The notes below the pieces were generated by a model that was not told where the DNA came from, ran no database searches, and saw only the letters and a program-made list of their open reading frames with translations. A stretch of DNA of 64,000 bases from Falsirhodobacter sp. 20TX0035. GTDB lineage: Bacteria; Pseudomonadota; Alphaproteobacteria; Rhodobacterales; Rhodobacteraceae. Below are positions 1-64,000 of the stretch, piece by piece. The stretch is from NCBI RefSeq assembly GCF_028307215.1, contig NZ_JAQMHV010000002.1, positions 186,001-250,000 of the forward strand, in the 5' to 3' direction. Position 1 is the first letter of the stretch; each line of letters starts with the position of its first letter. The position numbers and the translations under genes were made by a program.

Positions 1-596
1 CCCTTTACCCCACGGCGCAGATCAGCGTGGTGGAAGGGCCTTATTCCGACCTTCTCGCCAGCCTGCGGTCAGGGCAGGTGGACCTGCTGATCGGCGCGCT
101 GCGCGATCCTGCGCCCACCCGCGACATCACGCAGGAGGCGCTGTTTGCCGACGATCCCGTGATCGTCGCCCGCGCGGGTCACCCGCTGGCAGGCGCGCCC
201 TTGGACATGGCCCAGCTGCTGGATTTTCCCTGGATCGTCGCCACCGCCACCGCCCCCGTCCGCCGCCGGTGGGAGGCGATGTTCGAGGGGCGCGGTCTTC
301 CGCTGCCAGCGCGGCGGATCGAAACCAACTCCATCGTCATCAGCCGGGGGCTGCTTCTGGACGACGACTGGCTGACCCTCATGTCCCGCGACCAGTTCGC
401 GTTCGAACGGCGGTCCGGCCTTCTGACCGAGATCGCGGACGACGGCATGCCCGCGCATCGCCGCATCGGCATCACCACACGGGCCGACTGGCACCCGACC
501 CACCTTCAGGCCGAATTTGCACGTACCTTCCGGGATGTAACGGCGGAATGGAGTTCAGGAAATCCAATGGCCGGGAAACCGTTCCGATATGCGTAG
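1..596 (+). CDS. LysR-family transcriptional regulator, C-terminal part (5' end cut by window)
   Basis: The reading frame is open from base 3 to the TAG at 594-596, so the N-terminal helix-turn-helix lies outside the window. What remains, about 198 residues, is the effector-binding half of a LysR regulator: the pattern GQVDLLIGAL, then the repeat-domain segment VIVARAGHPLAG, and a late LLLDDDWLTLMSRDQ stretch are typical of the periplasmic-binding-like domain. It ends 55 bases before ligJ on the same strand. LysR proteins commonly control aromatic ring-cleavage genes, so it may regulate ligJ-ligI. That role is inferred from position only; the family call is secure. Confidence 0.85.
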   Translation, partial: LYPTAQISVVEGPYSDLLASLRSGQVDLLIGALRDPAPTRDITQEALFADDPVIVARAGHPLAGAPLDMAQLLDFPWIVATATAPVRRRWEAMFEGRGLPLPARRIETNSIVISRGLLLDDDWLTLMSRDQFAFERRSGLLTEIADDGMPAHRRIGITTRADWHPTHLQAEFARTFRDVTAEWSSGNPMAGKPFRYA

Positions 597-651
597 CGCC
601 GCCCCCTCAGCCTATGGTCCTTCCATGACGGATGCAGGAGGGGGAGCCCGC

Positions 652-1674
652 ATGATCATCGACTGCCACGGACATTACACCACGGCACCCGCCGCCCATA
701 CCGACTGGCGCAAACGGCAGGAAGAGGGGATCCGCAACGGCGGCGACATCGATCCCGCCTATCCCGACATCCCGGACGACGCGATCCGCGAGACGATCGA
801 GGCGAACCAGCTGCGCCTTCTGCGCGAACGCGGCGCGGACATGACCATCTTCTCGCCCCGCGCCTCGGCCATGGCGCCGCATGTGGGCGACCAGCGCGCG
901 GCGCAGGTCTGGGCGCGGCGGTCGAACGACCTGATCAAGCGGGTGGTGGACCTTTACCCCGAAACGTTCATCGGCGTCTGCCAGCTGCCCCAGACCCCCG
1001 GCGTGTCCGTCGAAACCTCCATCCACGAGCTGGAGCGGTGCGTGACAGAGCTGGGCTTTGTCGGCTGCAACCTGAACCCCGACCCGTCGGGCGGCAAGTT
1101 CGACGCGCCGCCCTTGACCGACCGCGCCTGGTATCCCTTCTTCGAGAAGATGGTGGAGCTGGACGTGCCTGCGATGATCCACGTCTCGGGCAGCTGCAAC
1201 TGCGCAATGCACGCGACGGGGGCTTATTACATCGCCGCCGACACCATCGCCTTCATGCAGTTCTTGGAAGGGGACCTGTTCCGCGATTTCCCGGACCTGC
1301 GCTTCATCATCCCGCATGGGGGCGGGGCCGTGCCCTATCACTGGGGCCGCTATCGCGGGCTGGCCGACATGCTGAAGCGCCCCCCGCTGGCCGAGCATGT
1401 GATGAAGAACGTGTTCTTCGACACCTGCATTTATCACCAGCCGGGGATAGACCTGCTGTTCAAGGTGATCGACATCGACAACATCCTGTTCGGGTCCGAG
1501 ATGGTGGGCGCCGTCCGCGGCATCGACCCCGAAACGGGGCAATATTTCGACGACACCAAGCGCTATGTCGACGCGCTGCCGATCCCAGAGGCCGACAAGC
1601 GCAAGGTGTTCGAGGGCAACGCCCGCCGCGTCTATCCGCGCCTTGACGCGCAACTGAAGGCGAGGGGGCTCTGA
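652..1674 (+). CDS. ligJ: 4-oxalomesaconate hydratase (LigJ-type amidohydrolase)
   Basis: Encodes 340 residues of the amidohydrolase superfamily. LigJ hydrates 4-oxalomesaconate to 4-carboxy-4-hydroxy-2-oxoadipate in the protocatechuate 4,5-cleavage pathway. The N-terminal metal site IDCHGHYTT, the block CNLNPDPSGG, the IPHGGGAVPYHWGR motif and the C-terminal EGNARRVYPRLDA match the recalled Sphingobium LigJ pattern closely. The start is ATG 652, not an upstream in-frame ATG at 589, because a GGAGGGGG ribosome site (637-644) lies seven bases before it. The TGA overlaps the ligI ATG by one base, so the two are translationally coupled. Related gamma-resorcylate decarboxylases and ACMSD share the fold but not these blocks. 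Confidence 0.88.
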   Translation: MIIDCHGHYTTAPAAHTDWRKRQEEGIRNGGDIDPAYPDIPDDAIRETIEANQLRLLRERGADMTIFSPRASAMAPHVGDQRAAQVWARRSNDLIKRVVDLYPETFIGVCQLPQTPGVSVETSIHELERCVTELGFVGCNLNPDPSGGKFDAPPLTDRAWYPFFEKMVELDVPAMIHVSGSCNCAMHATGAYYIAADTIAFMQFLEGDLFRDFPDLRFIIPHGGGAVPYHWGRYRGLADMLKRPPLAEHVMKNVFFDTCIYHQPGIDLLFKVIDIDNILFGSEMVGAVRGIDPETGQYFDDTKRYVDALPIPEADKRKVFEGNARRVYPRLDAQLKARGL

Positions 1675-2561
1675 TGGCCGCGTTCACGATGGATCCGAAC
1701 TGGATCCCATTCGACCCGAACCCGTCGAAGCCCGCCTTCCGCCTGCCGGAAGGGGCGGTGGACGCGCATTGCCACGTCTTCGGTCCGGGGAACGAGTTTC
1801 CCTATGCGCCCGAGCGGAAGTACACGCCCTGCGATGCCGGAAAGGACAAACTGTTCGCGCTGCGCGACTTTCTAGGGTTCCAGCGGAACGTGATCGTGCA
1901 GGCCACCTGCCACGGGGCTGATAATCGCGCGATGGTCGATGCGCTGCGCGCCTCGGGCGGGATGGCGCGGGGCGTGGCCACGGTGCGCGACACGGTGACG
2001 GACGCGGAACTGGCCGACCTGCATGAGGCGGGGGTGCGCGGCGTACGCTTCAACTTCGTGCGCCGGCTGGTCGATCCCAAGCCCGACGCCTATTACCGCG
2101 CGATCATCGACCGCATCGCGCCTCTCGGCTGGCACATCGTGATCTATTTCGAGGCTGCGGACCTTGAGGAGAAGTGGGGCTTCTTCACCTCTCTGCCCAC
2201 GACGGTGGTAGTCGACCACATGGGCCGCCCGGACGTGACGAAGCCCGTGGACGGACCCGAGTTCGGTCGCTTCATCCGACTGATGGAGGATCATCCAAAT
2301 TTCGTCAGCAAGGTCACCTGCCCGGAGCGTTTGTCCCGCTCCGGCCCGCCCACCTATGACGACGTGATCCCCTTCGCGCGCCTGCTGGTGGAACGGTTCC
2401 CCGACCGGGTTCTTTGGGGCACCGACTGGCCGCATCCCAACATGACCACCCATGCGCCGGATGATGGCGGGCTGGTCGATATCATCCCGCGCATCGCCCC
2501 CACGGCAGATCTGCAGCGCCGGCTGCTGGTCGACAACCCGATGCGGATCTACTGGGGATAG
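1674..2561 (+). CDS. ligI: 2-pyrone-4,6-dicarboxylate hydrolase
   Basis: Encodes 295 residues of the amidohydrolase superfamily. LigI opens the lactone of 2-pyrone-4,6-dicarboxylate to give 4-oxalomesaconate, the substrate of the ligJ product just upstream. Visible signatures are DAHCHVFGPG near residue 32 (metal-binding HxH), the block RNVIVQATCHGADN, DHMGRPDV, and the C-terminal WGTDWPHPNM, which carries the active-site Asp. Length and motif order fit LigI. It begins on the last base of the ligJ stop. The rest of the pathway (LigAB, LigC, LigK) is not in the window. An IS5-type remnant lies downstream, so gene order beyond this point may have been disturbed. Confidence 0.9.
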   Translation: MAAFTMDPNWIPFDPNPSKPAFRLPEGAVDAHCHVFGPGNEFPYAPERKYTPCDAGKDKLFALRDFLGFQRNVIVQATCHGADNRAMVDALRASGGMARGVATVRDTVTDAELADLHEAGVRGVRFNFVRRLVDPKPDAYYRAIIDRIAPLGWHIVIYFEAADLEEKWGFFTSLPTTVVVDHMGRPDVTKPVDGPEFGRFIRLMEDHPNFVSKVTCPERLSRSGPPTYDDVIPFARLLVERFPDRVLWGTDWPHPNMTTHAPDDGGLVDIIPRIAPTADLQRRLLVDNPMRIYWG

Positions 2562-2732
2562 GACGCGGTGGTGTTCGAGGCGCCCCGGACGGACGCAGAT
2601 GACGGCGGCAGCCCTCTCGGGTCTTCCCAAGGAGTCCGAGGGAGGATGGCCTGCGGCAAGAATGCAAGCGGGCCCCGCATCGTTTCGAAGTGGACGCTCG
2701 GCGCCTTGTTAGGATCAGGCTTCATTCATCTG

Positions 2733-3286
2733 TCATAGCCAGAACATGTCGATGGCTGCCAAGGCGAGGGCGGACACGAAGACTTTGGGAATCTGTCATA
2801 GCGGGTCGCGACCCGACGCCGGTCCTTGAGCCTGCCGAACATGATCTCGATCCGGTTGCGGCATTTTAATGATGCTTGTGATGGTCTTTCCGTGCGGCTT
2901 TCGGCCTGCAGTGCAGGGCCGGATCCCTTGTTTTTCAGGGTGTCGCGGAACCGGTCCGCGTCGTATCCACGGTCCGCCAGCAACCAGCCTGCTGGGGGAA
3001 ATCCCCCAGAAGCGCCGCCGCTCCGGTGTAGTCACCGTTTCCGGCCCGCCGTCATGAAGAACCGGACCGGGCGACCTTAGGCATCCGTGGCGGCATGAAG
3101 CTGTTCATGCCACCTCTCGTCCGCCCAATCGGTCGGCCACGCCCCCTTTTTCACCGAAACGCCCGAAGCCGTGCGGGGTGTCTTGAGATAGGTCGCGTCG
3201 ATCATGACCATCTTCTTCCTTGCGGCATCGTTTGCCCGCTTGGCCATCATCCGTGCGAAGACCCCCATGTCGCCCCATCGCTTCGT
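2733..3286 (-). mobile_element. Decayed IS5-family (IS427-type) transposase remnant
   Basis: On the minus strand the frames together spell most of an IS5/IS427 transposase. It starts with RWGDMGVFARMM, then MIDATYLKTPRTAS, HAATDA followed by an in-frame TAA, NGDYTGAAALL in a second frame, LLADRGYDADRF, RNRIEIMFGRLKD and RRVATRYDR, ending FVSALALAAIDMFWL and TGA at 2733-2735. At least one nonsense codon and three or four frameshifts separate these blocks. The first third of the transposase and the upstream terminal repeat are absent, so the element cannot move by itself. The upstream edge is fused to the phosphatase gene at about 3286. Bases 2562-2732, between ligI and this remnant, show no gene. 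Confidence 0.85.
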
Positions 3287-3907
3287 GGCAAGTAGACGGT
3301 ATTCGAACGCCGAACAGCGCCAGTTCAGCACGTTGCGGAAGTGCAGTGGGGTCATGTCGGCGCGCAGGGTGGGGGGCAGCAGGTTCATCGTGATGAACCC
3401 CGGCATCTGATCAAGCGGGGCAGGAGCCGCCACCGACAGGCGCTGACTCGCACCGTCTGCGCCGACATGCCACGCCCCCTGACCCGGACGCGCCACGATG
3501 AAGTCGCGGGTTATCGGATAGTGGATCAGCCCGGCAATGGTCCGGCCCTCCGCGACAATCGCCAGGATCATCCCGAATACAGGAATGCCATGGGCAAAGT
3601 TCCGAGTGCCGTCCACCGGATCGATGATTGCGGCCAGCTCGGCCCCGGCCAGCCGGTCGAGGACGGTTTGGTCGGCGGCCACCGCCTCTTCCCCCACCAG
3701 AACCACGCCGGGCAGGCGGCGGGCCAGCGCGACGCCAAGCGCCTGTTCGGCGGCCAGATCAGCGTCCGTCACAAGATCGTCGGGCGCTGTCTTGGCCCGC
3801 GCGCTGTCGGAGGTAATGGCCTGAAATCGGGGCAGAACTTCTGCCCGTGCGACAGCGTCCATGTCCGCCAGCAGTGCCTCCAGAAGGGCATCGTCTACGT
3901 GTGTCAT
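3077..3907 (-). pseudogene. Inositol-monophosphatase-family gene, 3' end replaced by transposase sequence
   Basis: The first 207 residues (3907 down to about 3287) are an inositol monophosphatase-family protein. They show the VGEEAV metal-site Glu pair near residue 72, the hallmark IIDPVDGTRNF at 94-104, and RCSAFEYRLLA near 197, where the family normally continues towards a second metal-binding WDHAPG motif. Instead the frame continues as TKRWGDMGVFARMM, which is IS5-type transposase, to a stop at 3077. The terminal fourth of the phosphatase is lost, including its last metal ligand, so activity is unlikely. Its ATG overlaps the stop of the phosphodiesterase gene upstream by four bases (3904-3907), showing the pair once formed an operon. 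Confidence 0.85.
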
Positions 3908-4665
3908 GCCTTCCTTCCCTCCAGCCAGGCACGCAGTGCTTCCGGTTCATCGGTCTGAATGCAGCTGATACCTGCGCGGATCAGCGTGCCCCAGATCGCG
4001 TCGGGATCCTTCAGCGCCGCCTCATCGTTCCACTCCCCGCTGTTGGCCGGGTCCAGCGTGTTCTTCCAAAGCGACAGGTTCGCCGCCTCGAAACGGTCCC
4101 GATTGGCGGCGATGGTATTCAGATCATCGAAGCGGATTTCGGCCATGAACGGCCGGATTGTGGACAGAAGGGCCAACCGTTCCTCTACGGTGTCGGAGGT
4201 GAACCGTGTCATGGCCATGAAGGCGATGCCGTCGATCTTCTGCGCGGCCACCCAGTCCAGGTCCGCGCGGATGGCGACCTCGGTCTTCAGGTCGACGTAA
4301 TCCTGCGCACCCATGCGTCGCGCCGCTTCGGCCACCTGGGGAAACAGGCCGCGGTCCTTGAGGTCCAGATCGGCGAAGATGTTGCCACGGATCAGGTCCA
4401 GCGCCTCGTCCAAGGTCGGAATTTGCTCGGCGGTCGTGGCACGGCCTTCCCCTCCATTGTCCTCCCGAAGGGAGAATTTCTTCAACTCCGACATCGTGAA
4501 GCTCTCGGCCGGTCGACCCACGCCGGCCATGCGTTCAAGCGTTTCGTCGTGGCACAGGAACAGGACGCCATCCGCGCTTTGCCGCACGTCCACTTCCACG
4601 ATGTCCGCCCGCACGTCCCGCGCCCGCTGGATCGCGGCACCTATACTTGCAAGCAACGCCTTCAA
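3904..4665 (-). pseudogene. Glycerophosphodiester phosphodiesterase, N-terminus missing
   Basis: The 253-residue product matches the GDPD/UgpQ barrel from the second strand onward: ADIVEVDVRQSADG, LCHDETLERMAG, IPTLDEALDLI, FADLDLKD and a C-terminal IQTDEPEALRAWL. The family should start with an HRG motif and a following PENT; both are absent. The only start in frame is a TTG at 4663-4665, and a TAG at 4693-4695 closes the frame nine codons further up. No HRG-encoding segment was found in other frames just upstream. Because the first His is catalytic, the protein is probably inactive. It overlaps the truncated phosphatase gene, suggesting a former phosphodiester-to-phosphate-to-alcohol pathway. 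Confidence 0.75.
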
Positions 4666-4695
4666 GTGCCGCAGGTGAGACCCTCCGGGTAGCTA

Positions 4696-5144
4696 ACATC
4701 CTGTCTGCTTCCAATAGCCTTTGGGGTAAGGTGTTCAGGCTGATCCTCCGCCAAACCTTCGGCGGCGAGCGGCTTCACAGGCTTCACGCGTGCGCCTGCC
4801 AACGCGAATCCTAAAAGGCAGAGCGCGTGGGTAAGGCACGTGCACAGCCACCCACATTTCCTGTAAAGGGCCGACATGGGTTGAAAATCCAAGATCCTGC
4901 GATATAAAGTCCGTCATGTTGGTTGACCCAATCATGGGCGATCCCTCGCGGATCGCCACGGACGAGACGGCTCGGGATACAGCAAGACATCCGCAGTCAC
5001 AGGACGCGCCCGTTGGCGCGATCGCTCTCGTTCGGCCTGTCGGCTGCCCGTGCGCCCCTGGCGCGGCGCCGCTTTCCGGTCACGACATGATCCCCGCGAC
5101 GGCATCCCTTCCCTCGACATTGAAAGGTTCATCCGGAACTCCGC
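4696..5144. other. Intergenic region between decayed GDPD and BCCT gene
   Basis: About 450 bases with no gene I can support. Small open frames on both strands lack recognisable domains or convincing ribosome sites. It must hold the promoter of the BCCT gene. The lost N-terminal coding part of the phosphodiesterase would be expected here but I could not find it, which suggests a deletion junction near 4665-4695. Confidence 0.5.
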
Positions 5145-6803
5145 ATGACTGAGCTGAACCCCCCCTTCACAGACCTCGACATTCCGACCGCCGATAAGGG
5201 CTTCTACCAGGGATATTCCCTTCCCATCGCGCTGACGGCCAAGATCGCCTTCGCACTGCTGACTGTCTGGGCCCTGCTTCGACCCGGCAGCGCCGAGGCG
5301 ATCCTCTCGCTCCTCAACACCGAGATCCTTGGCGTTTTCAACCTGTTCTACATCATCGCCGTCGGCCTGTTTGCCTGGTTCCTTTTGATCGTCGCCGCCG
5401 TGCCTTCGTCGGGGCGCCGCAAGCTGGGCAAGGCGGATGAAAAGCCCGAATTCACCTACTTTTCATGGTTCGCGATGATGTTCGGGGCGGGCCTTGGCGT
5501 CGGCCTGATGGTCTATGCCACGGCCGAGCCCATGAACAACTGGGGCCAGAACCCCGAGATTATCAAGGGCGACGTCGCCGCCTACTCGGCGGAGGCGGTC
5601 CAGTCCGCATATCGCTACACCTTCATGCATTACGGCCTGCACGCCTGGGGCATCTATGTGGTGACCGGGCTGTGTCTGGCCTACTACGCCTACACCCGTG
5701 ACATGCCGCTGACGATCCGCACCGCGTTGACGCCGCTGTTCGGGCGGTATCTGAACGGTCCCGTCGGCCATGTCGTCGATATCCTTGGCGTGATCGCCAC
5801 CATCCTTGGCGTCGCCGTCACCATCGGCTTCGGCATCAGCCAGCTGGTCGAGGGGTTCTATTCGATCACCGGGATGGAGTGGTTGCTGCAATCGGGCCAG
5901 AACGGCGGCCCGCCCCATCCGTCGGCCGTCGGGCTGATCGTGGCCCTGGTCGTGGTGATGCTGCTGTCTACGCTGTCGGCGGTGTCGGGCGTGGGGCGCG
6001 GGGTGAAATACCTGTCGAACCTGAACCTCGTGCTGTCCAGCCTGCTGCTGCTGGTCTTCGTCGTCGCAGGCTCCTTCGGGTTTGCCATGACGACCTACGG
6101 CACGGCCCTGACCGATTACCTCCTCCATTTCCCCGCGCTGTCTTTCGAGGCCTATTCCGCCAGCAGCGAACTGGGCGAGTGGCAGACCGGCACCACCACC
6201 TTCTACTGGGCATGGTGGATCGCCTTCTCGCCCTTCGTGGGCCTGTTCCTGGCCCGCATCTCGCGCGGGCGCACGGTGAGGGAGTTCGTGTTCGGAGCGG
6301 TCGTGATGCCGTCCATCGTCTGCTTTGCATGGATGACCATTCTTGGCGGAACCTCCGTCGATCTGGAACTGTCGGGGGTGGCGCAAGGCGCGATCATCGA
6401 CGCCTCGGCCACCAACAAACTGTTCGCCACGCTGCAGTTCATCGTTGGGGATCAGGTCTACGGCATCGTCGCCGTCATGTGCGCCGTGCTGATCCTGACC
6501 TTCCTCGTGACCTCGGCGGACTCGGGGCTTCTGGTGATCAACACGATCATGGCCGGCGGCGAGGAAGAAACGGACGCGCGTCACCGCGTCGTCTGGGGCG
6601 TACTGCTCACGCTGGTGATCGCGGCGCTGATCCTGGCCGGCGGTGGTGGCCTAGTCGTCCTGCAGAACGCCATGATCATCGGCGCGCTGCCCTTTGCCTT
6701 CGTGATGGTGATGATGTGCGTGTCGCTGGCCAAGGCGCTTTACCGCGACCATCATCGCGACAAGTGGGCGGAAGTACAGGAAGGCGCCATCGACGCGTCC
6801 TGA
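5145..6803 (+). CDS. BCCT-family betaine/choline/carnitine transporter
   Basis: Encodes 552 residues with about twelve hydrophobic segments in the inner membrane. The BCCT signature is clear: FYWAWWIAFSPFVGLFLARI followed at once by SRGRTVREF, near residues 350-385, with the earlier MFGAGLGVGLMVY loop of the sodium/substrate site. BCCT proteins take up quaternary ammonium compounds such as glycine betaine or choline, often as osmoprotectants; the exact substrate cannot be read here. The glycine-rich GAGLGVGL (not GMGIG) is usual for sodium-coupled rather than proton-coupled members. The long C-terminal osmosensing tail of BetT or BetP is absent. It stands alone, with a possible terminator after it. 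Confidence 0.9.
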   Translation: MTELNPPFTDLDIPTADKGFYQGYSLPIALTAKIAFALLTVWALLRPGSAEAILSLLNTEILGVFNLFYIIAVGLFAWFLLIVAAVPSSGRRKLGKADEKPEFTYFSWFAMMFGAGLGVGLMVYATAEPMNNWGQNPEIIKGDVAAYSAEAVQSAYRYTFMHYGLHAWGIYVVTGLCLAYYAYTRDMPLTIRTALTPLFGRYLNGPVGHVVDILGVIATILGVAVTIGFGISQLVEGFYSITGMEWLLQSGQNGGPPHPSAVGLIVALVVVMLLSTLSAVSGVGRGVKYLSNLNLVLSSLLLLVFVVAGSFGFAMTTYGTALTDYLLHFPALSFEAYSASSELGEWQTGTTTFYWAWWIAFSPFVGLFLARISRGRTVREFVFGAVVMPSIVCFAWMTILGGTSVDLELSGVAQGAIIDASATNKLFATLQFIVGDQVYGIVAVMCAVLILTFLVTSADSGLLVINTIMAGGEEETDARHRVVWGVLLTLVIAALILAGGGGLVVLQNAMIIGALPFAFVMVMMCVSLAKALYRDHHRDKWAEVQEGAIDAS

Positions 6804-6815
6804 CCTGCAGGGATA

Positions 6816-6849
6816 AGGCACCGCTCCTCATGGCGGGGGAGGGGTGCCT
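6816..6849 (+). terminator. Possible hairpin after BCCT gene
   Basis: AGGCACC (6816-6822) pairs with GGTGCCT (6843-6849), extended by CCTC/GAGG with a three-base bulge. It follows the stop codon by 13 bases. There is no clear T run, so it could be a weak or factor-dependent terminator. Confidence 0.35.
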
Positions 6850-7131
6850 CATCCAAAACTCGCGCTCATGATACTCGGCAATAACCACAACGCCCGCCAC
6901 CCCCGGGTGCCGCCGGCGAAACGATTACTGACGCTGGAACCTGACCGCGCCATGATGTTCGATCGCGTGGTCACCAAACGATAATCGTGCGGGCAGTCCA
7001 TTCCGGTTGATGAATGAGACGTATGACCCACCCCAGTGGGGGAGCGGTCCCAAGGCTTCGCTTCGAGATCCGGCGAAAAGCGCGACATCCTGAATTGCGC
7101 CTTCCGCTTGGCTCGCGGTTTGCCGAACTCG
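6850..7131. other. Intergenic region between BCCT gene and DUF421 gene
   Basis: About 280 bases between a plus-strand gene end and the end of a minus-strand operon. I see no gene, RNA or repeat. It contains no strong promoter, as expected between convergent units. Confidence 0.4.
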
Positions 7132-7578
7132 CTAGTTGTCCTTGAGGATGATGCTGATGCCGCCGCTGGTTTCCAGCACGGCGGCGTCGATCCGGTCCAA
7201 CGAGGCGACCCCCTGCTGCGCCCGGGCCGCTTCCAGCACATCCGAGACGCTCACCCGGGCGCGCCGCAGGGCTTCGGCGTCGATCTTTCCGTTGCTGACA
7301 AGAACCGTCGGCGCCCCGTCAAGCCAGAGCGCAAGACGCGCCGACCGCCCCTTTGCAAAGGCCAGCAGGACATCGGTGGTGAAGAGCGTGACAATCAGGA
7401 CGAAGGCGTTCACGATCGAGAAGTCGTCGCCCAGCAGGGCCTGCTGCGTCGTCTCGGCGATGATCAGCAGAAGGACGAAATCGAATGGCGTGGCCTGGGC
7501 CAGCGTGCGACGTCCCGACAGGCGGGCGACGATCAGCAGGACGACGTAGACGGCCAGACCGCGAATGACAGAATCCAT
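7132..7578 (-). CDS. DUF421 (YetF/YcaP-type) membrane protein
   Basis: A 148-residue protein of the DUF421 family. Two or three hydrophobic helices fill the first 75 residues, including the family motif RLSGRRTLAQATPFDFVLLLIIA. A small cytoplasmic domain follows, with LVSNGKIDAEALRRARVSVSDVLEAARAQ, where DUF421 proteins typically carry a conserved Arg-rich helix. The family is widespread and its biochemical role is not established; Bacillus members are linked to spore or stress physiology. It is the last gene of a three-gene minus-strand operon (TPP enzyme, small membrane protein, DUF421), nine bases after the previous gene. Confidence 0.85.
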   Translation of the reverse strand: MDSVIRGLAVYVVLLIVARLSGRRTLAQATPFDFVLLLIIAETTQQALLGDDFSIVNAFVLIVTLFTTDVLLAFAKGRSARLALWLDGAPTVLVSNGKIDAEALRRARVSVSDVLEAARAQQGVASLDRIDAAVLETSGGISIILKDN

Positions 7579-7587
7579 CAGGACCTC

Positions 7588-8094
7588 TCAGGGCAGAACA
7601 AGGACGTTCACCATCCGGGTTTCACCGCCGATGGTCACGTCAAAATGTGCCCAGCCGAAATGCATGGGCCTGATGCCGACAGAAAGCTGGTAAGGAGGGG
7701 CGCCCTCGGCGTGGAACCGCAGACGCTGCGCCGCTGGGGCCAGCACGGCTTCCTGCGGTTCCGGCTGGATGCGCTCCATTGAGAAGCGCTCGAAGAATGG
7801 CTGCGACAGGACGAGTTCGGGCGACGCCTCTGCGGCGAAGCGCACCGTCATGGTGTCGGACCCCTCCCATCGGGCGACGCGCGGCAGTTCCACCTCCGCG
7901 TCGCCAACTTGGACCGTCTGCTTCTGGAAAACCCCGCCGCTTCCTGTGAAGCCAAGCACCGCCACCAGGCAGACGATCCCAAAGATCACCCAGGATATGC
8001 GCTGGACGGTCCAGAACACCCTTTGCATCCGGCGGTGTTCATCCAGTTGAAGCCCATCCTCGCGCATGGGCGGAATGGTGATGTCCTCGCTCAT
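7588..8094 (-). CDS. Small membrane-anchored protein of unknown function
   Basis: A 168-residue protein that I do not recognise. Residues 1-28 are charged and cytoplasmic-like; a single transmembrane helix lies at about 30-50 (ISWVIFGIVCLVAVLGF); the remainder is a probable periplasmic beta-rich domain (DAEVELPRVARWEG, SPELVLSQPFF, FDVTIGGETRMVNVLVLP). A GGGGAG ribosome site precedes the ATG. Its position between the TPP enzyme and the DUF421 gene, with gaps of 26 and nine bases, indicates co-expression and suggests a partner role for DUF421, which also has a membrane anchor. No catalytic motif is visible. Confidence 0.7.
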   Translation of the reverse strand: MSEDITIPPMREDGLQLDEHRRMQRVFWTVQRISWVIFGIVCLVAVLGFTGSGGVFQKQTVQVGDAEVELPRVARWEGSDTMTVRFAAEASPELVLSQPFFERFSMERIQPEPQEAVLAPAAQRLRFHAEGAPPYQLSVGIRPMHFGWAHFDVTIGGETRMVNVLVLP

Positions 8095-8120
8095 CGCATC
8101 GCTCCCCTGCCGTTGCCCGC

Positions 8121-9890
8121 TCAGGATCGGCCCAGAACCTGCCGCGCGGTGTTCAGCAGGATGTTCCCGCGTTCGGGGTCCGCCGCAGTGGCGGTCAGGA
8201 AGTGCTGCACCTGCTTGAAGGTGAAGTGCGGCGGCATCGGCGGCACCTCGGGGTCGGTCCGCACCTCGATCACCGTTGGCACGCCTGCGGACAACGCCGC
8301 CTCCCAGGCCGGGCCGACGTCGTCAGGCGTGTCCACGAAGATGCCCTTCAGGCCGATCATCTCGGCAAAGCGGTGATAGGGCACGTCGGGGATGTTCTGC
8401 GAGGCCTCGAACTTCGGATTTCCCTCCATGACCCGCTGCTCCCACGTCACCTGGTTCAGGTCCTGGTTGTTCAGCACAAGGCAGACCCAGGTTGGGCTGC
8501 TCCATCCGCGCCAGTATTTCGCCACGGTGATCAGTTCGGCCATGTTGTTCATCTGCATCGCGCCGTCGCCGACCATGGCGATCACCGGCCGGTCGGGATG
8601 GGCGAACTTCGCGGCGATGGCATAAGGCACGGCCGCGCCCATGGAGGCCAGCCCGCCCGACAGCGAGGCCATCATCCCCTCGCGCATCCTGATGTCCCGC
8701 GCAAACCAGTTGGCGCAGGAGCCTGAGTCCGAAGTCAGGATCGCGCGGTCGGGCAGCCGCTTCGACAATTCCCAGAACGGGCGCTGCGGGTTGACGGGTG
8801 TGGCGGGCTGCATCGCCCGATCTTCCAGCGTCTTCCACGAGGAGGCGATGTTCTTCTCGATCGTCTGGCGCCACGCGCCCGGCTCCTTCGGCTTCAGCAG
8901 CGGCAGCAGGGCGCGCAGCGTTTCCGCACTGTCACCCACCAGATTTTCCTCCATCGGATAGCGAAGCGACAGCATGGTGGGATCCAGATCTATCTGCACG
9001 CCACGCGCCGCCCCTTCCTCGGGAAGGAATTCCGAATAAGGGAAGCCGGAGCCGACCATCAGAAGCGTGTCGCAATCCTGCATCAGCTCCCAACTGGCAG
9101 AGGTGCCCAGAAGACCGATCGAGCCGGTGACATAGGGCAGATCGTCCGGCAGCACCGCCTTGCCCAGCAGCGCCTTGGCGACGCCCGCCTGAAGCGCGTC
9201 GGCCACGGCCCGCACCTCGGCGCTGGCCCCCAAGGCGCCGGCACCGACCAGCATCGCCACCTTCTTGCCTTCGTTCAGCACATCGGCCGCGCGCTGCAGG
9301 TCCGCCGGTTCGGGAACCACGCGCGGACGCGACAGCCCCACGCCAGAGAACACCGCCCCATGGGCGCGGGGCGGATCCTTATAGGGCATTTCCTGCAGAT
9401 CGTTGGGGAAGATCAGCGTCGTCACCTTGCGCTGCCCGATGGCGGTGCGAACGGCGCGGTCGGTCAGATGACGCACCTGCGCCGGCACGGACGCCTGCTG
9501 CACGAAGGCGCCGGCCACATCCTTGAACATGGAGATGAGGTCGATCTCCTGCTGGTAATGCGCGCCAAGGGACGTCCGCGCCTGCTGCCCGGCGATGGCC
9601 AGAACCGGCATATGGTCAAGCTTGGCGTCATAAAGCCCGGTCAACAGGTGGGATGCCCCTGGTCCCGAAGTGGCAAGGCAAACGCCCAGTTCCCCCGTGA
9701 ACTTCGCATGGGCCGAGGCCATGAAGGCCGCCATCTCCTCGTGCCGGGTCTGAACGAATTCAATGTCGCCGTCACGCCGTTGCAGCGCACCCAAAAGCCC
9801 GTTGATCCCGTCGCCGGGATAGCCGAAGACCCGGGTCACCCCCCAGGCCTTCAGGCGTTCCCAGAAAAAATCGCTGACTGTCGGGGCCAT
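8121..9890 (-). CDS. Thiamine-pyrophosphate enzyme, pyruvate oxidase/dehydrogenase (PoxB)-like
   Basis: Encodes 589 residues with the three-domain layout of the PoxB/acetolactate synthase family. The N-terminal PYR domain has GYPGDGINGLLGAL and the catalytic Glu in VQTRHEEMAAFMA (about residue 50). The central domain (about 190-330) has MLVGAGALGAS. The C-terminal PP domain has the TPP motif MVGDGAMQMNNMAEL through to the NN of VLNNQDLN. Close relatives are annotated as thiamine-pyrophosphate-requiring proteins of stress regulons; substrate and electron acceptor are unproven. ATG 9890 is chosen for the AGGAGGTGG site just upstream; an in-frame start 34 codons earlier has none. First gene of the operon ending with DUF421, behind an EcfG-like promoter. 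Confidence 0.85.
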   Translation of the reverse strand: MAPTVSDFFWERLKAWGVTRVFGYPGDGINGLLGALQRRDGDIEFVQTRHEEMAAFMASAHAKFTGELGVCLATSGPGASHLLTGLYDAKLDHMPVLAIAGQQARTSLGAHYQQEIDLISMFKDVAGAFVQQASVPAQVRHLTDRAVRTAIGQRKVTTLIFPNDLQEMPYKDPPRAHGAVFSGVGLSRPRVVPEPADLQRAADVLNEGKKVAMLVGAGALGASAEVRAVADALQAGVAKALLGKAVLPDDLPYVTGSIGLLGTSASWELMQDCDTLLMVGSGFPYSEFLPEEGAARGVQIDLDPTMLSLRYPMEENLVGDSAETLRALLPLLKPKEPGAWRQTIEKNIASSWKTLEDRAMQPATPVNPQRPFWELSKRLPDRAILTSDSGSCANWFARDIRMREGMMASLSGGLASMGAAVPYAIAAKFAHPDRPVIAMVGDGAMQMNNMAELITVAKYWRGWSSPTWVCLVLNNQDLNQVTWEQRVMEGNPKFEASQNIPDVPYHRFAEMIGLKGIFVDTPDDVGPAWEAALSAGVPTVIEVRTDPEVPPMPPHFTFKQVQHFLTATAADPERGNILLNTARQVLGRS

Positions 9891-9925
9891 CTGCCACCTC
9901 CTGATGGTTCGAGGTTCTCTAAGCG

Positions 9926-9950
9926 AACCGTCTGCCTCTGGGCCTGTTCC
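9926..9950 (-). promoter_or_regulatory. EcfG-type general-stress promoter (GGAAC-N16-GGTT)
   Basis: On the minus strand GGAAC (9950-9946) is followed after exactly 16 bases by GGTT (9929-9926). The alphaproteobacterial EcfG/RpoE2 consensus is GGAAC-N16/17-CGTT, so there is one mismatch. The -10 element ends 36 bases before the ATG of the TPP enzyme, a sensible 5' leader length. Confidence 0.6.
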
Positions 9951-10096
9951 CCCAAAAAGCACAAGATGCCCGCGGAGAAATGGTCCAGACATCTGCGGGT
10001 CATTAGGTTTCCCTCGTGCCGTTCTCGATATCCCTTACATCATAAATATAACATAATTTATATTCTCAGATTTAATGTTGTAGAAGCGAAGCAGGC

Positions 10097-10876
10097 ATGT
10101 CGCCATCTGGCAAAGTGATCCTGTTGCTGCACGGCTTTCCCTCGCCCAGCCACATGTTCCGCGACCTGATCCCGCTCCTGTCGGATCGCTTCCGGCTGAT
10201 CGCCCCGGACCTGCCCGGCTTTGGACAAACGAAGGCTCCGCCGCGAGGAACCTTTGACTACACCTTCGACCGGCTGGCCGAGGTGATCGATGGCTTCACC
10301 GAAGCGCTGTCGCTGGAGCGTTACGCGCTCTATATCTTCGACTACGGCGCGCCCGTAGGTCTGCGCCTGGCCTTGCAGCACCCTGAGCGAATCTAAGCGA
10401 TCATCACCCAGAACGGCAACGCCTATCTGGACGGGTTCAGTGACCAGTGGGGTCTGTGGGAGGCCTACTGGCGTGACCCAAGCGCAGAAAGCCGCGAGCC
10501 CTGCCGTCCCTCTCTCGCGCCAGACACGATCCGCGACTGGCAATACGGCATCGGGGCTGATCCGTCGCGCCTGTCGCCGGACGCGTGGAAGCTCGACATC
10601 GCTTGCATGGCGCGGCCGGGAGCAGAGGACATCCAGTTGGACCTCATCTTCGACTACCGCAGCAACCTTGCGCGTTATCCTGCATTCCAGGAGTTCTTCC
10701 GGACACATCGGCCGCCATTGCTGGCGGTCTGGGGGCGCCACGATCCCGCGTTCATTCCCGCCGGGGCGGAAGCGTACCGCCGGGACCTGCCCGACGCCGA
10801 AATCCATCTGCTCGATGCCGGCCACTTCGCCCTGGAAACGCATGCAGACCATCATGGCGCGGCTGAAAAGGGGTGA
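10097..10876 (+). pseudogene. Alpha/beta hydrolase (haloalkane dehalogenase-like), interrupted by a stop
   Basis: The frame reads as one alpha/beta hydrolase: [15 protein letters not shown] (oxyanion-hole region), [28 protein letters not shown] where the usual nucleophile elbow sits (Asp in FDYGAP, as in dehalogenase-like proteins), then a TAA at 10394-10396. The same frame resumes with AIITQNGNAYLDGF and continues through LLAVWGRHDPAFIPAG and LLDAGHFALETHA (catalytic His) to the TGA at 10876. A single nonsense codon therefore splits it. The N-terminus is also short: upstream codons keep a trace of the family REAG motif, after a TAA at 10073, so an earlier deletion is likely. Inactive as written. 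Confidence 0.85.
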
Positions 10877-10918
10877 ACCGGGCGGAGCATCCCATGATCC
10901 TTCACCCTTCGCAGCACG

Positions 10919-11178
10919 TCACCCCGCAACTGGCCGTGCCAAGCGGATGCAGTCTATCAAGGCGCGCAGTCGCGACGGCATGTCCCTCCGGTCCGTGCCT
11001 TCGTCCACCGCGACACATGGTTCATCCAGAAGGATCAACCGGGCATCCTGGACGATAACCCGAGCGAACAGCGCCCGTTGCAGCTGCCCCCCGACAGGCG
11101 ATCAATGGGCCGGATTCCGAACCCGTGCAATCATCTTGAGGCGTTCTGTCATCGCCTCGTCCGCCCGTCTCTCATTGA
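10919..11178 (-). pseudogene. Relic of a zinc/manganese-type ABC transporter ATPase
   Basis: The minus strand spells, in pieces, the second half of a ZnuC/SitB-type ATPase: RADEAMTERLKMIARV, then RPIDRLSGG (the ABC signature) in one frame, and QLQRALFARVIVQDARLILLDEP (signature end and Walker B, 11090-11018) in another, followed by VAVDEGT. A frameshift at a run of six C bases (about 11087-11092) separates signature from Walker B, and an in-frame TGA precedes it. Walker A and the N-terminal half are absent, and the sequence after Walker B degenerates to a TGA at 10919. No partner permease is near, so it is a dead fragment of a lost metal transport locus. Confidence 0.7.
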
Positions 11179-11322
11179 CCGATCTTAACCTTAGGAAAGA
11201 TCAGGCTCGGCCTGCCTTGATCAGGGCATCGATCTGCACGCCCGAATGCGATCACAGCCCCTTGCCGCAATGCTCCTGCGCCGATCCTGTCCACTTTTCC
11301 CGACATGTATCGCCCGTTCAAG

Positions 11323-11348
11323 GGAACATTCCGCCCCTTCCGGTCATT
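11323..11348 (+). promoter_or_regulatory. EcfG-type stress promoter candidate (GGAAC-N17-CATT)
   Basis: GGAAC (11323-11327) and CATT (11345-11348) are 17 bases apart; consensus is GGAAC-N16/17-CGTT, one mismatch. It lies 117 bases before the ATG of the first gene of the DUF1469/DUF3618 cluster, a class of genes often found in general-stress regulons. Confidence 0.5.
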
Positions 11349-11465
11349 GGCGACGCATGAACCGGGCAGACGCGGTTCTTTTCGCGGCAGGCGTCCCGGA
11401 CCCTGCACGGACAAGATCGCAACGCGGGTCGCCCTTGCAGGCAACCATTCGAAAGAGAGAGAACC

Positions 11466-12149
11466 ATGACCTACACCGATCCCTCCACCTCGACCCAGGA
11501 TTCCCTGAAAGCCCGCGCGCAGAACGAATACGACGATGCGCGCACGCGTCTTCACGAAGGGGCGCAGCGCCTTAAGACCGAGGCCGCCCCGACCCTGATG
11601 AACTCCGTCACCGGAGAGCTGGAGCGTCGCAAGGACGGGCTGAGCGCCGAGCTGCGCTCGCTGGCCGAGACGCTGCGCCACGCGTCGGACGAACAGCAAT
11701 CGGGCAAGGACTCGCTTCAGGCGTCGGGCCTGATCGGACACGGCGCGCAGCTGGTCGAGGATCTGAGCCGCGGCCTCGAAGGCCGCTCGGTCAACGAGAT
11801 CGGACAGTCGCTGTCGGGCTACGCACGTGGCAATCCGGCCGTGTTCATCGGCGGCTGCCTGGTCGCGGGTCTGGCTCTTGGACGCCTGCTGACGGCCAGC
11901 AGCTCGGCCGCAACGTCGTCGTCCTATTCGGGCGCCTCCTCCACCGGCACGCCCTATGCCGGCGCGTCGTCGACAGGCATGGGCTCCACCGGCGCCGCGT
12001 CGTCCTACAACACGAACCCCAACACGAACACGGCGACGACGCCCTCGTCCTATGCCACCGACGCGACGCCCTCCACGGCTACGCCGTCGACCACGCCGGC
12101 CGCGCCCTACGTGTCGCCCAAGCGGGAGGATGACGATGTCGGCCTTTGA
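11466..12149 (+). CDS. Envelope stress-type protein with Ser/Thr/Ala-rich tail (nutrient-deprivation-induced type)
   Basis: A 227-residue protein. Residues 1-115 are charged and helical (SLKARAQNEYDDARTRL, ELRSLAETLRHASDEQQ), similar to the DUF883/ElaB style of membrane-anchored stress proteins. One hydrophobic helix lies at about 120-142 (NPAVFIGGCLVAGLALGRLL). The tail from 143 is low-complexity Ser/Thr/Ala/Gly/Pro, probably disordered. Homologues in alphaproteobacteria are usually labelled nutrient-deprivation-induced or hypothetical. An AGAGAGAA site precedes the ATG. It overlaps the next gene by 14 bases and heads a three-gene operon of helical membrane proteins. Confidence 0.7.
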   Translation: MTYTDPSTSTQDSLKARAQNEYDDARTRLHEGAQRLKTEAAPTLMNSVTGELERRKDGLSAELRSLAETLRHASDEQQSGKDSLQASGLIGHGAQLVEDLSRGLEGRSVNEIGQSLSGYARGNPAVFIGGCLVAGLALGRLLTASSSAATSSSYSGASSTGTPYAGASSTGMGSTGAASSYNTNPNTNTATTPSSYATDATPSTATPSTTPAAPYVSPKREDDDVGL

Positions 12150-12543
12150 CGAACGCCCCCCTGTCGACAACCGCTCGCTCCCGGATCTGGTCGCCGACCT
12201 GATCCGTGACCTGTCGGACCTCGTGCGCAGCGAAAGCCGCCTCGTGAAGGCCGAGATCGCCGAAGCCGGCCGCCGCATGGCCCACGGGGCCGAAATGATC
12301 ATCGCCGGCGGCGTGATCCTGCTTCTGGCCGCGATCGTACTGCTGCAGGCGCTCGTGATCGCGCTGGCCCATTGGGTCGGTGCCGGCTGGGCCGCCGTGA
12401 TCGTCGGCTTCGTGCTGTTCGTCATCGGCGCCATGCTGATGCTGCGCGGCCGCAAGGACCTTTCCGCCAGCTCGCTCATGCCCGACCGGAGCATGGAGCA
12501 AGTCAACCGTGACGCCCGTCTTGTGAAGGAACAACTGAAATGA
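12136..12543 (+). CDS. DUF1469 / YqjE-type (phage holin family III-like) membrane protein
   Basis: A 135-residue protein with the DUF1469 layout: an amphipathic N-terminal helix (LPDLVADLIRDLSDLVRSESRLVKAEIAEAG), two transmembrane helices at about 50-70 and 77-97, then a short charged tail. The holin label given to this family reflects topology only; chromosomal members such as YqjE sit with YqjD/ElaB-like proteins in stress operons. ATG 12136 is preferred to the in-frame ATG at 12130 because GGGAGG occupies 12124-12129, giving a six-base spacing. Its stop overlaps the next start (ATGA at 12540). Confidence 0.8.
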   Translation: MSAFDERPPVDNRSLPDLVADLIRDLSDLVRSESRLVKAEIAEAGRRMAHGAEMIIAGGVILLLAAIVLLQALVIALAHWVGAGWAAVIVGFVLFVIGAMLMLRGRKDLSASSLMPDRSMEQVNRDARLVKEQLK

Positions 12544-13424
12544 CCGAATCCCCCAAAGCTCTGGAAGCCGAAGTCGAAGCCAACCGGGCGAATGTGGAAC
12601 AAACGCTGGACGCGCTGCGCGGCAAGGCCACGATGCAGGGCGTGATGGGCGACGTGACCCGTTACATCGGCATCGAGGACGCGCGCGGCACGCTGGAAGC
12701 CGCGGGCCGTCAGGTGTCGGCAAACCCGCTGGCCTTTGGCCTGCTGGCGGCGGGCATCGCCTGCCTTGCCACCGGTGCCACGCGCCGCAACCCGCACGCG
12801 GCCTATGCGCAGCGCCCCTATGACGGGATGAACCGCTCTGTCGTGTCCGAACCCGAAGGCCCGTCGATGAAGGAAAAGGCCTCGGGCTATGTTGGCAGCG
12901 TCCGTGATGGCGCCAGCCACTATGCCAGCGGCGTGCGCGAAGGTGCGAGCCATTACGCCGGTTCCGTGCGTGAGGGCGCAAGCCACTATGCCAACGCGGC
13001 ATCGGAAGCGCTGCACGGCGCGCGTGACAGCGTGTATGGCGGCTACCGTGACGCCCGTTACCGCGCCTCCAACCTGTCGCAGCGCGCGGGCGACCAGATG
13101 GTGCAGCAGCCTCTTCTGTTCGGCGCGATCGCCTTGGTCGCCGGCGCCGTGCTGGGCGCCGCCCTGCCGAAGTCGCAGGCCGAGAACCGCCTTCTGGGGC
13201 CGAGCCATGACCGCCTGACCGAAACGGCCAAGGACGTCGCATCGGGGCTGGTGGACCGCGCGAAATCGGCGGCCGAAGCCGGTCTGGCCGCCGCCTCCGA
13301 CGTGGCCAAGGAAGAAGGCCTGCTGCCCGGCGGCGACAAGACGGTGGCCGAGCGTGTGCAGCACGTGGCCGAAGCCGCCACCAAGGAAGCCAGCAACACG
13401 TTCACCGACACGCAGCGCGGCTGA
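12540..13424 (+). CDS. DUF3618 domain protein with tandem repeats
   Basis: A 294-residue protein. Residues 5-45 (EVEANRANVEQTLDALRGK) carry the DUF3618 signature. A hydrophobic helix lies at about 62-82 and a second at about 190-210 (LLFGAIALVAGAVLGAALP). Between them an 11-residue unit, roughly GSVREGASHYA, is repeated three times (residues 118-151), giving a Tyr/His-rich amphipathic stretch. The C-terminal 80 residues are Ala-rich helix. Function is unknown; it is the third member of the envelope trio and is coupled by an ATGA overlap to the DUF1469 gene. A strong terminator follows. Confidence 0.75.
   Translation: MTESPKALEAEVEANRANVEQTLDALRGKATMQGVMGDVTRYIGIEDARGTLEAAGRQVSANPLAFGLLAAGIACLATGATRRNPHAAYAQRPYDGMNRSVVSEPEGPSMKEKASGYVGSVRDGASHYASGVREGASHYAGSVREGASHYANAASEALHGARDSVYGGYRDARYRASNLSQRAGDQMVQQPLLFGAIALVAGAVLGAALPKSQAENRLLGPSHDRLTETAKDVASGLVDRAKSAAEAGLAAASDVAKEEGLLPGGDKTVAERVQHVAEAATKEASNTFTDTQRG
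12891..12993 (+). repeat. Three imperfect 33-base coding repeats
   Basis: Within the DUF3618 gene three consecutive 33-base units encode near-identical 11-mers built around VR-(D/E)-GASHYA. Third-position differences between units show the repeat is kept at protein level rather than being a very recent duplication. Confidence 0.7.
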
Positions 13425-13435
13425 TCCTGCATTCC

Positions 13436-13469
13436 GACCCGGCCACCCAATGGCCGGGTCGTCTTCTTT
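13436..13469 (+). terminator. Rho-independent terminator after DUF3618 gene
   Basis: GACCCGGCCA (13436-13445) pairs perfectly with TGGCCGGGTC (13451-13460) around a five-base loop and is followed by GTCTTCTTT. It sits 12 bases after the DUF3618 stop and 15 bases before the next ATG, so the dehydrogenase operon either has its own promoter overlapping it or depends on readthrough. Confidence 0.85.
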
Positions 13470-13483
13470 AAAAGGTGGACACC

Positions 13484-14653
13484 ATGAAAGCTCTGACCTG
13501 GCACGGCAAAAGCGACATGCGGTATGAAACCGTTCCCGACCCCAAGATCGAGGATGGGCGGGACGCGATCATCAAGGTGTCCTCCTGCGCGATCTGCGGA
13601 TCGGACCTGCACATCTATGACGGCGTCATCCCCTGCATGGAACATGGCGACGTGATCGGCCACGAATCCATGGGCGAGGTGGTCGAGGTCGGCCGCGACA
13701 ACAAGAAGCTGAAGGTCGGCGACCGGGTGGTCGTGCCCTTCACCATTGCCTGCGGCGAATGCTTCTTCTGCAAGCGCGGCTACTTCTCGGGCTGCGAACG
13801 CAGCAACCGGAACTTCGACAAGGCCAAGACGATGTGGGGCAACTCCCCCGCCGGGCTGTTCGGCTATTCGCACCTGCTGGGCGGCTATGCCGGCGGTCAG
13901 GCCGAATACCTGCGCGTGCCGTTCGCCGATGCGGGCCCCATCCACGTGCCCGACAACCTGACGGACGATCAGGCGCTGTTCCTGTCGGACATCTTCCCGA
14001 CCGGCTACATGGCCGCCGATTTCTGCGACATCAAGGGCGGCGAGACGATCGCGATCTGGGGCTGCGGTCCCGTGGGCCAGATGGCCATCCGGTCGGCCTT
14101 CCTTCTGGGCGCCGAGCGCGTGATCGCCATCGACACGGTGCCCGAACGTCTGGTGATGGCCGCCGCGGCCGGGGCCGAAACGCTCGATTTCCGCGACGTC
14201 GACATCTATGACGAGATCATGTCCCGCACCGAAGGCCGCGGCGCCGATGCCTGCATCGACGCGGTGGGCACGGAAGCCGACACGTTGTCGGGCTTCACCG
14301 CCGTGGTGGATCGGATCAAGATGGCCACCTTCATGGGCACCGACCGTCCCTTCGTGCTGCGTCAGGCGATCATGTGCTGCCGCAACTTCGGCACCGTGTC
14401 GATCGTGGGCGTCTATGGCGGCTTCGTGGACAAGATCCCGATGGGATCGGCCATCAACCGCGGTCTGACCTTCCGCATGGCCCAGACGCCGGTGCAGCGT
14501 TACCTGCCGACCTTGCTGGACCACATTCAGGAAGGCCGGATCGACCCGTCCTTCGTCATCACGCACAAGGCCCCCCTTCAAGACGGGCCGGAGCTGTACA
14601 AGACCTTCCGCGACAAGAAGGACGGCTGCATCAAGGTGGTGCTGAACCCATGA
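13484..14653 (+). CDS. Zinc-dependent alcohol dehydrogenase (formaldehyde dehydrogenase-like)
   Basis: A 389-residue medium-chain dehydrogenase. Catalytic zinc ligands are C38 in [12 protein letters not shown] and H60-E61 in [12 protein letters not shown]; structural zinc cysteines are C89, C92, C95 and C103 in [15 protein letters not shown]. The NAD-binding motif is [14 protein letters not shown]. Members with this HIYDGVIP pattern and an insertion after the zinc lobe are usually called glutathione-independent formaldehyde-dehydrogenase-like; the true substrate is unknown. ATG 13484 has an AAAGGTGG site; a GTG three codons upstream is less likely. The stop overlaps the next gene (ATGA). Confidence 0.85.
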
Positions 14654-15393
14654 CCCTCGCCCTTGTCACCGGCGCCTCCAGCGGCATTGGCCTCGAGCTT
14701 GCCCGCCTGTGCGAGGCGGAAGGTTTCGATCTGGTCATCGTGGCCAACGAACCCGCGATCCATTCCACAGGTCTGGCGGCACAGGCGGTGGAGGCAGATC
14801 TGGCCACGCCCGAAGGCTGCGCGGCCGTTCTGGCCGCGCTGGCGGATCGCGAGGTGGACCTTCTGTTCCTGAACGCGGGCACCGGGCTTGTCGGCTCCGT
14901 TCTGGAACAGGACCTGCCGGGGATCGAGCGGATCGTGAACACCAACGTGCTGGGCACCCTGCGCCTGCTGCATCCGCTGGCCCGCCGCATGGTCGCCCGG
15001 AACGCAGGCCGGATCCTCGTGACCGGCTCGATCGTGGGCTACATGCCGGGCAGCTGGCAGGCGATCTACTCGGCATCCAAGGCCTTCCTCAACTCCCTCT
15101 GCGGCGCCATGGCGGATGAGATGAAGGGCACGGACGTGACCATCACCTGCCTGATGCCGGGCGCCACGGAAACGCGGTTCTTCGAACGCGCGGGCATGCA
15201 GGACACGCCTGTCGCCAAGATCAAGAAGGACGATCCCGCCGACGTGGCGCGGGCCGGCTTCGACGCGATGCTGGCGGGCAAGGCGCAGATGACGCCGGGC
15301 CTTCTGAACAAGGCGCAAGGTGCGGCGGCCGAGGTCCTGCCCGCGGGGCTGGTCGCGGGCCTGAGCGCCAAGATGTTCAAACCCAAGGAGTGA
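14650..15393 (+). CDS. Short-chain dehydrogenase/reductase
   Basis: A 247-residue classical SDR. The cofactor motif is [13 protein letters not shown] (TGxxxGxG) at residues 6-18, NAG appears in [12 protein letters not shown], the catalytic Ser in [13 protein letters not shown], and the YxxxK pair in [12 protein letters not shown]. It closes with a PGATETRFF loop. The SDR works in the cytoplasm with NAD(P)H; the substrate cannot be inferred. It is translationally coupled to the alcohol dehydrogenase upstream and lies five bases before a cysteine hydrolase, so the four genes 13484-16581 form one operon. Confidence 0.85.
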
Positions 15394-15397
15394 CGGG

Positions 15398-16006
15398 ATG
15401 GGCAGCGGGCTGATCTTCGGGCCCATCGGGCCGAACACGATCCACCTGTGCGTGGACATGCAGCTCCTGTTCGGCCCGGGAAGCCCCTGGGCCGTGCCAT
15501 GGATGGAAGGCATCATGCCGCAACTGGAAGAGCTGTCCGCCCGTCACGCCGCGGCCACCATCTTCACCCGCTTTATCCCCCCGCACCGCCCGTCCGAGAT
15601 GCAGGGCACGTGGCGCCAGTATTACGAACGCTGGCGCGACGTCACGCTGGAAGTCATGCCGCCCGAGATGGTGCGACTGGTCCCGGTGCTGGAACGCCTG
15701 ACTCCGCCGGCGCGGGTTCTGGACAAGAAGGTCTACTCCCCTTGGACCGAAGGCGGGCTGGACCGGATGCTGCAGGGCACCGGCGTCGACACGCTGGTCG
15801 TGTCGGGCGGGGAAACCGACGTCTGCGTTCTGGGCGCGATGATCGGAGCCGTGGATCGCGGCTACCGCGTCATCCTGGCCGAGGATGCGACCTGCAGTTC
15901 CGCCGACGAGACGCATGACGCGATGCTGCGCCTGTATCACGACCGCTATGGCCAGCAAATCGAGACGGCGAAGGTCGAGGAGATCCTGTCGGCCTGGAAC
16001 GGCTGA
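15398..16006 (+). CDS. Isochorismatase-family cysteine hydrolase
   Basis: A 202-residue cysteine hydrolase of the isochorismatase fold. The catalytic triad is visible: D20 in HLCVDMQ, K110 or K111 in VLDKKVYSPW, and C143 in GGETDVCVLGA. Members cleave amides such as nicotinamide or N-carbamoyl compounds, or isochorismate; none of the specific substrate motifs stands out here. It follows the SDR gene by four bases. The regular pairing with two dehydrogenases hints at a detoxification or amide-salvage role, which is inference. Confidence 0.85.
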   Translation: MGSGLIFGPIGPNTIHLCVDMQLLFGPGSPWAVPWMEGIMPQLEELSARHAAATIFTRFIPPHRPSEMQGTWRQYYERWRDVTLEVMPPEMVRLVPVLERLTPPARVLDKKVYSPWTEGGLDRMLQGTGVDTLVVSGGETDVCVLGAMIGAVDRGYRVILAEDATCSSADETHDAMLRLYHDRYGQQIETAKVEEILSAWNG

Positions 16007-16014
16007 CCGTGACG

Positions 16015-16581
16015 ATGATGCACGTCAAGGACCCGTCCCTGTCGACCTTCCGGATGCCGTTCCCCGTCCTGCCCGCGATGCTGGTGCTGCTTCTGGTTCA
16101 GGTCGTGGCGCTGCACCTGATGGGCCGCGACGCCGGGTGCGATTGCGGCTGGGACGTGCTGTGGCAGCGCACGCCCGATCCGGCCCACAACTCCCAGCAT
16201 TTCGCCGATCCCTATTCGTTGCTGCATTTCGGCTTCGGCGTCGCAGTGTTCAGCGTGCTGGCCCTGATGCGGCCCTTGTGGCGCCGCCGGGATTTGGCGC
16301 TTCTGGTGGTCTTCTGCTCCGTCGTGTGGGAGGTGATGGAGAACCTGCCCATCGTCATCGACGTCTTCGGCTACAGCGCGGACGATCCGCTGGCCTATGA
16401 CGGCGACAGCATCCTGAACTCGCTGGGCGACACGGCCTTCGCCTTGGCCGGGGGGATCTTCGCCGCCTTCACCCCGCTGTGGATGGCCGTCCTGTCCATC
16501 GTGGCGGTGGAACTGTGGACCAGCCTGTCCATCGGCGACGGCTACGTCATTGGGCTGCTACGAGCTGTGGGGCTGGTCTGA
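16015..16581 (+). CDS. DUF2585 family membrane protein
   Basis: A 188-residue integral membrane protein with four or five helices. DUF2585 signatures are CDCGW near residue 45, NSQHFADPYSLLHFGFG, WEVMENLPIVIDV and DSILNSLGDT. The family is restricted largely to proteobacteria and has no assigned function. Starts at GTG 16009, ATG 16015 or ATG 16018 are all possible; none has a good ribosome site, so translation may be coupled to the upstream gene that ends at 16006. Its last 35 bases overlap the end of crtX on the opposite strand. Confidence 0.8.
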   Translation: MMHVKDPSLSTFRMPFPVLPAMLVLLLVQVVALHLMGRDAGCDCGWDVLWQRTPDPAHNSQHFADPYSLLHFGFGVAVFSVLALMRPLWRRRDLALLVVFCSVVWEVMENLPIVIDVFGYSADDPLAYDGDSILNSLGDTAFALAGGIFAAFTPLWMAVLSIVAVELWTSLSIGDGYVIGLLRAVGLV

Positions 16582-17734
16582 CAACATCCTCGATCCGCGC
16601 GACCGCCAGCGGCACGCCGCCTCCGGGGCGGAAGGCGCGCGCCCGCTCGCGGAACCCTGGATCGTTCAGCAGCCGAGAGATCGACCGCACAAGGCTGCCG
16701 GTGTCCAGCCAGTGGCGGGAATGGCGCAACCCCACCCCGTGATGCACCAGCCGCGCCGCCACGCCGGGCTGGTCATAGGCGATGGGAATGGCCAGCATCG
16801 GCACGCCCCGCACCAGCGCCTCCATCGCCGTGTTCAGGCCGGCATGGGTGATGCACAGGTCGGCCCGGTCCAGAACCGCCTCTTGCGGCACATGATTGCG
16901 CACCCATGTGGCGCCCAAATCCCGCGCCGCGCTGTCCGACAACCCCCCCGCATGGGACACGAGGACTTGCGCACCCGCCCGGTGGCAGGCGGCCACGATC
17001 CTGCGAAGGATCGCCTCCCGATGCCCCTGAATCGTGCCAAGCGAGGCGTAGACGAAGGGCCGCGACGGGTCGGGCCGGATATCGTCGGGAAAGGCCGCCG
17101 TGCCCGCCGGGCGCAGGGGTCCCGTTTCCAGCACCACCGGGTTGCGCCGCGGAAAGTCGAAGCCCGGCAGCGTCTGCGACAGGGTCAGAAGGGGGGACAG
17201 GCAATCCGTCAGTTCCCGCCTCGGGCCGATGGCGAAGCGGTCCGCCCAGTGGGCGATGACGGCGTTCTGCTTTCGCAGGATCAGGCGGGCCACCCGTTCG
17301 CCGCCCACGTTGCGCCTCCGCCCCCGACGGCTTTCGTCGAAGGGCCAGCCAAGGAACGGCAGGGGGATGCCCGGCTCCCGCTCGAACGGAAGGGCGCAGG
17401 CGACCGAGATCAGCGGCAGGCCAAGGGCGTCGGCGATCAGCCCGCCCGCGGGTTCGGTCTGGTCGCCCAGGATGGCGTCGGCCGGGGGCAGCACGTCGAT
17501 GTGGCGGCACAGCGTGTCCGTCCGCCAGACGCTGCGCTCGATGGCGGTGCGGGCGGTGTCCTCTACCTCCGTCCCCAAGGCCAAGGTTTCGGGCACCGCG
17601 CCGGGCCAAGGCATATGCACTTGGCCCGGCAGGACGAACGTCACCCGATGGCCCCGTGCGCGCAACCCGTCCGCCAGGGCCATGAAGGCGCGCAGATGGC
17701 TGGCATAAGGCGGGCAGAAGGCGATGAAGTTCAT
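16547..17734 (-). CDS. crtX: Zeaxanthin glucosyltransferase-like (CrtX) family 1 glycosyltransferase
   Basis: A 395-residue GT1 (GT-B fold) glycosyltransferase. The N-terminal acceptor domain has CPPYASHLRAFMALADGL and GDQTEPAGGLIADALGLPLI followed by SVACALPFEREPGIPLP, which match Pantoea CrtX blocks as I recall them. The donor domain has the UDP-sugar motif ITHAGLNTAMEAL and PIAYDQPGVAARLVHHGVG. CrtX attaches glucose from UDP-glucose to the hydroxyls of zeaxanthin. No other carotenoid gene lies in the window. ATG 17734 is preferred to TTG 17740. It is transcribed away from imuA and shares the intergenic region containing a LexA box. Glucosylation of a different lipid or a related carotenoid remains possible. 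Confidence 0.75.
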   Translation of the reverse strand: MNFIAFCPPYASHLRAFMALADGLRARGHRVTFVLPGQVHMPWPGAVPETLALGTEVEDTARTAIERSVWRTDTLCRHIDVLPPADAILGDQTEPAGGLIADALGLPLISVACALPFEREPGIPLPFLGWPFDESRRGRRRNVGGERVARLILRKQNAVIAHWADRFAIGPRRELTDCLSPLLTLSQTLPGFDFPRRNPVVLETGPLRPAGTAAFPDDIRPDPSRPFVYASLGTIQGHREAILRRIVAACHRAGAQVLVSHAGGLSDSAARDLGATWVRNHVPQEAVLDRADLCITHAGLNTAMEALVRGVPMLAIPIAYDQPGVAARLVHHGVGLRHSRHWLDTGSLVRSISRLLNDPGFRERARAFRPGGGVPLAVARIEDVVRPAPQLVAAQ

Positions 17735-17815
17735 GAACAACCCGATGTCGTAGGCAAGAACGCATGTAGCACCGCCAGCGCCGGGGAACAGCCGGCATCT
17801 GCACTCTGCCCGTCA

Positions 17816-17862
17816 GGGTTGACTTGTCGGCCAAAATGAACAAAGCATGAACACGTCAACCC
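17816..17862 (+). promoter_or_regulatory. 8-base inverted repeat flanking the LexA box
   Basis: GGGTTGAC (17816-17823) and GTCAACCC (17855-17862) are perfect inverted copies 31 bases apart in the crtX-imuA divergent region. The left arm contains a TTGACT-like -35 element for imuA. The arms flank the LexA box symmetrically enough to suggest a second operator or a hairpin in the leader. Confidence 0.4.
17838..17852 (+). promoter_or_regulatory. LexA operator (GAAC-N7-GAAC)
   Basis: GAAC at 17838-17841 and GAAC at 17849-17852 are separated by seven bases. This direct repeat (GTTC-N7-GTTC on the other strand) is the known alphaproteobacterial LexA box. It lies 25 bases before the imuA ATG and just downstream of a TTGACT hexamer, where bound LexA would block transcription. 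Confidence 0.85.
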
Positions 17863-17877
17863 TCTTACAGGCCCGTC

Positions 17878-18612
17878 ATGCCACCCCGTCCCGACATCTC
17901 TGCCCTTCAGGACCTGCGCGCCCGGATCGCCCGGCTGGAGGGTCGGGGTGTGGCCGCCCATGGCCATCTGCCCTTTGGCCTTCCCGCGCTGGACGACCAC
18001 CTGCCTCAGGGCGGGCTTGCCCTTGGCTGTCTGCACGAGGTGGCGGGCCGGCGTTCGGCGGACAATGCCGTGGCCGCCGCCTTCATCGCGGGCATCGCGG
18101 GGCGGCTGCCGGGTCACGTGCTGTGGTGCGCCCCGGTGCAGGACATCTTCGCCCCCGGGCTGGAACAGGCGGGCCTGCCGCCCGGTCGGGTAATCTTCGT
18201 CAACGCCCAGGACGATCGCGACGTTCTGGCCTGCATGGAGGAAGGCCTGCGGCACGGCGGCCTCTCCACCGTCGTGGCCGAGGTGGAGAGCCTGACCATG
18301 ACCGCCTCGCGCCGGTTGCATCTGGCGGCCAAGGGCACGGGCACCACCGGCATGGTCCTGTGGCGCGGGGCGCAGGCCGAATTCAGCACTTTCGGACAAC
18401 CCACGGCGGCCATGACGCGCTGGTGCGTGTCGGCACTGCCCTCTGCCCCCCTGCCGGTGCCGGGGGTAGGACGATCCCGCTGGCGGATCGAGCTGATCCG
18501 CGTGCGGGGCGGCGAGCCGTTCCAGATAGAGGTGGAGGGATGCGACGCCACGGGCCATCTGGGCCTTTCCGCGCCGCTGGAGGATCGGGCCGAAGACCGC
18601 GCCGCGGGCTGA
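17878..18612 (+). CDS. imuA: ImuA, SOS-induced mutagenesis accessory protein
   Basis: A 244-residue protein with the ImuA pattern, a RecA-like fold without a standard Walker A: LPFGLPALDDHLPQGGLALGCLHEVAG near residues 30-56, then LWCAPVQDIFAPGLEQAGLPP and the conserved AEVESLTMTASRRLHLAA. ImuA normally acts with the Y-family-like ImuB and the polymerase DnaE2 in translesion synthesis. Here it is followed by an unrelated gene on the opposite strand, so imuB and dnaE2 are not adjacent and it may be an orphan or split cassette. The LexA box upstream supports DNA-damage induction. The ribosome site is weak. Confidence 0.8.
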   Translation: MPPRPDISALQDLRARIARLEGRGVAAHGHLPFGLPALDDHLPQGGLALGCLHEVAGRRSADNAVAAAFIAGIAGRLPGHVLWCAPVQDIFAPGLEQAGLPPGRVIFVNAQDDRDVLACMEEGLRHGGLSTVVAEVESLTMTASRRLHLAAKGTGTTGMVLWRGAQAEFSTFGQPTAAMTRWCVSALPSAPLPVPGVGRSRWRIELIRVRGGEPFQIEVEGCDATGHLGLSAPLEDRAEDRAAG

Positions 18613-18617
18613 CCGCC

Positions 18618-19052
18618 TTACCCGCCCACCGGCGTCAGCCCCAGACTGAACCCGCTGACCGAGGACAGCCGCCCCCGCCACACCAGATCCGTCCGTGGCG
18701 AAACAACGCCCAGGTACCTTGCCGCTTTCAGGTGGATGTATTGCGGCCGCCCCCGCGACACGGGTGCCTTTCCATCCACATAGACCGCCTTGTAGACATC
18801 CATCAGCTTGCGAAGGTTGTCGGCCAGATCGTCCTCTTCCCGAGACGCGGCGGCATAGGTGCGGGACAGGTGGTCGAAATAATCCGCCCCCGCCATCAGG
18901 ATGCCCGTGACGACGGAGCCGTCGACGCACAGGGTGACGGACAGGCCCAGCCCGTCATTCGCCAGCCGCACCAGATCCCGAAGGAACCAGCACGCCGGAT
19001 CGAAGGGGGGATCGGGAAGTTCAATCTCTGCACGGTTCATGTCGTCCACCAT
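18618..19052 (-). CDS. GvpU-like (gas vesicle accessory-type) protein
   Basis: A 144-residue soluble protein. The block LANDGLGLSVTLCVDGSVVTGILMAGADYFDHL, the segment PQYIHLKAARYLG and the ending WRGRLSSVSGFSLG resemble proteins annotated GvpU, a gas vesicle accessory protein first named in Bacillus megaterium. I recall the resemblance rather than having tested it. No structural gas vesicle gene (gvpA) is in the window, so a gas vesicle role here is doubtful. ATG 19052 has a GCGAGG site six bases upstream; an in-frame TTG at 19091 is less likely. The gene ends five bases from the convergent imuA. Confidence 0.45.
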   Translation of the reverse strand: MVDDMNRAEIELPDPPFDPACWFLRDLVRLANDGLGLSVTLCVDGSVVTGILMAGADYFDHLSRTYAAASREEDDLADNLRKLMDVYKAVYVDGKAPVSRGRPQYIHLKAARYLGVVSPRTDLVWRGRLSSVSGFSLGLTPVGG

Positions 19053-19187
19053 GACATCCTCGCATTCCGGGACATTCCGCAGGGCTTGCAACAGCTGTCA
19101 TCAAGCCATGCGAATCTTCCGTGGTGATAAAGGAAGCGGACGACGCGCATATGCGGTCAGGCTTGAACAAAACCTGATCCAGATCTA

Positions 19188-19205
19188 TCTAGCCAGAGAG
19201 CTAGA
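19188..19205 (+). promoter_or_regulatory. Palindrome upstream of toxin-antitoxin operon, likely autoregulatory operator
   Basis: TCTAGC (19188-19193) and GCTAGA (19200-19205) form a perfect inverted repeat with a six-base spacer, 12 bases before the antitoxin ATG. Phd-type antitoxins with their toxin repress at such palindromes. TCTAGC is otherwise rare in this GC-rich sequence. Confidence 0.55.
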
Positions 19206-19217
19206 CAGGAGAAGATC

Positions 19218-19460
19218 ATGTGGACCTTGCAGGACGCCAAGAACCGCTTCAGCGCTGTAGTGGACGCCGCCCTGTCCGGCCACCCGCAAGAGGTGACACG
19301 CCGGGGCAAGCCTGCGGTCGTCGTGCTCTCGGCGCAGGATTACCACCGTCTGGTGGCCGACGCCCGGGATCAGCGGCCCAGCTTCGCCGACCACCTCCTC
19401 TCCTTTCCGGCCGAGGAGGCGCCCCGTGCACAGGCCGCCCCGCGTGACGTCGCCTTCTGA
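19218..19460 (+). CDS. Phd/YefM-family antitoxin
   Basis: An 80-residue antitoxin. The N-terminal DNA-binding half has the Phd/YefM pattern WTLQDAKNRFSAVVDAAL followed by PQEVTRRGKPAVVVLSAQDYHRL. The C-terminal 30 residues are the flexible toxin-neutralising tail. An AGGAGAAG ribosome site precedes the ATG. It shares one base with the downstream PIN-domain toxin start, the normal antitoxin-first layout that keeps antitoxin in excess. Confidence 0.88.
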   Translation: MWTLQDAKNRFSAVVDAALSGHPQEVTRRGKPAVVVLSAQDYHRLVADARDQRPSFADHLLSFPAEEAPRAQAAPRDVAF

Positions 19461-19873
19461 TGTTCATCCTCGACACGAACGTCATCTCCGCCGCGCGGCG
19501 GCCCGAACGCGCTCCCCTCGTGGCCGCATGGCTGGCCCGCCAGCCCGAGGATCGGCTGTTCCTGTCCACCATCACGCTGGGGGAGATCGCGCGCGGCATC
19601 CATCTTCAGGAGCCCCGCAACCCCGCCTTCGCGCAGGACCTGCGGATCTGGCTGGACCGGACGGTGGCGCTGTTTTCCGACCGCATCCTGCCTTTCGGGG
19701 CCGAAGATGCCCGCATCTGGGGCCAGTTGTCCGCGCGGATCGGGCATAACGGGGCCGACCTGATGATCGCGGCCAGCGCCCTCGCTTACGACGCGACGGT
19801 GGTGACCGGCAACACCGACGACTTCGCCCATACCGGCTGCCGTCTGGAAAACCCTTTTCTGCCCTTGGCTTGA
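19460..19873 (+). CDS. PIN-domain ribonuclease toxin (VapC/FitB-type)
   Basis: A 137-residue PIN-domain protein. Acidic metal-binding residues are D5 in FILDTNVIS, E42 in TLGEIARGI, D100 in GADLMIAA and D120 or D121 in GNTDDFAHTG, the standard VapC set. Such toxins cleave specific RNAs, often initiator tRNA or rRNA, when the partner antitoxin is degraded. Pairing with a Phd-type rather than VapB-type antitoxin is common for the FitB-like subgroup. All four acidic residues are present, so it appears functional. Confidence 0.88.
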   Translation: MFILDTNVISAARRPERAPLVAAWLARQPEDRLFLSTITLGEIARGIHLQEPRNPAFAQDLRIWLDRTVALFSDRILPFGAEDARIWGQLSARIGHNGADLMIAASALAYDATVVTGNTDDFAHTGCRLENPFLPLA

Positions 19874-19894
19874 AGGCCCGCCTTGAGGCGCGCA

Positions 19895-19919
19895 GGAACT
19901 TTTGCCGCGCCTCTCCGTT
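19895..19919 (+). promoter_or_regulatory. EcfG-type general-stress promoter, perfect consensus
   Basis: GGAAC (19895-19899), 16 bases, then CGTT (19916-19919): an exact match to the alphaproteobacterial EcfG consensus. It lies 29 bases before the ATG of the PRC-barrel gene and should drive the PRC-barrel and DJ-1 genes together. Confidence 0.75.
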
Positions 19920-19948
19920 GGGCTGCCACGCAAACGAAAGGATATAAC

Positions 19949-20380
19949 ATGAAGATCATCACTGGCTCGATTCTGGCACTCACCCTTGGTGCGGGCGCCG
20001 TTGCCGCCCAGACAGCCGCCGTCGATCTTTCGGATCCTTCGCAACTGATCCGCGCCGATGACCTGGAAGATGGCAACATCTACAGCGTGGAGGCCGGGAT
20101 CGAGCAGTCGACCTTCGGCGGCACCACCTACACCACCATCGATTCCACCTGGAAGGACGTGGGCGAGGTTGAGGACATCGTCATGGACCGCTCCGGCAAG
20201 GTCGTGGCCGTCGTGGCCGAGGTCGGTGGCTTCCTCGACATCGGCAGCCGCGACGTGCTGCTGCCCATCACCGACGTGGCCGTGGTTCCCGAACAGAATG
20301 GCAAGTATTCCTACATCACCCGCTATTCGCTGGAAGAGCTGAAGAACCTGCCGGCCGTCGAAGACAGCTTCTGGAACTGA
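19949..20380 (+). CDS. Exported PRC-barrel domain protein
   Basis: A 143-residue protein. Residues 1-20 (MKIITGSILALTLGAGAVAA) are a signal peptide, so it is probably periplasmic. The rest is a PRC-barrel: IRADDLEDGNIYS, WKDVGEVEDIVMDRSGKVVAVVAEVGGFLDIGSRDVLLPI. PRC-barrels in alphaproteobacteria are frequent members of general-stress regulons and their role is unclear. ATG 19949 has an AAAGGA site. It sits behind a perfect EcfG-type promoter and 12 bases before the DJ-1 gene. Confidence 0.85.
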   Translation: MKIITGSILALTLGAGAVAAQTAAVDLSDPSQLIRADDLEDGNIYSVEAGIEQSTFGGTTYTTIDSTWKDVGEVEDIVMDRSGKVVAVVAEVGGFLDIGSRDVLLPITDVAVVPEQNGKYSYITRYSLEELKNLPAVEDSFWN

Positions 20381-20392
20381 GCGGGAAACATC

Positions 20393-20962
20393 ATGCAACT
20401 GAACGGCAAGACGATCGCGCTCCTGATTTCTCCCAAGGGGACGGAACAGGTTGAATTCACGGCGCCGCGCAAGGCGTTGGAAAAGGCGGGGGCCAAGGTC
20501 ACCGTCATCAGCCAGAGCACCGACGCGGCCAAGGCCGTGAACGGCGATCTGGAACCGGCGGACAAGCACGAGGTCGACATGGCCTTTGCCGAGGCCAACG
20601 CCGACAACTTCGACGGTCTGGTCATTCCGGGCGGCACCGTCGGGGCCGACACGCTGCGGGCCGACAAAGACGCCGTGGCCTTTGTGCGCCGCTTCATCGA
20701 ACAGGGTAAACCGGTGGGAGCCATCTGCCACGGTCCTTGGTTGCTGGTGGAGGCGGACGTGCTGCGCGGCCGCACCGTCACGTCCTACCCCTCGCTCCAG
20801 ACCGACATTCGCAACGCGGGCGGCGTCTGGGTCGATCAGGAGGTGGTGGTGGACACCGGCCTCGTGACCAGCCGCACGCCGGACGATCTGGACGCCTTCT
20901 GCGCCAAGCTGGTGGAGGAGTTCGCCGAGGGCGTGCACGACGAACAGTCGCGCAGCGTCTGA
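20393..20962 (+). CDS. DJ-1/PfpI-family protein (protein deglycase/chaperone type)
   Basis: A 189-residue protein of the DJ-1/PfpI superfamily. The nucleophile elbow is AICHGPWLL with C112 and neighbouring H113; GLVIPGGTVGADTLR and PRKALEKAGAKVTVIS fit the PfpI/YhbO/YraA subgroup. These proteins are linked to stress resistance, with reported protease, deglycase or chaperone activities that are debated. It shares the EcfG-type promoter with the PRC-barrel gene and is followed by a strong terminator. Confidence 0.87.
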   Translation: MQLNGKTIALLISPKGTEQVEFTAPRKALEKAGAKVTVISQSTDAAKAVNGDLEPADKHEVDMAFAEANADNFDGLVIPGGTVGADTLRADKDAVAFVRRFIEQGKPVGAICHGPWLLVEADVLRGRTVTSYPSLQTDIRNAGGVWVDQEVVVDTGLVTSRTPDDLDAFCAKLVEEFAEGVHDEQSRSV

Positions 20963-20980
20963 TGCAGCCCCTATCACAGA

Positions 20981-21007
20981 AAGCACCGCCCCCGGGCGGT
21001 GCTTTTT
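20981..21007 (+). terminator. Rho-independent terminator after DJ-1 gene
   Basis: AAGCACCGCC (20981-20990) pairs with GGCGGTGCTT (20995-21004) around CCCG, and the stem runs into five T bases (21003-21007). It closes the stress-gene region. Confidence 0.9.
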
Positions 21008-21044
21008 GCATGTCGGCGGGCCCGTTTTCCGCTAGATAAAGGCG

Positions 21045-21056
21045 GTGTTTCCGGAA
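21045..21056 (+). promoter_or_regulatory. GTGTTTCCGGAA motif, copy 1 (before fdhD)
   Basis: The 12-mer GTGTTTCCGGAA, containing the palindrome TTTCCGGAAA, lies ten bases before the fdhD ATG. The identical 12-mer recurs at 21843 before the YdeP-type gene. It also overlaps a possible GTG start for fdhD, which makes ATG 21066 the better choice. Confidence 0.35.
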
Positions 21057-21065
21057 AGATCGCCC

Positions 21066-21821
21066 ATGCCCCCTGCCCCTGCCCCTGCCTTCCGCCCGAT
21101 CCTTGGCCGCAACCTGCCCGAGGAGATCGCCGTCGCTGTCACCTACAACGCCTCCACCCAGGCGGTGATGATGGCCACGCCGCAGGATCTTGAAGATTTC
21201 GCCTATGGCTTTTCCCTGACCGAAGGCATCGCCACGCGCGAGGAGATCACGGGCGTAGAGGTGGCCGACGTCCCCCGCGGCATCGACCTGCGCATCTGGC
21301 TGAAACCGCAGGCGGGCCTGCGGCTGGCGGAACGGCGGCGCATGATGACGGGGCCGGTTGGGTGCGGCTTGTGCGGCATCGACTCGCTGGAACAGGCCCT
21401 GCGGGAAATGCCTGCCGTCACCGCCGACCTGCGCCTGACGCGGGCCGAGGTGGAGGCCGCCACCGGCACCCTGCGCAACCACCAGCCCCTGCACGACGCC
21501 ACCCGTGCCGCCCATGCAGCGGGCTTCTGGCAGCCCGAAGGCGGCTATCTGGCGGTGCGCGAGGATGTGGGTCGGCACAACGCCCTGGATAAGCTGGCCG
21601 GGGCCGTGGCGGGGCGCTGCGACGGGGCGGTGGTGATGACCAGCCGCGTCTCGGTCGATCTGGTCCAGAAGATAGCCGCGATGAACGTGCCGGTCCTGAT
21701 CGCCGTCTCGGCCCCGACGGCGCAGGCGGTGGAACTGGCGAACCGGCTGAACATCACGCTGGTCGGGCTGGCGCGCGGCGCGTCCTTTGAATGCTTCACC
21801 CACCCGCACCGCATCACATAG
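21066..21821 (+). CDS. fdhD: Formate dehydrogenase accessory sulfurtransferase FdhD
   Basis: A 251-residue FdhD. The sulfur-carrying Cys pair is C100 and C103 in TGPVGCGLCGIDS; other family blocks are EDFAYGFSLTEGI, REDVGRHNALDKLAGA and VMTSRVSVDLVQKIA. FdhD passes sulfur from IscS to the molybdenum cofactor of formate dehydrogenase before its insertion. The next gene encodes a formate-dehydrogenase-like molybdoenzyme, the probable client. ATG 21066 is preferred to GTG 21045. Co-regulation with the next gene is suggested by a shared upstream 12-mer. Confidence 0.9.
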   Translation: MPPAPAPAFRPILGRNLPEEIAVAVTYNASTQAVMMATPQDLEDFAYGFSLTEGIATREEITGVEVADVPRGIDLRIWLKPQAGLRLAERRRMMTGPVGCGLCGIDSLEQALREMPAVTADLRLTRAEVEAATGTLRNHQPLHDATRAAHAAGFWQPEGGYLAVREDVGRHNALDKLAGAVAGRCDGAVVMTSRVSVDLVQKIAAMNVPVLIAVSAPTAQAVELANRLNITLVGLARGASFECFTHPHRIT

Positions 21822-21842
21822 GGGAACCATCCGGCGATGGCC

Positions 21843-21854
21843 GTGTTTCCGGAA
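21843..21854 (+). promoter_or_regulatory. GTGTTTCCGGAA motif, copy 2 (before YdeP-type gene)
   Basis: Second exact copy of the 12-mer found at 21045-21056, here 67 bases before the ATG of the molybdoenzyme gene. Two identical copies at the heads of functionally linked genes suggest a regulator site or a duplicated leader. Confidence 0.35.
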
Positions 21855-21920
21855 GGGTAGACGCAGCCATATCATGCAGGGGGCACTGATGACGCGACCG
21901 CAACCAGCCGGGGACCGCAC

Positions 21921-24200
21921 ATGAGCCGTTCCGAAACCGATCAGGATCCTAACACGCCGTTCTATGACCATCCCACGGGCGGATGGGGCTCGATCAAGAG
22001 CGTGGCGCGTCATCTGGGCGGCGACAAGCCGGCCGTCGGCGTTCTGGAAACGCTGCTGAAGCAGAACAAGCCGAAGGGGCACATGTGCACCTCCTGCGCC
22101 TGGGCCAAGCCCGCCTCCCCCCATCTGGCGGAGTTCTGCGAGAACGGGGCCAAGGCCACGATCTGGGACCACACGCTGGAACGCTGCGGGCCGGAGGTTC
22201 TGGGGCGGTACACGGCGACGGAACTGCGGATGTGGCGCGACCATGATCTTGAGATGCTGGGACGCCTGACCCACCCCATGCGCTTTGACGCCGCGACCGA
22301 CCGTTATGTGGAAACGTCATGGGACGCCGCGTTCCAAGCCATCGGGGCGAAGCTGCGGACGCTGGACCCGAAATCCACGGTCTTCTACGCCTCCGGCCGC
22401 GCCAGCCTTGAATCGTCCTACCTTTGGGCGCTGTTCGGGCGGCTTTACGGGCACAACAACCTGCCCGACAGCTCCAACATGTGCCACGAGACGACCAGCG
22501 TGGCGCTGAAGCAGAAGATCGGCGCGCCGGTCGGCACCTGCATTCTGGACGATTTCGAACATTGCGACATGATCCTGTTCTTCGGCCAGAACACCGGATC
22601 GAACAGCCCCCGCTTCCTGCATCCCCTGCAAGAGGCCCGCAAGCGCGGCTGCAAGATCGTCACCTTCAACCCCGTCCGGGAACGCGGTCTGGTGGAATTC
22701 GCCAACCCGCAAAGCCCGGTGGAGATGCTGGGCGGCAAGGCCACCAAGATCTCGGACCTCTACCTTCAGGTAAAGCCGGGCGGCGACATCGCGGCCATCG
22801 CCGGCATGGTCAAGCACCTTCTGACACTGGACGAGGAGCGGGGCGAGGTTCTGGACCGCGCCTTCATCGCCCAGCACACCCATGACTTTGCCGGCTTCGA
22901 GACATGGGTTCGCAACCTCGGCTGGGACGAGATAGAGCACACCTCCGGCCTGACCCGCGACGATCTGGTCGAGGTGGCGGAGATGTACGCCCGGTCGCAA
23001 CGCGTGATCGGTGTCTATGGCATGGGCCTGACCCAGCACGTCCATGGCGCGGACTCCATCGGGATGCTGGTCAACCTGCTGCTGATGCGCGGCAATATCG
23101 GCCGTCTGGGCGCGGGCATCTGCCCGGTGCGCGGCCATTCCAACGTGCAGGGCCAGCGCACGGTGGGCGTGTCCGAAAAACCGGAACTCGTCCCGCTGGA
23201 CCGTCTGGCCGAGATCTTCGACTTCGAGCCGCCCCGCGACACCGGCGTCACCACGGTGGAGGCGGCGCAAGGCATCCTTGACGGTGACATCACGGCGTTC
23301 CTGAGCCTTGGCGGCAACTTCGCCCGCGCCATTCCCGATCAGGGCCGCGTCGATCACGCCTGGGCCAAGCTCGGGCTGAACGTCCAGATCGCGACCCGGC
23401 TCAACCGCTCCCACACGCTGGTGGCGGACGGGGCATGGCTGCTGCCCTGCCTTGTGAGGGGCGAGGAGGACCTGCAGGCCACCGGCCCGCAGGCCGTCAC
23501 GATCGAGGACACGATGAGCCATATCCACGGCTCCATCGGCCGCCGGAAGCCCGCGGCACCCACGCTGCTGTCGGAACCCGCGATCATCGCGGGCATCGCC
23601 AAGGCCACGCTGGATCCGAACCCCAACGTGCATTGGGACGCCTGGATCGGGAACTACGCCCTTGTCCGCGACCTGATCGAACAAACCTATCCCGACCAGT
23701 TCCGCGACTTCAACGACCGGATGTTCACGCCGGGCGGCTTCTATCGCGGCAACACCGCGCGCGACCGGAACTGGAAGACGGAAAGCGGCAAGGCCGAGTT
23801 CACGACCCCCGTCGGCCCCAGCTCCCTTGGCCAGATGCCGGGCGGGGACGTGTACACGCTGGTCACCCTGCGGTCGAACGACCAGTTCAACACGACGATC
23901 TACGGTTATCGCGACCGTCTGCGTGGCCTGAACACCGACCGGATGATCGTGATGATGGCGCCGGAGGAGATCGCCGCCGCCGGCTTCCGCGACGGGCAGG
24001 GCGTGACGCTCGTCTCCGCCCATCAGGACGGCACGCCCCGGCGGCTGGAAGGGTTGCGCCTTGTGGCCTACGACCTGCCGCCCGGCTGCGTCGGGGCCTA
24101 TTACCCCGAGGCGAACGTCCTTGTGCCGCTGGATCTTTACGACATGGCCTCCAAGACCCCGGCCTTCAAGGGCGTGCCGATCCGGATCGAGGCGGCCTGA
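21921..24200 (+). CDS. FdhF/YdeP-family molybdopterin oxidoreductase
   Basis: A 759-residue molybdopterin enzyme of the YdeP type, formate-dehydrogenase-like and cytoplasmic (no signal). Two N-terminal cysteines, C56 and C59 in MCTSCAWAKP, replace the four-Cys cluster motif of classical FdhF. C188 in NMCHETT is the candidate molybdenum ligand. Further blocks are GQNTGSNSPRFLH, MGLTQHVHGADSI, RGNIGRLGAGICPVRGHSNVQG and the C-terminal RSNDQFNTTIYGY. E. coli YdeP is linked to acid resistance, and its substrate is unresolved. FdhD lies directly upstream. A bidirectional hairpin follows. Confidence 0.87.
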   Translation: MSRSETDQDPNTPFYDHPTGGWGSIKSVARHLGGDKPAVGVLETLLKQNKPKGHMCTSCAWAKPASPHLAEFCENGAKATIWDHTLERCGPEVLGRYTATELRMWRDHDLEMLGRLTHPMRFDAATDRYVETSWDAAFQAIGAKLRTLDPKSTVFYASGRASLESSYLWALFGRLYGHNNLPDSSNMCHETTSVALKQKIGAPVGTCILDDFEHCDMILFFGQNTGSNSPRFLHPLQEARKRGCKIVTFNPVRERGLVEFANPQSPVEMLGGKATKISDLYLQVKPGGDIAAIAGMVKHLLTLDEERGEVLDRAFIAQHTHDFAGFETWVRNLGWDEIEHTSGLTRDDLVEVAEMYARSQRVIGVYGMGLTQHVHGADSIGMLVNLLLMRGNIGRLGAGICPVRGHSNVQGQRTVGVSEKPELVPLDRLAEIFDFEPPRDTGVTTVEAAQGILDGDITAFLSLGGNFARAIPDQGRVDHAWAKLGLNVQIATRLNRSHTLVADGAWLLPCLVRGEEDLQATGPQAVTIEDTMSHIHGSIGRRKPAAPTLLSEPAIIAGIAKATLDPNPNVHWDAWIGNYALVRDLIEQTYPDQFRDFNDRMFTPGGFYRGNTARDRNWKTESGKAEFTTPVGPSSLGQMPGGDVYTLVTLRSNDQFNTTIYGYRDRLRGLNTDRMIVMMAPEEIAAAGFRDGQGVTLVSAHQDGTPRRLEGLRLVAYDLPPGCVGAYYPEANVLVPLDLYDMASKTPAFKGVPIRIEAA

Positions 24201-24206
24201 CCATCG

Positions 24207-24237
24207 GATCCTCACGGGCGCCCGGCCCGTGAGGATC
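24207..24237. terminator. Bidirectional hairpin between convergent genes
   Basis: GATCCTCACGGGC (24207-24219) and GCCCGTGAGGATC (24225-24237) make a perfect 13-base-pair stem with a five-base loop, placed between the YdeP-type gene (+) and the MFS gene (-). No long T run on either side, but the stem is strong. Confidence 0.7.
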
Positions 24238-24239
24238 GC

Positions 24240-25508
24240 TTATCTTGCGCGGCCCGCCGTCAGGCCCATGGCCAGAGTGGCCACCACCCCCACCAGCGCG
24301 AAGATGTAAAAGCCCCACGGGTGCCCCAGCCCCATGCTGACCAGCGTGCCGCCGATCAGGGGGCCCGCGATGGCCCCAAGCCGCCCCACCCCGGCGGACA
24401 TGCCGATGGCCGTGGCGCGAACGCCGGCCGGATGATGCGCGGCCGTATAGGCATAGACCAGCACCTGTGCCGAGAATACAAAGCACCCCGTCAGGAACAC
24501 GGCCGGATACAGCAGCCCCACCGGCATCTTCCACGACAGGAAAGCCAGCAGCACGGCACCTGCGGCAAACCAGATCACCGCCGCCCGCTTCAACCCGATC
24601 CGGTCCCCAACCTGCCCGGCCACCACCAATCCGCAGATGGCCCCGAGGTTGAGGAGAAGGAGAAGCCACAGCCCACGCTCCAGCCCGTAATCGGCGGCCA
24701 CCATCAGCGCGGGCAGCCAGCTGTTCAGCCCATAGACCAGCAGCAGCCCCATGAAGGAGGTGACCCAGATCGCCAACGTCGTTTTCAGCCGTCCCGCCTC
24801 GAACAGCGTGCGGGTGGAGGCCTTCGCCGCCCCCGCCTCTGGCCCGGTCAGCACGATGCCGTGGGCGCGGGCGATCCGCTCCGCCTCGGCCCGCCGGCCC
24901 TGTGCCAGAAGATAGGCCGGGCTTTCCGCCAGATGCCGCAGCATCAGGGGCACGAGGATCAGCCCCGGCAGCGCCCCCGCTACGAACATCGCCCGCCACC
25001 CCGCCACGGGCAGAAGCAGCAGCGCCAGAAGCGCCGTGCTGACCGCGCCCACGTGATACCCCGTCATCACGGTGGTGGAGGCGCGGCCCGCGCGACCGCG
25101 CGAAAACTCCGTCACCATGGCGATGGCGGTGGGCAGGCAGCCGCCCAGACCGATCCCCGCCAGAAAGCGCAGGACCGCCAGTTGCGTCGGCGTCTGGGCC
25201 ATCCCGCACAGCGCGCTTAGCAGCGAAAAGGCCGCCACGGTCCAGATCAGCGCCTGACGGCGGCCGAAGCGGTCGGTCGCGGCGCCGATGGACAGCGCGC
25301 CGATCATCATCCCGACCAGCCCGATGGTGGCGATGAAGGTCGCCTCCCCCCCGGTCATGAAGGGCGCGGCCGATCCCGTCAGCGTGGGGATCAGCGCCCC
25401 CAGAACCACAAGGTCGAACCCGTCAAGGACCACCGCGATCCAGCAAAGGGTCACGACCCAGCCGGCCCTTGCGCCGTCCCGTTCAATGGTGGCGGATGCC
25501 GATGTCAC
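24240..25508 (-). CDS. MFS transporter, aromatic acid:H+ symporter (AAHS) type
   Basis: A 422-residue MFS permease with twelve predicted helices. The first helix carries VLDGFDLVVLGALIPTL, the hallmark of the AAHS group (PcaK, BenK, MhpT), followed by the loop motif GAATDRFGRRQALIW and a second-half GDRIGLKRAAVIW. AAHS members import protocatechuate, 4-hydroxybenzoate and similar acids with protons. A GTG start at 25508 is chosen because GGAAGGAAA lies eight bases before it; the longer in-frame version has no ribosome site. It might serve the ligJ/ligI pathway at the other end of the window, though linkage is loose. Confidence 0.8.
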   Translation of the reverse strand: MTSASATIERDGARAGWVVTLCWIAVVLDGFDLVVLGALIPTLTGSAAPFMTGGEATFIATIGLVGMMIGALSIGAATDRFGRRQALIWTVAAFSLLSALCGMAQTPTQLAVLRFLAGIGLGGCLPTAIAMVTEFSRGRAGRASTTVMTGYHVGAVSTALLALLLLPVAGWRAMFVAGALPGLILVPLMLRHLAESPAYLLAQGRRAEAERIARAHGIVLTGPEAGAAKASTRTLFEAGRLKTTLAIWVTSFMGLLLVYGLNSWLPALMVAADYGLERGLWLLLLLNLGAICGLVVAGQVGDRIGLKRAAVIWFAAGAVLLAFLSWKMPVGLLYPAVFLTGCFVFSAQVLVYAYTAAHHPAGVRATAIGMSAGVGRLGAIAGPLIGGTLVSMGLGHPWGFYIFALVGVVATLAMGLTAGRAR

Positions 25509-25657
25509 GTGTCCGTTTCCTTCCCTGCGGGTCGGACGAACGGCCGTGCCGGCCACCCGCGTTCCGCCCTCGCCGCGTCATGCGGTCGAAGACCCTCCCC
25601 CATCACAGGACATAGCGGAGGGAGGGGCCGGAAGGCAAAAGGAAGATGAAGCCCCGT

Positions 25658-27034
25658 CTAGGGAAGGATCTTGCCGGGGTTCATGATGTCGCGCGGATCC
25701 ACCGCCTGCTTCAGCGCAGCCATCAGGCGCAGGGCGGCGGGGGCGTATTCCTGTTGCAGATAGGGCGCCTTGCCCATCCCCACCCCGTGTTCGCCGGTGC
25801 AGGTCCCGTCCACGGCAATGGCGCGGGCCACCATTTCGGCGTTGATGCGCTTCACCGCGGCCATCTCCTCGGGGCGGTCGGGGTCGATCGCGAAGACGAC
25901 GTGGAAGTTCCCGTCACCTACATGCCCCAGGATCACCGCCGGCACCGGGCAATCGGTCAGCAGGTCGCGCGCATGGCGGATGCAGCCCGTCAGCTCCGAC
26001 ACTGGCACGCACACGTCCGAAGTCCAGCCCACGGCACCTTTCCGTTGCCCGACAACGGCATACCACGCGTTGTGACGCGCCTTCCACAAACGCGACCGCT
26101 CTTCAGGGTCCGTAGCAGCTTCGAACCCCAGGGCTCCGAAATCGTTCACGATCTCGGCCACCACGGCCGCCTGTTCGGCCACGCCGGCATCGGTCCCGTG
26201 AAACTCGAACGCCAGCGTGTCGGCCACGGGCAGCGACAGGCCGGCATGCTGGTTTACGGCCTCGATCAGCCCGCGGTCCATCAGCTCCATCCGGGCGACG
26301 GGGATGCCGAACTGGGTGACCATCGTCGCCGCGGCCACCGCGCTTTCCACATCCGGAAAGCTGCACAGCGCGGCGGAAATGGCCTGCGGAATGCCGAACA
26401 GGCGCAGCGTGATCTCTGTCACGATGCCCAGCGTGCCTTCCGCCCCCACGAACAGCCGTGTCAGATCATAGCCCGCCGAGGACTTGCGGGCGCGCGAGGC
26501 GGTGCGGATCACCTCCCCGTCCGGCAGCACCACCGTCAGGGACAGCGTCACCTCACGCATCGTGCCATAGCGCACGGCGTTCGTGCCCGACGCCCGGGTG
26601 GACACCATCCCGCCGAGGGAGGCGTTGGCGCCCGGATCGATCGGGAAGAACAACCCCTGATCGCGCAGATGGGCATTCAGCGCCTCACGCGTAACGCCGG
26701 CCTGAACGGTGCAGTCCATATCCTCGGCGCTGGCGCGCAGCACCCGGTCCATCTGCGACAGGTCGACTGAGATGCCGCCCCGCACCGCCGCCAGATGCCC
26801 TTCCAGCGAGGTGCCCGCGCCGTAGGGGATGACGGGAACGCCCGCCTCGGCGCAGTGGCGGACCACGAAGGCCACCTCCTCGGTGCTGCGGACCATGACG
26901 ACGGCGTCGGGCGCGGCGGTGGCGTGATGCGCCTCCCCCCGCCCGTGCTGGTCGCGCACGGCCTGCGAGGTGGACAGGCGCCCTCCGAACGCGTTTTCCA
27001 GTGTGGACAGAAGAGGTTGAAGTGCGGTGGTCAT
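25658..27034 (-). CDS. FAD-linked oxidase, GlcD / D-lactate dehydrogenase type
   Basis: A 458-residue FAD_binding_4 flavoprotein. The FAD-binding half has PVIPYGAGTSLEGHLAAV and FFPIDPGANASLGGMVSTRASG; the C-terminal FAD-oxidase_C half has GHVGDGNFHVVF and the end GEHGVGMGKAPYL, then DIMNPGKILP. Enzymes of this type oxidise D-lactate, glycolate or related 2-hydroxy acids and pass electrons to cytochrome c or quinone. GlcE and GlcF partners are absent, favouring a stand-alone D-2-hydroxyacid dehydrogenase. ATG 27034 is preferred to 27040, as AAGGGG directly abuts 27040. Confidence 0.85.
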   Translation of the reverse strand: MTTALQPLLSTLENAFGGRLSTSQAVRDQHGRGEAHHATAAPDAVVMVRSTEEVAFVVRHCAEAGVPVIPYGAGTSLEGHLAAVRGGISVDLSQMDRVLRASAEDMDCTVQAGVTREALNAHLRDQGLFFPIDPGANASLGGMVSTRASGTNAVRYGTMREVTLSLTVVLPDGEVIRTASRARKSSAGYDLTRLFVGAEGTLGIVTEITLRLFGIPQAISAALCSFPDVESAVAAATMVTQFGIPVARMELMDRGLIEAVNQHAGLSLPVADTLAFEFHGTDAGVAEQAAVVAEIVNDFGALGFEAATDPEERSRLWKARHNAWYAVVGQRKGAVGWTSDVCVPVSELTGCIRHARDLLTDCPVPAVILGHVGDGNFHVVFAIDPDRPEEMAAVKRINAEMVARAIAVDGTCTGEHGVGMGKAPYLQQEYAPAALRLMAALKQAVDPRDIMNPGKILP

Positions 27035-27101
27035 GGACATCCCCTTGGCAGCGGTCGCCCTGTCATAGACCCCCGCCCCAGCGATGCCCAGACCGCCGCC
27101 A

Positions 27102-27683
27102 TCACCTCGCAGAGAGGTGGATCGCGCGGGCGGTCTCCAGATCCTCGGGCGTGTTCACGTTGAAGAAGGGGTCGTGGTCTTCCACCGGGAACTCTACCAG
27201 CCGCGCGTCATGCCGCATGGCCCAGCGGCCGACGGCCCGTTCGCCCCGGCGCAGGGCGGCGCGCAGATCCTCGCGCAGGTCCACCCGCCAGACCCCGACC
27301 GTCGGGTGCCGGACGCCGTTGCTGGCGGCAAGGGCGATGGCCCCGTCCCCGCGCAGGCGGTCGCACAGATCGGGCGGCAAAAAGGGCGTGTCGCCCGCCA
27401 GGGTCAGCACCCGGTTCATGCCAAGCCCCGCCGCATGGTCCATCCCCGCCAGCAGCCCGGCCAGCGGTCCGGGATGGTCCGGCTCCGCATCCGGCAGGAC
27501 GGTCAGGCCCAGATCGGCAAAGCGGGACGGATCGCCATTGGCCGACAGGACCACCCGCGCGCATTGCGGGCGCAGGCGGCGCAGGATTTCGTCCAGAATG
27601 GTCGTGCCGCCCAGATCCAGCCGGCACTTGTCCCCCCCGCCCATCCGTTGCGCGCGGCCCCCGGCCAGGATGACGGCCAGCAT
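27102..27683 (-). CDS. mobA: Molybdenum cofactor guanylyltransferase MobA
   Basis: A 193-residue nucleotidyltransferase. MobA joins GMP to molybdopterin to make the bis-MGD cofactor used by the DMSO-reductase family. Signatures: VILAGGRAQRMGGGDKCRLDLGG at residues 5-27 (GTP-binding LAGGxxxRMGGxDK), LANGD-like SANGDPSRFADLG, LAGDTPFLPPDL, and NVNTPEDLETA at the end. It begins one base after the preceding aminotransferase gene. The product would serve two other genes here: the YdeP-type enzyme and the BisC-like enzyme at 30714-32945. Confidence 0.92.
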   Translation of the reverse strand: MLAVILAGGRAQRMGGGDKCRLDLGGTTILDEILRRLRPQCARVVLSANGDPSRFADLGLTVLPDAEPDHPGPLAGLLAGMDHAAGLGMNRVLTLAGDTPFLPPDLCDRLRGDGAIALAASNGVRHPTVGVWRVDLREDLRAALRRGERAVGRWAMRHDARLVEFPVEDHDPFFNVNTPEDLETARAIHLSAR

Positions 27684-27684
27684 C

Positions 27685-29115
27685 CTACTCCGCCGCCATG
27701 TCGGCCACGCGGAAACGCGCGGTGGCCGAATCGCCGATGTAGCGCGACGCAAGCGCGGAGGCATTTGCGGCCAGCCCCGCCACGCCCGCGATGATGCGGT
27801 CCGCCTGCGCGTCGCTGTGCAGCCAGGACAGGTTCAGCCGCACCCAGCCGGGCTTTGCCAGCTCCTCCCCCGCCGTCAGGCGCGCGAACAGCGCGTCCGA
27901 GGCAGTGTCGTCGATGCCCATCAGGCGGTGTGCGTAGGGCCCGGCGCAGGCGCAGCCGCCGCGGGCCTGAATGCCCGTCATGTCCGACAGCATGCGGGTG
28001 AACAGCTGGTGATGGACATGGCCGCCCCGCCCGTCCCGGATGCGGAAGGAAAAGATCGGCAGCGCGTCGGCCCGCTTGCCCAAGATCTCCATCTGCGGCA
28101 CGGCGGACCACGCGGACAGGGCCCGCGCCCGCAGCGCCTGTTCGCGGTGATGGATGCGGTCGGTGCCGACGGCGTCCTTCACCAGCATCACAAGGGCCGC
28201 GCGGATGTCGCCCACGACGTTGGGGGTGCCCGCCTCCTCGCGCGCGGTGACGCGGCCGCTGTAGGCGTGACCGCGCGGGGACACGAAGGACACCGACCCC
28301 CCGCCCGGCAGCGTCGGCGTTGCCCGCTGCACCACCGTATCGCGCAAGACCAGCACGCCCGAGGCACCTGGCCCGCCCGCGAACTTGTGCGCGGAAAAGA
28401 CGATGGCGTCCTTGCCCTCCATCGACATGGGCAGATAGGGCCCGCCCCCCGCGTAATCCCAGATCGCGAGCGCGCCCGCCGCCTTCAGGGCCGCCGTGAC
28501 CGCCTCGGTGTCCGTCAGGATCCCCGTCACGTTCGACGCGGCCGAAAACGTGCCGATCACCAGATCCGCCCCTTCGGCCGCCATCAGCGCGCGCGACAGG
28601 TCGGCCATGTCCACGCCGCCCGCCTCGGCCTCCGCCACCTCCACCATGGTGGCGCCGGTTTCGCGCCAGGGCAGGATGTTCGAATGATGCTCGTAAGGGC
28701 CGCACAGCACGACCACCCGCTCCCCCGCCCGGACGCGGTCGGCCACGCGCAGCAGGTTCACGATCCGGTTGATCCCCGACGTCGCGCCCGAGCCTGTGAA
28801 GATCACGTGGCACCCGTCCCCCGCACCGACCAGCCGCGCGATGGTGGCCCGGCCTTCCTCGCGCATGCGGGTCATGGTCATGCCGCAGAAGCTCGCCTCG
28901 GTGTGGCTGTTCGCATAGAAGGGCAGCACCTCCTCGGCCACGAACGCCTCCACCACCCGCAGCGCCCGGCCCGAGGCGATGTAATCCGCATACAGCAGGT
29001 TCTGCGTGCCGAAGGGCGTCTCGAACGCCATGCCGTCGCCGATCAGCCCCTGCCGCAGATGGTCCAGCAGATCGTCGCGCGTCAGGCGGTGGCGGAAGTC
29101 GGTCAAAGCTGTCAT
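27685..29115 (-). CDS. Aminotransferase class V-fold protein (cysteine-desulfurase-like)
   Basis: A 476-residue PLP enzyme of fold type I. The PLP lysine is in IVFSAHKFAGGPGASGVL; the phosphate-binding region is FTGSGATSGINRIVNLL; CGPYEHHSNILPW resembles the His-stacking loop of SufS-like enzymes. A Cys-rich GGCACAGPYAHR lies in the C-terminal third. Members range from cysteine desulfurase to isopenicillin N epimerase-like proteins; the reaction is not certain. ATG 29115 follows AGGGGG. Its stop lies one base before mobA, so a role in sulfur supply to molybdenum cofactor is an attractive but unproven idea. Confidence 0.8.
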   Translation of the reverse strand: MTALTDFRHRLTRDDLLDHLRQGLIGDGMAFETPFGTQNLLYADYIASGRALRVVEAFVAEEVLPFYANSHTEASFCGMTMTRMREEGRATIARLVGAGDGCHVIFTGSGATSGINRIVNLLRVADRVRAGERVVVLCGPYEHHSNILPWRETGATMVEVAEAEAGGVDMADLSRALMAAEGADLVIGTFSAASNVTGILTDTEAVTAALKAAGALAIWDYAGGGPYLPMSMEGKDAIVFSAHKFAGGPGASGVLVLRDTVVQRATPTLPGGGSVSFVSPRGHAYSGRVTAREEAGTPNVVGDIRAALVMLVKDAVGTDRIHHREQALRARALSAWSAVPQMEILGKRADALPIFSFRIRDGRGGHVHHQLFTRMLSDMTGIQARGGCACAGPYAHRLMGIDDTASDALFARLTAGEELAKPGWVRLNLSWLHSDAQADRIIAGVAGLAANASALASRYIGDSATARFRVADMAAE

Positions 29116-29237
29116 GCGAGGTCCCCCTGTTTTTTTCAACAAGTACACCGTCCGCCCCGTGAATTTGTCCCAAAGATGAATGCAAACCTGCGCTGTATCG
29201 GGTCACTGATAGTAAAAAGGACAATCAGGCCGATCAC

Positions 29238-29699
29238 CTACACATCCACCGGCCGCCCTTCGGCAATTGCCTCCATCGAGAAGTAGGAGGTGACGGCGTC
29301 CAGCTCCATCGTCTCGATCAGGCGCTGGTAGACGTGATCGTAGCCCTTCATGTCCGGCGCCACGATCTTCAGCATGTAATCGTAGTCGCCCCCGATCCGG
29401 TGAAAGTCGACCACATTTGGAATGGACAGGACATGCGCGCGGAACCGCTTCAGCCAGTCGCCGGAATGGTTGCGCGTGCGAATCATCGCGAACACCACCA
29501 GCCCTTGGCCCAACGCCTCGCGGTCGACGCGGATGGTCTGGCCGGTGATGATGCCCCGCTCCTCCAGGTTGCGGATGCGGCGCCAGCAGGCGTTCTGCGA
29601 CAGGCCGACCTTGTCCGCCAGATCCCGCTGGGTCTGGCGGGCGTCGCGCTGCAACTCCGCCAGGATGCGCGCGTCGATCCGGTCCAGCGCGTCCTTCAT
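29238..29699 (-). CDS. Lrp/AsnC-family transcriptional regulator
   Basis: A 153-residue Lrp/AsnC regulator. The winged helix-turn-helix is LDRIDARILAELQRDARQTQ then LADKVGLSQNACWRRIRNLEERGII at residues 5-50; the ligand-sensing RAM domain has GGDYDYMLKIVAPDMKGYDHV near residues 100-120. Lrp proteins respond to amino acids or related small molecules. Its ATG overlaps the stop of the AhpD-like gene, making it the thirteenth and last gene of the long operon, and it may provide local feedback on that operon or the adjacent aminotransferase gene. Confidence 0.9.
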   Translation of the reverse strand: MKDALDRIDARILAELQRDARQTQRDLADKVGLSQNACWRRIRNLEERGIITGQTIRVDREALGQGLVVFAMIRTRNHSGDWLKRFRAHVLSIPNVVDFHRIGGDYDYMLKIVAPDMKGYDHVYQRLIETMELDAVTSYFSMEAIAEGRPVDV

Positions 29700-30259
29700 G
29701 CGGGTGTGGCGTGGCCAAGGACGTGCATCAGCCGGTTCGCCCAGCCGAAGATCGCGATGGAATGGATCAGGTCCACGATCTCCGCCTCCTCCATCCCCGC
29801 ATCCCGCAGGGCCTGCACATCCGCCGTCGTGGCCGTGCTTGGGGTGACCGACAGGCGGCGGGCGAAGGCGTAGATGGCGGCGTCGCGGGGTGACAGATCC
29901 TGCGGCCGGTCCAGATAGACCGCCGACACCACGGCGTCGCTTTGCGTCAGGTGTGCGTGCTGGCGGGCATGGACCACCGCGCAATACCGGCACCCGTTCA
30001 CGACCGAGGCGCCAAGCGCCCCCAGTTCCCGGTCCGGACGCGGCAGGCCGCCCTCGGCGTACATGATCGCGTTGAACAAAACGGTCCGCGCGACATAGCT
30101 TTCCGGATCATGGGCCAGCGTCCGCACATAGGGCGACACCTTCTTGGCCGAGGGCGTGACCTTCATCGCCTCCAACTGCGCGGACGTGGCGTCGGCCAGC
30201 TCCACGGGGGCGACATGCGGGTGCCACACCAGGGGTTTCAGCTTGATCTGCGGTGTCAT
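29696..30259 (-). CDS. AhpD-like alkylhydroperoxidase-domain protein (Avi_7169-type)
   Basis: A 187-residue carboxymuconolactone decarboxylase/AhpD-fold protein. The redox motif is NGCRYCAVVHARQ (CxxC with following His) near residues 88-100, preceded by ELGALGASVV. The C-terminal half (DAAIYAFARRLSVTPSTAT, EIVDLIHSIAIFGWANRLMHVLG) is typical of uncharacterised peroxidase-related proteins. I recall a family named after Avi_7169 with this layout which co-occurs with the CMD protein encoded next door. It is coupled at both ends by ATGA overlaps. Confidence 0.8.
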   Translation of the reverse strand: MTPQIKLKPLVWHPHVAPVELADATSAQLEAMKVTPSAKKVSPYVRTLAHDPESYVARTVLFNAIMYAEGGLPRPDRELGALGASVVNGCRYCAVVHARQHAHLTQSDAVVSAVYLDRPQDLSPRDAAIYAFARRLSVTPSTATTADVQALRDAGMEEAEIVDLIHSIAIFGWANRLMHVLGHATPA

Positions 30260-30717
30260 GCGGCCCCCAGAAGGCGAAGGCCCGCCACGACGCGGACCTG
30301 AAAGTTCACATAGGCGATCAGCTCCGACAAGGCCACGATCTGCGGTGCGGAGAGGCCCGCCGCCTCCAGCCGCCGGATGTGCTCGGCGGTGGCGGAGGTC
30401 GGATCGGCGGTGACCATGTCGACATGCCGCGCAATGGTGTTCAGAGGCTCTGGAAGGTCCGTCGCGCCCGATGCGACAGCGGAAAAATCTTCCATCACAA
30501 CGTATTGCGCAGCGATGGTGTCATCCTTGTTCAACAGCGCCATGCGGTGGGCCAGTGCATTCCGCAGCCCTGCGCTCAGCCCCAGATCGTCCGCAGGGTG
30601 CAGGACCGAGGCGCGGCAGGCCTCCGCCCCCTCCACGAATTCCGGCCGCCGGCGCCGCAGGGCATGGCGGGGATCGGTGCCGTCCAGACCGGCGGCCTGA
30701 TCGATGGCGTCTGTCAT
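30256..30717 (-). CDS. CMD-domain protein (Avi_7170-type)
   Basis: A 153-residue protein of the carboxymuconolactone-decarboxylase-like fold but without the CxxC redox pair of its neighbour. Visible blocks are RRPEFVEGAEACRASVLHP, GLRNALAHRMALLN and the helix EHIRRLEAAGLSAPQIVALSELIAYVNFQVRVVAGLRLLG. I associate this with a CMD-domain family named after Avi_7170, recorded as a partner of the Avi_7169 type. The start is ATG 30717, overlapping the molybdoenzyme stop; longer in-frame extensions upstream lie inside that gene. Role unknown. Confidence 0.7.
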   Translation of the reverse strand: MTDAIDQAAGLDGTDPRHALRRRRPEFVEGAEACRASVLHPADDLGLSAGLRNALAHRMALLNKDDTIAAQYVVMEDFSAVASGATDLPEPLNTIARHVDMVTADPTSATAEHIRRLEAAGLSAPQIVALSELIAYVNFQVRVVAGLRLLGAA

Positions 30718-32945
30718 AGGCGTGCCTTTCGGATCTCGATCAGCGTGGGGTCGGCCAAGGGCCGCAATCCCACGCGGGGATGGTTCGCGCTGGCGCCCTG
30801 GCTCAAAGCCGAACTGCCCGCGTCGGAGGTGAGGACGTTCGGGTTGCCGCCCAGATCCACCCGCCGGCCAAGCGCGTCGGTCACCGGATCGAACCAGCCG
30901 CCCGTCGGCAGCACCAGTGTGCCCCGGCGCACGCCCGGATCGGGCGCGACGCTGACAAGGGTGACGCCGCGGGCGTTGAACACCTCGGCAATGTCGCCCG
31001 TGTCCAGTTCCAGCGGGGACAGGTCGTCTGGATGGGCGCGCAGCACCTCGAACCCCTGCGCCCGTGCGTCGCGCGCCAGCGGACCCGGGTCCAGCTGGCT
31101 GTGCAGCCGCGTTTCGGGCTGGGGGGACAGGAGGTGGAAGGGCAGCGGCTCCTCCTCCCCGTCCGGATCCAGCCAGGTGGGGTGGGACGGGCAATCGGAC
31201 AGCGCGAAGCCTGCGATCCGGTCGGATACCAGCTCGATCCGGCCGGACGGCGTGGACAGCGGGTGTCCGGCCCGAAGCTGGGCAAAGGGCACCATCGGCC
31301 GCGGGGCGGCTTGATCCGCGTCCAGGCAGGCATAGCCGTCCTGACGGAAGCGGTCCCAGTCCGGAAGCTCCGGATGCGCCATGCGGTAGCGGTCATACAG
31401 GTGCTCCAGCCACGCGGCTTCGTCCCGGCCATCGCGGAAGGCGTTCTCCAGCCCCAGATGGGCGGCGATGCGGGCGAAGACCTCGTGATCCGTCGGCACG
31501 CCGGGCGGGGGCGGCATCACGGCGGGGCTGTAGGCGAGCCACCGGTCCCGCGACGATCCGGCGATGTCCGACCGCTCGAACGGCATGGCCGAGGGAAAGA
31601 CAAGATCGGCGTGGCGCGCGGTGGCCGTCCAGACATTCTCGTGCACGATCACGGTGTCGGGGCGCGTCCACGCGCGTTCCAGCCGGAACAGGTCCTGATG
31701 GTGGTGATACGGATTGCCGCCGGCCCACCAGACCAGCCGGATGTCCGGCAGGTCCAGCATCTTGCCGTCATAGGGCAGCGTGCCGCCCGGACGCTCCAGC
31801 AGATCGGTGATCCGCGCGACGGGGATGTAGTCGGACACGGGGTTCGTGCCCATGGGGAAAGACGGTCCCCGCAGCCCCCGCACCGGCTGCCCGACCGAAG
31901 ACACGGCCGAGAGGCCAAGCGCCAGCCCCAGCCCCGGCCGTCCCATCACCCCTGCCATGGCCGCCAGCGCGACCGAGGCCCAGTAGGGCTGTTCCCCGAA
32001 CCGCGCGCGCTGCAACGACCAGGCAAGGTTCAGAAGGCTCGGCTCGGCCGCCAGCCGCCGGGCGAGGGCGCGCAGATCCTCGGCCGGGACGCCGCACAGG
32101 GCGGCGGCCCAGTCGGCCGATTTCGGGGTGCCGTCGTCCTGGCCCAGAAGATGGCGCGCGAACTCCTCTGCCCCCGTGGTGAAGGATCCAAGGAAGGCGG
32201 CGTCGGCCAGCCCCTCCTCCAGCAGCGTGTGGCACATGGCCAGCATGGCGGCGGTGTCGCTGCCCGGCCGGATCGGGATGTGCCGGCCCTGCACCGCGTC
32301 CCGCGCGTCGGGGGACAGGGTGACGATTTCGCCCCCGGCGGCGCGGAACCGTTCCAGCCAGTCGCCGACGCGGTGGGCGCCGGTCGATCCGGCCTCCACC
32401 TGCGCGTTGGCCAGACGCATGCCGCCAAAGGCCACGATCAGGCGGCAATGCTCCACGATCTGGTCCCAGCTGGGCGCCAGCGCCCCCACCTCGGCATGTT
32501 CGGCGCCGACGACATGGGGCAGGATGACCTTGGCCGTGCCATAGCTGTAGGTGTTCACCGCGAAGGTGAACCCGCCGGCAAGGTTCAGGAACCGCTTCAG
32601 CTGGCTTTGCGGGTGGTGGAACCGCCCCGCGCTGCCCCAGCCGTAGGACCCGCCGAAGATCGCGCGGTTGCCATGCGCCGTCCGCACCCGGTCCAGTTCG
32701 CGGGCGGCCAGCGCCGTCGCCTCCTCCAGCGACAGTTCGACATAGGTGTCGTCGCCCCGCGCGGCCCCGCCATCCCCGGCCAGCCATCCCTTGCGGGCCA
32801 TCGGCACGCGCACCCGCGCCGGATCGCGCGCAAGGTCCAGATGCGTCAGGCCCACGGGGGACGGGGCGGGGTCGTGGCGGAAGGGCTTCAGGGTGGGGCC
32901 CGGCCCCACCTCGAAGAACCCGAAATGCGAGGCGAAGATCTGCAT
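30714..32945 (-). CDS. Molybdopterin oxidoreductase of the BisC/TorA/DMSO-reductase group
   Basis: A 743-residue bis-MGD enzyme. SYGWGSAGRFHHPQSQLKRFLN near residues 100-121 matches the DMSO-reductase block in which Ser (here S105) ligates molybdenum. NTYSYGTAKVILPHVVG, PMGTNPVSDYIPVARI, GGNPYHHHQDLFRLERAW and HENVWTATARHADLVFPSA are typical of BisC/TorA. There is no Tat signal and no Fe-S Cys motif, so it is cytoplasmic like biotin sulfoxide reductase BisC. It would reduce an S-oxide or N-oxide. It is coupled to the ABC binding-protein gene (one-base overlap) and to the CMD gene, implying action on the imported substrate. Confidence 0.88.
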   Translation of the reverse strand: MQIFASHFGFFEVGPGPTLKPFRHDPAPSPVGLTHLDLARDPARVRVPMARKGWLAGDGGAARGDDTYVELSLEEATALAARELDRVRTAHGNRAIFGGSYGWGSAGRFHHPQSQLKRFLNLAGGFTFAVNTYSYGTAKVILPHVVGAEHAEVGALAPSWDQIVEHCRLIVAFGGMRLANAQVEAGSTGAHRVGDWLERFRAAGGEIVTLSPDARDAVQGRHIPIRPGSDTAAMLAMCHTLLEEGLADAAFLGSFTTGAEEFARHLLGQDDGTPKSADWAAALCGVPAEDLRALARRLAAEPSLLNLAWSLQRARFGEQPYWASVALAAMAGVMGRPGLGLALGLSAVSSVGQPVRGLRGPSFPMGTNPVSDYIPVARITDLLERPGGTLPYDGKMLDLPDIRLVWWAGGNPYHHHQDLFRLERAWTRPDTVIVHENVWTATARHADLVFPSAMPFERSDIAGSSRDRWLAYSPAVMPPPPGVPTDHEVFARIAAHLGLENAFRDGRDEAAWLEHLYDRYRMAHPELPDWDRFRQDGYACLDADQAAPRPMVPFAQLRAGHPLSTPSGRIELVSDRIAGFALSDCPSHPTWLDPDGEEEPLPFHLLSPQPETRLHSQLDPGPLARDARAQGFEVLRAHPDDLSPLELDTGDIAEVFNARGVTLVSVAPDPGVRRGTLVLPTGGWFDPVTDALGRRVDLGGNPNVLTSDAGSSALSQGASANHPRVGLRPLADPTLIEIRKARL

Positions 32946-34426
32946 CAGCCGGCGGGCTTCATGTCGAAGGCGCGCACCCAGTCATCCCCGCGCGGCGTGT
33001 AGTCCACCTTGTTGGACACACCATAGGTCGCGGGCTGGGCGTACATGAAGACGACGGGCGCCTCCTCACACATGATGCGGGCGGCGTCGGCATAGGCGGC
33101 CTTGCGGGCGTCCGGGTCGGTGGTGGCGTTGCCCGCCTCCAGCGCCGCGCCGAAGTTCGCGTCGTTCCAGTAGGCGTATTGATCTCCCGGCTTGAACAGC
33201 GTCAGCAGCCCGTCCGCGTCGATCGTGGGCCAGGCCTGACCCAGCAGCGACATCTGCCCCAGATCATGCGCCTTGCGGTACTTGTCCATGTAGGCGCCGA
33301 ATTCCATCGCACGGTATTCGGTCTGCACGCCCACATCGGCGAACATCTGGGCGACGGCCTGCGCCACCTCCTCGCCCTGAAGATAGGTCGCCGTCGGAAC
33401 CTCGAACTCCAGGGGGCGGGACAGGTCCACGCCAGACTCCTTGATCATCTCCTCGGCCTTTTCGGGGTCGTAGACGTAAGGTTTCAGGTCGGGGTTGTAG
33501 CCGAAATAGGCGGGCGTCATGACTTGGCAGTTCGACACCTCGGCCTCGCCCCCGAACAGGACGTCCACGATGGCGTCCTTGTCCACGGCGTAGTTCAGCG
33601 CCTGACGGAACATCTTGTTGTCCATCGGCGGCTTTTCGGTGTTGAACTTGATGAAGACCGACCGCGTGGACGGCACGGCGCCCCCCTTGGCCACGCCGCT
33701 GGCGCTGATGCGCGGCAGTTCCGAGGGCGGGATCTTGTTGATGAAGTCGACCTCGCCCGCCACCAGCGCCGCGATGGCCGAGGAGGTTTCGGGGATCGTG
33801 CGGAAGGTCACATGCTCGAAGGCCGGCGCCTCGCCGAAGAAGTCGGGGTTGCGGGTCATGGTGATGCTGTCGCCGGGGGTCACCCTCTCGATGACATAAG
33901 GCCCGCCCGACATGGTTTCGGACGCGGGATCGTGGCTTGCGGCCCATTCGGGCGGCAGCAGCATGAACATCGACAACTGCGCCGGCAGCGCGGGATAGGG
34001 GCTGGAGGTCTTGATCTCCACCTCGGTCGGCGAGATCACCGTCGCCCCCGTCACCGGCGTGAACCACGAGGAGATGCGCGTCGGGTTGTCCTTGTTCGTG
34101 ACGCGGGCGATGTTCCACGCCACGGTGTTGGCGTCGATCGGCTCCCCGTTCGCGAACTTCGCCCCTTCCACCAGCTTGAAGCGCCAGGTCAGGTCGTCCA
34201 CGGCCTCCCACTCGGTCGCGAGGGAGGGGTGCAGTTCCATGTCCGGCCCGCGCAGGATCAGCGAGGGGTAGACGTGGCTGAGGACCGACAGGTCCAGCCC
34301 CACCGACGCGCTTTGATGCGGGTCCAGCGTGTTGACGGCGTTGGTCAGCGCCAGCGTCACGTCCTGCGCGGCGGCGGCGGACCCCAGAAGGGCGGCCAGA
34401 ACGGCGGTGTATCCAAGATGTCGCAT
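32945..34426 (-). CDS. ABC transporter substrate-binding protein, family 5 (Dpp/Opp type)
   Basis: A 493-residue periplasmic binding protein. Residues 1-20 (MRHLGYTAVLAALLGSAAAA) are a signal peptide. The SBP_bac_5 fold is shown by NTLDPHQSASVGLDLSVLSHVYPSLI, LATEWEAVDDLTWRFKLVEGAKFANG, SGGPYVIERVTPGDSITMTRNPDFFG and MFRQALNYAVDKDAIVDVLFGGEAE. It delivers the ligand to the two permeases and two ATPases of the same operon. Family 5 proteins bind peptides, opines, nickel or glycosides; this one might belong to the KPN_01854-type family, which I recall as accompanying the CMD/AhpD proteins downstream. Confidence 0.88.
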   Translation of the reverse strand: MRHLGYTAVLAALLGSAAAAQDVTLALTNAVNTLDPHQSASVGLDLSVLSHVYPSLILRGPDMELHPSLATEWEAVDDLTWRFKLVEGAKFANGEPIDANTVAWNIARVTNKDNPTRISSWFTPVTGATVISPTEVEIKTSSPYPALPAQLSMFMLLPPEWAASHDPASETMSGGPYVIERVTPGDSITMTRNPDFFGEAPAFEHVTFRTIPETSSAIAALVAGEVDFINKIPPSELPRISASGVAKGGAVPSTRSVFIKFNTEKPPMDNKMFRQALNYAVDKDAIVDVLFGGEAEVSNCQVMTPAYFGYNPDLKPYVYDPEKAEEMIKESGVDLSRPLEFEVPTATYLQGEEVAQAVAQMFADVGVQTEYRAMEFGAYMDKYRKAHDLGQMSLLGQAWPTIDADGLLTLFKPGDQYAYWNDANFGAALEAGNATTDPDARKAAYADAARIMCEEAPVVFMYAQPATYGVSNKVDYTPRGDDWVRAFDMKPAG

Positions 34427-34436
34427 GGGATTTCCT

Positions 34437-35327
34437 TCAGGGCTGGAGGACGAAATGACCCGGCGCGACCTCGGCCATGGCGGCCTCGCGCGCGGGGATG
34501 TTGGCGGACACGTCGAAGATCTCGCGCTTCGGGCGGGGGCGGTCCGGGTCGGGCACGGGGATCGCGGCTAGGAGCGACCGGGTGTAGGGGTGACGCGGGT
34601 CGGCGAAGATCTGCTCCACCGGGCCCGTCTCCACGATGCGTCCGCGCAGCATCACGGCGACCCGCTGGCACAGGTAGCGCACCATCGACAGATCGTGCGC
34701 GATGAACAGATAGGCGAGCCCCAGCCGGTCCTGCAAATCCTGGAACAGGTTCACGATCTGCGCCTGGATGGACACGTCCAGCGCGGTGATCGGTTCGTCC
34801 GCAACGATGAAGGACGGGTTCAGGGCAATGGCGCGGGCGATGTTGATGCGCTGGCGCTGCCCGCCACTGAATTCATGCGGGTATCGCGACATGAACGCGG
34901 GGTCGAGGCCGGTCATCCGGAATAGCTCCGCCACCCGGTCGGGATGGGCGTCCTGCTTGTGAACGACCAGCGGTTCGGCCACAAAGGCGCCCACCTTCAT
35001 CCGCGGGTTCAGCGCGGAATAGGGATCCTGAAAGATCATCTGCATCCGGGCGCGCAGGGGCTTCATCTCGCGCGCGCCCAACCCCGTGATCTCCCGCCCC
35101 TCGAACCGGATCGACCCTTCGTCGGCCGGTTCCAGTTGCAGCGTCACGCGGCCGGCGGTGGACTTGCCCGACCCGCTTTCCCCCACCAGACCCAGCGTTT
35201 CCCCCGGCATGACGTGGAACGAGATGTCGTTGACCGCATGGGTCACGGGCTTTTCCGCCCCCAGCAGGGTGCGCCCGCCGCCATAGCTGCGGCGCAGGCC
35301 CCGGACCTCGATCAGCGGATCAGACAT
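34437..35327 (-). CDS. ABC transporter ATP-binding protein (DppF/OppF type)
   Basis: A 296-residue ATPase. Walker A is GESGSGKSTAGRV, the signature is EFSGGQRQRINIARAIALNP, and Walker B is FIVADEPITALDVS; the oligopeptide-transporter C-terminal extension begins at PVEQIFADPRHPYTRSLLAAIP. It pairs with the DppD-type ATPase to drive import. GAAGGAGGC precedes the ATG. It overlaps the DppD-type gene by eight bases and is ten bases before the binding-protein gene. Confidence 0.93.
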   Translation of the reverse strand: MSDPLIEVRGLRRSYGGGRTLLGAEKPVTHAVNDISFHVMPGETLGLVGESGSGKSTAGRVTLQLEPADEGSIRFEGREITGLGAREMKPLRARMQMIFQDPYSALNPRMKVGAFVAEPLVVHKQDAHPDRVAELFRMTGLDPAFMSRYPHEFSGGQRQRINIARAIALNPSFIVADEPITALDVSIQAQIVNLFQDLQDRLGLAYLFIAHDLSMVRYLCQRVAVMLRGRIVETGPVEQIFADPRHPYTRSLLAAIPVPDPDRPRPKREIFDVSANIPAREAAMAEVAPGHFVLQP

Positions 35328-36315
35328 GGCCCGCCTCCTTCAGCGCGGTGGGCAGATCGTACCATGCCGCGACCATGTGCCCATCCCCCACGGATCGCAA
35401 GGGCGGAACCTCCGTGTGGCAGCGGGGGGTGGCGAAGGGGTTGCGGGGGGCGAAGGGGTCGCCCTTCGGCGGATCGGCCATGTTCGGCGGCGATCCGGGG
35501 ATCTGGTAGAGCCGCCTTTGCGCCCGCGCGCCTTCGTCCGGCAGTGACCGCAGAAGCCCCCAAGTATAGGCCGAGCGTGGATCGCGGAACACCGGGCCCA
35601 CCGGCCCCCGCTCCATGATCCGCCCGCCATACATGACCTGGATCGTATCGGCGAGTTCGGCGACCACGCCCATGTCATGCGTGATCCAGATGACGGTGGT
35701 GCCCAGCCGGTCCTTCAGGTCGCGCACCAGATCCAGGATCTGCGCCTGCACCGTCACGTCCAGCGCCGTCGTCGCCTCGTCCGCGATCAGCAGCTTCGGG
35801 TTGCAGGACAGGCCGATGGCGATCATCACGCGCTGGCGCATCCCGCCGGAAAACTCGTGCGGATACTGCTTCAGGCGGTCGGCGGGGCGCGGAATGCCGA
35901 CCAGCTCCAGCAGCTCCGTCGCGCGGGCGTCGGCGCGGCGTCCCTTCAGGTCGGTGTGCCGCTCGATCACCTCGCGCAGCTGCCGCCCCACGGTCAGGAC
36001 AGGGTTGAGCGAGGACATGGGATCCTGGAACACCATGCCGATCTGCCCGCCGCGCAGGTTCCGCAATTCGCCCTGCGACATGGAAAGAAGGTCGCGCCCC
36101 TGAAACAGCACCCGCCCGCCCAGCACCTTGGCGGGCGGCTTCGGCAGCAGCCCCAGCATCGCCAGCACATGCACCGACTTGCCCGAGCCGCTTTCGCCCA
36201 CGACGCCCAGCGTCTCGCCCTCGTCCAGCGTGTAGCTGACATCGTTCACCGCATGGACACGCCCCGAAGGGGTGTCAAAGGCGACAGTCAGGTTCTCGAC
36301 CTCCAAGAGCGCCAT
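35320..36315 (-). CDS. ABC transporter ATP-binding protein (DppD/OppD type)
   Basis: A 331-residue ATPase. Walker A is GESGSGKSVHVLAMLGLLP, Q-loop VFQDPMSSLNPVLTVG, signature EFSGGMRQRVMIAIGLSCNP, Walker B LLIADEATTALDVT. The Walker B has DEA rather than the more usual DEP, a common DppD variant. The C-terminus carries the oligo_HPY region (DPRSAYTWGLLRSLP). The ATG follows directly after the M24 stop. It forms a heterodimer with the DppF-type protein encoded next. Confidence 0.93.
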   Translation of the reverse strand: MALLEVENLTVAFDTPSGRVHAVNDVSYTLDEGETLGVVGESGSGKSVHVLAMLGLLPKPPAKVLGGRVLFQGRDLLSMSQGELRNLRGGQIGMVFQDPMSSLNPVLTVGRQLREVIERHTDLKGRRADARATELLELVGIPRPADRLKQYPHEFSGGMRQRVMIAIGLSCNPKLLIADEATTALDVTVQAQILDLVRDLKDRLGTTVIWITHDMGVVAELADTIQVMYGGRIMERGPVGPVFRDPRSAYTWGLLRSLPDEGARAQRRLYQIPGSPPNMADPPKGDPFAPRNPFATPRCHTEVPPLRSVGDGHMVAAWYDLPTALKEAGHV

Positions 36316-37482
36316 TCAGACCTCGATATACCCGCCGCGGGACCGCGTGAGGAACTCGTGCCCCGTTTCCGTGATCAGGATCGTGTCCGATATCTGGGTG
36401 GCCACCCCCCGGTCCGGCACGCGCAGGTTCGGCTCCAGCGTAAACAGCATGCCGGGTTCAAGGATCACGTCCGTCTTGCCGTCCAGCGAGGTGTGTTCAT
36501 GCGCGCCAAGGCCGATGGTGTGGCCGATCCGGCCGGGAATGTTCGCGGCATAACCAGCAGCCTCCAGCCCGCGCTTCGTGATGTGGAACAGGTCCGCTAG
36601 CGGGGCGCCGGGGCGCATGGCGGGGGCGATGTCTTCGCGGATCTTCAGGATCGTGTCGATCGCGCGGCGGTTCGCGTCCGGCAACGGGCCATAGGCGAAG
36701 GTGCGTTCGTTCTCGGCATGGATGCCGTTCGCGATGGCCCAGATGAAGACGGCGACCGCCTCCCCCCGCTGCGGACGGCGTTGCGTGGGGTTGTCGCAGT
36801 TGCGGAACATCCGGTCCCCCGCCAGCGCCCAGGTCCAAAGGCCGTTCTGCGCGCCGCCTTCCAGCGATCCGAAATCCGCAACCTCGTGATCCGGCAAGTG
36901 CAGCGCCCAGTGCCGGTTCATCGCGGACATGGAGGCGGTGGCGATCTCACGCTCGCTCCCGCCCTGCGCCAGCGCGTCCTGCGCGGCGTCCATGCCGATA
37001 TCCGCCACCGCGGCGGCGACACGGGCGTTCGCGATCTCGTCCGCGTCCTTTACCAGACGCGCGCGGTCGAAGATGGCAGAGCTGTCCACCAGCTTCGCCT
37101 TCGGCAGCAGCTCGGTCAGCAGGCGGTGGCGGGCGACGGGCAGGTAATCCTCCTCCACCCCCAGCACGCCGGCATCCAGACCCTTTTCGGCCAGAATGGC
37201 GCGCAGCGCGTCCTGCCAGTTCGGCCCCATGGTGACCTTGGTGGACCATGCGCCGTAAAGCCGGATGTCCTTCACCCAGCTTTCTGACCGGCCGTGATCG
37301 TCGCGCAATGCGTGGACAAGGATCACAGGCTCCCCCTCGGCCGGCAGGATCGCGATCACGGGGTGGGAGAAGATGATCGGGTTGAAGCCGGACAGGTAGA
37401 AGCTGTGCTCGGGCTTGAAGGTCACGAGCGCGTCGATGCCCTTCGCGGCCATCAGCGTCTTCAGGCGGGAGATGCGGTTCAT
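36316..37482 (-). CDS. M24-fold (Xaa-Pro peptidase/creatinase-like) protein lacking most metal ligands
   Basis: A 388-residue protein with the creatinase N-domain (LKTLMAAKGIDALVTFKPEHSFYLSG) and the pita-bread M24 domain (residues 145-388). M24 metallopeptidases bind two metals through Asp, Asp, His, Glu, Glu. By alignment to the usual motifs these positions here are F246, E257, H321, E350 and S365, so three of five are changed. Creatinase, a hydrolase of a C-N bond in the same fold, also works without metal. The protein may therefore be a creatinase-like amidinohydrolase-type or other C-N hydrolase rather than a peptidase. ATGA-coupled to the permease gene upstream. Confidence 0.82.
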   Translation of the reverse strand: MNRISRLKTLMAAKGIDALVTFKPEHSFYLSGFNPIIFSHPVIAILPAEGEPVILVHALRDDHGRSESWVKDIRLYGAWSTKVTMGPNWQDALRAILAEKGLDAGVLGVEEDYLPVARHRLLTELLPKAKLVDSSAIFDRARLVKDADEIANARVAAAVADIGMDAAQDALAQGGSEREIATASMSAMNRHWALHLPDHEVADFGSLEGGAQNGLWTWALAGDRMFRNCDNPTQRRPQRGEAVAVFIWAIANGIHAENERTFAYGPLPDANRRAIDTILKIREDIAPAMRPGAPLADLFHITKRGLEAAGYAANIPGRIGHTIGLGAHEHTSLDGKTDVILEPGMLFTLEPNLRVPDRGVATQISDTILITETGHEFLTRSRGGYIEV

Positions 37483-38318
37483 CGGGCGCTCCTTGTCTTT
37501 GGGTCGAAGTAATCGCGCAGCCAGTCGCCGAACAGGTTGACGCCCAGCACGGTCAGCATGATGGCCACGCCGGGGAAGGTGACGGCCCACCACGCGGTGG
37601 AGATGTAGGTCCGCCCGTCCGCCAGCATCCGTCCCCAGGACGGGTTCGGCGGCTGCACGCCAAGGCCGAGGAAAGACAGCGCGGCGTCCATCACGATGAT
37701 CCGCGCCAGTTCCAGCGTGGCCACGACCAGCGCGGGCGTCAGGACGTTGGGCAGGATGTGCCGCAGCATGATCCGCCAGCCGGAGGCCCCGATGGCGCGG
37801 GCCGACTGCACGAACTCCCGCTCCCGCAAGGACAGGACCTGCCCCCGGATGATGCGGGCATAGCGGATCCACGAGGTCAGGGCGAGGACCGCCACCACGT
37901 TCACCATCGACGGGCCGAGGGCGGCGACGACCAGCAGCGCCAGCATCATCAGGGGGATGGCCAGCTGGATGTCCACCAGCCGCATCAGGATGCGGTCGGT
38001 GATCCCGCCCGCATAACCGGCAAGGATGCCAAGGAAGGTGCCGACGATCCCGCCCGCCACCACCGCCGCCCCGGCCACCATCAGCGTGATGCGGCTGCCG
38101 TAAACGATGCGGGACAGGATGTCGCGGCCGACCTCGTCCGTGCCTAAAGGATGCGGCCCCCACCAGTCCGGCGGCACCATGCGGGCACGCAAGCTGCCGC
38201 GCGTCGGATCCTCCAGCCCCAGCCACGGCGCCAGGACGGCCACCGCGACGAACAGCACGAGGATGACGAACCCCGCCATCCCGACCTTGCTGCGCGCCAG
38301 TTCCTTGAAGAAGGTCAT
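37479..38318 (-). CDS. ABC transporter permease (DppC type)
   Basis: A 279-residue permease. One N-terminal helix (GMAGFVILVLFVAVAVLAPWLG), then the periplasmic PHPLGTDEVGRDILSRIVYGSR motif of DppC proteins, four to five more helices, and the EAA loop ARAIGASGWRIMLRHILPNVL that docks on the ATPases. It begins one base after the DppB-type stop and overlaps the M24 start by four bases. Confidence 0.93.
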   Translation of the reverse strand: MTFFKELARSKVGMAGFVILVLFVAVAVLAPWLGLEDPTRGSLRARMVPPDWWGPHPLGTDEVGRDILSRIVYGSRITLMVAGAAVVAGGIVGTFLGILAGYAGGITDRILMRLVDIQLAIPLMMLALLVVAALGPSMVNVVAVLALTSWIRYARIIRGQVLSLREREFVQSARAIGASGWRIMLRHILPNVLTPALVVATLELARIIVMDAALSFLGLGVQPPNPSWGRMLADGRTYISTAWWAVTFPGVAIMLTVLGVNLFGDWLRDYFDPKTRSAR

Positions 38319-38319
38319 G

Positions 38320-39240
38320 TCAGCGCTCCGCCCGGATGCGGGGGTCCAGCACGCCATAGAGCATGTCGACCGCGAAGTTGATCAGCACGAAGATCGTGGC
38401 CACGACGAAGATGCCCGCCTGGATCACCGGAAAGTCGTTGGCCTGGATCGCCTGCAGGATCAGCCGCCCCACGCCGGGCCAGGCGAAGACGGTTTCCGTC
38501 ACCACTGACCCGCCCAGAAGCTCCCCCGCAAGGATGGCCGTCATGGTCGTGACCGGGATCAGCGCGTTGCGGGCCGTGTGCCACAGGAACACGGTCGTGG
38601 GCATCAGCCCCTTGGCGCGGGCGGTGCGTATGTAATCCTCGCGCAGGATGTCCAGCATCGACGACCGCAAAAGCCGCGCGATGGAGGCGGAGACGAACAC
38701 CGCCAGCGTCAGCGCGGGCAGCACCAGATGCGCGAAGGTGCCGTAGCCCCCGGTGGGCAACCAGCCCAGCGACACGCCGAAATAGAGGATCAGCATGATC
38801 CCCAGCCAGAACACCGGCGTCGCCTGCCCCAGAAGGGCCACAGTCATCACGACGAGTTCGGCCACCGTGCCGCGCTTCAGCGCCGCGATGGCGCCCGCGA
38901 CCGCCCCGATCGCGATGCCCAGCACCATGGCCGATCCGGCCAGCAGCGCCGTGGCGGGCATGCGTTCCCACACCACCGCCAGCGCCGGACGCCCGTGCTG
39001 GAACGAGGTGCCGAAATCGCCCTGCACCGCCTGCCACAGGAAGGTCAAATACTGCATCACCAACGGCTCGTTCAGGCCCAGCTGGCTCCGCAGCGCCTCG
39101 ATCTGCTCGGCGCTGGCGCCCACGGGCAGCAGAAGGGTGGAGGGATCGCCCAGAACGCGCGTGACAAAGAACACGATCGTCACCACGCCCCAGACGGCCA
39201 GCAGCGATTCCAGCAGGCGCTTGATCAGGTAGCTGCCCAT
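38320..39240 (-). CDS. ABC transporter permease (DppB type)
   Basis: A 306-residue permease with six predicted helices. The N-terminal MGSYLIKRLLESLLAVWGVVT and the LGLNEPLVMQYLTFLWQAVQGDFGTSF block are standard DppB features; the EAA loop is TARAKGLMPTTVFLWHTARNALIP. The ATG at 39240 overlaps the last base of the hydrolase stop codon. Longer in-frame starts lie within the hydrolase gene and are not needed. Confidence 0.93.
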   Translation of the reverse strand: MGSYLIKRLLESLLAVWGVVTIVFFVTRVLGDPSTLLLPVGASAEQIEALRSQLGLNEPLVMQYLTFLWQAVQGDFGTSFQHGRPALAVVWERMPATALLAGSAMVLGIAIGAVAGAIAALKRGTVAELVVMTVALLGQATPVFWLGIMLILYFGVSLGWLPTGGYGTFAHLVLPALTLAVFVSASIARLLRSSMLDILREDYIRTARAKGLMPTTVFLWHTARNALIPVTTMTAILAGELLGGSVVTETVFAWPGVGRLILQAIQANDFPVIQAGIFVVATIFVLINFAVDMLYGVLDPRIRAER

Positions 39241-40094
39241 CAGCCCTCCGTCCGCGCCAGGAAGCCGCGGATATGGGCCACGACCTCGGCGTTCTTCTCG
39301 ACATGGCAGGAATGGTTGGCGCCGGGCACCTCCCACAGTTCGGCGTTGGGCATCAGTTCGGCGATCAGGCGGGACTGGCTGGGCGGGCAGATCCAGTCCT
39401 TTTCGCCGCAGAAGGCCAGCGTGGGTGTCGGCACCGAGCGCAAGGCGTCGCGCAGGTCATGGGCCTTTTCGCGGAACATCTCGTTGTGGGTTTCGGCATG
39501 CAGATGCATCGTGCGGGTGCGCTCCAGCGCGGCGTCGGGATCGAATGTCTCGTAATACAGCGGTTGCAGCGCCAGCCAGATCAGCCGCAATTCAATGTCG
39601 TCCACGATGTTTTCCGAAAACAGCTTGTCGATCATCGCGGGTGAGGCCGAGGGCACCTTGTCGATCCGCGCCTTGAACGTCTCGATCGCCTCCGCCTCGT
39701 GGTGGTGGCTGGGGGCCGTGCCGCGCACGATCAGCCGCGACAGGTGGCGGTGATAATGGACGGCATAGGTCAGCGCGATCATGCCGCCGAAGCTGCCGCC
39801 CTGCAGGATGATCTTCCCCTCCTCGCCGCAGAAATGGCGGCGGAAGGCGTCCACGTCGTCGGCATACTGGCGGAAGTTCATGGGATAGGTGATCGTGGAC
39901 AGCCCGCAGCCGCGCTGGTCATAGGCGATCACGCGGTAGCGGTCGGCCAGAGCCTTGTAGGCGTTCCATTCACCCAGATGGTCCCCGATGCCGCGCCCGC
40001 CATGCAGCAGGATGATCGTCTCGGGATGCTCCTCCCCTGCGATGCGATAGCGGAAGGTGCAGCCGTTCAGGGTGATGTAACGTTCGTCGGTCAT
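39240..40094 (-). CDS. Alpha/beta hydrolase, proline-iminopeptidase-like
   Basis: A 284-residue cytoplasmic alpha/beta hydrolase. The oxyanion region is IILLHGGRGIGDHL, then RVIAYDQRGCGLS (the prolyl-aminopeptidase style DQRGxGxS), nucleophile S101 in QGGSFGGMIALTYA, acid in CGEKDWICPP, and His in GANHSCHVEKN. Family members cleave N-terminal proline, amides or esters; the real substrate is presumably a product of the imported compound. The gene overlaps the monooxygenase stop (ATGA) and the permease start (one base). Confidence 0.87.
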   Translation of the reverse strand: MTDERYITLNGCTFRYRIAGEEHPETIILLHGGRGIGDHLGEWNAYKALADRYRVIAYDQRGCGLSTITYPMNFRQYADDVDAFRRHFCGEEGKIILQGGSFGGMIALTYAVHYHRHLSRLIVRGTAPSHHHEAEAIETFKARIDKVPSASPAMIDKLFSENIVDDIELRLIWLALQPLYYETFDPDAALERTRTMHLHAETHNEMFREKAHDLRDALRSVPTPTLAFCGEKDWICPPSQSRLIAELMPNAELWEVPGANHSCHVEKNAEVVAHIRGFLARTEG

Positions 40095-41512
40095 GCCTGC
40101 ACCTTCAGCGTCGGGGTGGAATCCGTCCATTCGTCGCCCTGAAGTTCCGGCGTGTCAAACGCCTGCAGCCGTTCGTAATGCACGGCCACATCCTCGGCGA
40201 ACAGGCTGGCGGCGATGCCGCGCACCAGACGGTCGGCCCCCGCGCTGACGGCCGGAATGTCGCCCGACACCTTGCCATGCGTCAACATGGCCGCGTCGTT
40301 GAAGCAGTGGATGTGGGCCAGCAGCGGGCAGGCGCCGGGCACCTTTTCCCGGAACTCGAAATCCGGGCCCAGATCGGGCGCCTCGATCATGTTCTGGCGG
40401 GCGGGGCCCATGTCGGGTGTGTAGCGACCATCTGCCCAGTTGCGGATGTGGGGGGCGATGGCGGCGAACTCGTCCCGGCCCGAAAAGTCGTTGGCAAAGC
40501 CGGTGGCCGCGATCAGGAAGTCCACCGGCATGGCCCCTTGCGTCGTTTCGATCCGCAGGCGGCCCGCATCCTCGTGCACCGACCGGATGCCGCAATCCAG
40601 AAAGAACCGCGCGTTCGGGTGGCGCGACACGCGAAGGGTGGAACTGCGGGGCGGCGGCGTCTGCGTACCGGCGGTGTAGTCCACGAACCGCCAGCGCCAC
40701 GCGTCGGGCAGCAGGTGCATGCCGTGCACCACGCCTTGGCTGCCGATCCCGGTCATCTTGTTGACGCGCGGCATCTCCTTGCGGCGGATCAGCAGGTCCA
40801 CCTGCCCCGCCCCCGCCTCCAACGCGGCGGCGGCGTTGTCCATTGACGACGCGCCCGCCCCGATCACCGCCACATGCTTGCCGCGCAGGGCGTCAAAGTC
40901 GATGTCATCGGCCGAATGCGCCCAGAAGCGGCGGTCCACGTTCTTCAGGAAGTCCGGCACCGCCGCACCCCCCAGCCCCGACCGCCCCGTGGCCAGCACA
41001 AGGCGGCGGCACAACAGGCGGCCGGAGATCGCCCCCTTCACCTCCAGCGCGATCAGGTCGCCGTCAAAGGACAGCTTCGTCATCCGCGTGTCGTTCACCA
41101 CGGGCAGGTCCAGCACGTGGCGATACCAGACGAGGTAGTCCATCCACATCCCCTTGGGGATCTTGTCCAGCCGCTCCCACTCCGCCTCTCCGTGCTGGGC
41201 GGTGAACCAGGCGCGGAAGGTCAGGGCGGGCAGGCCAAGCGCGGGCCCCGCCAGCGCCTTGGGCGATCGCAGCGTTTCCATGCGGGCGAAGGTGATCCAC
41301 GGCCCTTCCCGCCCCGCGGGGGCGGCGTCCAGCGTCAGGATGTTGGTGATGCCCGTCAGCTTCAGCTTCGCCGTTGCCGCCAGGCCGCACATCCCGGCGC
41401 CGATGACGATGACGTCGTGCACGCCTTCCCGCGGCGGCACCCAAGGCTTAGAGGGCAGTTCGAGGTTGCGAAGATCCTCGGCCAGTCGGGTTTCAAGGGC
41501 GTGCAGGGTCAT
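40091..41512 (-). CDS. FAD/NAD(P)H-dependent monooxygenase-like flavoprotein
   Basis: A 473-residue flavoprotein with two dinucleotide-binding motifs: GAGMCG at residues 38-43 for FAD and GAGASS at 218-223 for NAD(P)H, the arrangement of flavin-containing and N-hydroxylating monooxygenases. Other blocks are LVLATGRSGLGGAAVPDFL and the late LIAATGFANDFSG. A canonical FMO fingerprint is not exact, so Baeyer-Villiger, N-hydroxylation or S-oxidation are all possible. It is the first enzyme gene after the LysR gene and is ATGA-coupled on both sides, so it probably acts on the imported compound. Confidence 0.8.
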   Translation of the reverse strand: MTLHALETRLAEDLRNLELPSKPWVPPREGVHDVIVIGAGMCGLAATAKLKLTGITNILTLDAAPAGREGPWITFARMETLRSPKALAGPALGLPALTFRAWFTAQHGEAEWERLDKIPKGMWMDYLVWYRHVLDLPVVNDTRMTKLSFDGDLIALEVKGAISGRLLCRRLVLATGRSGLGGAAVPDFLKNVDRRFWAHSADDIDFDALRGKHVAVIGAGASSMDNAAAALEAGAGQVDLLIRRKEMPRVNKMTGIGSQGVVHGMHLLPDAWRWRFVDYTAGTQTPPPRSSTLRVSRHPNARFFLDCGIRSVHEDAGRLRIETTQGAMPVDFLIAATGFANDFSGRDEFAAIAPHIRNWADGRYTPDMGPARQNMIEAPDLGPDFEFREKVPGACPLLAHIHCFNDAAMLTHGKVSGDIPAVSAGADRLVRGIAASLFAEDVAVHYERLQAFDTPELQGDEWTDSTPTLKVQA

Positions 41513-42474
41513 CGATCGTCCGTAGGTTCAGGCGGGGTCCAGGCCCCGGCGGCTTCGCCGGCACCGGCCGGGTCCAAGATCTGCAGATCGGGAATGGCCT
41601 CGCGGGCCACGGCTTCCGCCGCATCCACCAAGGCGAGGGTCAGGGGCCGCAGCGGGCGCCCCAAGGGAGCGATGACGCCCCAGTGAAACGGCACCGCCAC
41701 GTCCAGCGGACGGACCACGATGTCGGGCAAGGGCCCGCCATAGGCCGTCACCGGATCGATGATGGCCACGCCCCCGGTCTGGCGGACCATCTGCAACGCG
41801 CCAAGGGCCACGTTGGTGCGGATGATCGCCTTCGGCACCAGGCCCCGGGTTTCCATCAGGCGGGCGACGCGGGCCTGGAACCGCAGCGGGTCCAGCATGG
41901 TGACCAGCGTCCGCTCGGTGAAGACGGCCAGCGGCACCACATCCTCGGCCGCCAAGGGATCGTCGGCCCGCAGGGCCACGACGTTCGAGGCGGCATACAG
42001 GCGCAGAACCTCCAGCCCGGGAACGTCCAGGGGAAGGCTGGAAAACCCGATCTCGGCCCTCCCCGTCCGAACATCCTGCGCCACGGCCGAAGGCACGTGC
42101 TGGGCCACATGCACCTCGAACGGCAGATCGCCCGTCACGCGCGCGATGGCGTTCGGGATCAGCCCCCAGGCCATGGCCGCCGTCGCCGCCACCTGAAAGA
42201 TGCGCCCCTTGCCCCCCGCGATGGCCTTGGCCCGCGCCGCCAGTTCCGTGAACGAGGACAGGAGCCGCCGCGCCTCGATCTCGAAGGCTACCCCTTCCTC
42301 GGACAGCTGCACGCGGCGGCCCGTCCGGTGGAACAGCTGAAAGCCCAGCTCCGCCTCCAGATCCTGAATGATGCGCGAGACGGAGGGCTGCGACCGGCCC
42401 AGCATGTCCGCGGCCCGGGTGATGCTGCCGCTGGCAGCAACGGCAAGGAAGGTCTGAAGATCACGCGTTTCCAT
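41509..42474 (-). CDS. LysR-family transcriptional regulator, first gene of the long operon
   Basis: A 321-residue LysR regulator. The helix-turn-helix is LQTFLAVAASGSITRAADMLGRSQPSVSRIIQDLEAEL at residues 5-42; the effector domain follows from about 90. Unlike most LysR genes, which are divergent from their targets, this one is co-directional and its stop overlaps the monooxygenase start, so it is probably autoregulated together with the twelve genes that follow. ATG 42474 is chosen because it gives the normal METRDLQTFL start; a longer frame begins at 42510. Confidence 0.88.
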   Translation of the reverse strand: METRDLQTFLAVAASGSITRAADMLGRSQPSVSRIIQDLEAELGFQLFHRTGRRVQLSEEGVAFEIEARRLLSSFTELAARAKAIAGGKGRIFQVAATAAMAWGLIPNAIARVTGDLPFEVHVAQHVPSAVAQDVRTGRAEIGFSSLPLDVPGLEVLRLYAASNVVALRADDPLAAEDVVPLAVFTERTLVTMLDPLRFQARVARLMETRGLVPKAIIRTNVALGALQMVRQTGGVAIIDPVTAYGGPLPDIVVRPLDVAVPFHWGVIAPLGRPLRPLTLALVDAAEAVAREAIPDLQILDPAGAGEAAGAWTPPEPTDDR

Positions 42475-42620
42475 GAGGTCATCATATCCATTTCGGATAA
42501 GTCGCCTCAATCCATTTCAAACCGGCATGAGTGAAACGGGACAGGATGCTGCGAAACACGGCAAAGCCGAAACAGATGTCTAAACAAAAAGCAGAAGGCG
42601 GAGAATGGTTCCGGCCAACC

Positions 42621-43784
42621 CTATTGCGCCAGATGCGCCACCAGCCGCTGCATGAAGTCCCAGCCCGCCTCGAACTGCGAGATCTCGAGGTATTCGTCGG
42701 GGATGTGCGCCTGCGCGATGTCGCCCGGACCGCAGACCACGGTCGAATAGCCGTTGGCCTGGAAATGCCCGGCCTCGGTCCCGTAGCTGACGACGTTGGT
42801 CGAGTTGTCCCCCGTCAGGCCGCGCACCATGGTTTCGGCGGCGCCGTCCGTCTCGGGGCGCAGGGGCGGCACGGTGAAGCCGTCCGTGATCTCGATCCGG
42901 GAGCGCGGATCGACCGCCTGCATCCCGGCCTCCACCCGAGCGGCCTCGGCGCGGTAGCGGTCGGCCCAGTCGTCCAGCCGTTCGTCCGCGACGGCGCGGA
43001 CGCCCAGCGTGAAGCGGCATTCGGCGGCGGTGATGTTGTGCGCCTCGCCCCCCGCGATGGTGCCCACGCTGACGGTGCTGAAGGGCGGATCGAACAGCGC
43101 GGCCGTGGCGGTGGGCGTGGCGGCCATCAGGGCGGCGTTCGTCTCGTTCAGCCAGTGCAGGATGCGCCCGGCTTCGTGGATCGCGGACACGCCCACATGC
43201 TGGCGCGAGGAATGGACCGGCACGCCGACGATCCGCGTGACAAAGGCGCGGCTGCCCTTGTGGCCCGTCACGACCTTCATCCGGCTCGGCTCCCCCACGA
43301 TGACGGCGACGGCGCGGGGCAGGTCGCGGGCCATCGCCTCCACCATGGGGATGCAGCCGGCGCAGCCCACCTCCTCGTCAAAGGACAGGGCCAGTTGCAG
43401 GGGGCGCCTCAAGCCCGCCTTCACCGCCAGCGGCACGGCCGCGATCGCAAGGGCCAGAAAGCCCTTCATGTCGGCCGCGCCGCGCCCGTAAAGCCGCCCG
43501 TCGCGTTCGGTCAGCGTGAACGGGTCGGTGGCCCAGTCCTGTCCGTCCACCGGCACGACGTCGGTGTGGCCTGACAGGATCACCCCGCCTTCCACCTTCG
43601 GGCCCACATGCGCGTAAAGGTTCGCCTTGGTCCCGCAGGGCGACGGCACGCGCACGCATTCGGCGCCCCATTCCTCCAGATAGGTCTGCACCCAGTCGAT
43701 CAGCGGCAGGTTCGTGTCGCGGCTGACGGTGGGAAAGGCGACCAGTTCGGCAAGAATGTCGCGGGCGGTCCGTTCGGCAGGCAT
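42621..43784 (-). CDS. argE: Acetylornithine deacetylase
   Basis: A 387-residue M20 metallohydrolase. Metal-binding motifs are SGHTDVVPVDGQDW, YGRGAADMKGFLAL and SFDEEVGCAG; the dimerisation domain has VHSSRQHVGVSAIHEA, and YGTEAGHFQANGYSTVVCGPGDIAQAHIPDE is the family's C-terminal catalytic block. ArgE releases ornithine from N-acetylornithine in arginine synthesis. Since close M20 paralogues hydrolyse other N-acyl amino acids, and the gene lies just upstream of the 13-gene operon on the same strand (146-base gap), a catabolic role is possible. ATG 43784 follows AAGGA. Confidence 0.82.
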   Translation of the reverse strand: MPAERTARDILAELVAFPTVSRDTNLPLIDWVQTYLEEWGAECVRVPSPCGTKANLYAHVGPKVEGGVILSGHTDVVPVDGQDWATDPFTLTERDGRLYGRGAADMKGFLALAIAAVPLAVKAGLRRPLQLALSFDEEVGCAGCIPMVEAMARDLPRAVAVIVGEPSRMKVVTGHKGSRAFVTRIVGVPVHSSRQHVGVSAIHEAGRILHWLNETNAALMAATPTATAALFDPPFSTVSVGTIAGGEAHNITAAECRFTLGVRAVADERLDDWADRYRAEAARVEAGMQAVDPRSRIEITDGFTVPPLRPETDGAAETMVRGLTGDNSTNVVSYGTEAGHFQANGYSTVVCGPGDIAQAHIPDEYLEISQFEAGWDFMQRLVAHLAQ

Positions 43785-43927
43785 GTGTCGGTCCTTGAGC
43801 ATCGGAAGACGCCATCCTGCACCCATTCCACCCGCAAGGAAAGGCACCCCGACCACCCGGCCCGGCGGCACGCTGGATGACAACGGTGCCAAAGAGGTCG
43901 ACGCGCTGATGAGCGGGTGCCCGCCCC

Positions 43928-46105
43928 TTACCAGGTGCGACGGATCGTGGCCGAGATCTCGCGCCCCGGGTTGTAGTAGACGGCCGACCCGCCGGTGTCG
44001 TGCTGTTCGTCGAACAGGTTCTTCACGTTCAGCGACAGCGCGGTGTCGGGGGTGACCTCATAGCTGACCGCGGCGTCGTAGATCACGGCCGCCTCGCTCT
44101 TGCCGCCCGTGTTGGCGGCGGTGTTGAAATAGGTGCCGGTGTAGCGCGCGCCCAGACCGAAGGTCATGTCGCCCCGCGTGCCATCCCCCGCCAGCGTGTA
44201 GTTGGACCACAGCGAGGCGAGGTGGTTCGGCACCTTCTCCAGCTCGTTGCCCTGAAGGCCCGACAGCTCGTCCTGCACCTCGGTGTCGATGTAGGTGTAG
44301 GCCGCGATCAGTTCGAGCCCGTCCATCACCTCGGCCCGCGCTTCCAGTTCCAGTCCGCGCGAACGGATTTCCCCCGTCAGGTATTGCAGACCGGTGGACG
44401 CGTCGGTGCGGGTGATGTTCTCCTTCGTCAGGTCGAACAGCGCGGCGCTGAACAGGGCGCGCATCGCCTCGGGCTGGTACTTGACGCCGATCTCGTACTG
44501 CTTGCCCGTTTCTGGGTCCAGCGTGAGGGTGGAGGCGGGCACGGCCGATTCCGCATAGGTCGCATAAGCCGACAGTTCCGGCGTGATCTTGTAGGTCAGG
44601 CCGACGCGGGCGGTGGTCTCGCTAAAATCACCTTCGCTGCGCGCAGTATTTATGAGAAAATCTCCATCAGGTCCACGAGCATACACGTCATTAGGGTCAG
44701 TGGGATCTTCTGGGTCATCCAAATATGTCGGCGTTTTCACGCGTTGCCGGATGTCCGTCCAATCGTGCCGTAGCCCCAGAGAGATGATAAATCGATCCGC
44801 AATGTCAAATTGCTGCTGGATGTAAATCGCCCGCGTTTCCTCGGAACGGCGGGCGTCATTATAGAAGGGAAGCGTGCTTTCATTCAGCCCGCCAGTATAG
44901 TTCGGATTTGTCCAGTCTATCGCGTCCGTTGCAATATAGTAGCCCTGAGCGGTATAGCCTGTGTCGACATACTGCGCCCCCAAGGTTGTCGTGCTATGGG
45001 CTGAGCCAAGGTCCGTCTGGTAGGTGAGGCGTGCGTCGGCGTTGAACGTGTGTCCTCGCGTGTCGCCCGAGAAGAACGACCGGCCGATGACCGTCCCCTC
45101 CTCGGGCGTGGCGCTCAGGAAGATCATGCCGAAATCGCTGGCCGTGTCGTCATAGCGGGCGTTGCCGCTGAAGGTTAGCCCGCCGCCGAAGTCATGGTCG
45201 ACCATCACGCTCAGCGACGTCCGCTCATTTCCGACATAGTTGAAGTCCGGCTCTCCCAGGAAGGTTTCGCGGTCCAGATCGGTGTTGAAGGGCAGGCCCG
45301 CGCTGGTCGATCCGTCGGACTTCAGGTAATCCGCCACGACGCTGACCGTGGTAGCGTCCGAGGGCCGCCAGCTGAGGCCGCCCATCAGGAGCTTGCCGTC
45401 GTCGCGGGAATAGTCCTCCTCGGCGTCCGCATCCTGCACGCGCGCGGTGACGCGGTAGGACAGGGTCGAATCCGGGGTCAGGTTGTCGCCGAAATCGACG
45501 CCCGCCTCCTTGTGGCTGAAGGATCCGACAGTGGCATAGGCTTCGCCGAAGCGTTCGGTCTTCGGGGTCTTGGTGACGTAGTTCACCATGCCGCCCGGAT
45601 CGGACACGCCGAACAGGGTCGTATCAGCGCCCTTCAGGACCTCGACGCGTTCATAGGCGAAGACGTCCTCGCGCAGGTTGTTGGCGCTTTGGCCGCTGCC
45701 GCCCACGCGCAGCCCGTCGCGATAGGTGGTCGCGTTGAAGCCGCGGATCTTGAAATAGTCCCAGCGGTCGTCCGACCCGTAGAAGTCCGTCACCACGCCC
45801 GCCGTGTATTGCAGCGCCTGTTCGGTGCTTTGCACGCCCCGGTCCCGCAGTTCCTTCTGCGTGATGACGGAGATGGAGCCCGCGGTGTCCAGAAGGTCCG
45901 TTCCGACCTTGCCGCCAAAGGACAGGCCCTGCGCGACCACGGTGCTGGAATCGTCATCCGACCCGTCCACGATGATGGGCGCCAGAACCGTGACCTCCTG
46001 CGCCAGCGTGCTGATCGGCGCCAGAGCCACCAGCGCGGTGCAGCAGGTCAGAAGGGACAGGCGGCTCGGCAGCCTCCGGCGGTCGGCGGTCATCGGGACT
46101 GGCAT
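43928..46105 (-). CDS. TonB-dependent siderophore receptor
   Basis: A 725-residue outer-membrane receptor. A signal peptide covers about residues 1-35 (ending STLAQ). The plug domain has SISVITQKELRDRGVQSTEQALQYTAGV and VEVLKGADTTLFGVSDPGGMVNYVTK, the hallmark of ferric siderophore receptors (FhuA/FepA-like). The barrel ends GREISATIRRTW with the terminal aromatic needed for assembly. It is divergent from a siderophore ABC operon. The part coding residues about 370-490 (44640-44990) is visibly richer in A and T than its flanks and lies in predicted surface loops, suggesting recombination. A FhuE/FoxA-type hydroxamate receptor is likely but not certain. Confidence 0.9.
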   Translation of the reverse strand: MPVPMTADRRRLPSRLSLLTCCTALVALAPISTLAQEVTVLAPIIVDGSDDDSSTVVAQGLSFGGKVGTDLLDTAGSISVITQKELRDRGVQSTEQALQYTAGVVTDFYGSDDRWDYFKIRGFNATTYRDGLRVGGSGQSANNLREDVFAYERVEVLKGADTTLFGVSDPGGMVNYVTKTPKTERFGEAYATVGSFSHKEAGVDFGDNLTPDSTLSYRVTARVQDADAEEDYSRDDGKLLMGGLSWRPSDATTVSVVADYLKSDGSTSAGLPFNTDLDRETFLGEPDFNYVGNERTSLSVMVDHDFGGGLTFSGNARYDDTASDFGMIFLSATPEEGTVIGRSFFSGDTRGHTFNADARLTYQTDLGSAHSTTTLGAQYVDTGYTAQGYYIATDAIDWTNPNYTGGLNESTLPFYNDARRSEETRAIYIQQQFDIADRFIISLGLRHDWTDIRQRVKTPTYLDDPEDPTDPNDVYARGPDGDFLINTARSEGDFSETTARVGLTYKITPELSAYATYAESAVPASTLTLDPETGKQYEIGVKYQPEAMRALFSAALFDLTKENITRTDASTGLQYLTGEIRSRGLELEARAEVMDGLELIAAYTYIDTEVQDELSGLQGNELEKVPNHLASLWSNYTLAGDGTRGDMTFGLGARYTGTYFNTAANTGGKSEAAVIYDAAVSYEVTPDTALSLNVKNLFDEQHDTGGSAVYYNPGREISATIRRTW

Positions 46106-46345
46106 GATTCTCTTTCATACGATGGGCAATGTGGGGATAGGCTGGCTATCGGCACGGGCCGTCTCGCTTGCCCGGCGCGGGTGCGCCGGCAGAGTCTCTG
46201 CATTTCGCGGCTATAGCGGAGGTTTCCGCCCCTGTCTTGCACAAATTGAACGGCCCGGCCCGCGGGTTCGGCCGCCCGGCATCTTGACCGCGGGCGGGGA
46301 ACATGGAAAAGCCGACGCAAATACTAAACTTTTCCGGAGGAAACC
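46106..46345. promoter_or_regulatory. Divergent promoter region of siderophore receptor and importer genes
   Basis: A 240-base region from which the receptor gene (-) and the binding-protein gene (+) diverge. Both genes should be iron-controlled, but I did not find a convincing Fur, RirA or Irr box by eye. A CGGAGGAAACC ribosome site precedes the + gene. Confidence 0.5.
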
Positions 46346-47317
46346 ATGCGCCCGTGTCTTCTTGCCGTTCTGTGCCTGTCGCTGTCGGCCGGTGCGGCGC
46401 TGGCGCAGGACTTTCCGCTGACGCTGCGCCACGCGCTTGGCACCACGGTGATCCCCGCAAAGCCCCTGCGCGTCGCCACCGTGTCCTGGGCCAACCAGGA
46501 GGTGCCGCTGGCCCTGGGCATCGTCCCGGTCGGCATGGCGGCGGCGAATTTCGGCGATGACGACGGCGACGGCGTCCTGCCCTGGGTCAAGGCGCGCCTG
46601 GACGAACTGGGCGCCCCCACCCCCGTCCTGTTCGACGAAGGCGACGGCATCGACTTCGAGGCGGTGGCGGGCACCCGCCCCGACGTGATCCTCGCCGCCT
46701 ATTCCGGGCTGAGCCAGGAGGATTACGACACGCTGAGCAAGATCGCCCCCGTGGTCGCCTATCCCGACACGGCCTGGGGCACCGACTGGCGCGACATGAT
46801 CCGGATGGACAGCGCGGGCATGGGGATGGCCGCCGAAGGCGACGCGCTGATCGCACAGCTGGACGGCCGGATCGCCGACACCGCCGCCCGCTTTCCCGCC
46901 CTGCAGGGCAAGTCCGCGATGTTCGTCACCCATCTGGATTCCCGCGATCTGAGCGTGGTGCACTTCTACACCACCGCCGACGCGCGGGTGAAGTTCTTCC
47001 ACGACCTCGGCCTCATCTCTCCCAAAAGCGTGGTCGCGGCCTCCACCTCCGGCCGTTTCGCGGGGGAGGTCAGCGCCGAGCAGGTGGACGCCTTCGACGA
47101 CGTGGACATCGTCGTGACCTATGGCGGGGCGGACCTGAAGGCCGCGCTGGCCAAGGACCCGCTGATGTCGCACATGCCGGCGGTGGCGCGGGACGCCGTG
47201 GTGATGCTGAACAACGATCCCATGGGCACGGCCGCCACGCCGACGCCCCTGTCCATCCCGTGGGTGCTGGACGATTACGCGGCCCTTCTGGCCAAAGCCG
47301 CCCAGACCCCGGAATGA
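46346..47317 (+). CDS. Iron-siderophore ABC transporter substrate-binding protein
   Basis: A 323-residue FepB/FecB-type binding protein with a signal peptide at 1-20 (MRPCLLAVLCLSLSAGAALA). Family blocks: PLRVATVSWANQEVPLALGIVPVG, FEAVAGTRPDVILAAYSGLSQEDYDTLSKIAPVVAYP (the typical PD-x-I turn and L-x-x-IAP), and DVDIVVTYGG. It collects the ferric siderophore in the periplasm after passage through the TonB receptor. Its stop overlaps the first permease gene (ATGA). Confidence 0.9.
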   Translation: MRPCLLAVLCLSLSAGAALAQDFPLTLRHALGTTVIPAKPLRVATVSWANQEVPLALGIVPVGMAAANFGDDDGDGVLPWVKARLDELGAPTPVLFDEGDGIDFEAVAGTRPDVILAAYSGLSQEDYDTLSKIAPVVAYPDTAWGTDWRDMIRMDSAGMGMAAEGDALIAQLDGRIADTAARFPALQGKSAMFVTHLDSRDLSVVHFYTTADARVKFFHDLGLISPKSVVAASTSGRFAGEVSAEQVDAFDDVDIVVTYGGADLKAALAKDPLMSHMPAVARDAVVMLNNDPMGTAATPTPLSIPWVLDDYAALLAKAAQTPE

Positions 47318-48324
47318 GCGTGACGGCCCGTTCGGGCGGCCCGCGCGCCCTGTGGCTGGCGGTCGTGCTGGGCGTTCTGGTCCTTTTGTGCGCGGCCTCG
47401 GTCGCGGTGGGCACGCGGGACGTGGGCTGGACGGACATCCGCGCCGCGCTGGCGGGGCACGCCGACACCATATCACAGGCTGCGGTGGCGACGCGCATTC
47501 CCCGCACGCTGCTGGCCGCGCTGGCGGGCGGGGCGCTTGGGCTGGCGGGGGCGGTGATGCAGGGCGTCACGCGCAACCCCTTGGCCGATCCGGGCATCCT
47601 GGGCGTGAACATGGGCGCGTCGCTGGCCATCGTAGTGGGGATCGCATGGTTCGGGCTGTCTTCGTCCCACGCGCAGGTGTGGACGGCGGTTCTGGGCGCG
47701 GGGCTGGCGGCGGTGTTCGTTTATGCCATCGGGTCGATGGGCCGCGGCGGGGCGACGCCCCTGAAGCTGGCTTTGGCGGGGGCGGCCACCTCGGTCGCGT
47801 TCTCCTCGCTGGTGATGGCGATCGTGCTGCCGCGCGGCGACATCGCGGGCAACGTCCGATCGTGGCAGATCGGCGGCGTCGGCGGCGCCACCTTCGACAC
47901 GATGGCCCAGGGGCTGCCGGTGCTGATCGCGGGCTTCGTCATCAGCCTGCTGTCGGCACGAAAGCTGAACGCGCTGGCGCTTGGGGACGAACTGGCCGCA
48001 GGCCTCGGCGAAAGCGTGGCCTTTGCGCGCGGGCTGGCGGCCCTGGGCGCGATCCTTCTGTGCGGGGCGGCCACCGCGATCTGCGGGCCGATCGGCTTCG
48101 TGGGGCTGGTGGTGCCGCATCTGTGCCGCCTTCTGGTGGGGATCGACCACCGCTGGCTCCTTCCCTTCTCCACCCTCACGGGCGGGTGCCTGCTGGTGGC
48201 CGCCGACATCGCGGGCCGCATCCTCGCCCGGCCAAGCGAACTGGATGTCGGCATCGTCACCGCCCTGATCGGCGGGCCGTTCTTCATCTGGATCGTCCGG
48301 CGGCAGCGGGTGCGCGAGCTGTGA
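47314..48324 (+). CDS. Iron-siderophore ABC permease (FecCD family), first
   Basis: A 336-residue permease with eight to ten helices. FecCD hallmarks are IPRTLLAALAGGALGLAGAVMQGVTRNPLADPGILGVNMGAS and the C-terminal CGPIGFVGLVVPHLCRLLVGIDHRWLLP. ATG 47314 overlaps the binding-protein stop. It pairs with the second FecCD permease to form the membrane channel. Confidence 0.93.
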   Translation: MSVTARSGGPRALWLAVVLGVLVLLCAASVAVGTRDVGWTDIRAALAGHADTISQAAVATRIPRTLLAALAGGALGLAGAVMQGVTRNPLADPGILGVNMGASLAIVVGIAWFGLSSSHAQVWTAVLGAGLAAVFVYAIGSMGRGGATPLKLALAGAATSVAFSSLVMAIVLPRGDIAGNVRSWQIGGVGGATFDTMAQGLPVLIAGFVISLLSARKLNALALGDELAAGLGESVAFARGLAALGAILLCGAATAICGPIGFVGLVVPHLCRLLVGIDHRWLLPFSTLTGGCLLVAADIAGRILARPSELDVGIVTALIGGPFFIWIVRRQRVREL

Positions 48325-49352
48325 GCGGTCTTGCCCTGTCCGTCGCGGACCACCGCCACCGCCGCACCCGCCAGCGCCGCCGCCTGATCGCGGGGCTGGC
48401 GCTGCTGCTGGCGGCCCTGTTCGCGCTGACGCTGATGCTGGGCCAATCCTTCGTGCCGCTGGGCGACGTGATCCGCGTGCTGGCGGGCCAGAACGTGCCC
48501 GGCGCCGCCTTCACGGTGGGGGAGCTGCGGCTGCCCCGCGCCCTTCTGTCCCTTCTGGCGGGACTCAGCTTCGGGCTGGGCGGCGCGGCGTTCCAGACGA
48601 TGCTGCGCAACCCGCTGGCCAGCCCCGACATCATCGGCATCACGTCGGGCGCGAGCGCGGCGGCGGTGTTCGCCATCGTGGTCCTTTCGCTCAGCGGTCC
48701 GGCGGTGTCGGTCCTCGCGGTGGCGGTGGGGCTGGGCGTGGCGCTTCTGGTCTATGGCCTGTCCTTCCGCAACGGGGTGGCGGGCACGCGGCTGATCCTC
48801 GTGGGGATCGGCGTGTCCTCCATGCTGGACAGCGTGATCGCCTATGTCCTGTCGCAGGCCCCCAGCTGGACCTTGCAGGACGCGATGCGCTGGATGACCG
48901 GCAGCGTCAACGGCGCCACGCTGGCCGAGGCGGGGCCCCTCCTTTTGTCGCTTCTGGTCTTCGGCGGCACCCTTTTGTCCCGTGCCCGGGATCTGGAGGC
49001 GCTGCGTTTGGGCGACGACACCGCCGCCGCCCTGGGCGTGCGCGTGGCCCGCACCCGCGTCGTGGTGATCGTGACCGCCGTGGGCCTGATCGCGGTGGCC
49101 ACCGCCGTGACCGGACCCATCGCCTTCGTGGCCTTCCTGTCCGGCCCCATCGCCGCGCGGATCGTCGGGCGCAACGGGTCCGTCCTGCTGCCCGCCGCAC
49201 TGGTGGGGGGGGTGCTAGTGCTGGCCGGGGATTACGCGGGGCAGTTCCTGCTGCCCGGCCGCTATCCCGTGGGCGTGGTGACCGGGGCGCTTGGCGCGCC
49301 CTACCTGATTTACCTGATCGTGCGGGTGAACCGCATCGGAGGATCGCTGTGA
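48321..49352 (+). CDS. Iron-siderophore ABC permease (FecCD family), second
   Basis: A 343-residue permease starting at GTG 48321, which overlaps the previous stop (GTGA). Hallmarks: LRLPRALLSLLAGLSFGLGGAAFQTMLRNPLASPDIIGITSGAS and VTGPIAFVAFLSGPIAARIVG. The second FecCD gene of such operons, as in fepDG, differs in the cytoplasmic docking loop. Likewise coupled to the ATPase gene by a GTGA overlap. Confidence 0.92.
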   Translation: MSGLALSVADHRHRRTRQRRRLIAGLALLLAALFALTLMLGQSFVPLGDVIRVLAGQNVPGAAFTVGELRLPRALLSLLAGLSFGLGGAAFQTMLRNPLASPDIIGITSGASAAAVFAIVVLSLSGPAVSVLAVAVGLGVALLVYGLSFRNGVAGTRLILVGIGVSSMLDSVIAYVLSQAPSWTLQDAMRWMTGSVNGATLAEAGPLLLSLLVFGGTLLSRARDLEALRLGDDTAAALGVRVARTRVVVIVTAVGLIAVATAVTGPIAFVAFLSGPIAARIVGRNGSVLLPAALVGGVLVLAGDYAGQFLLPGRYPVGVVTGALGAPYLIYLIVRVNRIGGSL

Positions 49353-50149
49353 CCCGGAACGCCCTTCACGTGCGCCAACTCGTGGCCGGATACGGCGACA
49401 CGACCATTCTGGACGGTCTGGATCTGGACGTGCCGCCCGGCCGGATCACCGCCATCGTGGGGGCCAACGCCTGCGGGAAGTCTACGCTGCTGCGGACCAT
49501 GGCCCGCCTTCTGTCACCCAAGGGGGGCGAGGTTCTGCTGGACGGCGCCGCCATCCACCGCCTGCCCGCGCGGACGCTGGCCCGGACCTTGGGGCTCCTG
49601 CCACAGTCCCCCACAGCGCCCGAAGGCATCACGGTCGCGGATCTGGTCAGCCGCGGCCGCCACCCGCATCACGGCCTGTTCGCCCGCTGGACCCGCAAGG
49701 ACGACGACGCAATCGCCGCCGCGATGGAGGCCACGCGCACCGCGCCGCTGGCCGACCGCGCGGTCGACGAGTTGTCGGGTGGCCAGCGCCAGCGCGTCTG
49801 GATCGCCATGGCCCTTGCACAGGAAACGGAGCTTCTGCTTCTGGACGAGCCGACGACGTTCCTCGACATCAGCCACCAGGTGGAGGTTCTGGACCTTCTG
49901 ACCGACCTGAACCGCCAGCGCGGCACGACCGTGGTGATGGTGCTGCACGACCTGAACCTCGCCGCCCGCTACGCCGATCACCTTGTGGCCATGGCGGGCG
50001 GGCGCGTCCACGCCACGGGCCATCCCGACCAGGTGCTGACGGCCGATATGGTGCGGGCCGTGTTCGACCTGGACAGCCGGATCATGACGGACCCCACCTC
50101 GGGCCGGCCGATGATGCTGCCCATCGGGCGGCACGGAATGGTTGGTTAA
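49349..50149 (+). CDS. Iron-siderophore ABC ATP-binding protein (FecE/FepC type)
   Basis: A 266-residue ATPase from a GTG at 49349. Walker A is GANACGKSTLLRTMARLL, signature ELSGGQRQRVWIAMALAQ, Walker B LLLLDEPTTFLDISHQVEVLDLL, H-loop VLHDLNLAARYADHLV. The DEPTTFLDI sequence is typical of FepC/FhuC siderophore ATPases. It completes a four-gene importer with the divergent TonB receptor. Confidence 0.94.
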   Translation: MTRNALHVRQLVAGYGDTTILDGLDLDVPPGRITAIVGANACGKSTLLRTMARLLSPKGGEVLLDGAAIHRLPARTLARTLGLLPQSPTAPEGITVADLVSRGRHPHHGLFARWTRKDDDAIAAAMEATRTAPLADRAVDELSGGQRQRVWIAMALAQETELLLLDEPTTFLDISHQVEVLDLLTDLNRQRGTTVVMVLHDLNLAARYADHLVAMAGGRVHATGHPDQVLTADMVRAVFDLDSRIMTDPTSGRPMMLPIGRHGMVG

Positions 50150-50246
50150 GGAGAATTCATCGGAACGCCGCAAAAGCATCACCCAACTGTCACGCTTCTG
50201 GCAGAAAGGGGTCTCCAAGGTGTCACATGCACTTCCAGAGGGACAA

Positions 50247-51878
50247 ATGCTGATCAACCGCCGTCACACACTCGGGCTTTTCGGTGCCGCCGCCGGCACG
50301 CTTCTTCTGCCGCGCCGCATGGTGGCGCAGGGCACGCGCCGCGAGATCACGGTGGCGGTGCAGAAGATCACCAACAACAACACGCTGGACGTCTGGAATG
50401 AACAGTCCAACGTGGGCGAGCGGGTGTTCTTCCCCAACATGTGGGAAGGTCTGATCAACCGCGACTGGATGGGCAACCAAGGCCCGGTCGCGGGCTTGGC
50501 CACCGAATGGAAGCGCATCGACGACCAGACGATCGAGCTGAAGCTGCGCGAAGGCGTCCGCTTCCACAACGGTGACGAGCTGACGGCCGAGGACGTGGTC
50601 TTCTCCTTCTCGGACGAGCGGTTGTTCGCGGGCACCCCGCCCGCCGGCGGCAAGACGCTGTATGAGGAAAACTTCAAGCCGCAGAACGCCAAGGAATTGC
50701 CGGCCGCCATCCCCGGCACCGCGCGTCGCCTGTGGCCCGCCCTGCGCGGGGTGGAGGCCGTGGACAAGTACACGGTCCGCTTCCTGAACGCGACGCCCGA
50801 CGTGACGCTGGAAGGCCGCCTTTACGCCTTCGGCTCGCAGATCGCGAACAAGCGTGCGTGGGATGAGGCCGGAAGCTATGCCGAATGGGCCAACAAGCCC
50901 GTCACCACCGGCCCCTACCGGGTGGAGGAGTTCCGCCCCGACGTGTCGCTGACCCTTGTCGCCTTTGACGACTACTGGGGCGGCCGCCCGCCGCTGGCCC
51001 GCATCCGCTTCGTGGAGGTGCCGGAAGTCGCCAGCCGCGTGAACGGCCTTCTGTCGGGCGAATACGACTTCGCCTGCGACCTGCCGCCCGACCAGATCGC
51101 GACCATTGCCGCCGCCCCGGGGCTGGAGGTGCAGTCGTCGACCATCTGGAACCACCGGATCACCGTCTTCAACAAGCAGAACGAGATCCTGGCCGACCCG
51201 CTGGTCCGCCGCGCCTTCACCCATTCGATCGACCGTCAGGCCATCGTGGACGCGCTGTGGGGCGGGCAAACCGCCATCCCCGCGGGCATGCAGTTCGACA
51301 GCTTCAAGACCTCGGACATGTTCGTCGAAGGCTGGGGCGTGCCGGAATACAACCCCGAACTGGCGCAGGACCTGCTGAAGCAGGCCGGCTACAAGGGCGA
51401 CGCGATCCCCTACCGCCTTCTGAACAACTACTACACCAACCAGACCCCCACCGCCCAGATCCTGGTGGAGATGTGGAAGCAGGTCGGCCTGAACGTCGAG
51501 ATCGAGATGAAGGAGAACTGGGCGCAGATCCACGATCCCGCGGGCACCAAGGGCGTGCGCGACTGGTCGGCCTCCAACAATATCAACGATCCGATCACGC
51601 CGCTGGTCGTGCAGTTCGGCCCGAACGGCGAGGCCCAGCAGAAGCGCGACTACTGGAACGACGAGGTGGACCAGCTGTCGCTGGTGATGGAAACCTCCAC
51701 CAACCACGCCGAACGCAAGAAGGCCATCGCGCGCATGCTGCAGATCACGGAGCGTGAAGACCCCGCCTTCACCGTCCTGCACCAGAACGCGGTCTTCACC
51801 GGCATGAAGTCGGAGCTGAACTGGAAGGCCGCCCCGGCCTTCGCCATGGATTTCCGCGCCGAGAACTGGAACGCGTGA
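50247..51878 (+). CDS. ABC transporter substrate-binding protein, family 5, Tat-type leader
   Basis: A 543-residue periplasmic binding protein. The leader MLINRRHTLGLFGAAAGTLLL contains twin arginines and suits Tat export. The SBP_bac_5 fold shows in VGERVFFPNMWEGLINRDWMG, LATEWKRIDDQTIELKLREGVRFHNGDELTAEDVVFSF, TGPYRVEEFRPDVSLTLVAFDDYWGG and RRAFTHSIDRQAIVDALWGGQ. ATG 50247 follows GAGGG; a longer frame from 50142 is unlikely. It heads a six-gene operon with two ATPases, two permeases and a phosphodiesterase, so its ligand may carry a phosphodiester, as AccA does for agrocinopine. That assignment is inference. Confidence 0.87.
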   Translation: MLINRRHTLGLFGAAAGTLLLPRRMVAQGTRREITVAVQKITNNNTLDVWNEQSNVGERVFFPNMWEGLINRDWMGNQGPVAGLATEWKRIDDQTIELKLREGVRFHNGDELTAEDVVFSFSDERLFAGTPPAGGKTLYEENFKPQNAKELPAAIPGTARRLWPALRGVEAVDKYTVRFLNATPDVTLEGRLYAFGSQIANKRAWDEAGSYAEWANKPVTTGPYRVEEFRPDVSLTLVAFDDYWGGRPPLARIRFVEVPEVASRVNGLLSGEYDFACDLPPDQIATIAAAPGLEVQSSTIWNHRITVFNKQNEILADPLVRRAFTHSIDRQAIVDALWGGQTAIPAGMQFDSFKTSDMFVEGWGVPEYNPELAQDLLKQAGYKGDAIPYRLLNNYYTNQTPTAQILVEMWKQVGLNVEIEMKENWAQIHDPAGTKGVRDWSASNNINDPITPLVVQFGPNGEAQQKRDYWNDEVDQLSLVMETSTNHAERKKAIARMLQITEREDPAFTVLHQNAVFTGMKSELNWKAAPAFAMDFRAENWNA

Positions 51879-51938
51879 TCCCCGCCGGGGGTGGGCGGCT
51901 CCCATCCCCGGCACGACGACCCAAGAAAGGAGGGGCGC

Positions 51939-52919
51939 ATGTCGTTTGTCTCGCTCCGTGACCTGCGCGTCAGCTTCGACGGCGTGCCGGTTCTGCACGG
52001 CATCGATCTGGACATCGCGAAGGGCGAGGCCGTGGGCCTTGTCGGCGAAAGCGGGTGCGGCAAGTCCGTGACTTGGCTGGCGGCCCTTGGCCTTCTGCCG
52101 GGCAAGGCCCGCGTCTCCGGCTCCGTCCGGCTGGAGGGGGAGGAGTTGATCGGCGCGCCCCGTCCTGCCGTGGAAAAGGTGCGCGGCGCCCGGATCGCGA
52201 TGATCTTTCAGGACCCGTCCTCGTCTCTCAACCCCGTGCACCGGGTGGGGCGCCAGATCGGTGAAAGCCTGCGCCTGCATCGGGGCCTGCGCGGGGCCGC
52301 GGCGCGGGAGGAGGCGATCCGCCTGATGGACATGGTGGGCATCCCCGCCGCCCGCACCCGGATCGACCTTTACCCGCACGAGTTTTCCGGCGGGCAGTGC
52401 CAGCGCATCATGATCGCCATGGCGCTGGCGGGCCAGCCCGACCTTCTGATCGCGGACGAACCGACCACGGCGCTGGACGCCACGATCCAGGCGCAGATCC
52501 TGGATCTTCTGGCCAGCCTGCGCCGCCAGACCGGGATGGCGATGGTCTTCATCAGCCACGATCTGGGCGCCGTGTCCGCCGTCTGTGACCGCGCGGCCGT
52601 GATGTATGCCGGGCGCATCGTGGAACGCGGCGACGTGTCGGCCCTGTTCGCGGCGCCGCAGCACCCCTACACCCACGGCCTGTTCGCCGCGATCCCCGAG
52701 ATCGACGCCGACCGCCGCCGCCTTCAGCCGATCGAAGGCACGGTGCCCGACCCAAAGCACCTGCCCCCCGGCTGCGCCTTCGCCCCCCGCTGCCCCCGCG
52801 CCACCGGTTTCTGCCGCGAACACCTGCCCGACCTGAAACCGCAGGCGGCGGGGGGCGAGGTCGCCTGCTTCTACCCCGTGTCCCTGACCCAGCCCCACCG
52901 CGAAAAGGCCCTCGCATGA
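51939..52919 (+). CDS. ABC transporter ATP-binding protein (DppD/OppD type)
   Basis: A 326-residue ATPase. Walker A GESGCGKSVTWLAALGLLPG, Q-loop IFQDPSSSLNPVHRVG, signature EFSGGQCQRIMIAMALAGQP, Walker B LLIADEPTTALDAT; the C-terminus has CAFAPRCPRATGFC, the Cys-rich oligo_HPY tail that in some members binds an Fe-S cluster. AAAGGAGGGG precedes ATG 51939. It is coupled to the next ATPase by an ATGA overlap. Confidence 0.93.
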   Translation: MSFVSLRDLRVSFDGVPVLHGIDLDIAKGEAVGLVGESGCGKSVTWLAALGLLPGKARVSGSVRLEGEELIGAPRPAVEKVRGARIAMIFQDPSSSLNPVHRVGRQIGESLRLHRGLRGAAAREEAIRLMDMVGIPAARTRIDLYPHEFSGGQCQRIMIAMALAGQPDLLIADEPTTALDATIQAQILDLLASLRRQTGMAMVFISHDLGAVSAVCDRAAVMYAGRIVERGDVSALFAAPQHPYTHGLFAAIPEIDADRRRLQPIEGTVPDPKHLPPGCAFAPRCPRATGFCREHLPDLKPQAAGGEVACFYPVSLTQPHREKALA

Positions 52920-53890
52920 CCGTTCTTCTGCAGGCCGAGGGTCTGGTCCAGCAATACGCCACTGCCCGGTCGATGTTCGGCGCCACGTCCCATGTGCGCG
53001 CGGTGGACGGGATCGACCTTTCGGTGCGCGAGGGGGAGATCCTGGGCATCGTTGGCGAAAGCGGATCGGGCAAATCCACGCTGGGCCGGATGCTTCTGGG
53101 GCTGGAGGCGCCCTTTGCCGGGCAGGTGCGCTGGCAGGGCCGGCCGATGCCCGCCCCGCGCACAAAGGAATGGCGCCGCCTGCGGGCGGAAATGCAGCTG
53201 ATTTATCAGGACCCGCTGGCCGCGCTGGACCGCCGCCTGACCATCGCCCGCCAGATCGCCGAACCGCTGGAGATCCACGGCGTGCCGCAGGGCGACATCC
53301 GCCCGCGCGTCGACGCGCTGATGGCGCAGGTCGGCCTGCGCCCGGATCAGGCGGACCGCTATCCGCACGAACTTTCGGGCGGGCAGCGCCAGCGGGTCGT
53401 GATCGCCCGCGCGCTGGCGACAAGGCCACGGTTCCTTGTCTGCGACGAACCCGTCTCGGCGCTGGACGTGTCGATCCAGGCGCAGGTGGTGAACCTGCTG
53501 CGCGACCTGCAGGAACAGCAATCCCTGACCATGGTCTTCATCAGCCACGACCTGAAGGTCGTCCGCAACATCTGCGACCGCGTGGCCGTGATGTATCTGG
53601 GCCGCGTGGTGGAGGAAGCGCCCTCGGACCAGATCTTCTCGGACCCGCGGCACCCCTACACGCAGGCGCTCGTCTCCTCCATCCCCCGGGCGGGGCAGGG
53701 TCTGGGCGGGCGGATCATCCTGTCGGGCGAACCGCCGAACCCGGCGCAGCGCCCGTCGGGCTGCGCCTTCCACCCCCGCTGCCGCTTCGCCCTTCCCGCC
53801 TGCGCCGCCACCGAACCCGCGCTGGCGCGGCATGACGGGCGGCTCGCGGCCTGCCTCCGGCTGGACGAACCCCTTCCCTCCGCCGCCTGA
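52916..53890 (+). CDS. ABC transporter ATP-binding protein (DppF/OppF type)
   Basis: A 324-residue ATPase. Walker A GESGSGKSTLGRMLLGLEAP, Q-loop IYQDPLAALDRRLTI, signature ELSGGQRQRVVIARALATRP, Walker B FLVCDEPVSALDVSIQ, and a C-terminal CAFHPRCRFALPAC Cys motif like that of its partner. With the upstream ATPase it forms the motor for the 50247-55695 importer. The stop lies seven bases before the permease ATG. Confidence 0.93.
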   Translation: MTVLLQAEGLVQQYATARSMFGATSHVRAVDGIDLSVREGEILGIVGESGSGKSTLGRMLLGLEAPFAGQVRWQGRPMPAPRTKEWRRLRAEMQLIYQDPLAALDRRLTIARQIAEPLEIHGVPQGDIRPRVDALMAQVGLRPDQADRYPHELSGGQRQRVVIARALATRPRFLVCDEPVSALDVSIQAQVVNLLRDLQEQQSLTMVFISHDLKVVRNICDRVAVMYLGRVVEEAPSDQIFSDPRHPYTQALVSSIPRAGQGLGGRIILSGEPPNPAQRPSGCAFHPRCRFALPACAATEPALARHDGRLAACLRLDEPLPSAA

Positions 53891-53897
53891 GGATCCC

Positions 53898-54827
53898 ATG
53901 GCCACCTACCTCCTGACCCGGCTGCTGCGCGCCTTTCTGACCATCGTGCTGGTCATGACCTTCGCCTTCGTTGTCCTGCGCCTGTCGGGCGATCCCGCGC
54001 AGATCATGCTGGGCCCGGACGCCCCGCAGGACGCCATCGACGCGTTCCGCGCCCGCTGGGGCCTCGACGATCCGCTGTGGAAGCAATACCTCGCCTACCT
54101 TCAGCAGCTTCTGAACGGCGATTTCGGCGTGTCGATGCGCGACGGCTCTCCCGCGCTGGCGCTGGTGATGGAGCGTGTGCCGGCCACACTGGCCCTGACC
54201 CTGCCCGCGCTGATGCTGAAGCTGTGCATCGGCATCCCGGCGGGCGTTTACGCCGCGCTGCACCGCGAATCCATCGCCGATCGCGGGGTGATCCTTTTGT
54301 CGATCTTCGGCTTCACCATCCCGTCCTTCGTGCTGGGCCTTGTGCTGGTGCTGATCTTCGCCGTGACGCTGGACTGGCTGCCCTCGGGCGGGCAGGACAC
54401 GTGGCGGCACGCGATCCTGCCCATCGCCACCCTGTCCATCGGCGGCATCGGCATCCTCGCCCGCTTTTCCCGTTCCGCCATGATCGAGGTTCTGGGCCAG
54501 CCCTACATCCGCACCGCGATGGCCAAGGGCCTGCCCTGGCGCGACGTGGTGTGGAAGCACGCGCTGCCCAACGCCGCCGTGCCCATCGTCACGCTGGTGG
54601 GCTTCATGGTCGGCGCGCTGATCGCGGGGGCCGTGGTGGTGGAAAGCATCTTTTCCTGGCCCGGCGTGGGACGGCTGATCGTGGTGTCCGTGTCGAACCG
54701 CGATCTGGCCGTCGTGCAGTGCCTGCTTCTGGTGATCGCGGCCTCCATGGTGGTCGCGAACCTTCTGGTCGATCTGGCCTACGGCCTTCTGGACCCGCGC
54801 CTGCGCGCGGCCCGTCCCGCACATTGA
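53898..54827 (+). CDS. ABC transporter permease (DppB type)
   Basis: A 309-residue permease with six helices. MATYLLTRLLRAFLTIVLVMTFAFVVLRLSGDP, the block ARWGLDDPLWKQYLAYLQQLLNGDFGVSM, and the EAA loop TAMAKGLPWRDVVWKHALPNAAVPI are DppB features. ATG 53898 begins the standard N-terminal helix; in-frame extension upstream overlaps the ATPase gene and is not needed. Confidence 0.93.
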   Translation: MATYLLTRLLRAFLTIVLVMTFAFVVLRLSGDPAQIMLGPDAPQDAIDAFRARWGLDDPLWKQYLAYLQQLLNGDFGVSMRDGSPALALVMERVPATLALTLPALMLKLCIGIPAGVYAALHRESIADRGVILLSIFGFTIPSFVLGLVLVLIFAVTLDWLPSGGQDTWRHAILPIATLSIGGIGILARFSRSAMIEVLGQPYIRTAMAKGLPWRDVVWKHALPNAAVPIVTLVGFMVGALIAGAVVVESIFSWPGVGRLIVVSVSNRDLAVVQCLLLVIAASMVVANLLVDLAYGLLDPRLRAARPAH

Positions 54828-54840
54828 AACGGAGGTTTGC

Positions 54841-55695
54841 ATGACCACGGCCACCGCCAACCCGCCTTTGGTCCGCCGCCTGCGGCTGAAGGTCCCTGCC
54901 CTTGTGCTGCTGGCGGGCGTCTGGATGGCGCTGATGGTGGGCGTCGCGATCTTCGCCGACCAGCTGCGCCCGTACGAGATCACGCGCATGGACCTGATGG
55001 CCCGCCTTGCCCCCATGGGCACGCCCGGCCACATCCTCGGCACGGACGAACTGGGGCGCGACGTGCTGTCCCGCCTTCTGCAATCCATCCGCATGTCGTT
55101 GGTGATCGCCTTTGGCGCCACGATCCTGTCGGCCGTGTTCGGCACCACGCTGGGGTTCCTGGCCGCGCAGTTCCGCGGCTGGGTCGAACATCTGGTCATG
55201 GCGCTGGCGGATTTTCAGGCCGCCCTGCCCTTCATGATCATGGCGCTGTCGGTGCTGGCCTTCTTCGGCACCTCCATGGTGCTTCTGGTCGGCCTGATGG
55301 GGTTCTACGGCTGGGAACGCTACGCCCGGATCGCGCGCGGCCTCGCGATCTCCGCCTCGGCGCAGGGCTACGCCTCGGCCGTTGTGCAACTGGGGGCGAC
55401 GCCCGGTCGCGTCTACCTCAAGCACATCCTCCCCAACGTCGCCTCCACCCTGATCGTGTCGATGACGCTGACCTTCCCCGAGATCATCCTGATGGAATCC
55501 GGTCTCAGCTTCCTCGGCCTTGGCGTGCAGCCGCCAGAATCCTCTTTGGGCAATATGGTGGGCTTCGGGCGGGAATACCTGACGCGGGCGCCGTGGATCA
55601 TGCTCGCCCCGTCCGTCGTGATCGTGCTGACCACGCTGTCGATCTCGTTGCTGGGGGACTGGCTGCGCGACACGCTTGACCCCACCATCCGGTAA
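54841..55695 (+). CDS. ABC transporter permease (DppC type)
   Basis: A 284-residue permease. One N-terminal helix (LVLLAGVWMALMVGVAIFADQL), the DppC motif HILGTDELGRDVLSRLLQSIRMS, and the EAA loop SAVVQLGATPGRVYLKHILPNVA. It follows the DppB-type gene by 13 bases with a GGAGG site, and ends ten bases before the phosphodiesterase ATG. Confidence 0.93.
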   Translation: MTTATANPPLVRRLRLKVPALVLLAGVWMALMVGVAIFADQLRPYEITRMDLMARLAPMGTPGHILGTDELGRDVLSRLLQSIRMSLVIAFGATILSAVFGTTLGFLAAQFRGWVEHLVMALADFQAALPFMIMALSVLAFFGTSMVLLVGLMGFYGWERYARIARGLAISASAQGYASAVVQLGATPGRVYLKHILPNVASTLIVSMTLTFPEIILMESGLSFLGLGVQPPESSLGNMVGFGREYLTRAPWIMLAPSVVIVLTTLSISLLGDWLRDTLDPTIR

Positions 55696-55705
55696 GGACA
55701 CCCAC

Positions 55706-56449
55706 ATGAAGATCATGGCCCATCGCGGTGCCCGCAACCTTTGGGCGGAAAACTCGCTTCTGGGATTCCGCGAAACGGTGGCGCTCGGCTTCGACGCGAT
55801 CGAGTTCGACCTGCACCTGACCGACGCGGGCGAACTGGTGGTGATCCACGACGCCACGCTGGACCGCACGACGACCGGCACCGGCCCGGTGCGCGCCCTG
55901 ACGCCGGACAGCCGCCGCGTCCTGCGCCTGAAGGGGCCGGACGGGGCCCTGATCGACGAAGGTGTCCCCTCGTTCGACGAAGCGCTGGACGTTCTGGCCA
56001 CCGGCACGGCCGACCTTTACGTGGAGCTGAAGGCCGACGAAGCCGGACGCCCCTATCCCGGCATGGTCGCCCGCGTGGCCGGCATCCTGCGCGCTCGGGG
56101 CCTTGAGGATCGGTCGGTCCTGCACAGCTTCGACATCGCCGTGGTGGAGGAGGTGCGCGATCTGGCGCCCGACTTCCGCCGCCTGATCTCGGTCAACCGC
56201 GAATGGGCCGACCGTCAGGGAGGGATCGCCACCTTCCTGCGCCATGTGGACGGTCTGGTGGACGTGGTCGGCGTCCACCACGAACTGTTCGAGGCGGAGC
56301 TGGACACCATCCGATCCCTGCGCCCGATGGAGGTGATGTCGGTCTGGACCATCAACGACCCGGATACGATCCGCCGCTGGATCGCCCGTGATCCGGGGTT
56401 CCTTGTCTCGGACGATCCGGTGCTGGTGCGGACCCTGATGGCAGGCTGA
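55706..56449 (+). CDS. Glycerophosphodiester phosphodiesterase-family enzyme (possible AccF-type)
   Basis: A 247-residue, complete GDPD barrel. Catalytic motifs: MAHRGARNLWAENSLLGF at residues 4-21 (first His and Arg, then EN), AIEFDLHLTDAGELVVIHDATLDRTTTG (Glu, Asp, second His), DLYVELKADE, and the closing SVWTINDPDTIRRWIARDPGFLVSDDP. It has no signal peptide, so it acts in the cytoplasm on an imported phosphodiester. AAGGA precedes ATG 55706. As the sixth gene of a Dpp-type operon it mirrors accF, the agrocinopine phosphodiesterase of Agrobacterium Ti plasmids, as I recall that operon; ordinary glycerophosphodiester use is the alternative. Confidence 0.87.
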   Translation: MKIMAHRGARNLWAENSLLGFRETVALGFDAIEFDLHLTDAGELVVIHDATLDRTTTGTGPVRALTPDSRRVLRLKGPDGALIDEGVPSFDEALDVLATGTADLYVELKADEAGRPYPGMVARVAGILRARGLEDRSVLHSFDIAVVEEVRDLAPDFRRLISVNREWADRQGGIATFLRHVDGLVDVVGVHHELFEAELDTIRSLRPMEVMSVWTINDPDTIRRWIARDPGFLVSDDPVLVRTLMAG

Positions 56450-56458
56450 GCGTCAGCC
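56444..56458. terminator. Small hairpin formed by two convergent stop codons
   Basis: GGCTGA (56444-56449) and TCAGCC (56453-56458) form a perfect six-base stem with a three-base loop, incorporating the stop codons of the phosphodiesterase gene (+) and the FAD/NAD(P)-binding gene (-). No T run is visible, so termination strength is doubtful. Confidence 0.3.
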
Positions 56459-57769
56459 GGCCACCGCCGGCACCGCCGGATCGGGTATCGCCAGCTGCAC
56501 CGCCTGTTCGCGGATGTCGGGAATGGCCGTGACCTCCCACAGCGCCGCACGGGCGACAGGGCCGACGGCCAGAAGGCGCGGCTGCGGCTGGCCGTCGCGC
56601 CCGATCAGGTGCCCCGCGGGCGTCACGTCCAGCCCGATGCGCAGCGGGTCCATCCGGGCTACGCCCTGTTCCAGCAGATCCCGCACAAGGGGCGATCCGT
56701 GGGTGGCCGGATCGCGCAGGATGCCCCGGCAGTCGATGATCCGGGCCGCGTCCAGCCGCGTTTCGGTTCCGTCGGGCGCGCGCAGATGGGCCACCCCCGG
56801 CTCTGCCCGCCGGAAGGTGCCGCGTCGAATCTCCAGCTGGCCGCTGTCCATCGCGGCGCGGATCCGCGCCCCCGATCCGGGCGGGATGCGGTGGCGGTGG
56901 ATCCCCCACCAGGACGCCGCGTGGCGCAGGAACCGCCGCCGCTGATCCTGCGACATCGCCTGCCACAGGGCCTGCGCGTGGGGGCGCAGGCTGTCCACCG
57001 TGTCGCGCCACGTGCCGCCCGCAGCCTCGGCCTCCCGCGCGTGCCGCCGCACCCAGTGCAGAAGCTGGCTGACCGGGCCGCCCACCGGCGGGTGAATCGC
57101 GTGAACCTCGGGCACGCCCTCGTCGTGCGGCAGGGGCAGAAGGCCGCGCCGGGACACGGCAACGATCGGGCCGCGATGCCTGCCGTTCAGCAGCGACAGC
57201 GTCTGGTCCACCATGCTGAGGCCGGTGCCGATGATGACCACCCGCCCGTCCGTCGCGGCCGCGCCGTCGAAGCGCCACGCGTTGTCCAGACCCGCCTCCT
57301 CGGCCGCAAGCGCGTGGCCGGTGGCCAGCAGCGCGCGGTCCGCATCCACCGCCCGCCCGTCGTCCAGCGTGGCCGTCACGCCCGCCGCCCCGGGGCGCAG
57401 GCGCACGACTTCCCCCTGCACAAGGGTCAGGCGCGGATCGTTCCGCCACGGACGCAGCAGGTCCTGCATGTAGCGGCCATAGGTGGCGCGGCTGACAAAC
57501 CCGTCCGGCCGCGCGGGCAGGCCGTTCGCCGCCAGCCAGTCCATGAAGTCGTCGGGGCGGTCGGAATAGGCGCTCATGCTCGCCACGCGGGTGTTCAGAA
57601 GGTGGTCGGCGTCGCGCGTGGAATAGGCGATGCCATGGCCGAACGCCGCGTCCCGGCCCACCAGCGTCACCCGCCGGCCGGATCGGGACAGGATCTGCGC
57701 GGCCATGATCACGCCCGTCGCCCCGCCCCCGATGACCAGATCATGCGCGTCGTTCTGGGTCTTCGTCAT
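56453..57769 (-). CDS. FAD/NAD(P)-binding protein (NAD_binding_9 type)
   Basis: A 438-residue protein with the N-terminal motif DLVIGGGATGVIMAAQILSRSG (GGGxxG dinucleotide fold), GHGIAYSTRDADHLLNTRVASMSAYSDRPDDFMDWLA, and VVIIGTGLSMVDQTLSLLNG. The YST-x-x-x-x-HLLN-x-x-x-x-xMS pattern is characteristic of the FAD-NAD(P)-binding family often annotated as hydroxyacylglutathione-like or simply unknown oxidoreductase. Reaction unknown. AAGGAGGAG precedes ATG 57769. It is divergent from the ABC operon at 57976, with which it may share a promoter region. Confidence 0.8.
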   Translation of the reverse strand: MTKTQNDAHDLVIGGGATGVIMAAQILSRSGRRVTLVGRDAAFGHGIAYSTRDADHLLNTRVASMSAYSDRPDDFMDWLAANGLPARPDGFVSRATYGRYMQDLLRPWRNDPRLTLVQGEVVRLRPGAAGVTATLDDGRAVDADRALLATGHALAAEEAGLDNAWRFDGAAATDGRVVIIGTGLSMVDQTLSLLNGRHRGPIVAVSRRGLLPLPHDEGVPEVHAIHPPVGGPVSQLLHWVRRHAREAEAAGGTWRDTVDSLRPHAQALWQAMSQDQRRRFLRHAASWWGIHRHRIPPGSGARIRAAMDSGQLEIRRGTFRRAEPGVAHLRAPDGTETRLDAARIIDCRGILRDPATHGSPLVRDLLEQGVARMDPLRIGLDVTPAGHLIGRDGQPQPRLLAVGPVARAALWEVTAIPDIREQAVQLAIPDPAVPAVAG

Positions 57770-57975
57770 GGCAGGCTCCTCCTTATGCCGGACGCCATTC
57801 ACGAAGATGCGGCCGTTCCAGTCTTTTGTTCCGCATGGGTCGGGGGATCAAGGAAATATTTCATCTGTCCGGCGCCCGCCGGCCGTTACAAAATCTTCTT
57901 GGGGCGGCGGCCGGATTTTGCCTATGATCCCGGCGAATCCGCGCCCGACGGCCGGACAAAGCACGGAGACGATGG

Positions 57976-59082
57976 ATGACCGGATCGACCCCCCGCCACC
58001 TGATGCTGGGCGCCGCGGCGCTTCTGGCCTCCACCTCCATGGTGGCGGCGCAGGATCTTGCGACGCTGGAAGCGGCCGCCAAGAAGGAAGGCATGCTGAC
58101 CACGATCGCGCTGCCCCACAACTGGTGCGCCTATGGCGAGGTCATCGCCGGCTTCAAGGCGAAATACCCGTGGATCCAGGTGAACGAGCTGAACCCCGAC
58201 GCGGGTTCTGCGGACGAGCTGGAGGCCGTGCGCGCCAACAAGGGCAACACCGGCCCGCAGGCGCCGGACGTTCTGGACGTGGGCCTTGCCTTTGGTCCGC
58301 AGGCGGCCAAGGAAGGGCTGCTGCAACCCTACAAGGTGTCGAACTGGGACCAAGTCTCGGACGACATCAAGGATCCGGAAGGCCACTGGTACGCCGGATA
58401 TTACGGCGTCATGGCCTTCCTCGTGAACGAGGATCTGGTGACGGAGGTGCCGACCGACTGGGCCGACCTTCTGGACGAGGATTACGCGGGCCAGGTCGCG
58501 CTGTCGGGCGATCCCCGCGCCTCGGCGCAGGCGATCCTCTCGGTGCAGGCGGCAGGCCTGTCCACGGGGGCGGAACCGGGCAAGGCGGCGGCGGAAGCCG
58601 GCCTCGACTACTTCAAGCAGATGAACGAGAACGGCAACTTCGTGCCCGTGATCGGCAAGGCCGGCACGCTGGCACAGGGCGCGACGCCGATCGTCGTGGC
58701 CTGGGACTACAACGCGCTGTCCTGGCGCGACAGCCTGAACGGCAACCCGCCCACGCAGATCGTCGTGCCGGAAACGGGCGTGCTCGCCGGCGTCTACGTG
58801 CAGGGCATCTCCGCCCACGCGCCGCATCCGAACGCGGCCAAGCTGTGGATGGAATACCTGTATTCGGATGAAGGCCAGAACCTTTGGCTGAAGGGCTACT
58901 GCCACCCCGCCCGCTTCAACGCGATGGTGGAGGCCGGATCGGTCCCGCAGGAGCTGATCGATGCCCTGCCCCCGGCCGAAGCCTATGCCAAGGCCGTCTT
59001 CCCGACGCTGGACCAGCAGGCCGAGAACCAGGAGGCCGTGACCGGCGCCTGGGATCAGGTCGTGGGCGCCAACGTCCAGTGA
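57976..59082 (+). CDS. ABC transporter substrate-binding protein (iron/2-aminoethylphosphonate/polyamine type)
   Basis: A 368-residue extracellular binding protein with a signal peptide ending MVAAQ near residue 26. Blocks LATLEAAAKKEGMLTTIALPHNWCAYGEVIAGFKAKYPWIQVNELNPDAGSADELEA (shown in part), HWYAGYYGVMAFLVNEDL and GYCHPARFNAMVEAG fit family 1 SBPs close to Fe(III), 2-aminoethylphosphonate and spermidine proteins. No Tyr-rich ferric site is obvious, so an organic ligand is more likely. It heads a four-gene PotABCD-like operon and overlaps the permease start (GTGA). Confidence 0.83.
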   Translation: MTGSTPRHLMLGAAALLASTSMVAAQDLATLEAAAKKEGMLTTIALPHNWCAYGEVIAGFKAKYPWIQVNELNPDAGSADELEAVRANKGNTGPQAPDVLDVGLAFGPQAAKEGLLQPYKVSNWDQVSDDIKDPEGHWYAGYYGVMAFLVNEDLVTEVPTDWADLLDEDYAGQVALSGDPRASAQAILSVQAAGLSTGAEPGKAAAEAGLDYFKQMNENGNFVPVIGKAGTLAQGATPIVVAWDYNALSWRDSLNGNPPTQIVVPETGVLAGVYVQGISAHAPHPNAAKLWMEYLYSDEGQNLWLKGYCHPARFNAMVEAGSVPQELIDALPPAEAYAKAVFPTLDQQAENQEAVTGAWDQVVGANVQ

Positions 59083-59957
59083 CGACCCCAAGGCCCCCCG
59101 CGCCCCGCCCGCGCCGGTTCAATCCGGCGTGGCTTGGCATCCTGCCCTTTGCGCTGTTCATCGCGATGTTCCTGATCGCGCCGACCCTGAACATCGTCCT
59201 GGGCGCCTTCCGCACGCCGGAGGGGGGCTTTACCTTGGCCAACATCCGGGGGCTGTTCACGCCCTCGATCCTGTCGTCCTACTGGATTTCCATCAAGATC
59301 TCGGTCGCCTCGGCGGCGATCGGCTGCCTTGTGGGGTTCGCCATGGCGGCGGCGGTGGTGCTGGGCGGGCTGCCCCGCGCCATCCGCGCGCCCCTGATGA
59401 CGTTTTCGGGCGTCGCGTCCAACTTCGCGGGCGTGCCGCTGGCTTTCGCGTTCCTGGCCACGCTGGGGCCGCTGGGGCTGGTCACGGGCGTCTTGCGGAC
59501 GGAACTGGGGATCAACCTGCGGGCCTACGGGTTCAACATCCTCAGCTTCTGGGGGCTGACGATCACTTACCTGTTCTTCCAGATCCCGCTGATGATCCTG
59601 ATCGTCACCCCCGCGCTGGACGGCCTGAAGCGCGAATGGCGCGAGGCGGCGTCCTGCCTTGGCGCCACCGGCGCGCAGTACTGGCGCATCGTGGCGCTGC
59701 CGATCCTGTTCCCGACGCTTCTGGGCACCTTCGCCTTGCTGTTCGCCAACGCCTTCGGCGCGGTGGCCACGGCCTATGCCCTGACGGGATCCTCGCTCAA
59801 CATCGTGCCGATCAGCCTGTTCGCCCAGATCCGCGGCGACGTGCTGGGCAACCCCCACTTGGGCTATGCCATGGCCTTCGGGATGATCGTGATCACGGGG
59901 GCGGCCAACCTGATCTACATCGTCCTGCGCATCCGGTCCGAACGGTGGCTGAAATGA
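59079..59957 (+). CDS. ABC transporter permease, first (PotB-type)
   Basis: A 292-residue permease from GTG 59079, overlapping the previous stop. Six helices and the EAA loop EAASCLGATGAQYWRIVALPILFPTLL are typical of BPD_transp_1 permeases of the polyamine/iron group. The N-terminal TTPRPPAPRPRR tail is cytoplasmic. Works with the second permease encoded next (ATGA overlap). Confidence 0.9.
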   Translation: MTTPRPPAPRPRRFNPAWLGILPFALFIAMFLIAPTLNIVLGAFRTPEGGFTLANIRGLFTPSILSSYWISIKISVASAAIGCLVGFAMAAAVVLGGLPRAIRAPLMTFSGVASNFAGVPLAFAFLATLGPLGLVTGVLRTELGINLRAYGFNILSFWGLTITYLFFQIPLMILIVTPALDGLKREWREAASCLGATGAQYWRIVALPILFPTLLGTFALLFANAFGAVATAYALTGSSLNIVPISLFAQIRGDVLGNPHLGYAMAFGMIVITGAANLIYIVLRIRSERWLK

Positions 59958-60723
59958 CCCGCGCCGCCGCATGGGCCGCGCTGCTGCTGGGCCTCGTCTA
60001 CTTCATCCTGCCGCTGATCGGGATGGTCGAATTCTCGCTGTCCATGCGGCGGGGGGAATACAGCTTCGACGCCTACCGCATCGTGCTGGCCGACCCGCAG
60101 TTCCGGCAGACGTTCCTGTATTCGGTGATGATGGCGCTGGCGACGATCGTCTTCGGCATGGCGCTTGTGGTACCCACCGCCTTCTGGGTCCGCCTGCGCC
60201 TGCCCCACCTGCGCCCGGTGATCGAGTTCGTCACCCTGCTGCCGCTGGTCATCCCGGCCATCGTGGTCGTGTTCGGCTACATCCGGCTCTACAACACCTC
60301 CAGCTGGCTGCCGCTGACGGGGTCGCTGACGGGCACCAACATCCTGCTGATGTTCGGCTACGCCACGCTGGCCCTGCCCTACATGTACCGGGCGGTGGAC
60401 ACGGGGATGCGCGCCATCGACATCGCGACGCTGACCGAGGCCGCGCAGTCGCTGGGCGCGGGATGGTTCACGATCCTGCTGCGGATCATCCTGCCCAACG
60501 TGCTGGTGGCCGTGCTGTCGGGCGCCTTCGTCACCTTTGCCATCGTCATGGGCGAGTTCACAATGGCGGCGCTTCTGAACCGGCCGGCCTTCGGCCCCTA
60601 CCTGCAGCTGATGGGCGCCAACCGCGCCTATGAACCCTTCGCGCTGGCCACCATCGCCTTCGCGATCACCTGGGCCTGCATGGGCGCCATCCAGTTGTTC
60701 ACCCGTTTCGCCAAGGCCCGCGC

Positions 60724-60727
<4 letters not shown>
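59954..60727 (+). CDS. ABC transporter permease, second (PotC-type)
   Basis: A 257-residue permease with six helices; the EAA loop is EAAQSLGAGWFTILLRIILPNVLV. It completes the membrane part of the importer. Its stop overlaps the ATPase start at 60724. The substrate cannot be read from the permeases. Confidence 0.9.
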
Positions 60728-61752
<1,025 letters not shown>

Positions 61753-61839
61753 CGTCACGGGGCCTTCCGATCCGCATACGGCGGTGCACCGCCTTGTCCC
61801 CTGCGCAAGAACGTATTAGATGCCCCCCGGGGAGAATTT

Positions 61840-61863
61840 ATGGATCTTGATCGAGTTGGCTGA
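61840..61863 (+). other. Possible seven-residue leader peptide before mqo
   Basis: ATG at 61840 follows a GGGGAGA ribosome site (61828-61834) with good spacing and encodes MDLDRVG then TGA. The stop lies four bases before ATG 61868 of mqo, which has no ribosome site of its own. This arrangement would permit translational coupling or attenuation. Confidence 0.4.
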
Positions 61864-61867
61864 ACCA

Positions 61868-63583
61868 ATGACGCAAAAACCTGTTGGCCTTCGGGCCGAT
61901 GCCTCCTCCGCGCAGCTTCGCATGAACCGCCGGCAGCTTCTTGGAACCGCCGCCGCAGGTGCTGCCGTGACCACGCTGCCCGCCTTTGCCGCACGGGCCC
62001 AGGCCGCCGACAAGACGGTCGACGTGCTGCTGATCGGCGGCGGCATCATGAGCGCGACGCTCGGCGTCCTGCTGAGCGAGCTGGAACCCGGCTGGACCTA
62101 TGAGATGGTGGAGCGTCTGGACGCGGTCGCCGAGGAAAGCTCCAACGGCTGGAACAACGCGGGCACCGGCCACTCGGCCCTCGCCGAACTGAACTACACG
62201 CCGGAAGACAGTAACGGCGACATCCACATCGAAAAAGCCATCGACATCAACGAACAGTGGCAGGTCACGCGCCAGTTCTTGGCCTACCAGACCGAACGCG
62301 GCGTGCTGAAGAACCCGCGGTCTTTCCTGAACTCCACCCCGCATATGAGCTTTGTCTGGGGCGATGCGAACACCGCCTTCCTTCAGAAGCGGTTCGAGGC
62401 GCTGAAGTCCAGCCCGCTGTTCGCCGGCATGGAATTCTCCACCGATCACGCGAAAATCGCGGAATGGGTGCCGCTGATGCTGGAAGGGCGCGACCCGAAC
62501 CAGAAGCTCGCCGCCACCTGGTCCCCCCTGGGCACCGACGCCAACTGGGGCGAGGTGACGCGCCAGTACATCGCGCATCTGCAGACGCTGCCGAACTTCG
62601 CCCTGCAGACGGGGACCGAGGTGCAGGACATCCAGCGCAACGACGACCAGTCCTGGCGCGTGACGCTGGCCGACACGGACGGCGGGAACGAGCGCGTGGT
62701 CAACGCGAAGTTCCTGTTCCTCGGCGCCGGCGGCGGTGCGCTGCCGCTGCTGCAGATGTCGGGCATCCCGGAAGGTGACGACTATGCCGGCTTCCCCGTG
62801 GGCGGTTCGTTCCTTGTGTGCGAAAACCCGGACGTGGCCTCCCGCCACCTGGCCAAGGCCTATGGTCAGGCCACGGTCGGCGCGCCGCCCATGTCGGTGC
62901 CGCACCTTGACACCCGCGTGCTGGACGGCAAGCAGATGGTCCTCTTCGGGCCGTTCGCGACCTTCTCCACGAAGTTCCTGAAGAACGGGTCCTACTTCGA
63001 CCTTCCGGCGTCGGTCACGCTGGACAACCTGTGGCCGATGCTGAAGGTCAGCTACGACCAGTTCAGCCTGGTCCAATACCTCGCCGGCCAGCTGATGCTG
63101 TCGGACGAGGATCGGATCGACGCGCTGCGCGAATACTATCCGGAGGCGAAGGCCGAAGACTGGCGCCTGTGGCAGGCCGGCCAACGCGTGCAGATCATCA
63201 AGCGCGACCCCGAAGAAGGCGGCGTGCTGAAGCTGGGGACCGAACTGGTGGCCTCGGAAGACGGCACCCTGACGGCGCTTCTGGGCGCATCGCCCGGCGC
63301 CTCCACCGCGGCACCGATCATGCTGACGCTGCTGAAGACCGTCTTCGGCGAAAAGCTGGCCACCCCTGAATGGCAGGCCAAGATGAAGGAGATCGTCCCC
63401 AGCTACGGCCAGAAGCTGAACGAGAATCCGGAGCTTCTGCAGCAGGAATGGAACCGCACCTCGGGCATCCTGCAGCTGGCCATCGCGCCGCCGGTCATCA
63501 ATCCGGGCCGCCTGCAGGAACAGCAGGACAACCGCGTCGCCCCCACGGGCACGGTCGCGCCCCAGCCGGACATGGCCCTTTGA
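61868..63583 (+). CDS. mqo: Malate:quinone oxidoreductase with Tat-like leader
   Basis: A 571-residue Mqo, which oxidises malate to oxaloacetate and reduces quinone. Signatures: [25 protein letters not shown] (FAD fold), [26 protein letters not shown], and [21 protein letters not shown]. Before the FAD fold there is an extra leader, [18 protein letters not shown] ending AARAQAAD, with twin arginines and an AxA-like cleavage site. Most Mqo proteins start directly at the FAD motif, so this form may be exported or membrane-anchored. Possible starts are 61820, 61868 and 61922 (the last gives the leader directly). A terminator follows. Confidence 0.88.
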
Positions 63584-63594
63584 TCTGATGCAAG

Positions 63595-63618
63595 CGGCGC
63601 CGAAAGGCGCCGTTTCGC
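63595..63618 (+). terminator. Rho-independent terminator after mqo
   Basis: CGGCGCC (63595-63601) and GGCGCCG (63606-63612) pair around a stable GAAA loop and are followed by TTTCGCTTTCATTT. It is 12 bases after the mqo stop. Confidence 0.85.
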
Positions 63619-63754
63619 TTTCATTTGTACCCGTTGTTTCCTTGCCAACCCCATGGCGCGCTGCCATGAGGCGGGCTTGTCGGACCCGCACGTTGACCTT
63701 GCCCCCTCGCAAGCCAGATGCCCCGACACGTGTGACGTTGTTTCCTGAGGATAG

Positions 63755-64000
63755 ATGCAAAACCAAGATCACGACGGCGCCCTGTCGGGCCGCCTGTTCC
63801 TTGTCACGGGGACGGCCGCCCTGGGCGGGTTCCTGTTCGGCTATGACAGCTCCATCATCAACGGGGCGGTCGACGCCGTGCGCGACCGCTTCGGTCTGTC
63901 GGCGGCGGGGATCGGCTTCACCGTGTCCTGCGCCCTTCTGGGCGCGATGGTCGGCGCCTGGTATGCCGGCGTATGCGCCGACAAGCTGGGCCGCGTGCGC
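63755..64000 (+). CDS. Sugar porter-type MFS transporter, N-terminal part (3' end cut by window)
   Basis: The first 82 codons of an MFS permease; the gene runs off the window. The first helix reads TGTAALGGFLFGYDSSIINGAV, the sugar-porter signature found in GalP and XylE, and the second helix ends in the loop motif ADKLGRVR (G-R-R/K type) between helices 2 and 3. It probably imports a monosaccharide with protons. CTGAGG precedes the ATG by eight bases. Confidence 0.85.
   Translation, partial: MQNQDHDGALSGRLFLVTGTAALGGFLFGYDSSIINGAVDAVRDRFGLSAAGIGFTVSCALLGAMVGAWYAGVCADKLGRVR

What the first reader, a model, noticed from the sequence alone, without database searches (positions are those of the whole stretch)
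29238..42474. Thirteen-gene, almost fully overlapping operon coupling a Dpp-type importer to an unusual enzyme set
On the minus strand 13 genes run without a gap larger than ten bases, most joined by ATGA or one-base overlaps: LysR, flavin monooxygenase, proline-iminopeptidase-like hydrolase, DppB, DppC, M24-fold protein, DppD, DppF, family 5 binding protein, BisC-like molybdoenzyme, CMD protein, AhpD-like protein, Lrp. Seen directly: order, overlaps and motifs. Known: CMD (Avi_7170-type) and AhpD (Avi_7169-type) families were noted, as I recall, to co-occur with a KPN_01854-type binding protein, but without an assigned pathway. Inference: the operon imports one small amide- or oxide-bearing compound and breaks it down by S/N-oxide reduction, oxygenation and C-N hydrolysis. 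This is the best candidate here for an undescribed pathway.
Basis: partly seen in the sequence, partly recalled or inferred. Interest (0 to 1): 0.8.

Follow-up and report, generated by a model that had tools for sequence, protein, structure and literature searches.

The report
Operon likely freeing cysteine from conjugates
A conserved bacterial gene cluster probably imports a modified cysteine compound, oxidises it to free the cysteine and then strips off the sulfur; the idea rests on gene neighbourhoods and is not yet tested in the laboratory.

Summary
In detail: 13 minus-strand genes (29238-42474), largest gap 10 bp, 9 of 12 junctions overlapping. A 14th gene, a SufS-like class V PLP enzyme (27685-29115), follows after 122 bp.
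The operon is a conserved unit: LysR to AhpD (12 genes) recur in 8 of 8 loci spanning it, window included. The wider core is smaller: the flavin monooxygenase (FMO) with AhpD or a CMD-AhpD fusion, in 61 of 80 named FMO loci, with varying importers.
New clue: cysteine. Where the window carries Lrp-SufS, Frigidibacter carries Cds1 (L-cysteine desulfhydrase family); two others carry RidA-Cds1 beside AhpD; IscS/NifS types lie near the core elsewhere. The window Lrp is nearest E. coli DecR, a cysteine-responsive regulator. Across 295 genomes FMO tracks SufS (21 of 27 versus 53 of 268, p=2e-9).
Best reading: import, oxygenation and C-N hydrolysis of a cysteine conjugate, then desulfuration. The substrate is unproven; 62 of 80 named loci lack a local desulfurase, and 4 of 8 complete operons have neither SufS nor Cds1 nearby. 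TIGR04028-30 all score below cut-off. New variant of a known kind.

The parts
41509..42474 (-). LysR-type regulator, first gene of the operon
   Evidence: PF00126/PF03466; 4-base overlap with FMO
40091..41512 (-). FMO: class B flavin monooxygenase, core enzyme
   Evidence: no specific family above cut-off in NCBIfam, PF13738; AlphaFold model pLDDT 90.6, nearest solved folds are N-hydroxylating monooxygenases such as SidA, PvdA, DfoA, TM 0.60-0.66 by query length; 27 of 295 family genomes carry it at E <= 1e-60
39240..40094 (-). alpha/beta hydrolase, proline-iminopeptidase-like
   Evidence: PF00561; TIGR01250 90.8 of 167.65 bits, below cut-off
38320..39240 (-). DppB-type permease
   Evidence: Opp2B 310.4/350 and GsiC 269.6/463, both below cut-off
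37479..38318 (-). DppC-type permease
   Evidence: Opp4C 293.1/350, below cut-off
36316..37482 (-). M24-fold (creatinase/prolidase) protein without the M24 metal set
   Evidence: PF00557, PF01321; 2 of 5 prolidase ligand positions kept, in 9 of 9 sequences aligned, window included
35320..36315 (-). DppD-type ATPase
   Evidence: OppD subfamily 353.6/575, below cut-off
34437..35327 (-). DppF-type ATPase, best match GsiA (glutathione importer)
   Evidence: 325.4 of 1077 bits, below cut-off
32945..34426 (-). family 5 solute-binding protein
   Evidence: PF00496; NikA 138.6/393, GsiB 130.5/594, TIGR04028 92.9/468.5, all below cut-off
30714..32945 (-). BisC-like molybdoenzyme, no signal peptide seen by eye
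   Evidence: TIGR00509 698.6 of 1017.55 bits; SYGWxS motif in 6 of 6 sequences looked at, window included
30256..30717 (-). CMD-like protein without a redox cysteine pair
   Evidence: TIGR04029 81.2 of 100.75 bits; model pLDDT 97.2, weak matches to the AhpD/peroxidase-related fold, best E 0.0063
29696..30259 (-). AhpD-like peroxidase-related enzyme with CxxCxxxH
   Evidence: TIGR01926 172.7 over cut-off 81.8; motif in 74 of 74 relatives and 13 of 13 fused forms
29238..29699 (-). Lrp-family regulator, DecR-like
   Evidence: 41.5% identity and 129 bits to E. coli DecR against 91.7 bits (Lrp) and 47.4 bits (AsnC)
27685..29115 (-). SufS-like class V PLP enzyme, added here as the 14th gene
   Evidence: PF00266; TIGR01979 141.5 of 475.1 bits; RxGxxC and SxHK motifs in the window and in 25 of 25 relatives; co-occurs with FMO

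Best explanation
The operon is a catabolic system for a small compound built on cysteine: an S-substituted cysteine, possibly still N-linked as a dipeptide, an N-acyl or a ring. Steps: (1) the Dpp-type ABC importer takes it up; (2) the C-N hydrolases (PIP-like alpha/beta hydrolase, metal-free M24-fold protein) strip the N-side group; (3) the NAD(P)H- and FAD-dependent FMO oxygenates the thioether (or ring), opening the C-S bond to a cysteine sulfenic or other oxidised product; (4) the AhpD-like CxxC enzyme with its CMD partner reduces that product to cysteine; (5) the SufS-like PLP enzyme, under a DecR-like Lrp regulator, desulfurises cysteine. The BisC-like molybdoenzyme of this sub-type would return substrate that arrives as an S-oxide to the thioether. 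Shown: gene families, conservation, alternative cysteine-degrading families in related clusters, regulator relationship, co-occurrence. Inferred: substrate class, order of steps, cofactor use and every reaction.
For: Cysteine-degrading enzymes of several kinds occupy the same niche. In the closest operon (Frigidibacter albus, FMO 78%) AhpD is followed by Cds1 (584.6 of 600 bits, just below cut-off) where the window has Lrp-SufS. G260 and Rhizobium sp. WYJ-E13 have RidA-Cds1 beside AhpD. Microvirga has a cystathionine beta-lyase (712 over 649) about 0.8 kb beyond the hydrolase gene. Six beta/gamma-proteobacterial loci have an IscS- or NifS-like gene near the FMO genes, one with a rhodanese domain. 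The DecR-like Lrp is divergent from SufS in 17, IscS/NifS in 2 and Cds1 in 1 of the 29 loci with that Lrp; in Salmonella YbaO, an Lrp-family activator, controls the cysteine desulfhydrase CdsH (PMC7767077, passages). SufS is followed by a Blh-type protein (545.7 of 625 bits) and TauE in R. tumorigenes, and by the same annotated pair in R. etli Mim1. Genome profile: SufS in 21 of 27 FMO+ (own genome included) against 53 of 268 FMO- genomes, p=1.9e-9; SufS or Cds1 in 23 of 27 against 64 of 268, p=4e-10. SufS lies in the same stretch of about 20 kb in 13 of 29 fetched FMO loci of the family. Control: of 12 Cds1 genes in FMO- genomes none shows AhpD or CMD in the stretch fetched, though at least four stretches are short or end at contig edges. 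Chemistry precedent: CmoO/CmoJ flavoenzymes free cysteine from S-alkylcysteine through a sulfenic acid that must be reduced (PMC10863075, parts 1-2 of 3).
Against: 62 of 80 named FMO loci show none of the three desulfurase clusters in the stretch held, some cut by contig ends. 4 of the 8 complete operons have neither SufS nor Cds1 in the stretch searched (HAMBI 540, EC2-8, VafX2, Microvirga). SufS-Lrp pairs also occur without FMO (SufS in 53 of 268 FMO- genomes), so the pair may be a general cysteine-detox module. The IscS-type gene tested passes the cut-off of an ordinary IscS model (563.5 over 548) and could be a housekeeping copy; whether those genomes have another was not checked. Cds1 models are not passed (0 of 15 family hits over cut-off). 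For Cds1 alone co-occurrence with FMO is not significant (3 of 27 against 12 of 268, p=0.15), and one FMO- Cds1 (L227) lies near a Dpp importer too. The nearest solved folds to FMO are N-hydroxylases. Other sub-types carry Pot importers, octopine-dehydrogenase-like, hydantoinase or M19 genes, which do not by themselves point to sulfur. No substrate was tested.
Confidence: 0.5

Rival explanations
1. N-oxygenation route: the FMO hydroxylates an amine (opine, polyamine or amino acid), and AhpD/CMD, hydrolases and an octopine-dehydrogenase-like enzyme in relatives finish breakdown. The SufS/Cds1 genes deal only with incidental cysteine.
For: The 50 listed Foldseek matches of the FMO model are ornithine, putrescine, cadaverine and related N-hydroxylases. 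The Pot-type binding-protein cluster occurs in 29 and octopine-dehydrogenase-like genes in 34 of 119 loci (PF02317).
Against: The fold is shared by S-oxygenating and Baeyer-Villiger class B enzymes (general knowledge), so TM 0.60-0.66 does not decide. It does not explain why different cysteine-degrading enzymes lie beside the core in different lineages.
Confidence: 0.2
2. One reading: a small amide- or oxide-bearing compound without cysteine, broken down by S/N-oxide reduction, oxygenation and C-N hydrolysis.
For: BisC-like and M24-fold genes are present in 8 of 8 complete operons, so an oxide and a C-N bond probably do matter in this sub-type.
Against: Leaves the SufS, Cds1, DecR-like, Blh-type and TauE associations unexplained.
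Confidence: 0.15
3. Cyclic cysteine adducts (thiazolidines or 2-oxothiazolidine carboxylates) rather than S-alkylcysteines: the FMO opens the ring and the hydrolases free the amine.
For: Relatives pair the FMO with HyuAB-type hydantoinase/oxoprolinase, M19 or M24-fold proteins, fitting ring or N-acyl opening. Among solved proteins the M24-fold protein matches prolidase, ectoine hydrolase DoeA and creatinase about equally.
Against: No gene is specific to thiazolidines; sequence alone cannot separate this from thioether substrates.
Confidence: 0.2
4. Plain dipeptide or glutathione-fragment uptake, with redox genes as passengers.
For: The importer's family matches include GsiA, GsiC and GsiB, all below cut-off.
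Against: The FMO core is kept with amino-acid, Pot, Dpp and TRAP importers, so the redox genes, not the importer, define the system.
Confidence: 0.06

Closest known systems
S-alkylcysteine salvage, CmoO/CmoJ of Bacillus subtilis (PMC10863075) and the Scm pathway for S-(2-succino)cysteine (PMC12757645)
   Same: flavin monooxygenase chemistry proposed to free cysteine; need to reduce a sulfenic acid product in the CmoJ route
   Different: class B FMO instead of the YxeK/DszA-like flavoenzyme family of CmoJ; no acetyltransferase recognised in the operon; CMD-AhpD pair; ends in cysteine desulfuration (inferred)
KPN_01854 / Avi_7170 / Avi_7169 families (TIGR04028, TIGR04029, TIGR04030)
   Same: related binding protein, CMD and AhpD proteins
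   Different: all three below cut-off
DecR/CyuR-controlled cysteine degradation (E. coli cyuPA; Salmonella YbaO-CdsH)
   Same: DecR-like Lrp beside an enzyme of a cysteine-degrading kind
   Different: here with a SufS-like class V enzyme and next to an import and oxygenation operon
Creatinase / ectoine hydrolase DoeA / prolidase (M24 fold)
   Same: M24 fold
   Different: 3 of 5 prolidase metal positions lost, and the creatinase catalytic His position is Asp, in 9 of 9 sequences aligned (residue roles recalled)
BisC/TorA S- and N-oxide reductases (TIGR00509)
   Same: family match over nearly the whole length and the SYGWxS motif
   Different: 698.6 of 1017.55 bits, below cut-off

Membership tests
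TIGR04028 SBP_KPN_01854 | curated score 468.5 bits | tested here: not met
   92.9 bits
TIGR04029 CMD_Avi_7170 | curated score 100.75 bits | tested here: not met
   81.2 bits
TIGR04030 perox_Avi_7169 | curated score 233.15 bits | tested here: not met
   143.7 bits
TIGR01926 peroxidase-related enzyme | curated score 81.8 bits | tested here: met
   172.7 bits
AhpD-type thiol peroxidase/reductase | CxxCxxxH redox motif | tested here: met
   CRYCAVVH in the window; 74 of 74 and 13 of 13 relatives
TIGR00509 BisC family | curated score 1017.55 bits | tested here: not met
   698.6 bits
BisC/DMSO reductase type | serine of the SYGWxS motif (Mo ligand, recalled) | tested here: met
   6 of 6 sequences looked at, window included
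M24 metallopeptidase (prolidase) | five metal ligands D, D, H, E, E (identities recalled) | tested here: not met
   F/L/M, E, H, E, S in 9 of 9 sequences
Creatinase | catalytic His232 (recalled) | tested here: not met
   Asp in 9 of 9 sequences (position read from the alignment)
SufS cysteine desulfurase (TIGR01979) | curated score 475.1 bits | tested here: not met
   141.5 bits
Class V cysteine desulfurase type | catalytic Cys and PLP Lys motifs (roles recalled) | tested here: met
   RxGxxC and SxHK in the window and 25 of 25 relatives
Cds1 (NF052478), in relatives only | curated score 600 bits | tested here: not met
   0 of 15 family-genome hits over cut-off; 553.2-584.6 bits in the clusters scored
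DecR/CyuR cysteine regulator | closest of three named E. coli relatives compared | tested here: met
   129 bits DecR, 91.7 Lrp, 47.4 AsnC
DecR/CyuR cysteine regulator | responds to cysteine | not testable with these tools
   needs binding or reporter assay
CmoO/CmoJ or Scm S-alkylcysteine salvage | N-acetyltransferase and deacetylase in the cluster | tested here: not met
   no acetyltransferase among the 14 genes; an M20 gene lies 146 bp upstream but has no match in 11 related loci; other M20 genes occur near FMO in L059 and Ketogulonicigenium
CmoO/CmoJ or Scm S-alkylcysteine salvage | activity on S-substituted cysteine | not testable with these tools
   enzyme assay needed

The most novel reading that the evidence does not exclude
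A widespread, acetylation-free flavin route in alpha-, beta- and gamma-proteobacteria frees cysteine from S- or ring-conjugates: a class B FMO makes a cysteine sulfenic (or peroxy) product, the CMD-AhpD pair reduces it, in some lineages with a separate lipoyl (GcvH-like) protein as electron donor, and mutually replaceable cysteine-degrading enzymes (SufS-like, Cds1, IscS/NifS) under DecR-like control finish the job.
Probability: 0.28. Interest if true: 0.8.

Novelty: new variant of a known kind. Interest (0 to 1): 0.6.

Why it matters
It would give a testable function to protein families now annotated only as 'NAD(P)/FAD-dependent oxidoreductase', 'CMD domain protein' and 'peroxidase-related enzyme' in many plant-associated, soil and marine bacteria, and would add a second flavin route, built from different enzymes, to the known bacterial salvage of conjugated cysteine. 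It also predicts what AhpD/CMD proteins do beside monooxygenases: reduce an oxidised sulfur product.

Tried and rejected
Considered and set aside. (a) Membership of the KPN_01854/Avi families: below cut-off. (b) The upstream M20 gene as an N-acetylcysteine deacetylase of the pathway: it scores as acetylornithine deacetylase (TIGR01892 387.1 over 297.7), the genome has a second one at 39%, and it has no match in the 11 related loci. Against setting it aside: other M20 genes lie near FMO in L059 (41%, opposite strand) and in Ketogulonicigenium. (c) Opine or metallophore uptake: the binding protein also matches NikA and CntA, below cut-off; metallophore genes were not specifically searched for. 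(d) A promoter or terminator boundary between Lrp and SufS: the scan found no terminator-like site there and one promoter-like site in the region, just upstream of LysR, at chance frequency. (e) Literature: nine searches; no title or abstract start that they listed assigns a function to this gene set. Subscription papers are not covered and most listed papers were not opened. One paper mentions KPN_01858 (listing only).

Limits. Gene calls in unannotated loci come from a simple ORF and BLAST script, which can pick shadow ORFs; operon completeness was therefore rechecked by tblastn. The 119 clustered loci include four places fetched twice from different collections (L039/L081, L047/L092, L052/L098, L050/L157) and one locus without FMO (L074), so cluster counts of 119 are slightly inflated. 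The Frigidibacter Cds1 lies outside L081 and is not in the count of 18 of 80. The 295-genome profile has about one genome per genus but is not corrected for phylogeny, and 'FMO-' means no match at E <= 1e-60. On checking, the number of complete operons with neither SufS nor Cds1 nearby was mended from 3 to 4 of 8, and I lowered the main confidence from 0.52 to 0.50 for it.


Full report
Observation. The 13 genes are there, on the minus strand, at 29238-42474. Of 12 junctions 9 overlap (six by 4 bases, one by 8, two by 1); the others are 0, +1 and +10 bases.

Is it a unit? tblastn of the window proteins on loci spanning the cluster finds a match for each of the 12 genes from LysR to AhpD in Frigidibacter albus (L081 plus L205), an unnamed relative G260 (L040), Neorhizobium galegae HAMBI 540 (L236), Neorhizobium sp. 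EC2-8 (L237), Microvirga lotononidis (L238), Rhizobium sp. WYJ-E13 (L239) and N. galegae VafX2 (L240): 8 of 8 with the window. In VafX2 CMD is covered only 36%, and in VafX2 and EC2-8 several matches are split. Neorhizobium sp. JUb45 (L084) has 11 of 12, its locus ending before the hydrolase gene; R. terrae (L141) is cut within DppB; a Sinorhizobium medicae plasmid (L074) has the M24-fold gene alone.

The core is smaller than the operon. Over 119 loci (80 named genomes, 29 family stretches, 10 plasmid stretches, one of them without FMO and four places counted twice), AhpD-like genes occur in 74, CMD-like in 62 and a CMD-AhpD fusion in 13; among the 80 named loci AhpD or the fusion occurs in 61. 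The CxxCxxxH motif is in 74 of 74 AhpD and 13 of 13 fused proteins, while 0 of 62 CMD proteins has a CxxC pair. BisC-like and M24-fold clusters have 7 loci each of 119. Importers vary: amino-acid type binding protein (8 loci), Pot type (29), family 5 (29), and TRAP. Pantoea plasmids carry FMO relatives at 74-77%; in P. vagans C9-1 the order is FMO-CMD-AhpD and an amino-acid ABC importer.

The cysteine clue. A SufS-like class V PLP enzyme lies 122 bp beyond Lrp in the window. In the most similar operon, Frigidibacter albus, AhpD is followed by Cds1, the L-cysteine desulfhydrase family (584.6 of 600 bits). G260 and WYJ-E13 have RidA and Cds1 beside AhpD (G260 Cds1 570.7/600). Pseudochrobactrum kiredjianiae (L136, 553.2/600) and G234 (L058, 581.7/600) also have Cds1 close to AhpD or CMD. 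None of these passes the Cds1 cut-off. Microvirga has a cystathionine beta-lyase (712 over 649) about 0.8 kb beyond the hydrolase gene. Herbaspirillum (two loci) and Collimonas (two loci) have an IscS-type gene next to LysR-FMO, a Pseudomonas locus has one after AhpD, and Pseudorhodoferax has a NifS-like protein with a C-terminal rhodanese domain just before FMO. The one IscS type scored passes an ordinary IscS model (563.5 over 548), so a housekeeping role is not excluded. In R. tumorigenes the SufS-like gene is followed by a Blh-type protein (545.7 of 625 bits, matching the part of the model from position 140 on) and a TauE exporter (PF01925); R. etli Mim1 has the same order as annotated. 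Sulfide and sulfite handling fits a desulfurase working at catabolic flux (inference).

The regulator. The window Lrp is closer to E. coli DecR (41.5%, 129 bits) than to Lrp (91.7 bits) or AsnC (47.4 bits). Of 29 loci with this Lrp, it is divergent from a SufS-like gene in 17, from IscS/NifS in 2 and from Cds1 in 1; one more is beside SufS without being divergent, and 8 have no such neighbour. DecR/CyuR is a cysteine-dependent regulator of the cyuPA operon (PMC11408624, abstract start in the search listing), and in Salmonella YbaO, of the Lrp family, controls the cysteine desulfhydrase CdsH (PMC7767077, passages).

Numbers. In 295 genomes of the family (294 genera), FMO occurs in 27, the SufS-like protein in 74 and Cds1 in 15 (limits 1e-60, 1e-100, 1e-80; own genome included). 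SufS is in 21 of 27 FMO+ and 53 of 268 FMO- genomes (Fisher p=1.9e-9); SufS or Cds1 in 23 of 27 against 64 of 268 (p=4e-10); Cds1 alone in 3 of 27 against 12 of 268 (p=0.15). The three FMO+ genomes with Cds1 (G205, G234, G260) have it in the FMO cluster. The 12 Cds1 genes of FMO- genomes show no AhpD or CMD in the stretches fetched; at least four of those stretches are short or end at contig edges, one (L224) right beside Cds1, and one (L227) has a Dpp-type importer near Cds1. SufS lies in the same stretch of about 20 kb as FMO in 13 of 29 fetched family loci. Against: only 18 of 80 named FMO loci have any of the three desulfurase clusters in the stretch held; 4 of 8 complete operons have neither SufS nor Cds1 nearby; and SufS-Lrp is also found in genomes without FMO (output partly cut).

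Mechanism. The FMO model (pLDDT 90.6) is nearest to N-hydroxylating monooxygenases (TM 0.60-0.66), a class B fold shared with S-oxygenating enzymes (general knowledge). The M24-fold protein keeps only 2 of 5 prolidase metal positions and lacks creatinase His232 in 9 of 9 sequences aligned (residue roles recalled); I take it for a metal-free C-N hydrolase. The CMD model (pLDDT 97.2) matches AhpD/peroxidase-related folds, weakly (best E 0.0063). Four beta-proteobacterial loci have a GcvH-like lipoyl protein near or directly after AhpD or the fusion (132.2 bits over 117 for the one scored); AhpD of Mycobacterium tuberculosis takes electrons from lipoyl proteins (recalled), so this may be its donor. 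CmoJ in B. subtilis produces a cysteine sulfenic acid that is then reduced (PMC10863075, parts 1 and 2 of 3); by analogy I give that reduction to AhpD. In the described Bacillus routes acetylation precedes cleavage (PMC12757645, passages); no acetyltransferase was recognised here.

Verdict. A real, conserved, uncharacterised catabolic operon, best read as releasing and desulfurising cysteine from an imported conjugate. The substrate class is inferred, not shown. No title or abstract start listed in nine searches assigns this gene set a function.

Noticed in passing
window 43928-46105 (-): TonB-dependent siderophore receptor (TIGR01783 311.3 over 223.5 bits) upstream of the M20 gene.
   Followed up: no
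window 42621-43802 (-): ArgE-type M20 deacetylase 146 bp upstream of LysR, without a match in 11 related loci; a second copy (39%) elsewhere in the genome.
   Followed up: yes
window 21921-24200 (+): A second molybdoenzyme, FdhF/YdeP family (TIGR01701 891 over 582.15 bits).
   Followed up: no
window 50751-51536 (+): Another family 5 binding protein match (50.9 bits to TIGR04028, below cut-off).
   Followed up: no
L110, L117, L127, L151: GcvH-like lipoyl protein gene near or directly after AhpD or the CMD-AhpD fusion.
   Followed up: partly
L117:7122-8690: NifS-like cysteine desulfurase with a C-terminal rhodanese domain, divergent from a DecR-like Lrp (52% to DecR) and followed by FMO.
   Followed up: partly
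L239 and L141: Two FMO genes with their own clusters lie side by side, one with a DsbA-like protein and an M19 dipeptidase, the other of the M24 type in L239 (L141 is cut early).
   Followed up: no
L237 and L240: Copies of the operon on Neorhizobium plasmids give split matches for several genes, from decay or sequencing error.
   Followed up: no
L065:4696-8776: SufS-like, CMD, AhpD and an NtaA/DmoA-family luciferase-like monooxygenase lie next to one another, with the FMO nearby.
   Followed up: partly
L189-L204, L208: SufS-like genes, many beside a Lrp, stand in varied contexts without FMO nearby in family genomes (part of that output was cut).
   Followed up: partly
L227: A Cds1 gene near a Dpp-type importer and a weak M24 match (22%) in a genome without FMO at the limit used.
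   Followed up: no
L154: A distant FMO relative (38%) in a contig binned as Chlamydiia from groundwater.
   Followed up: no
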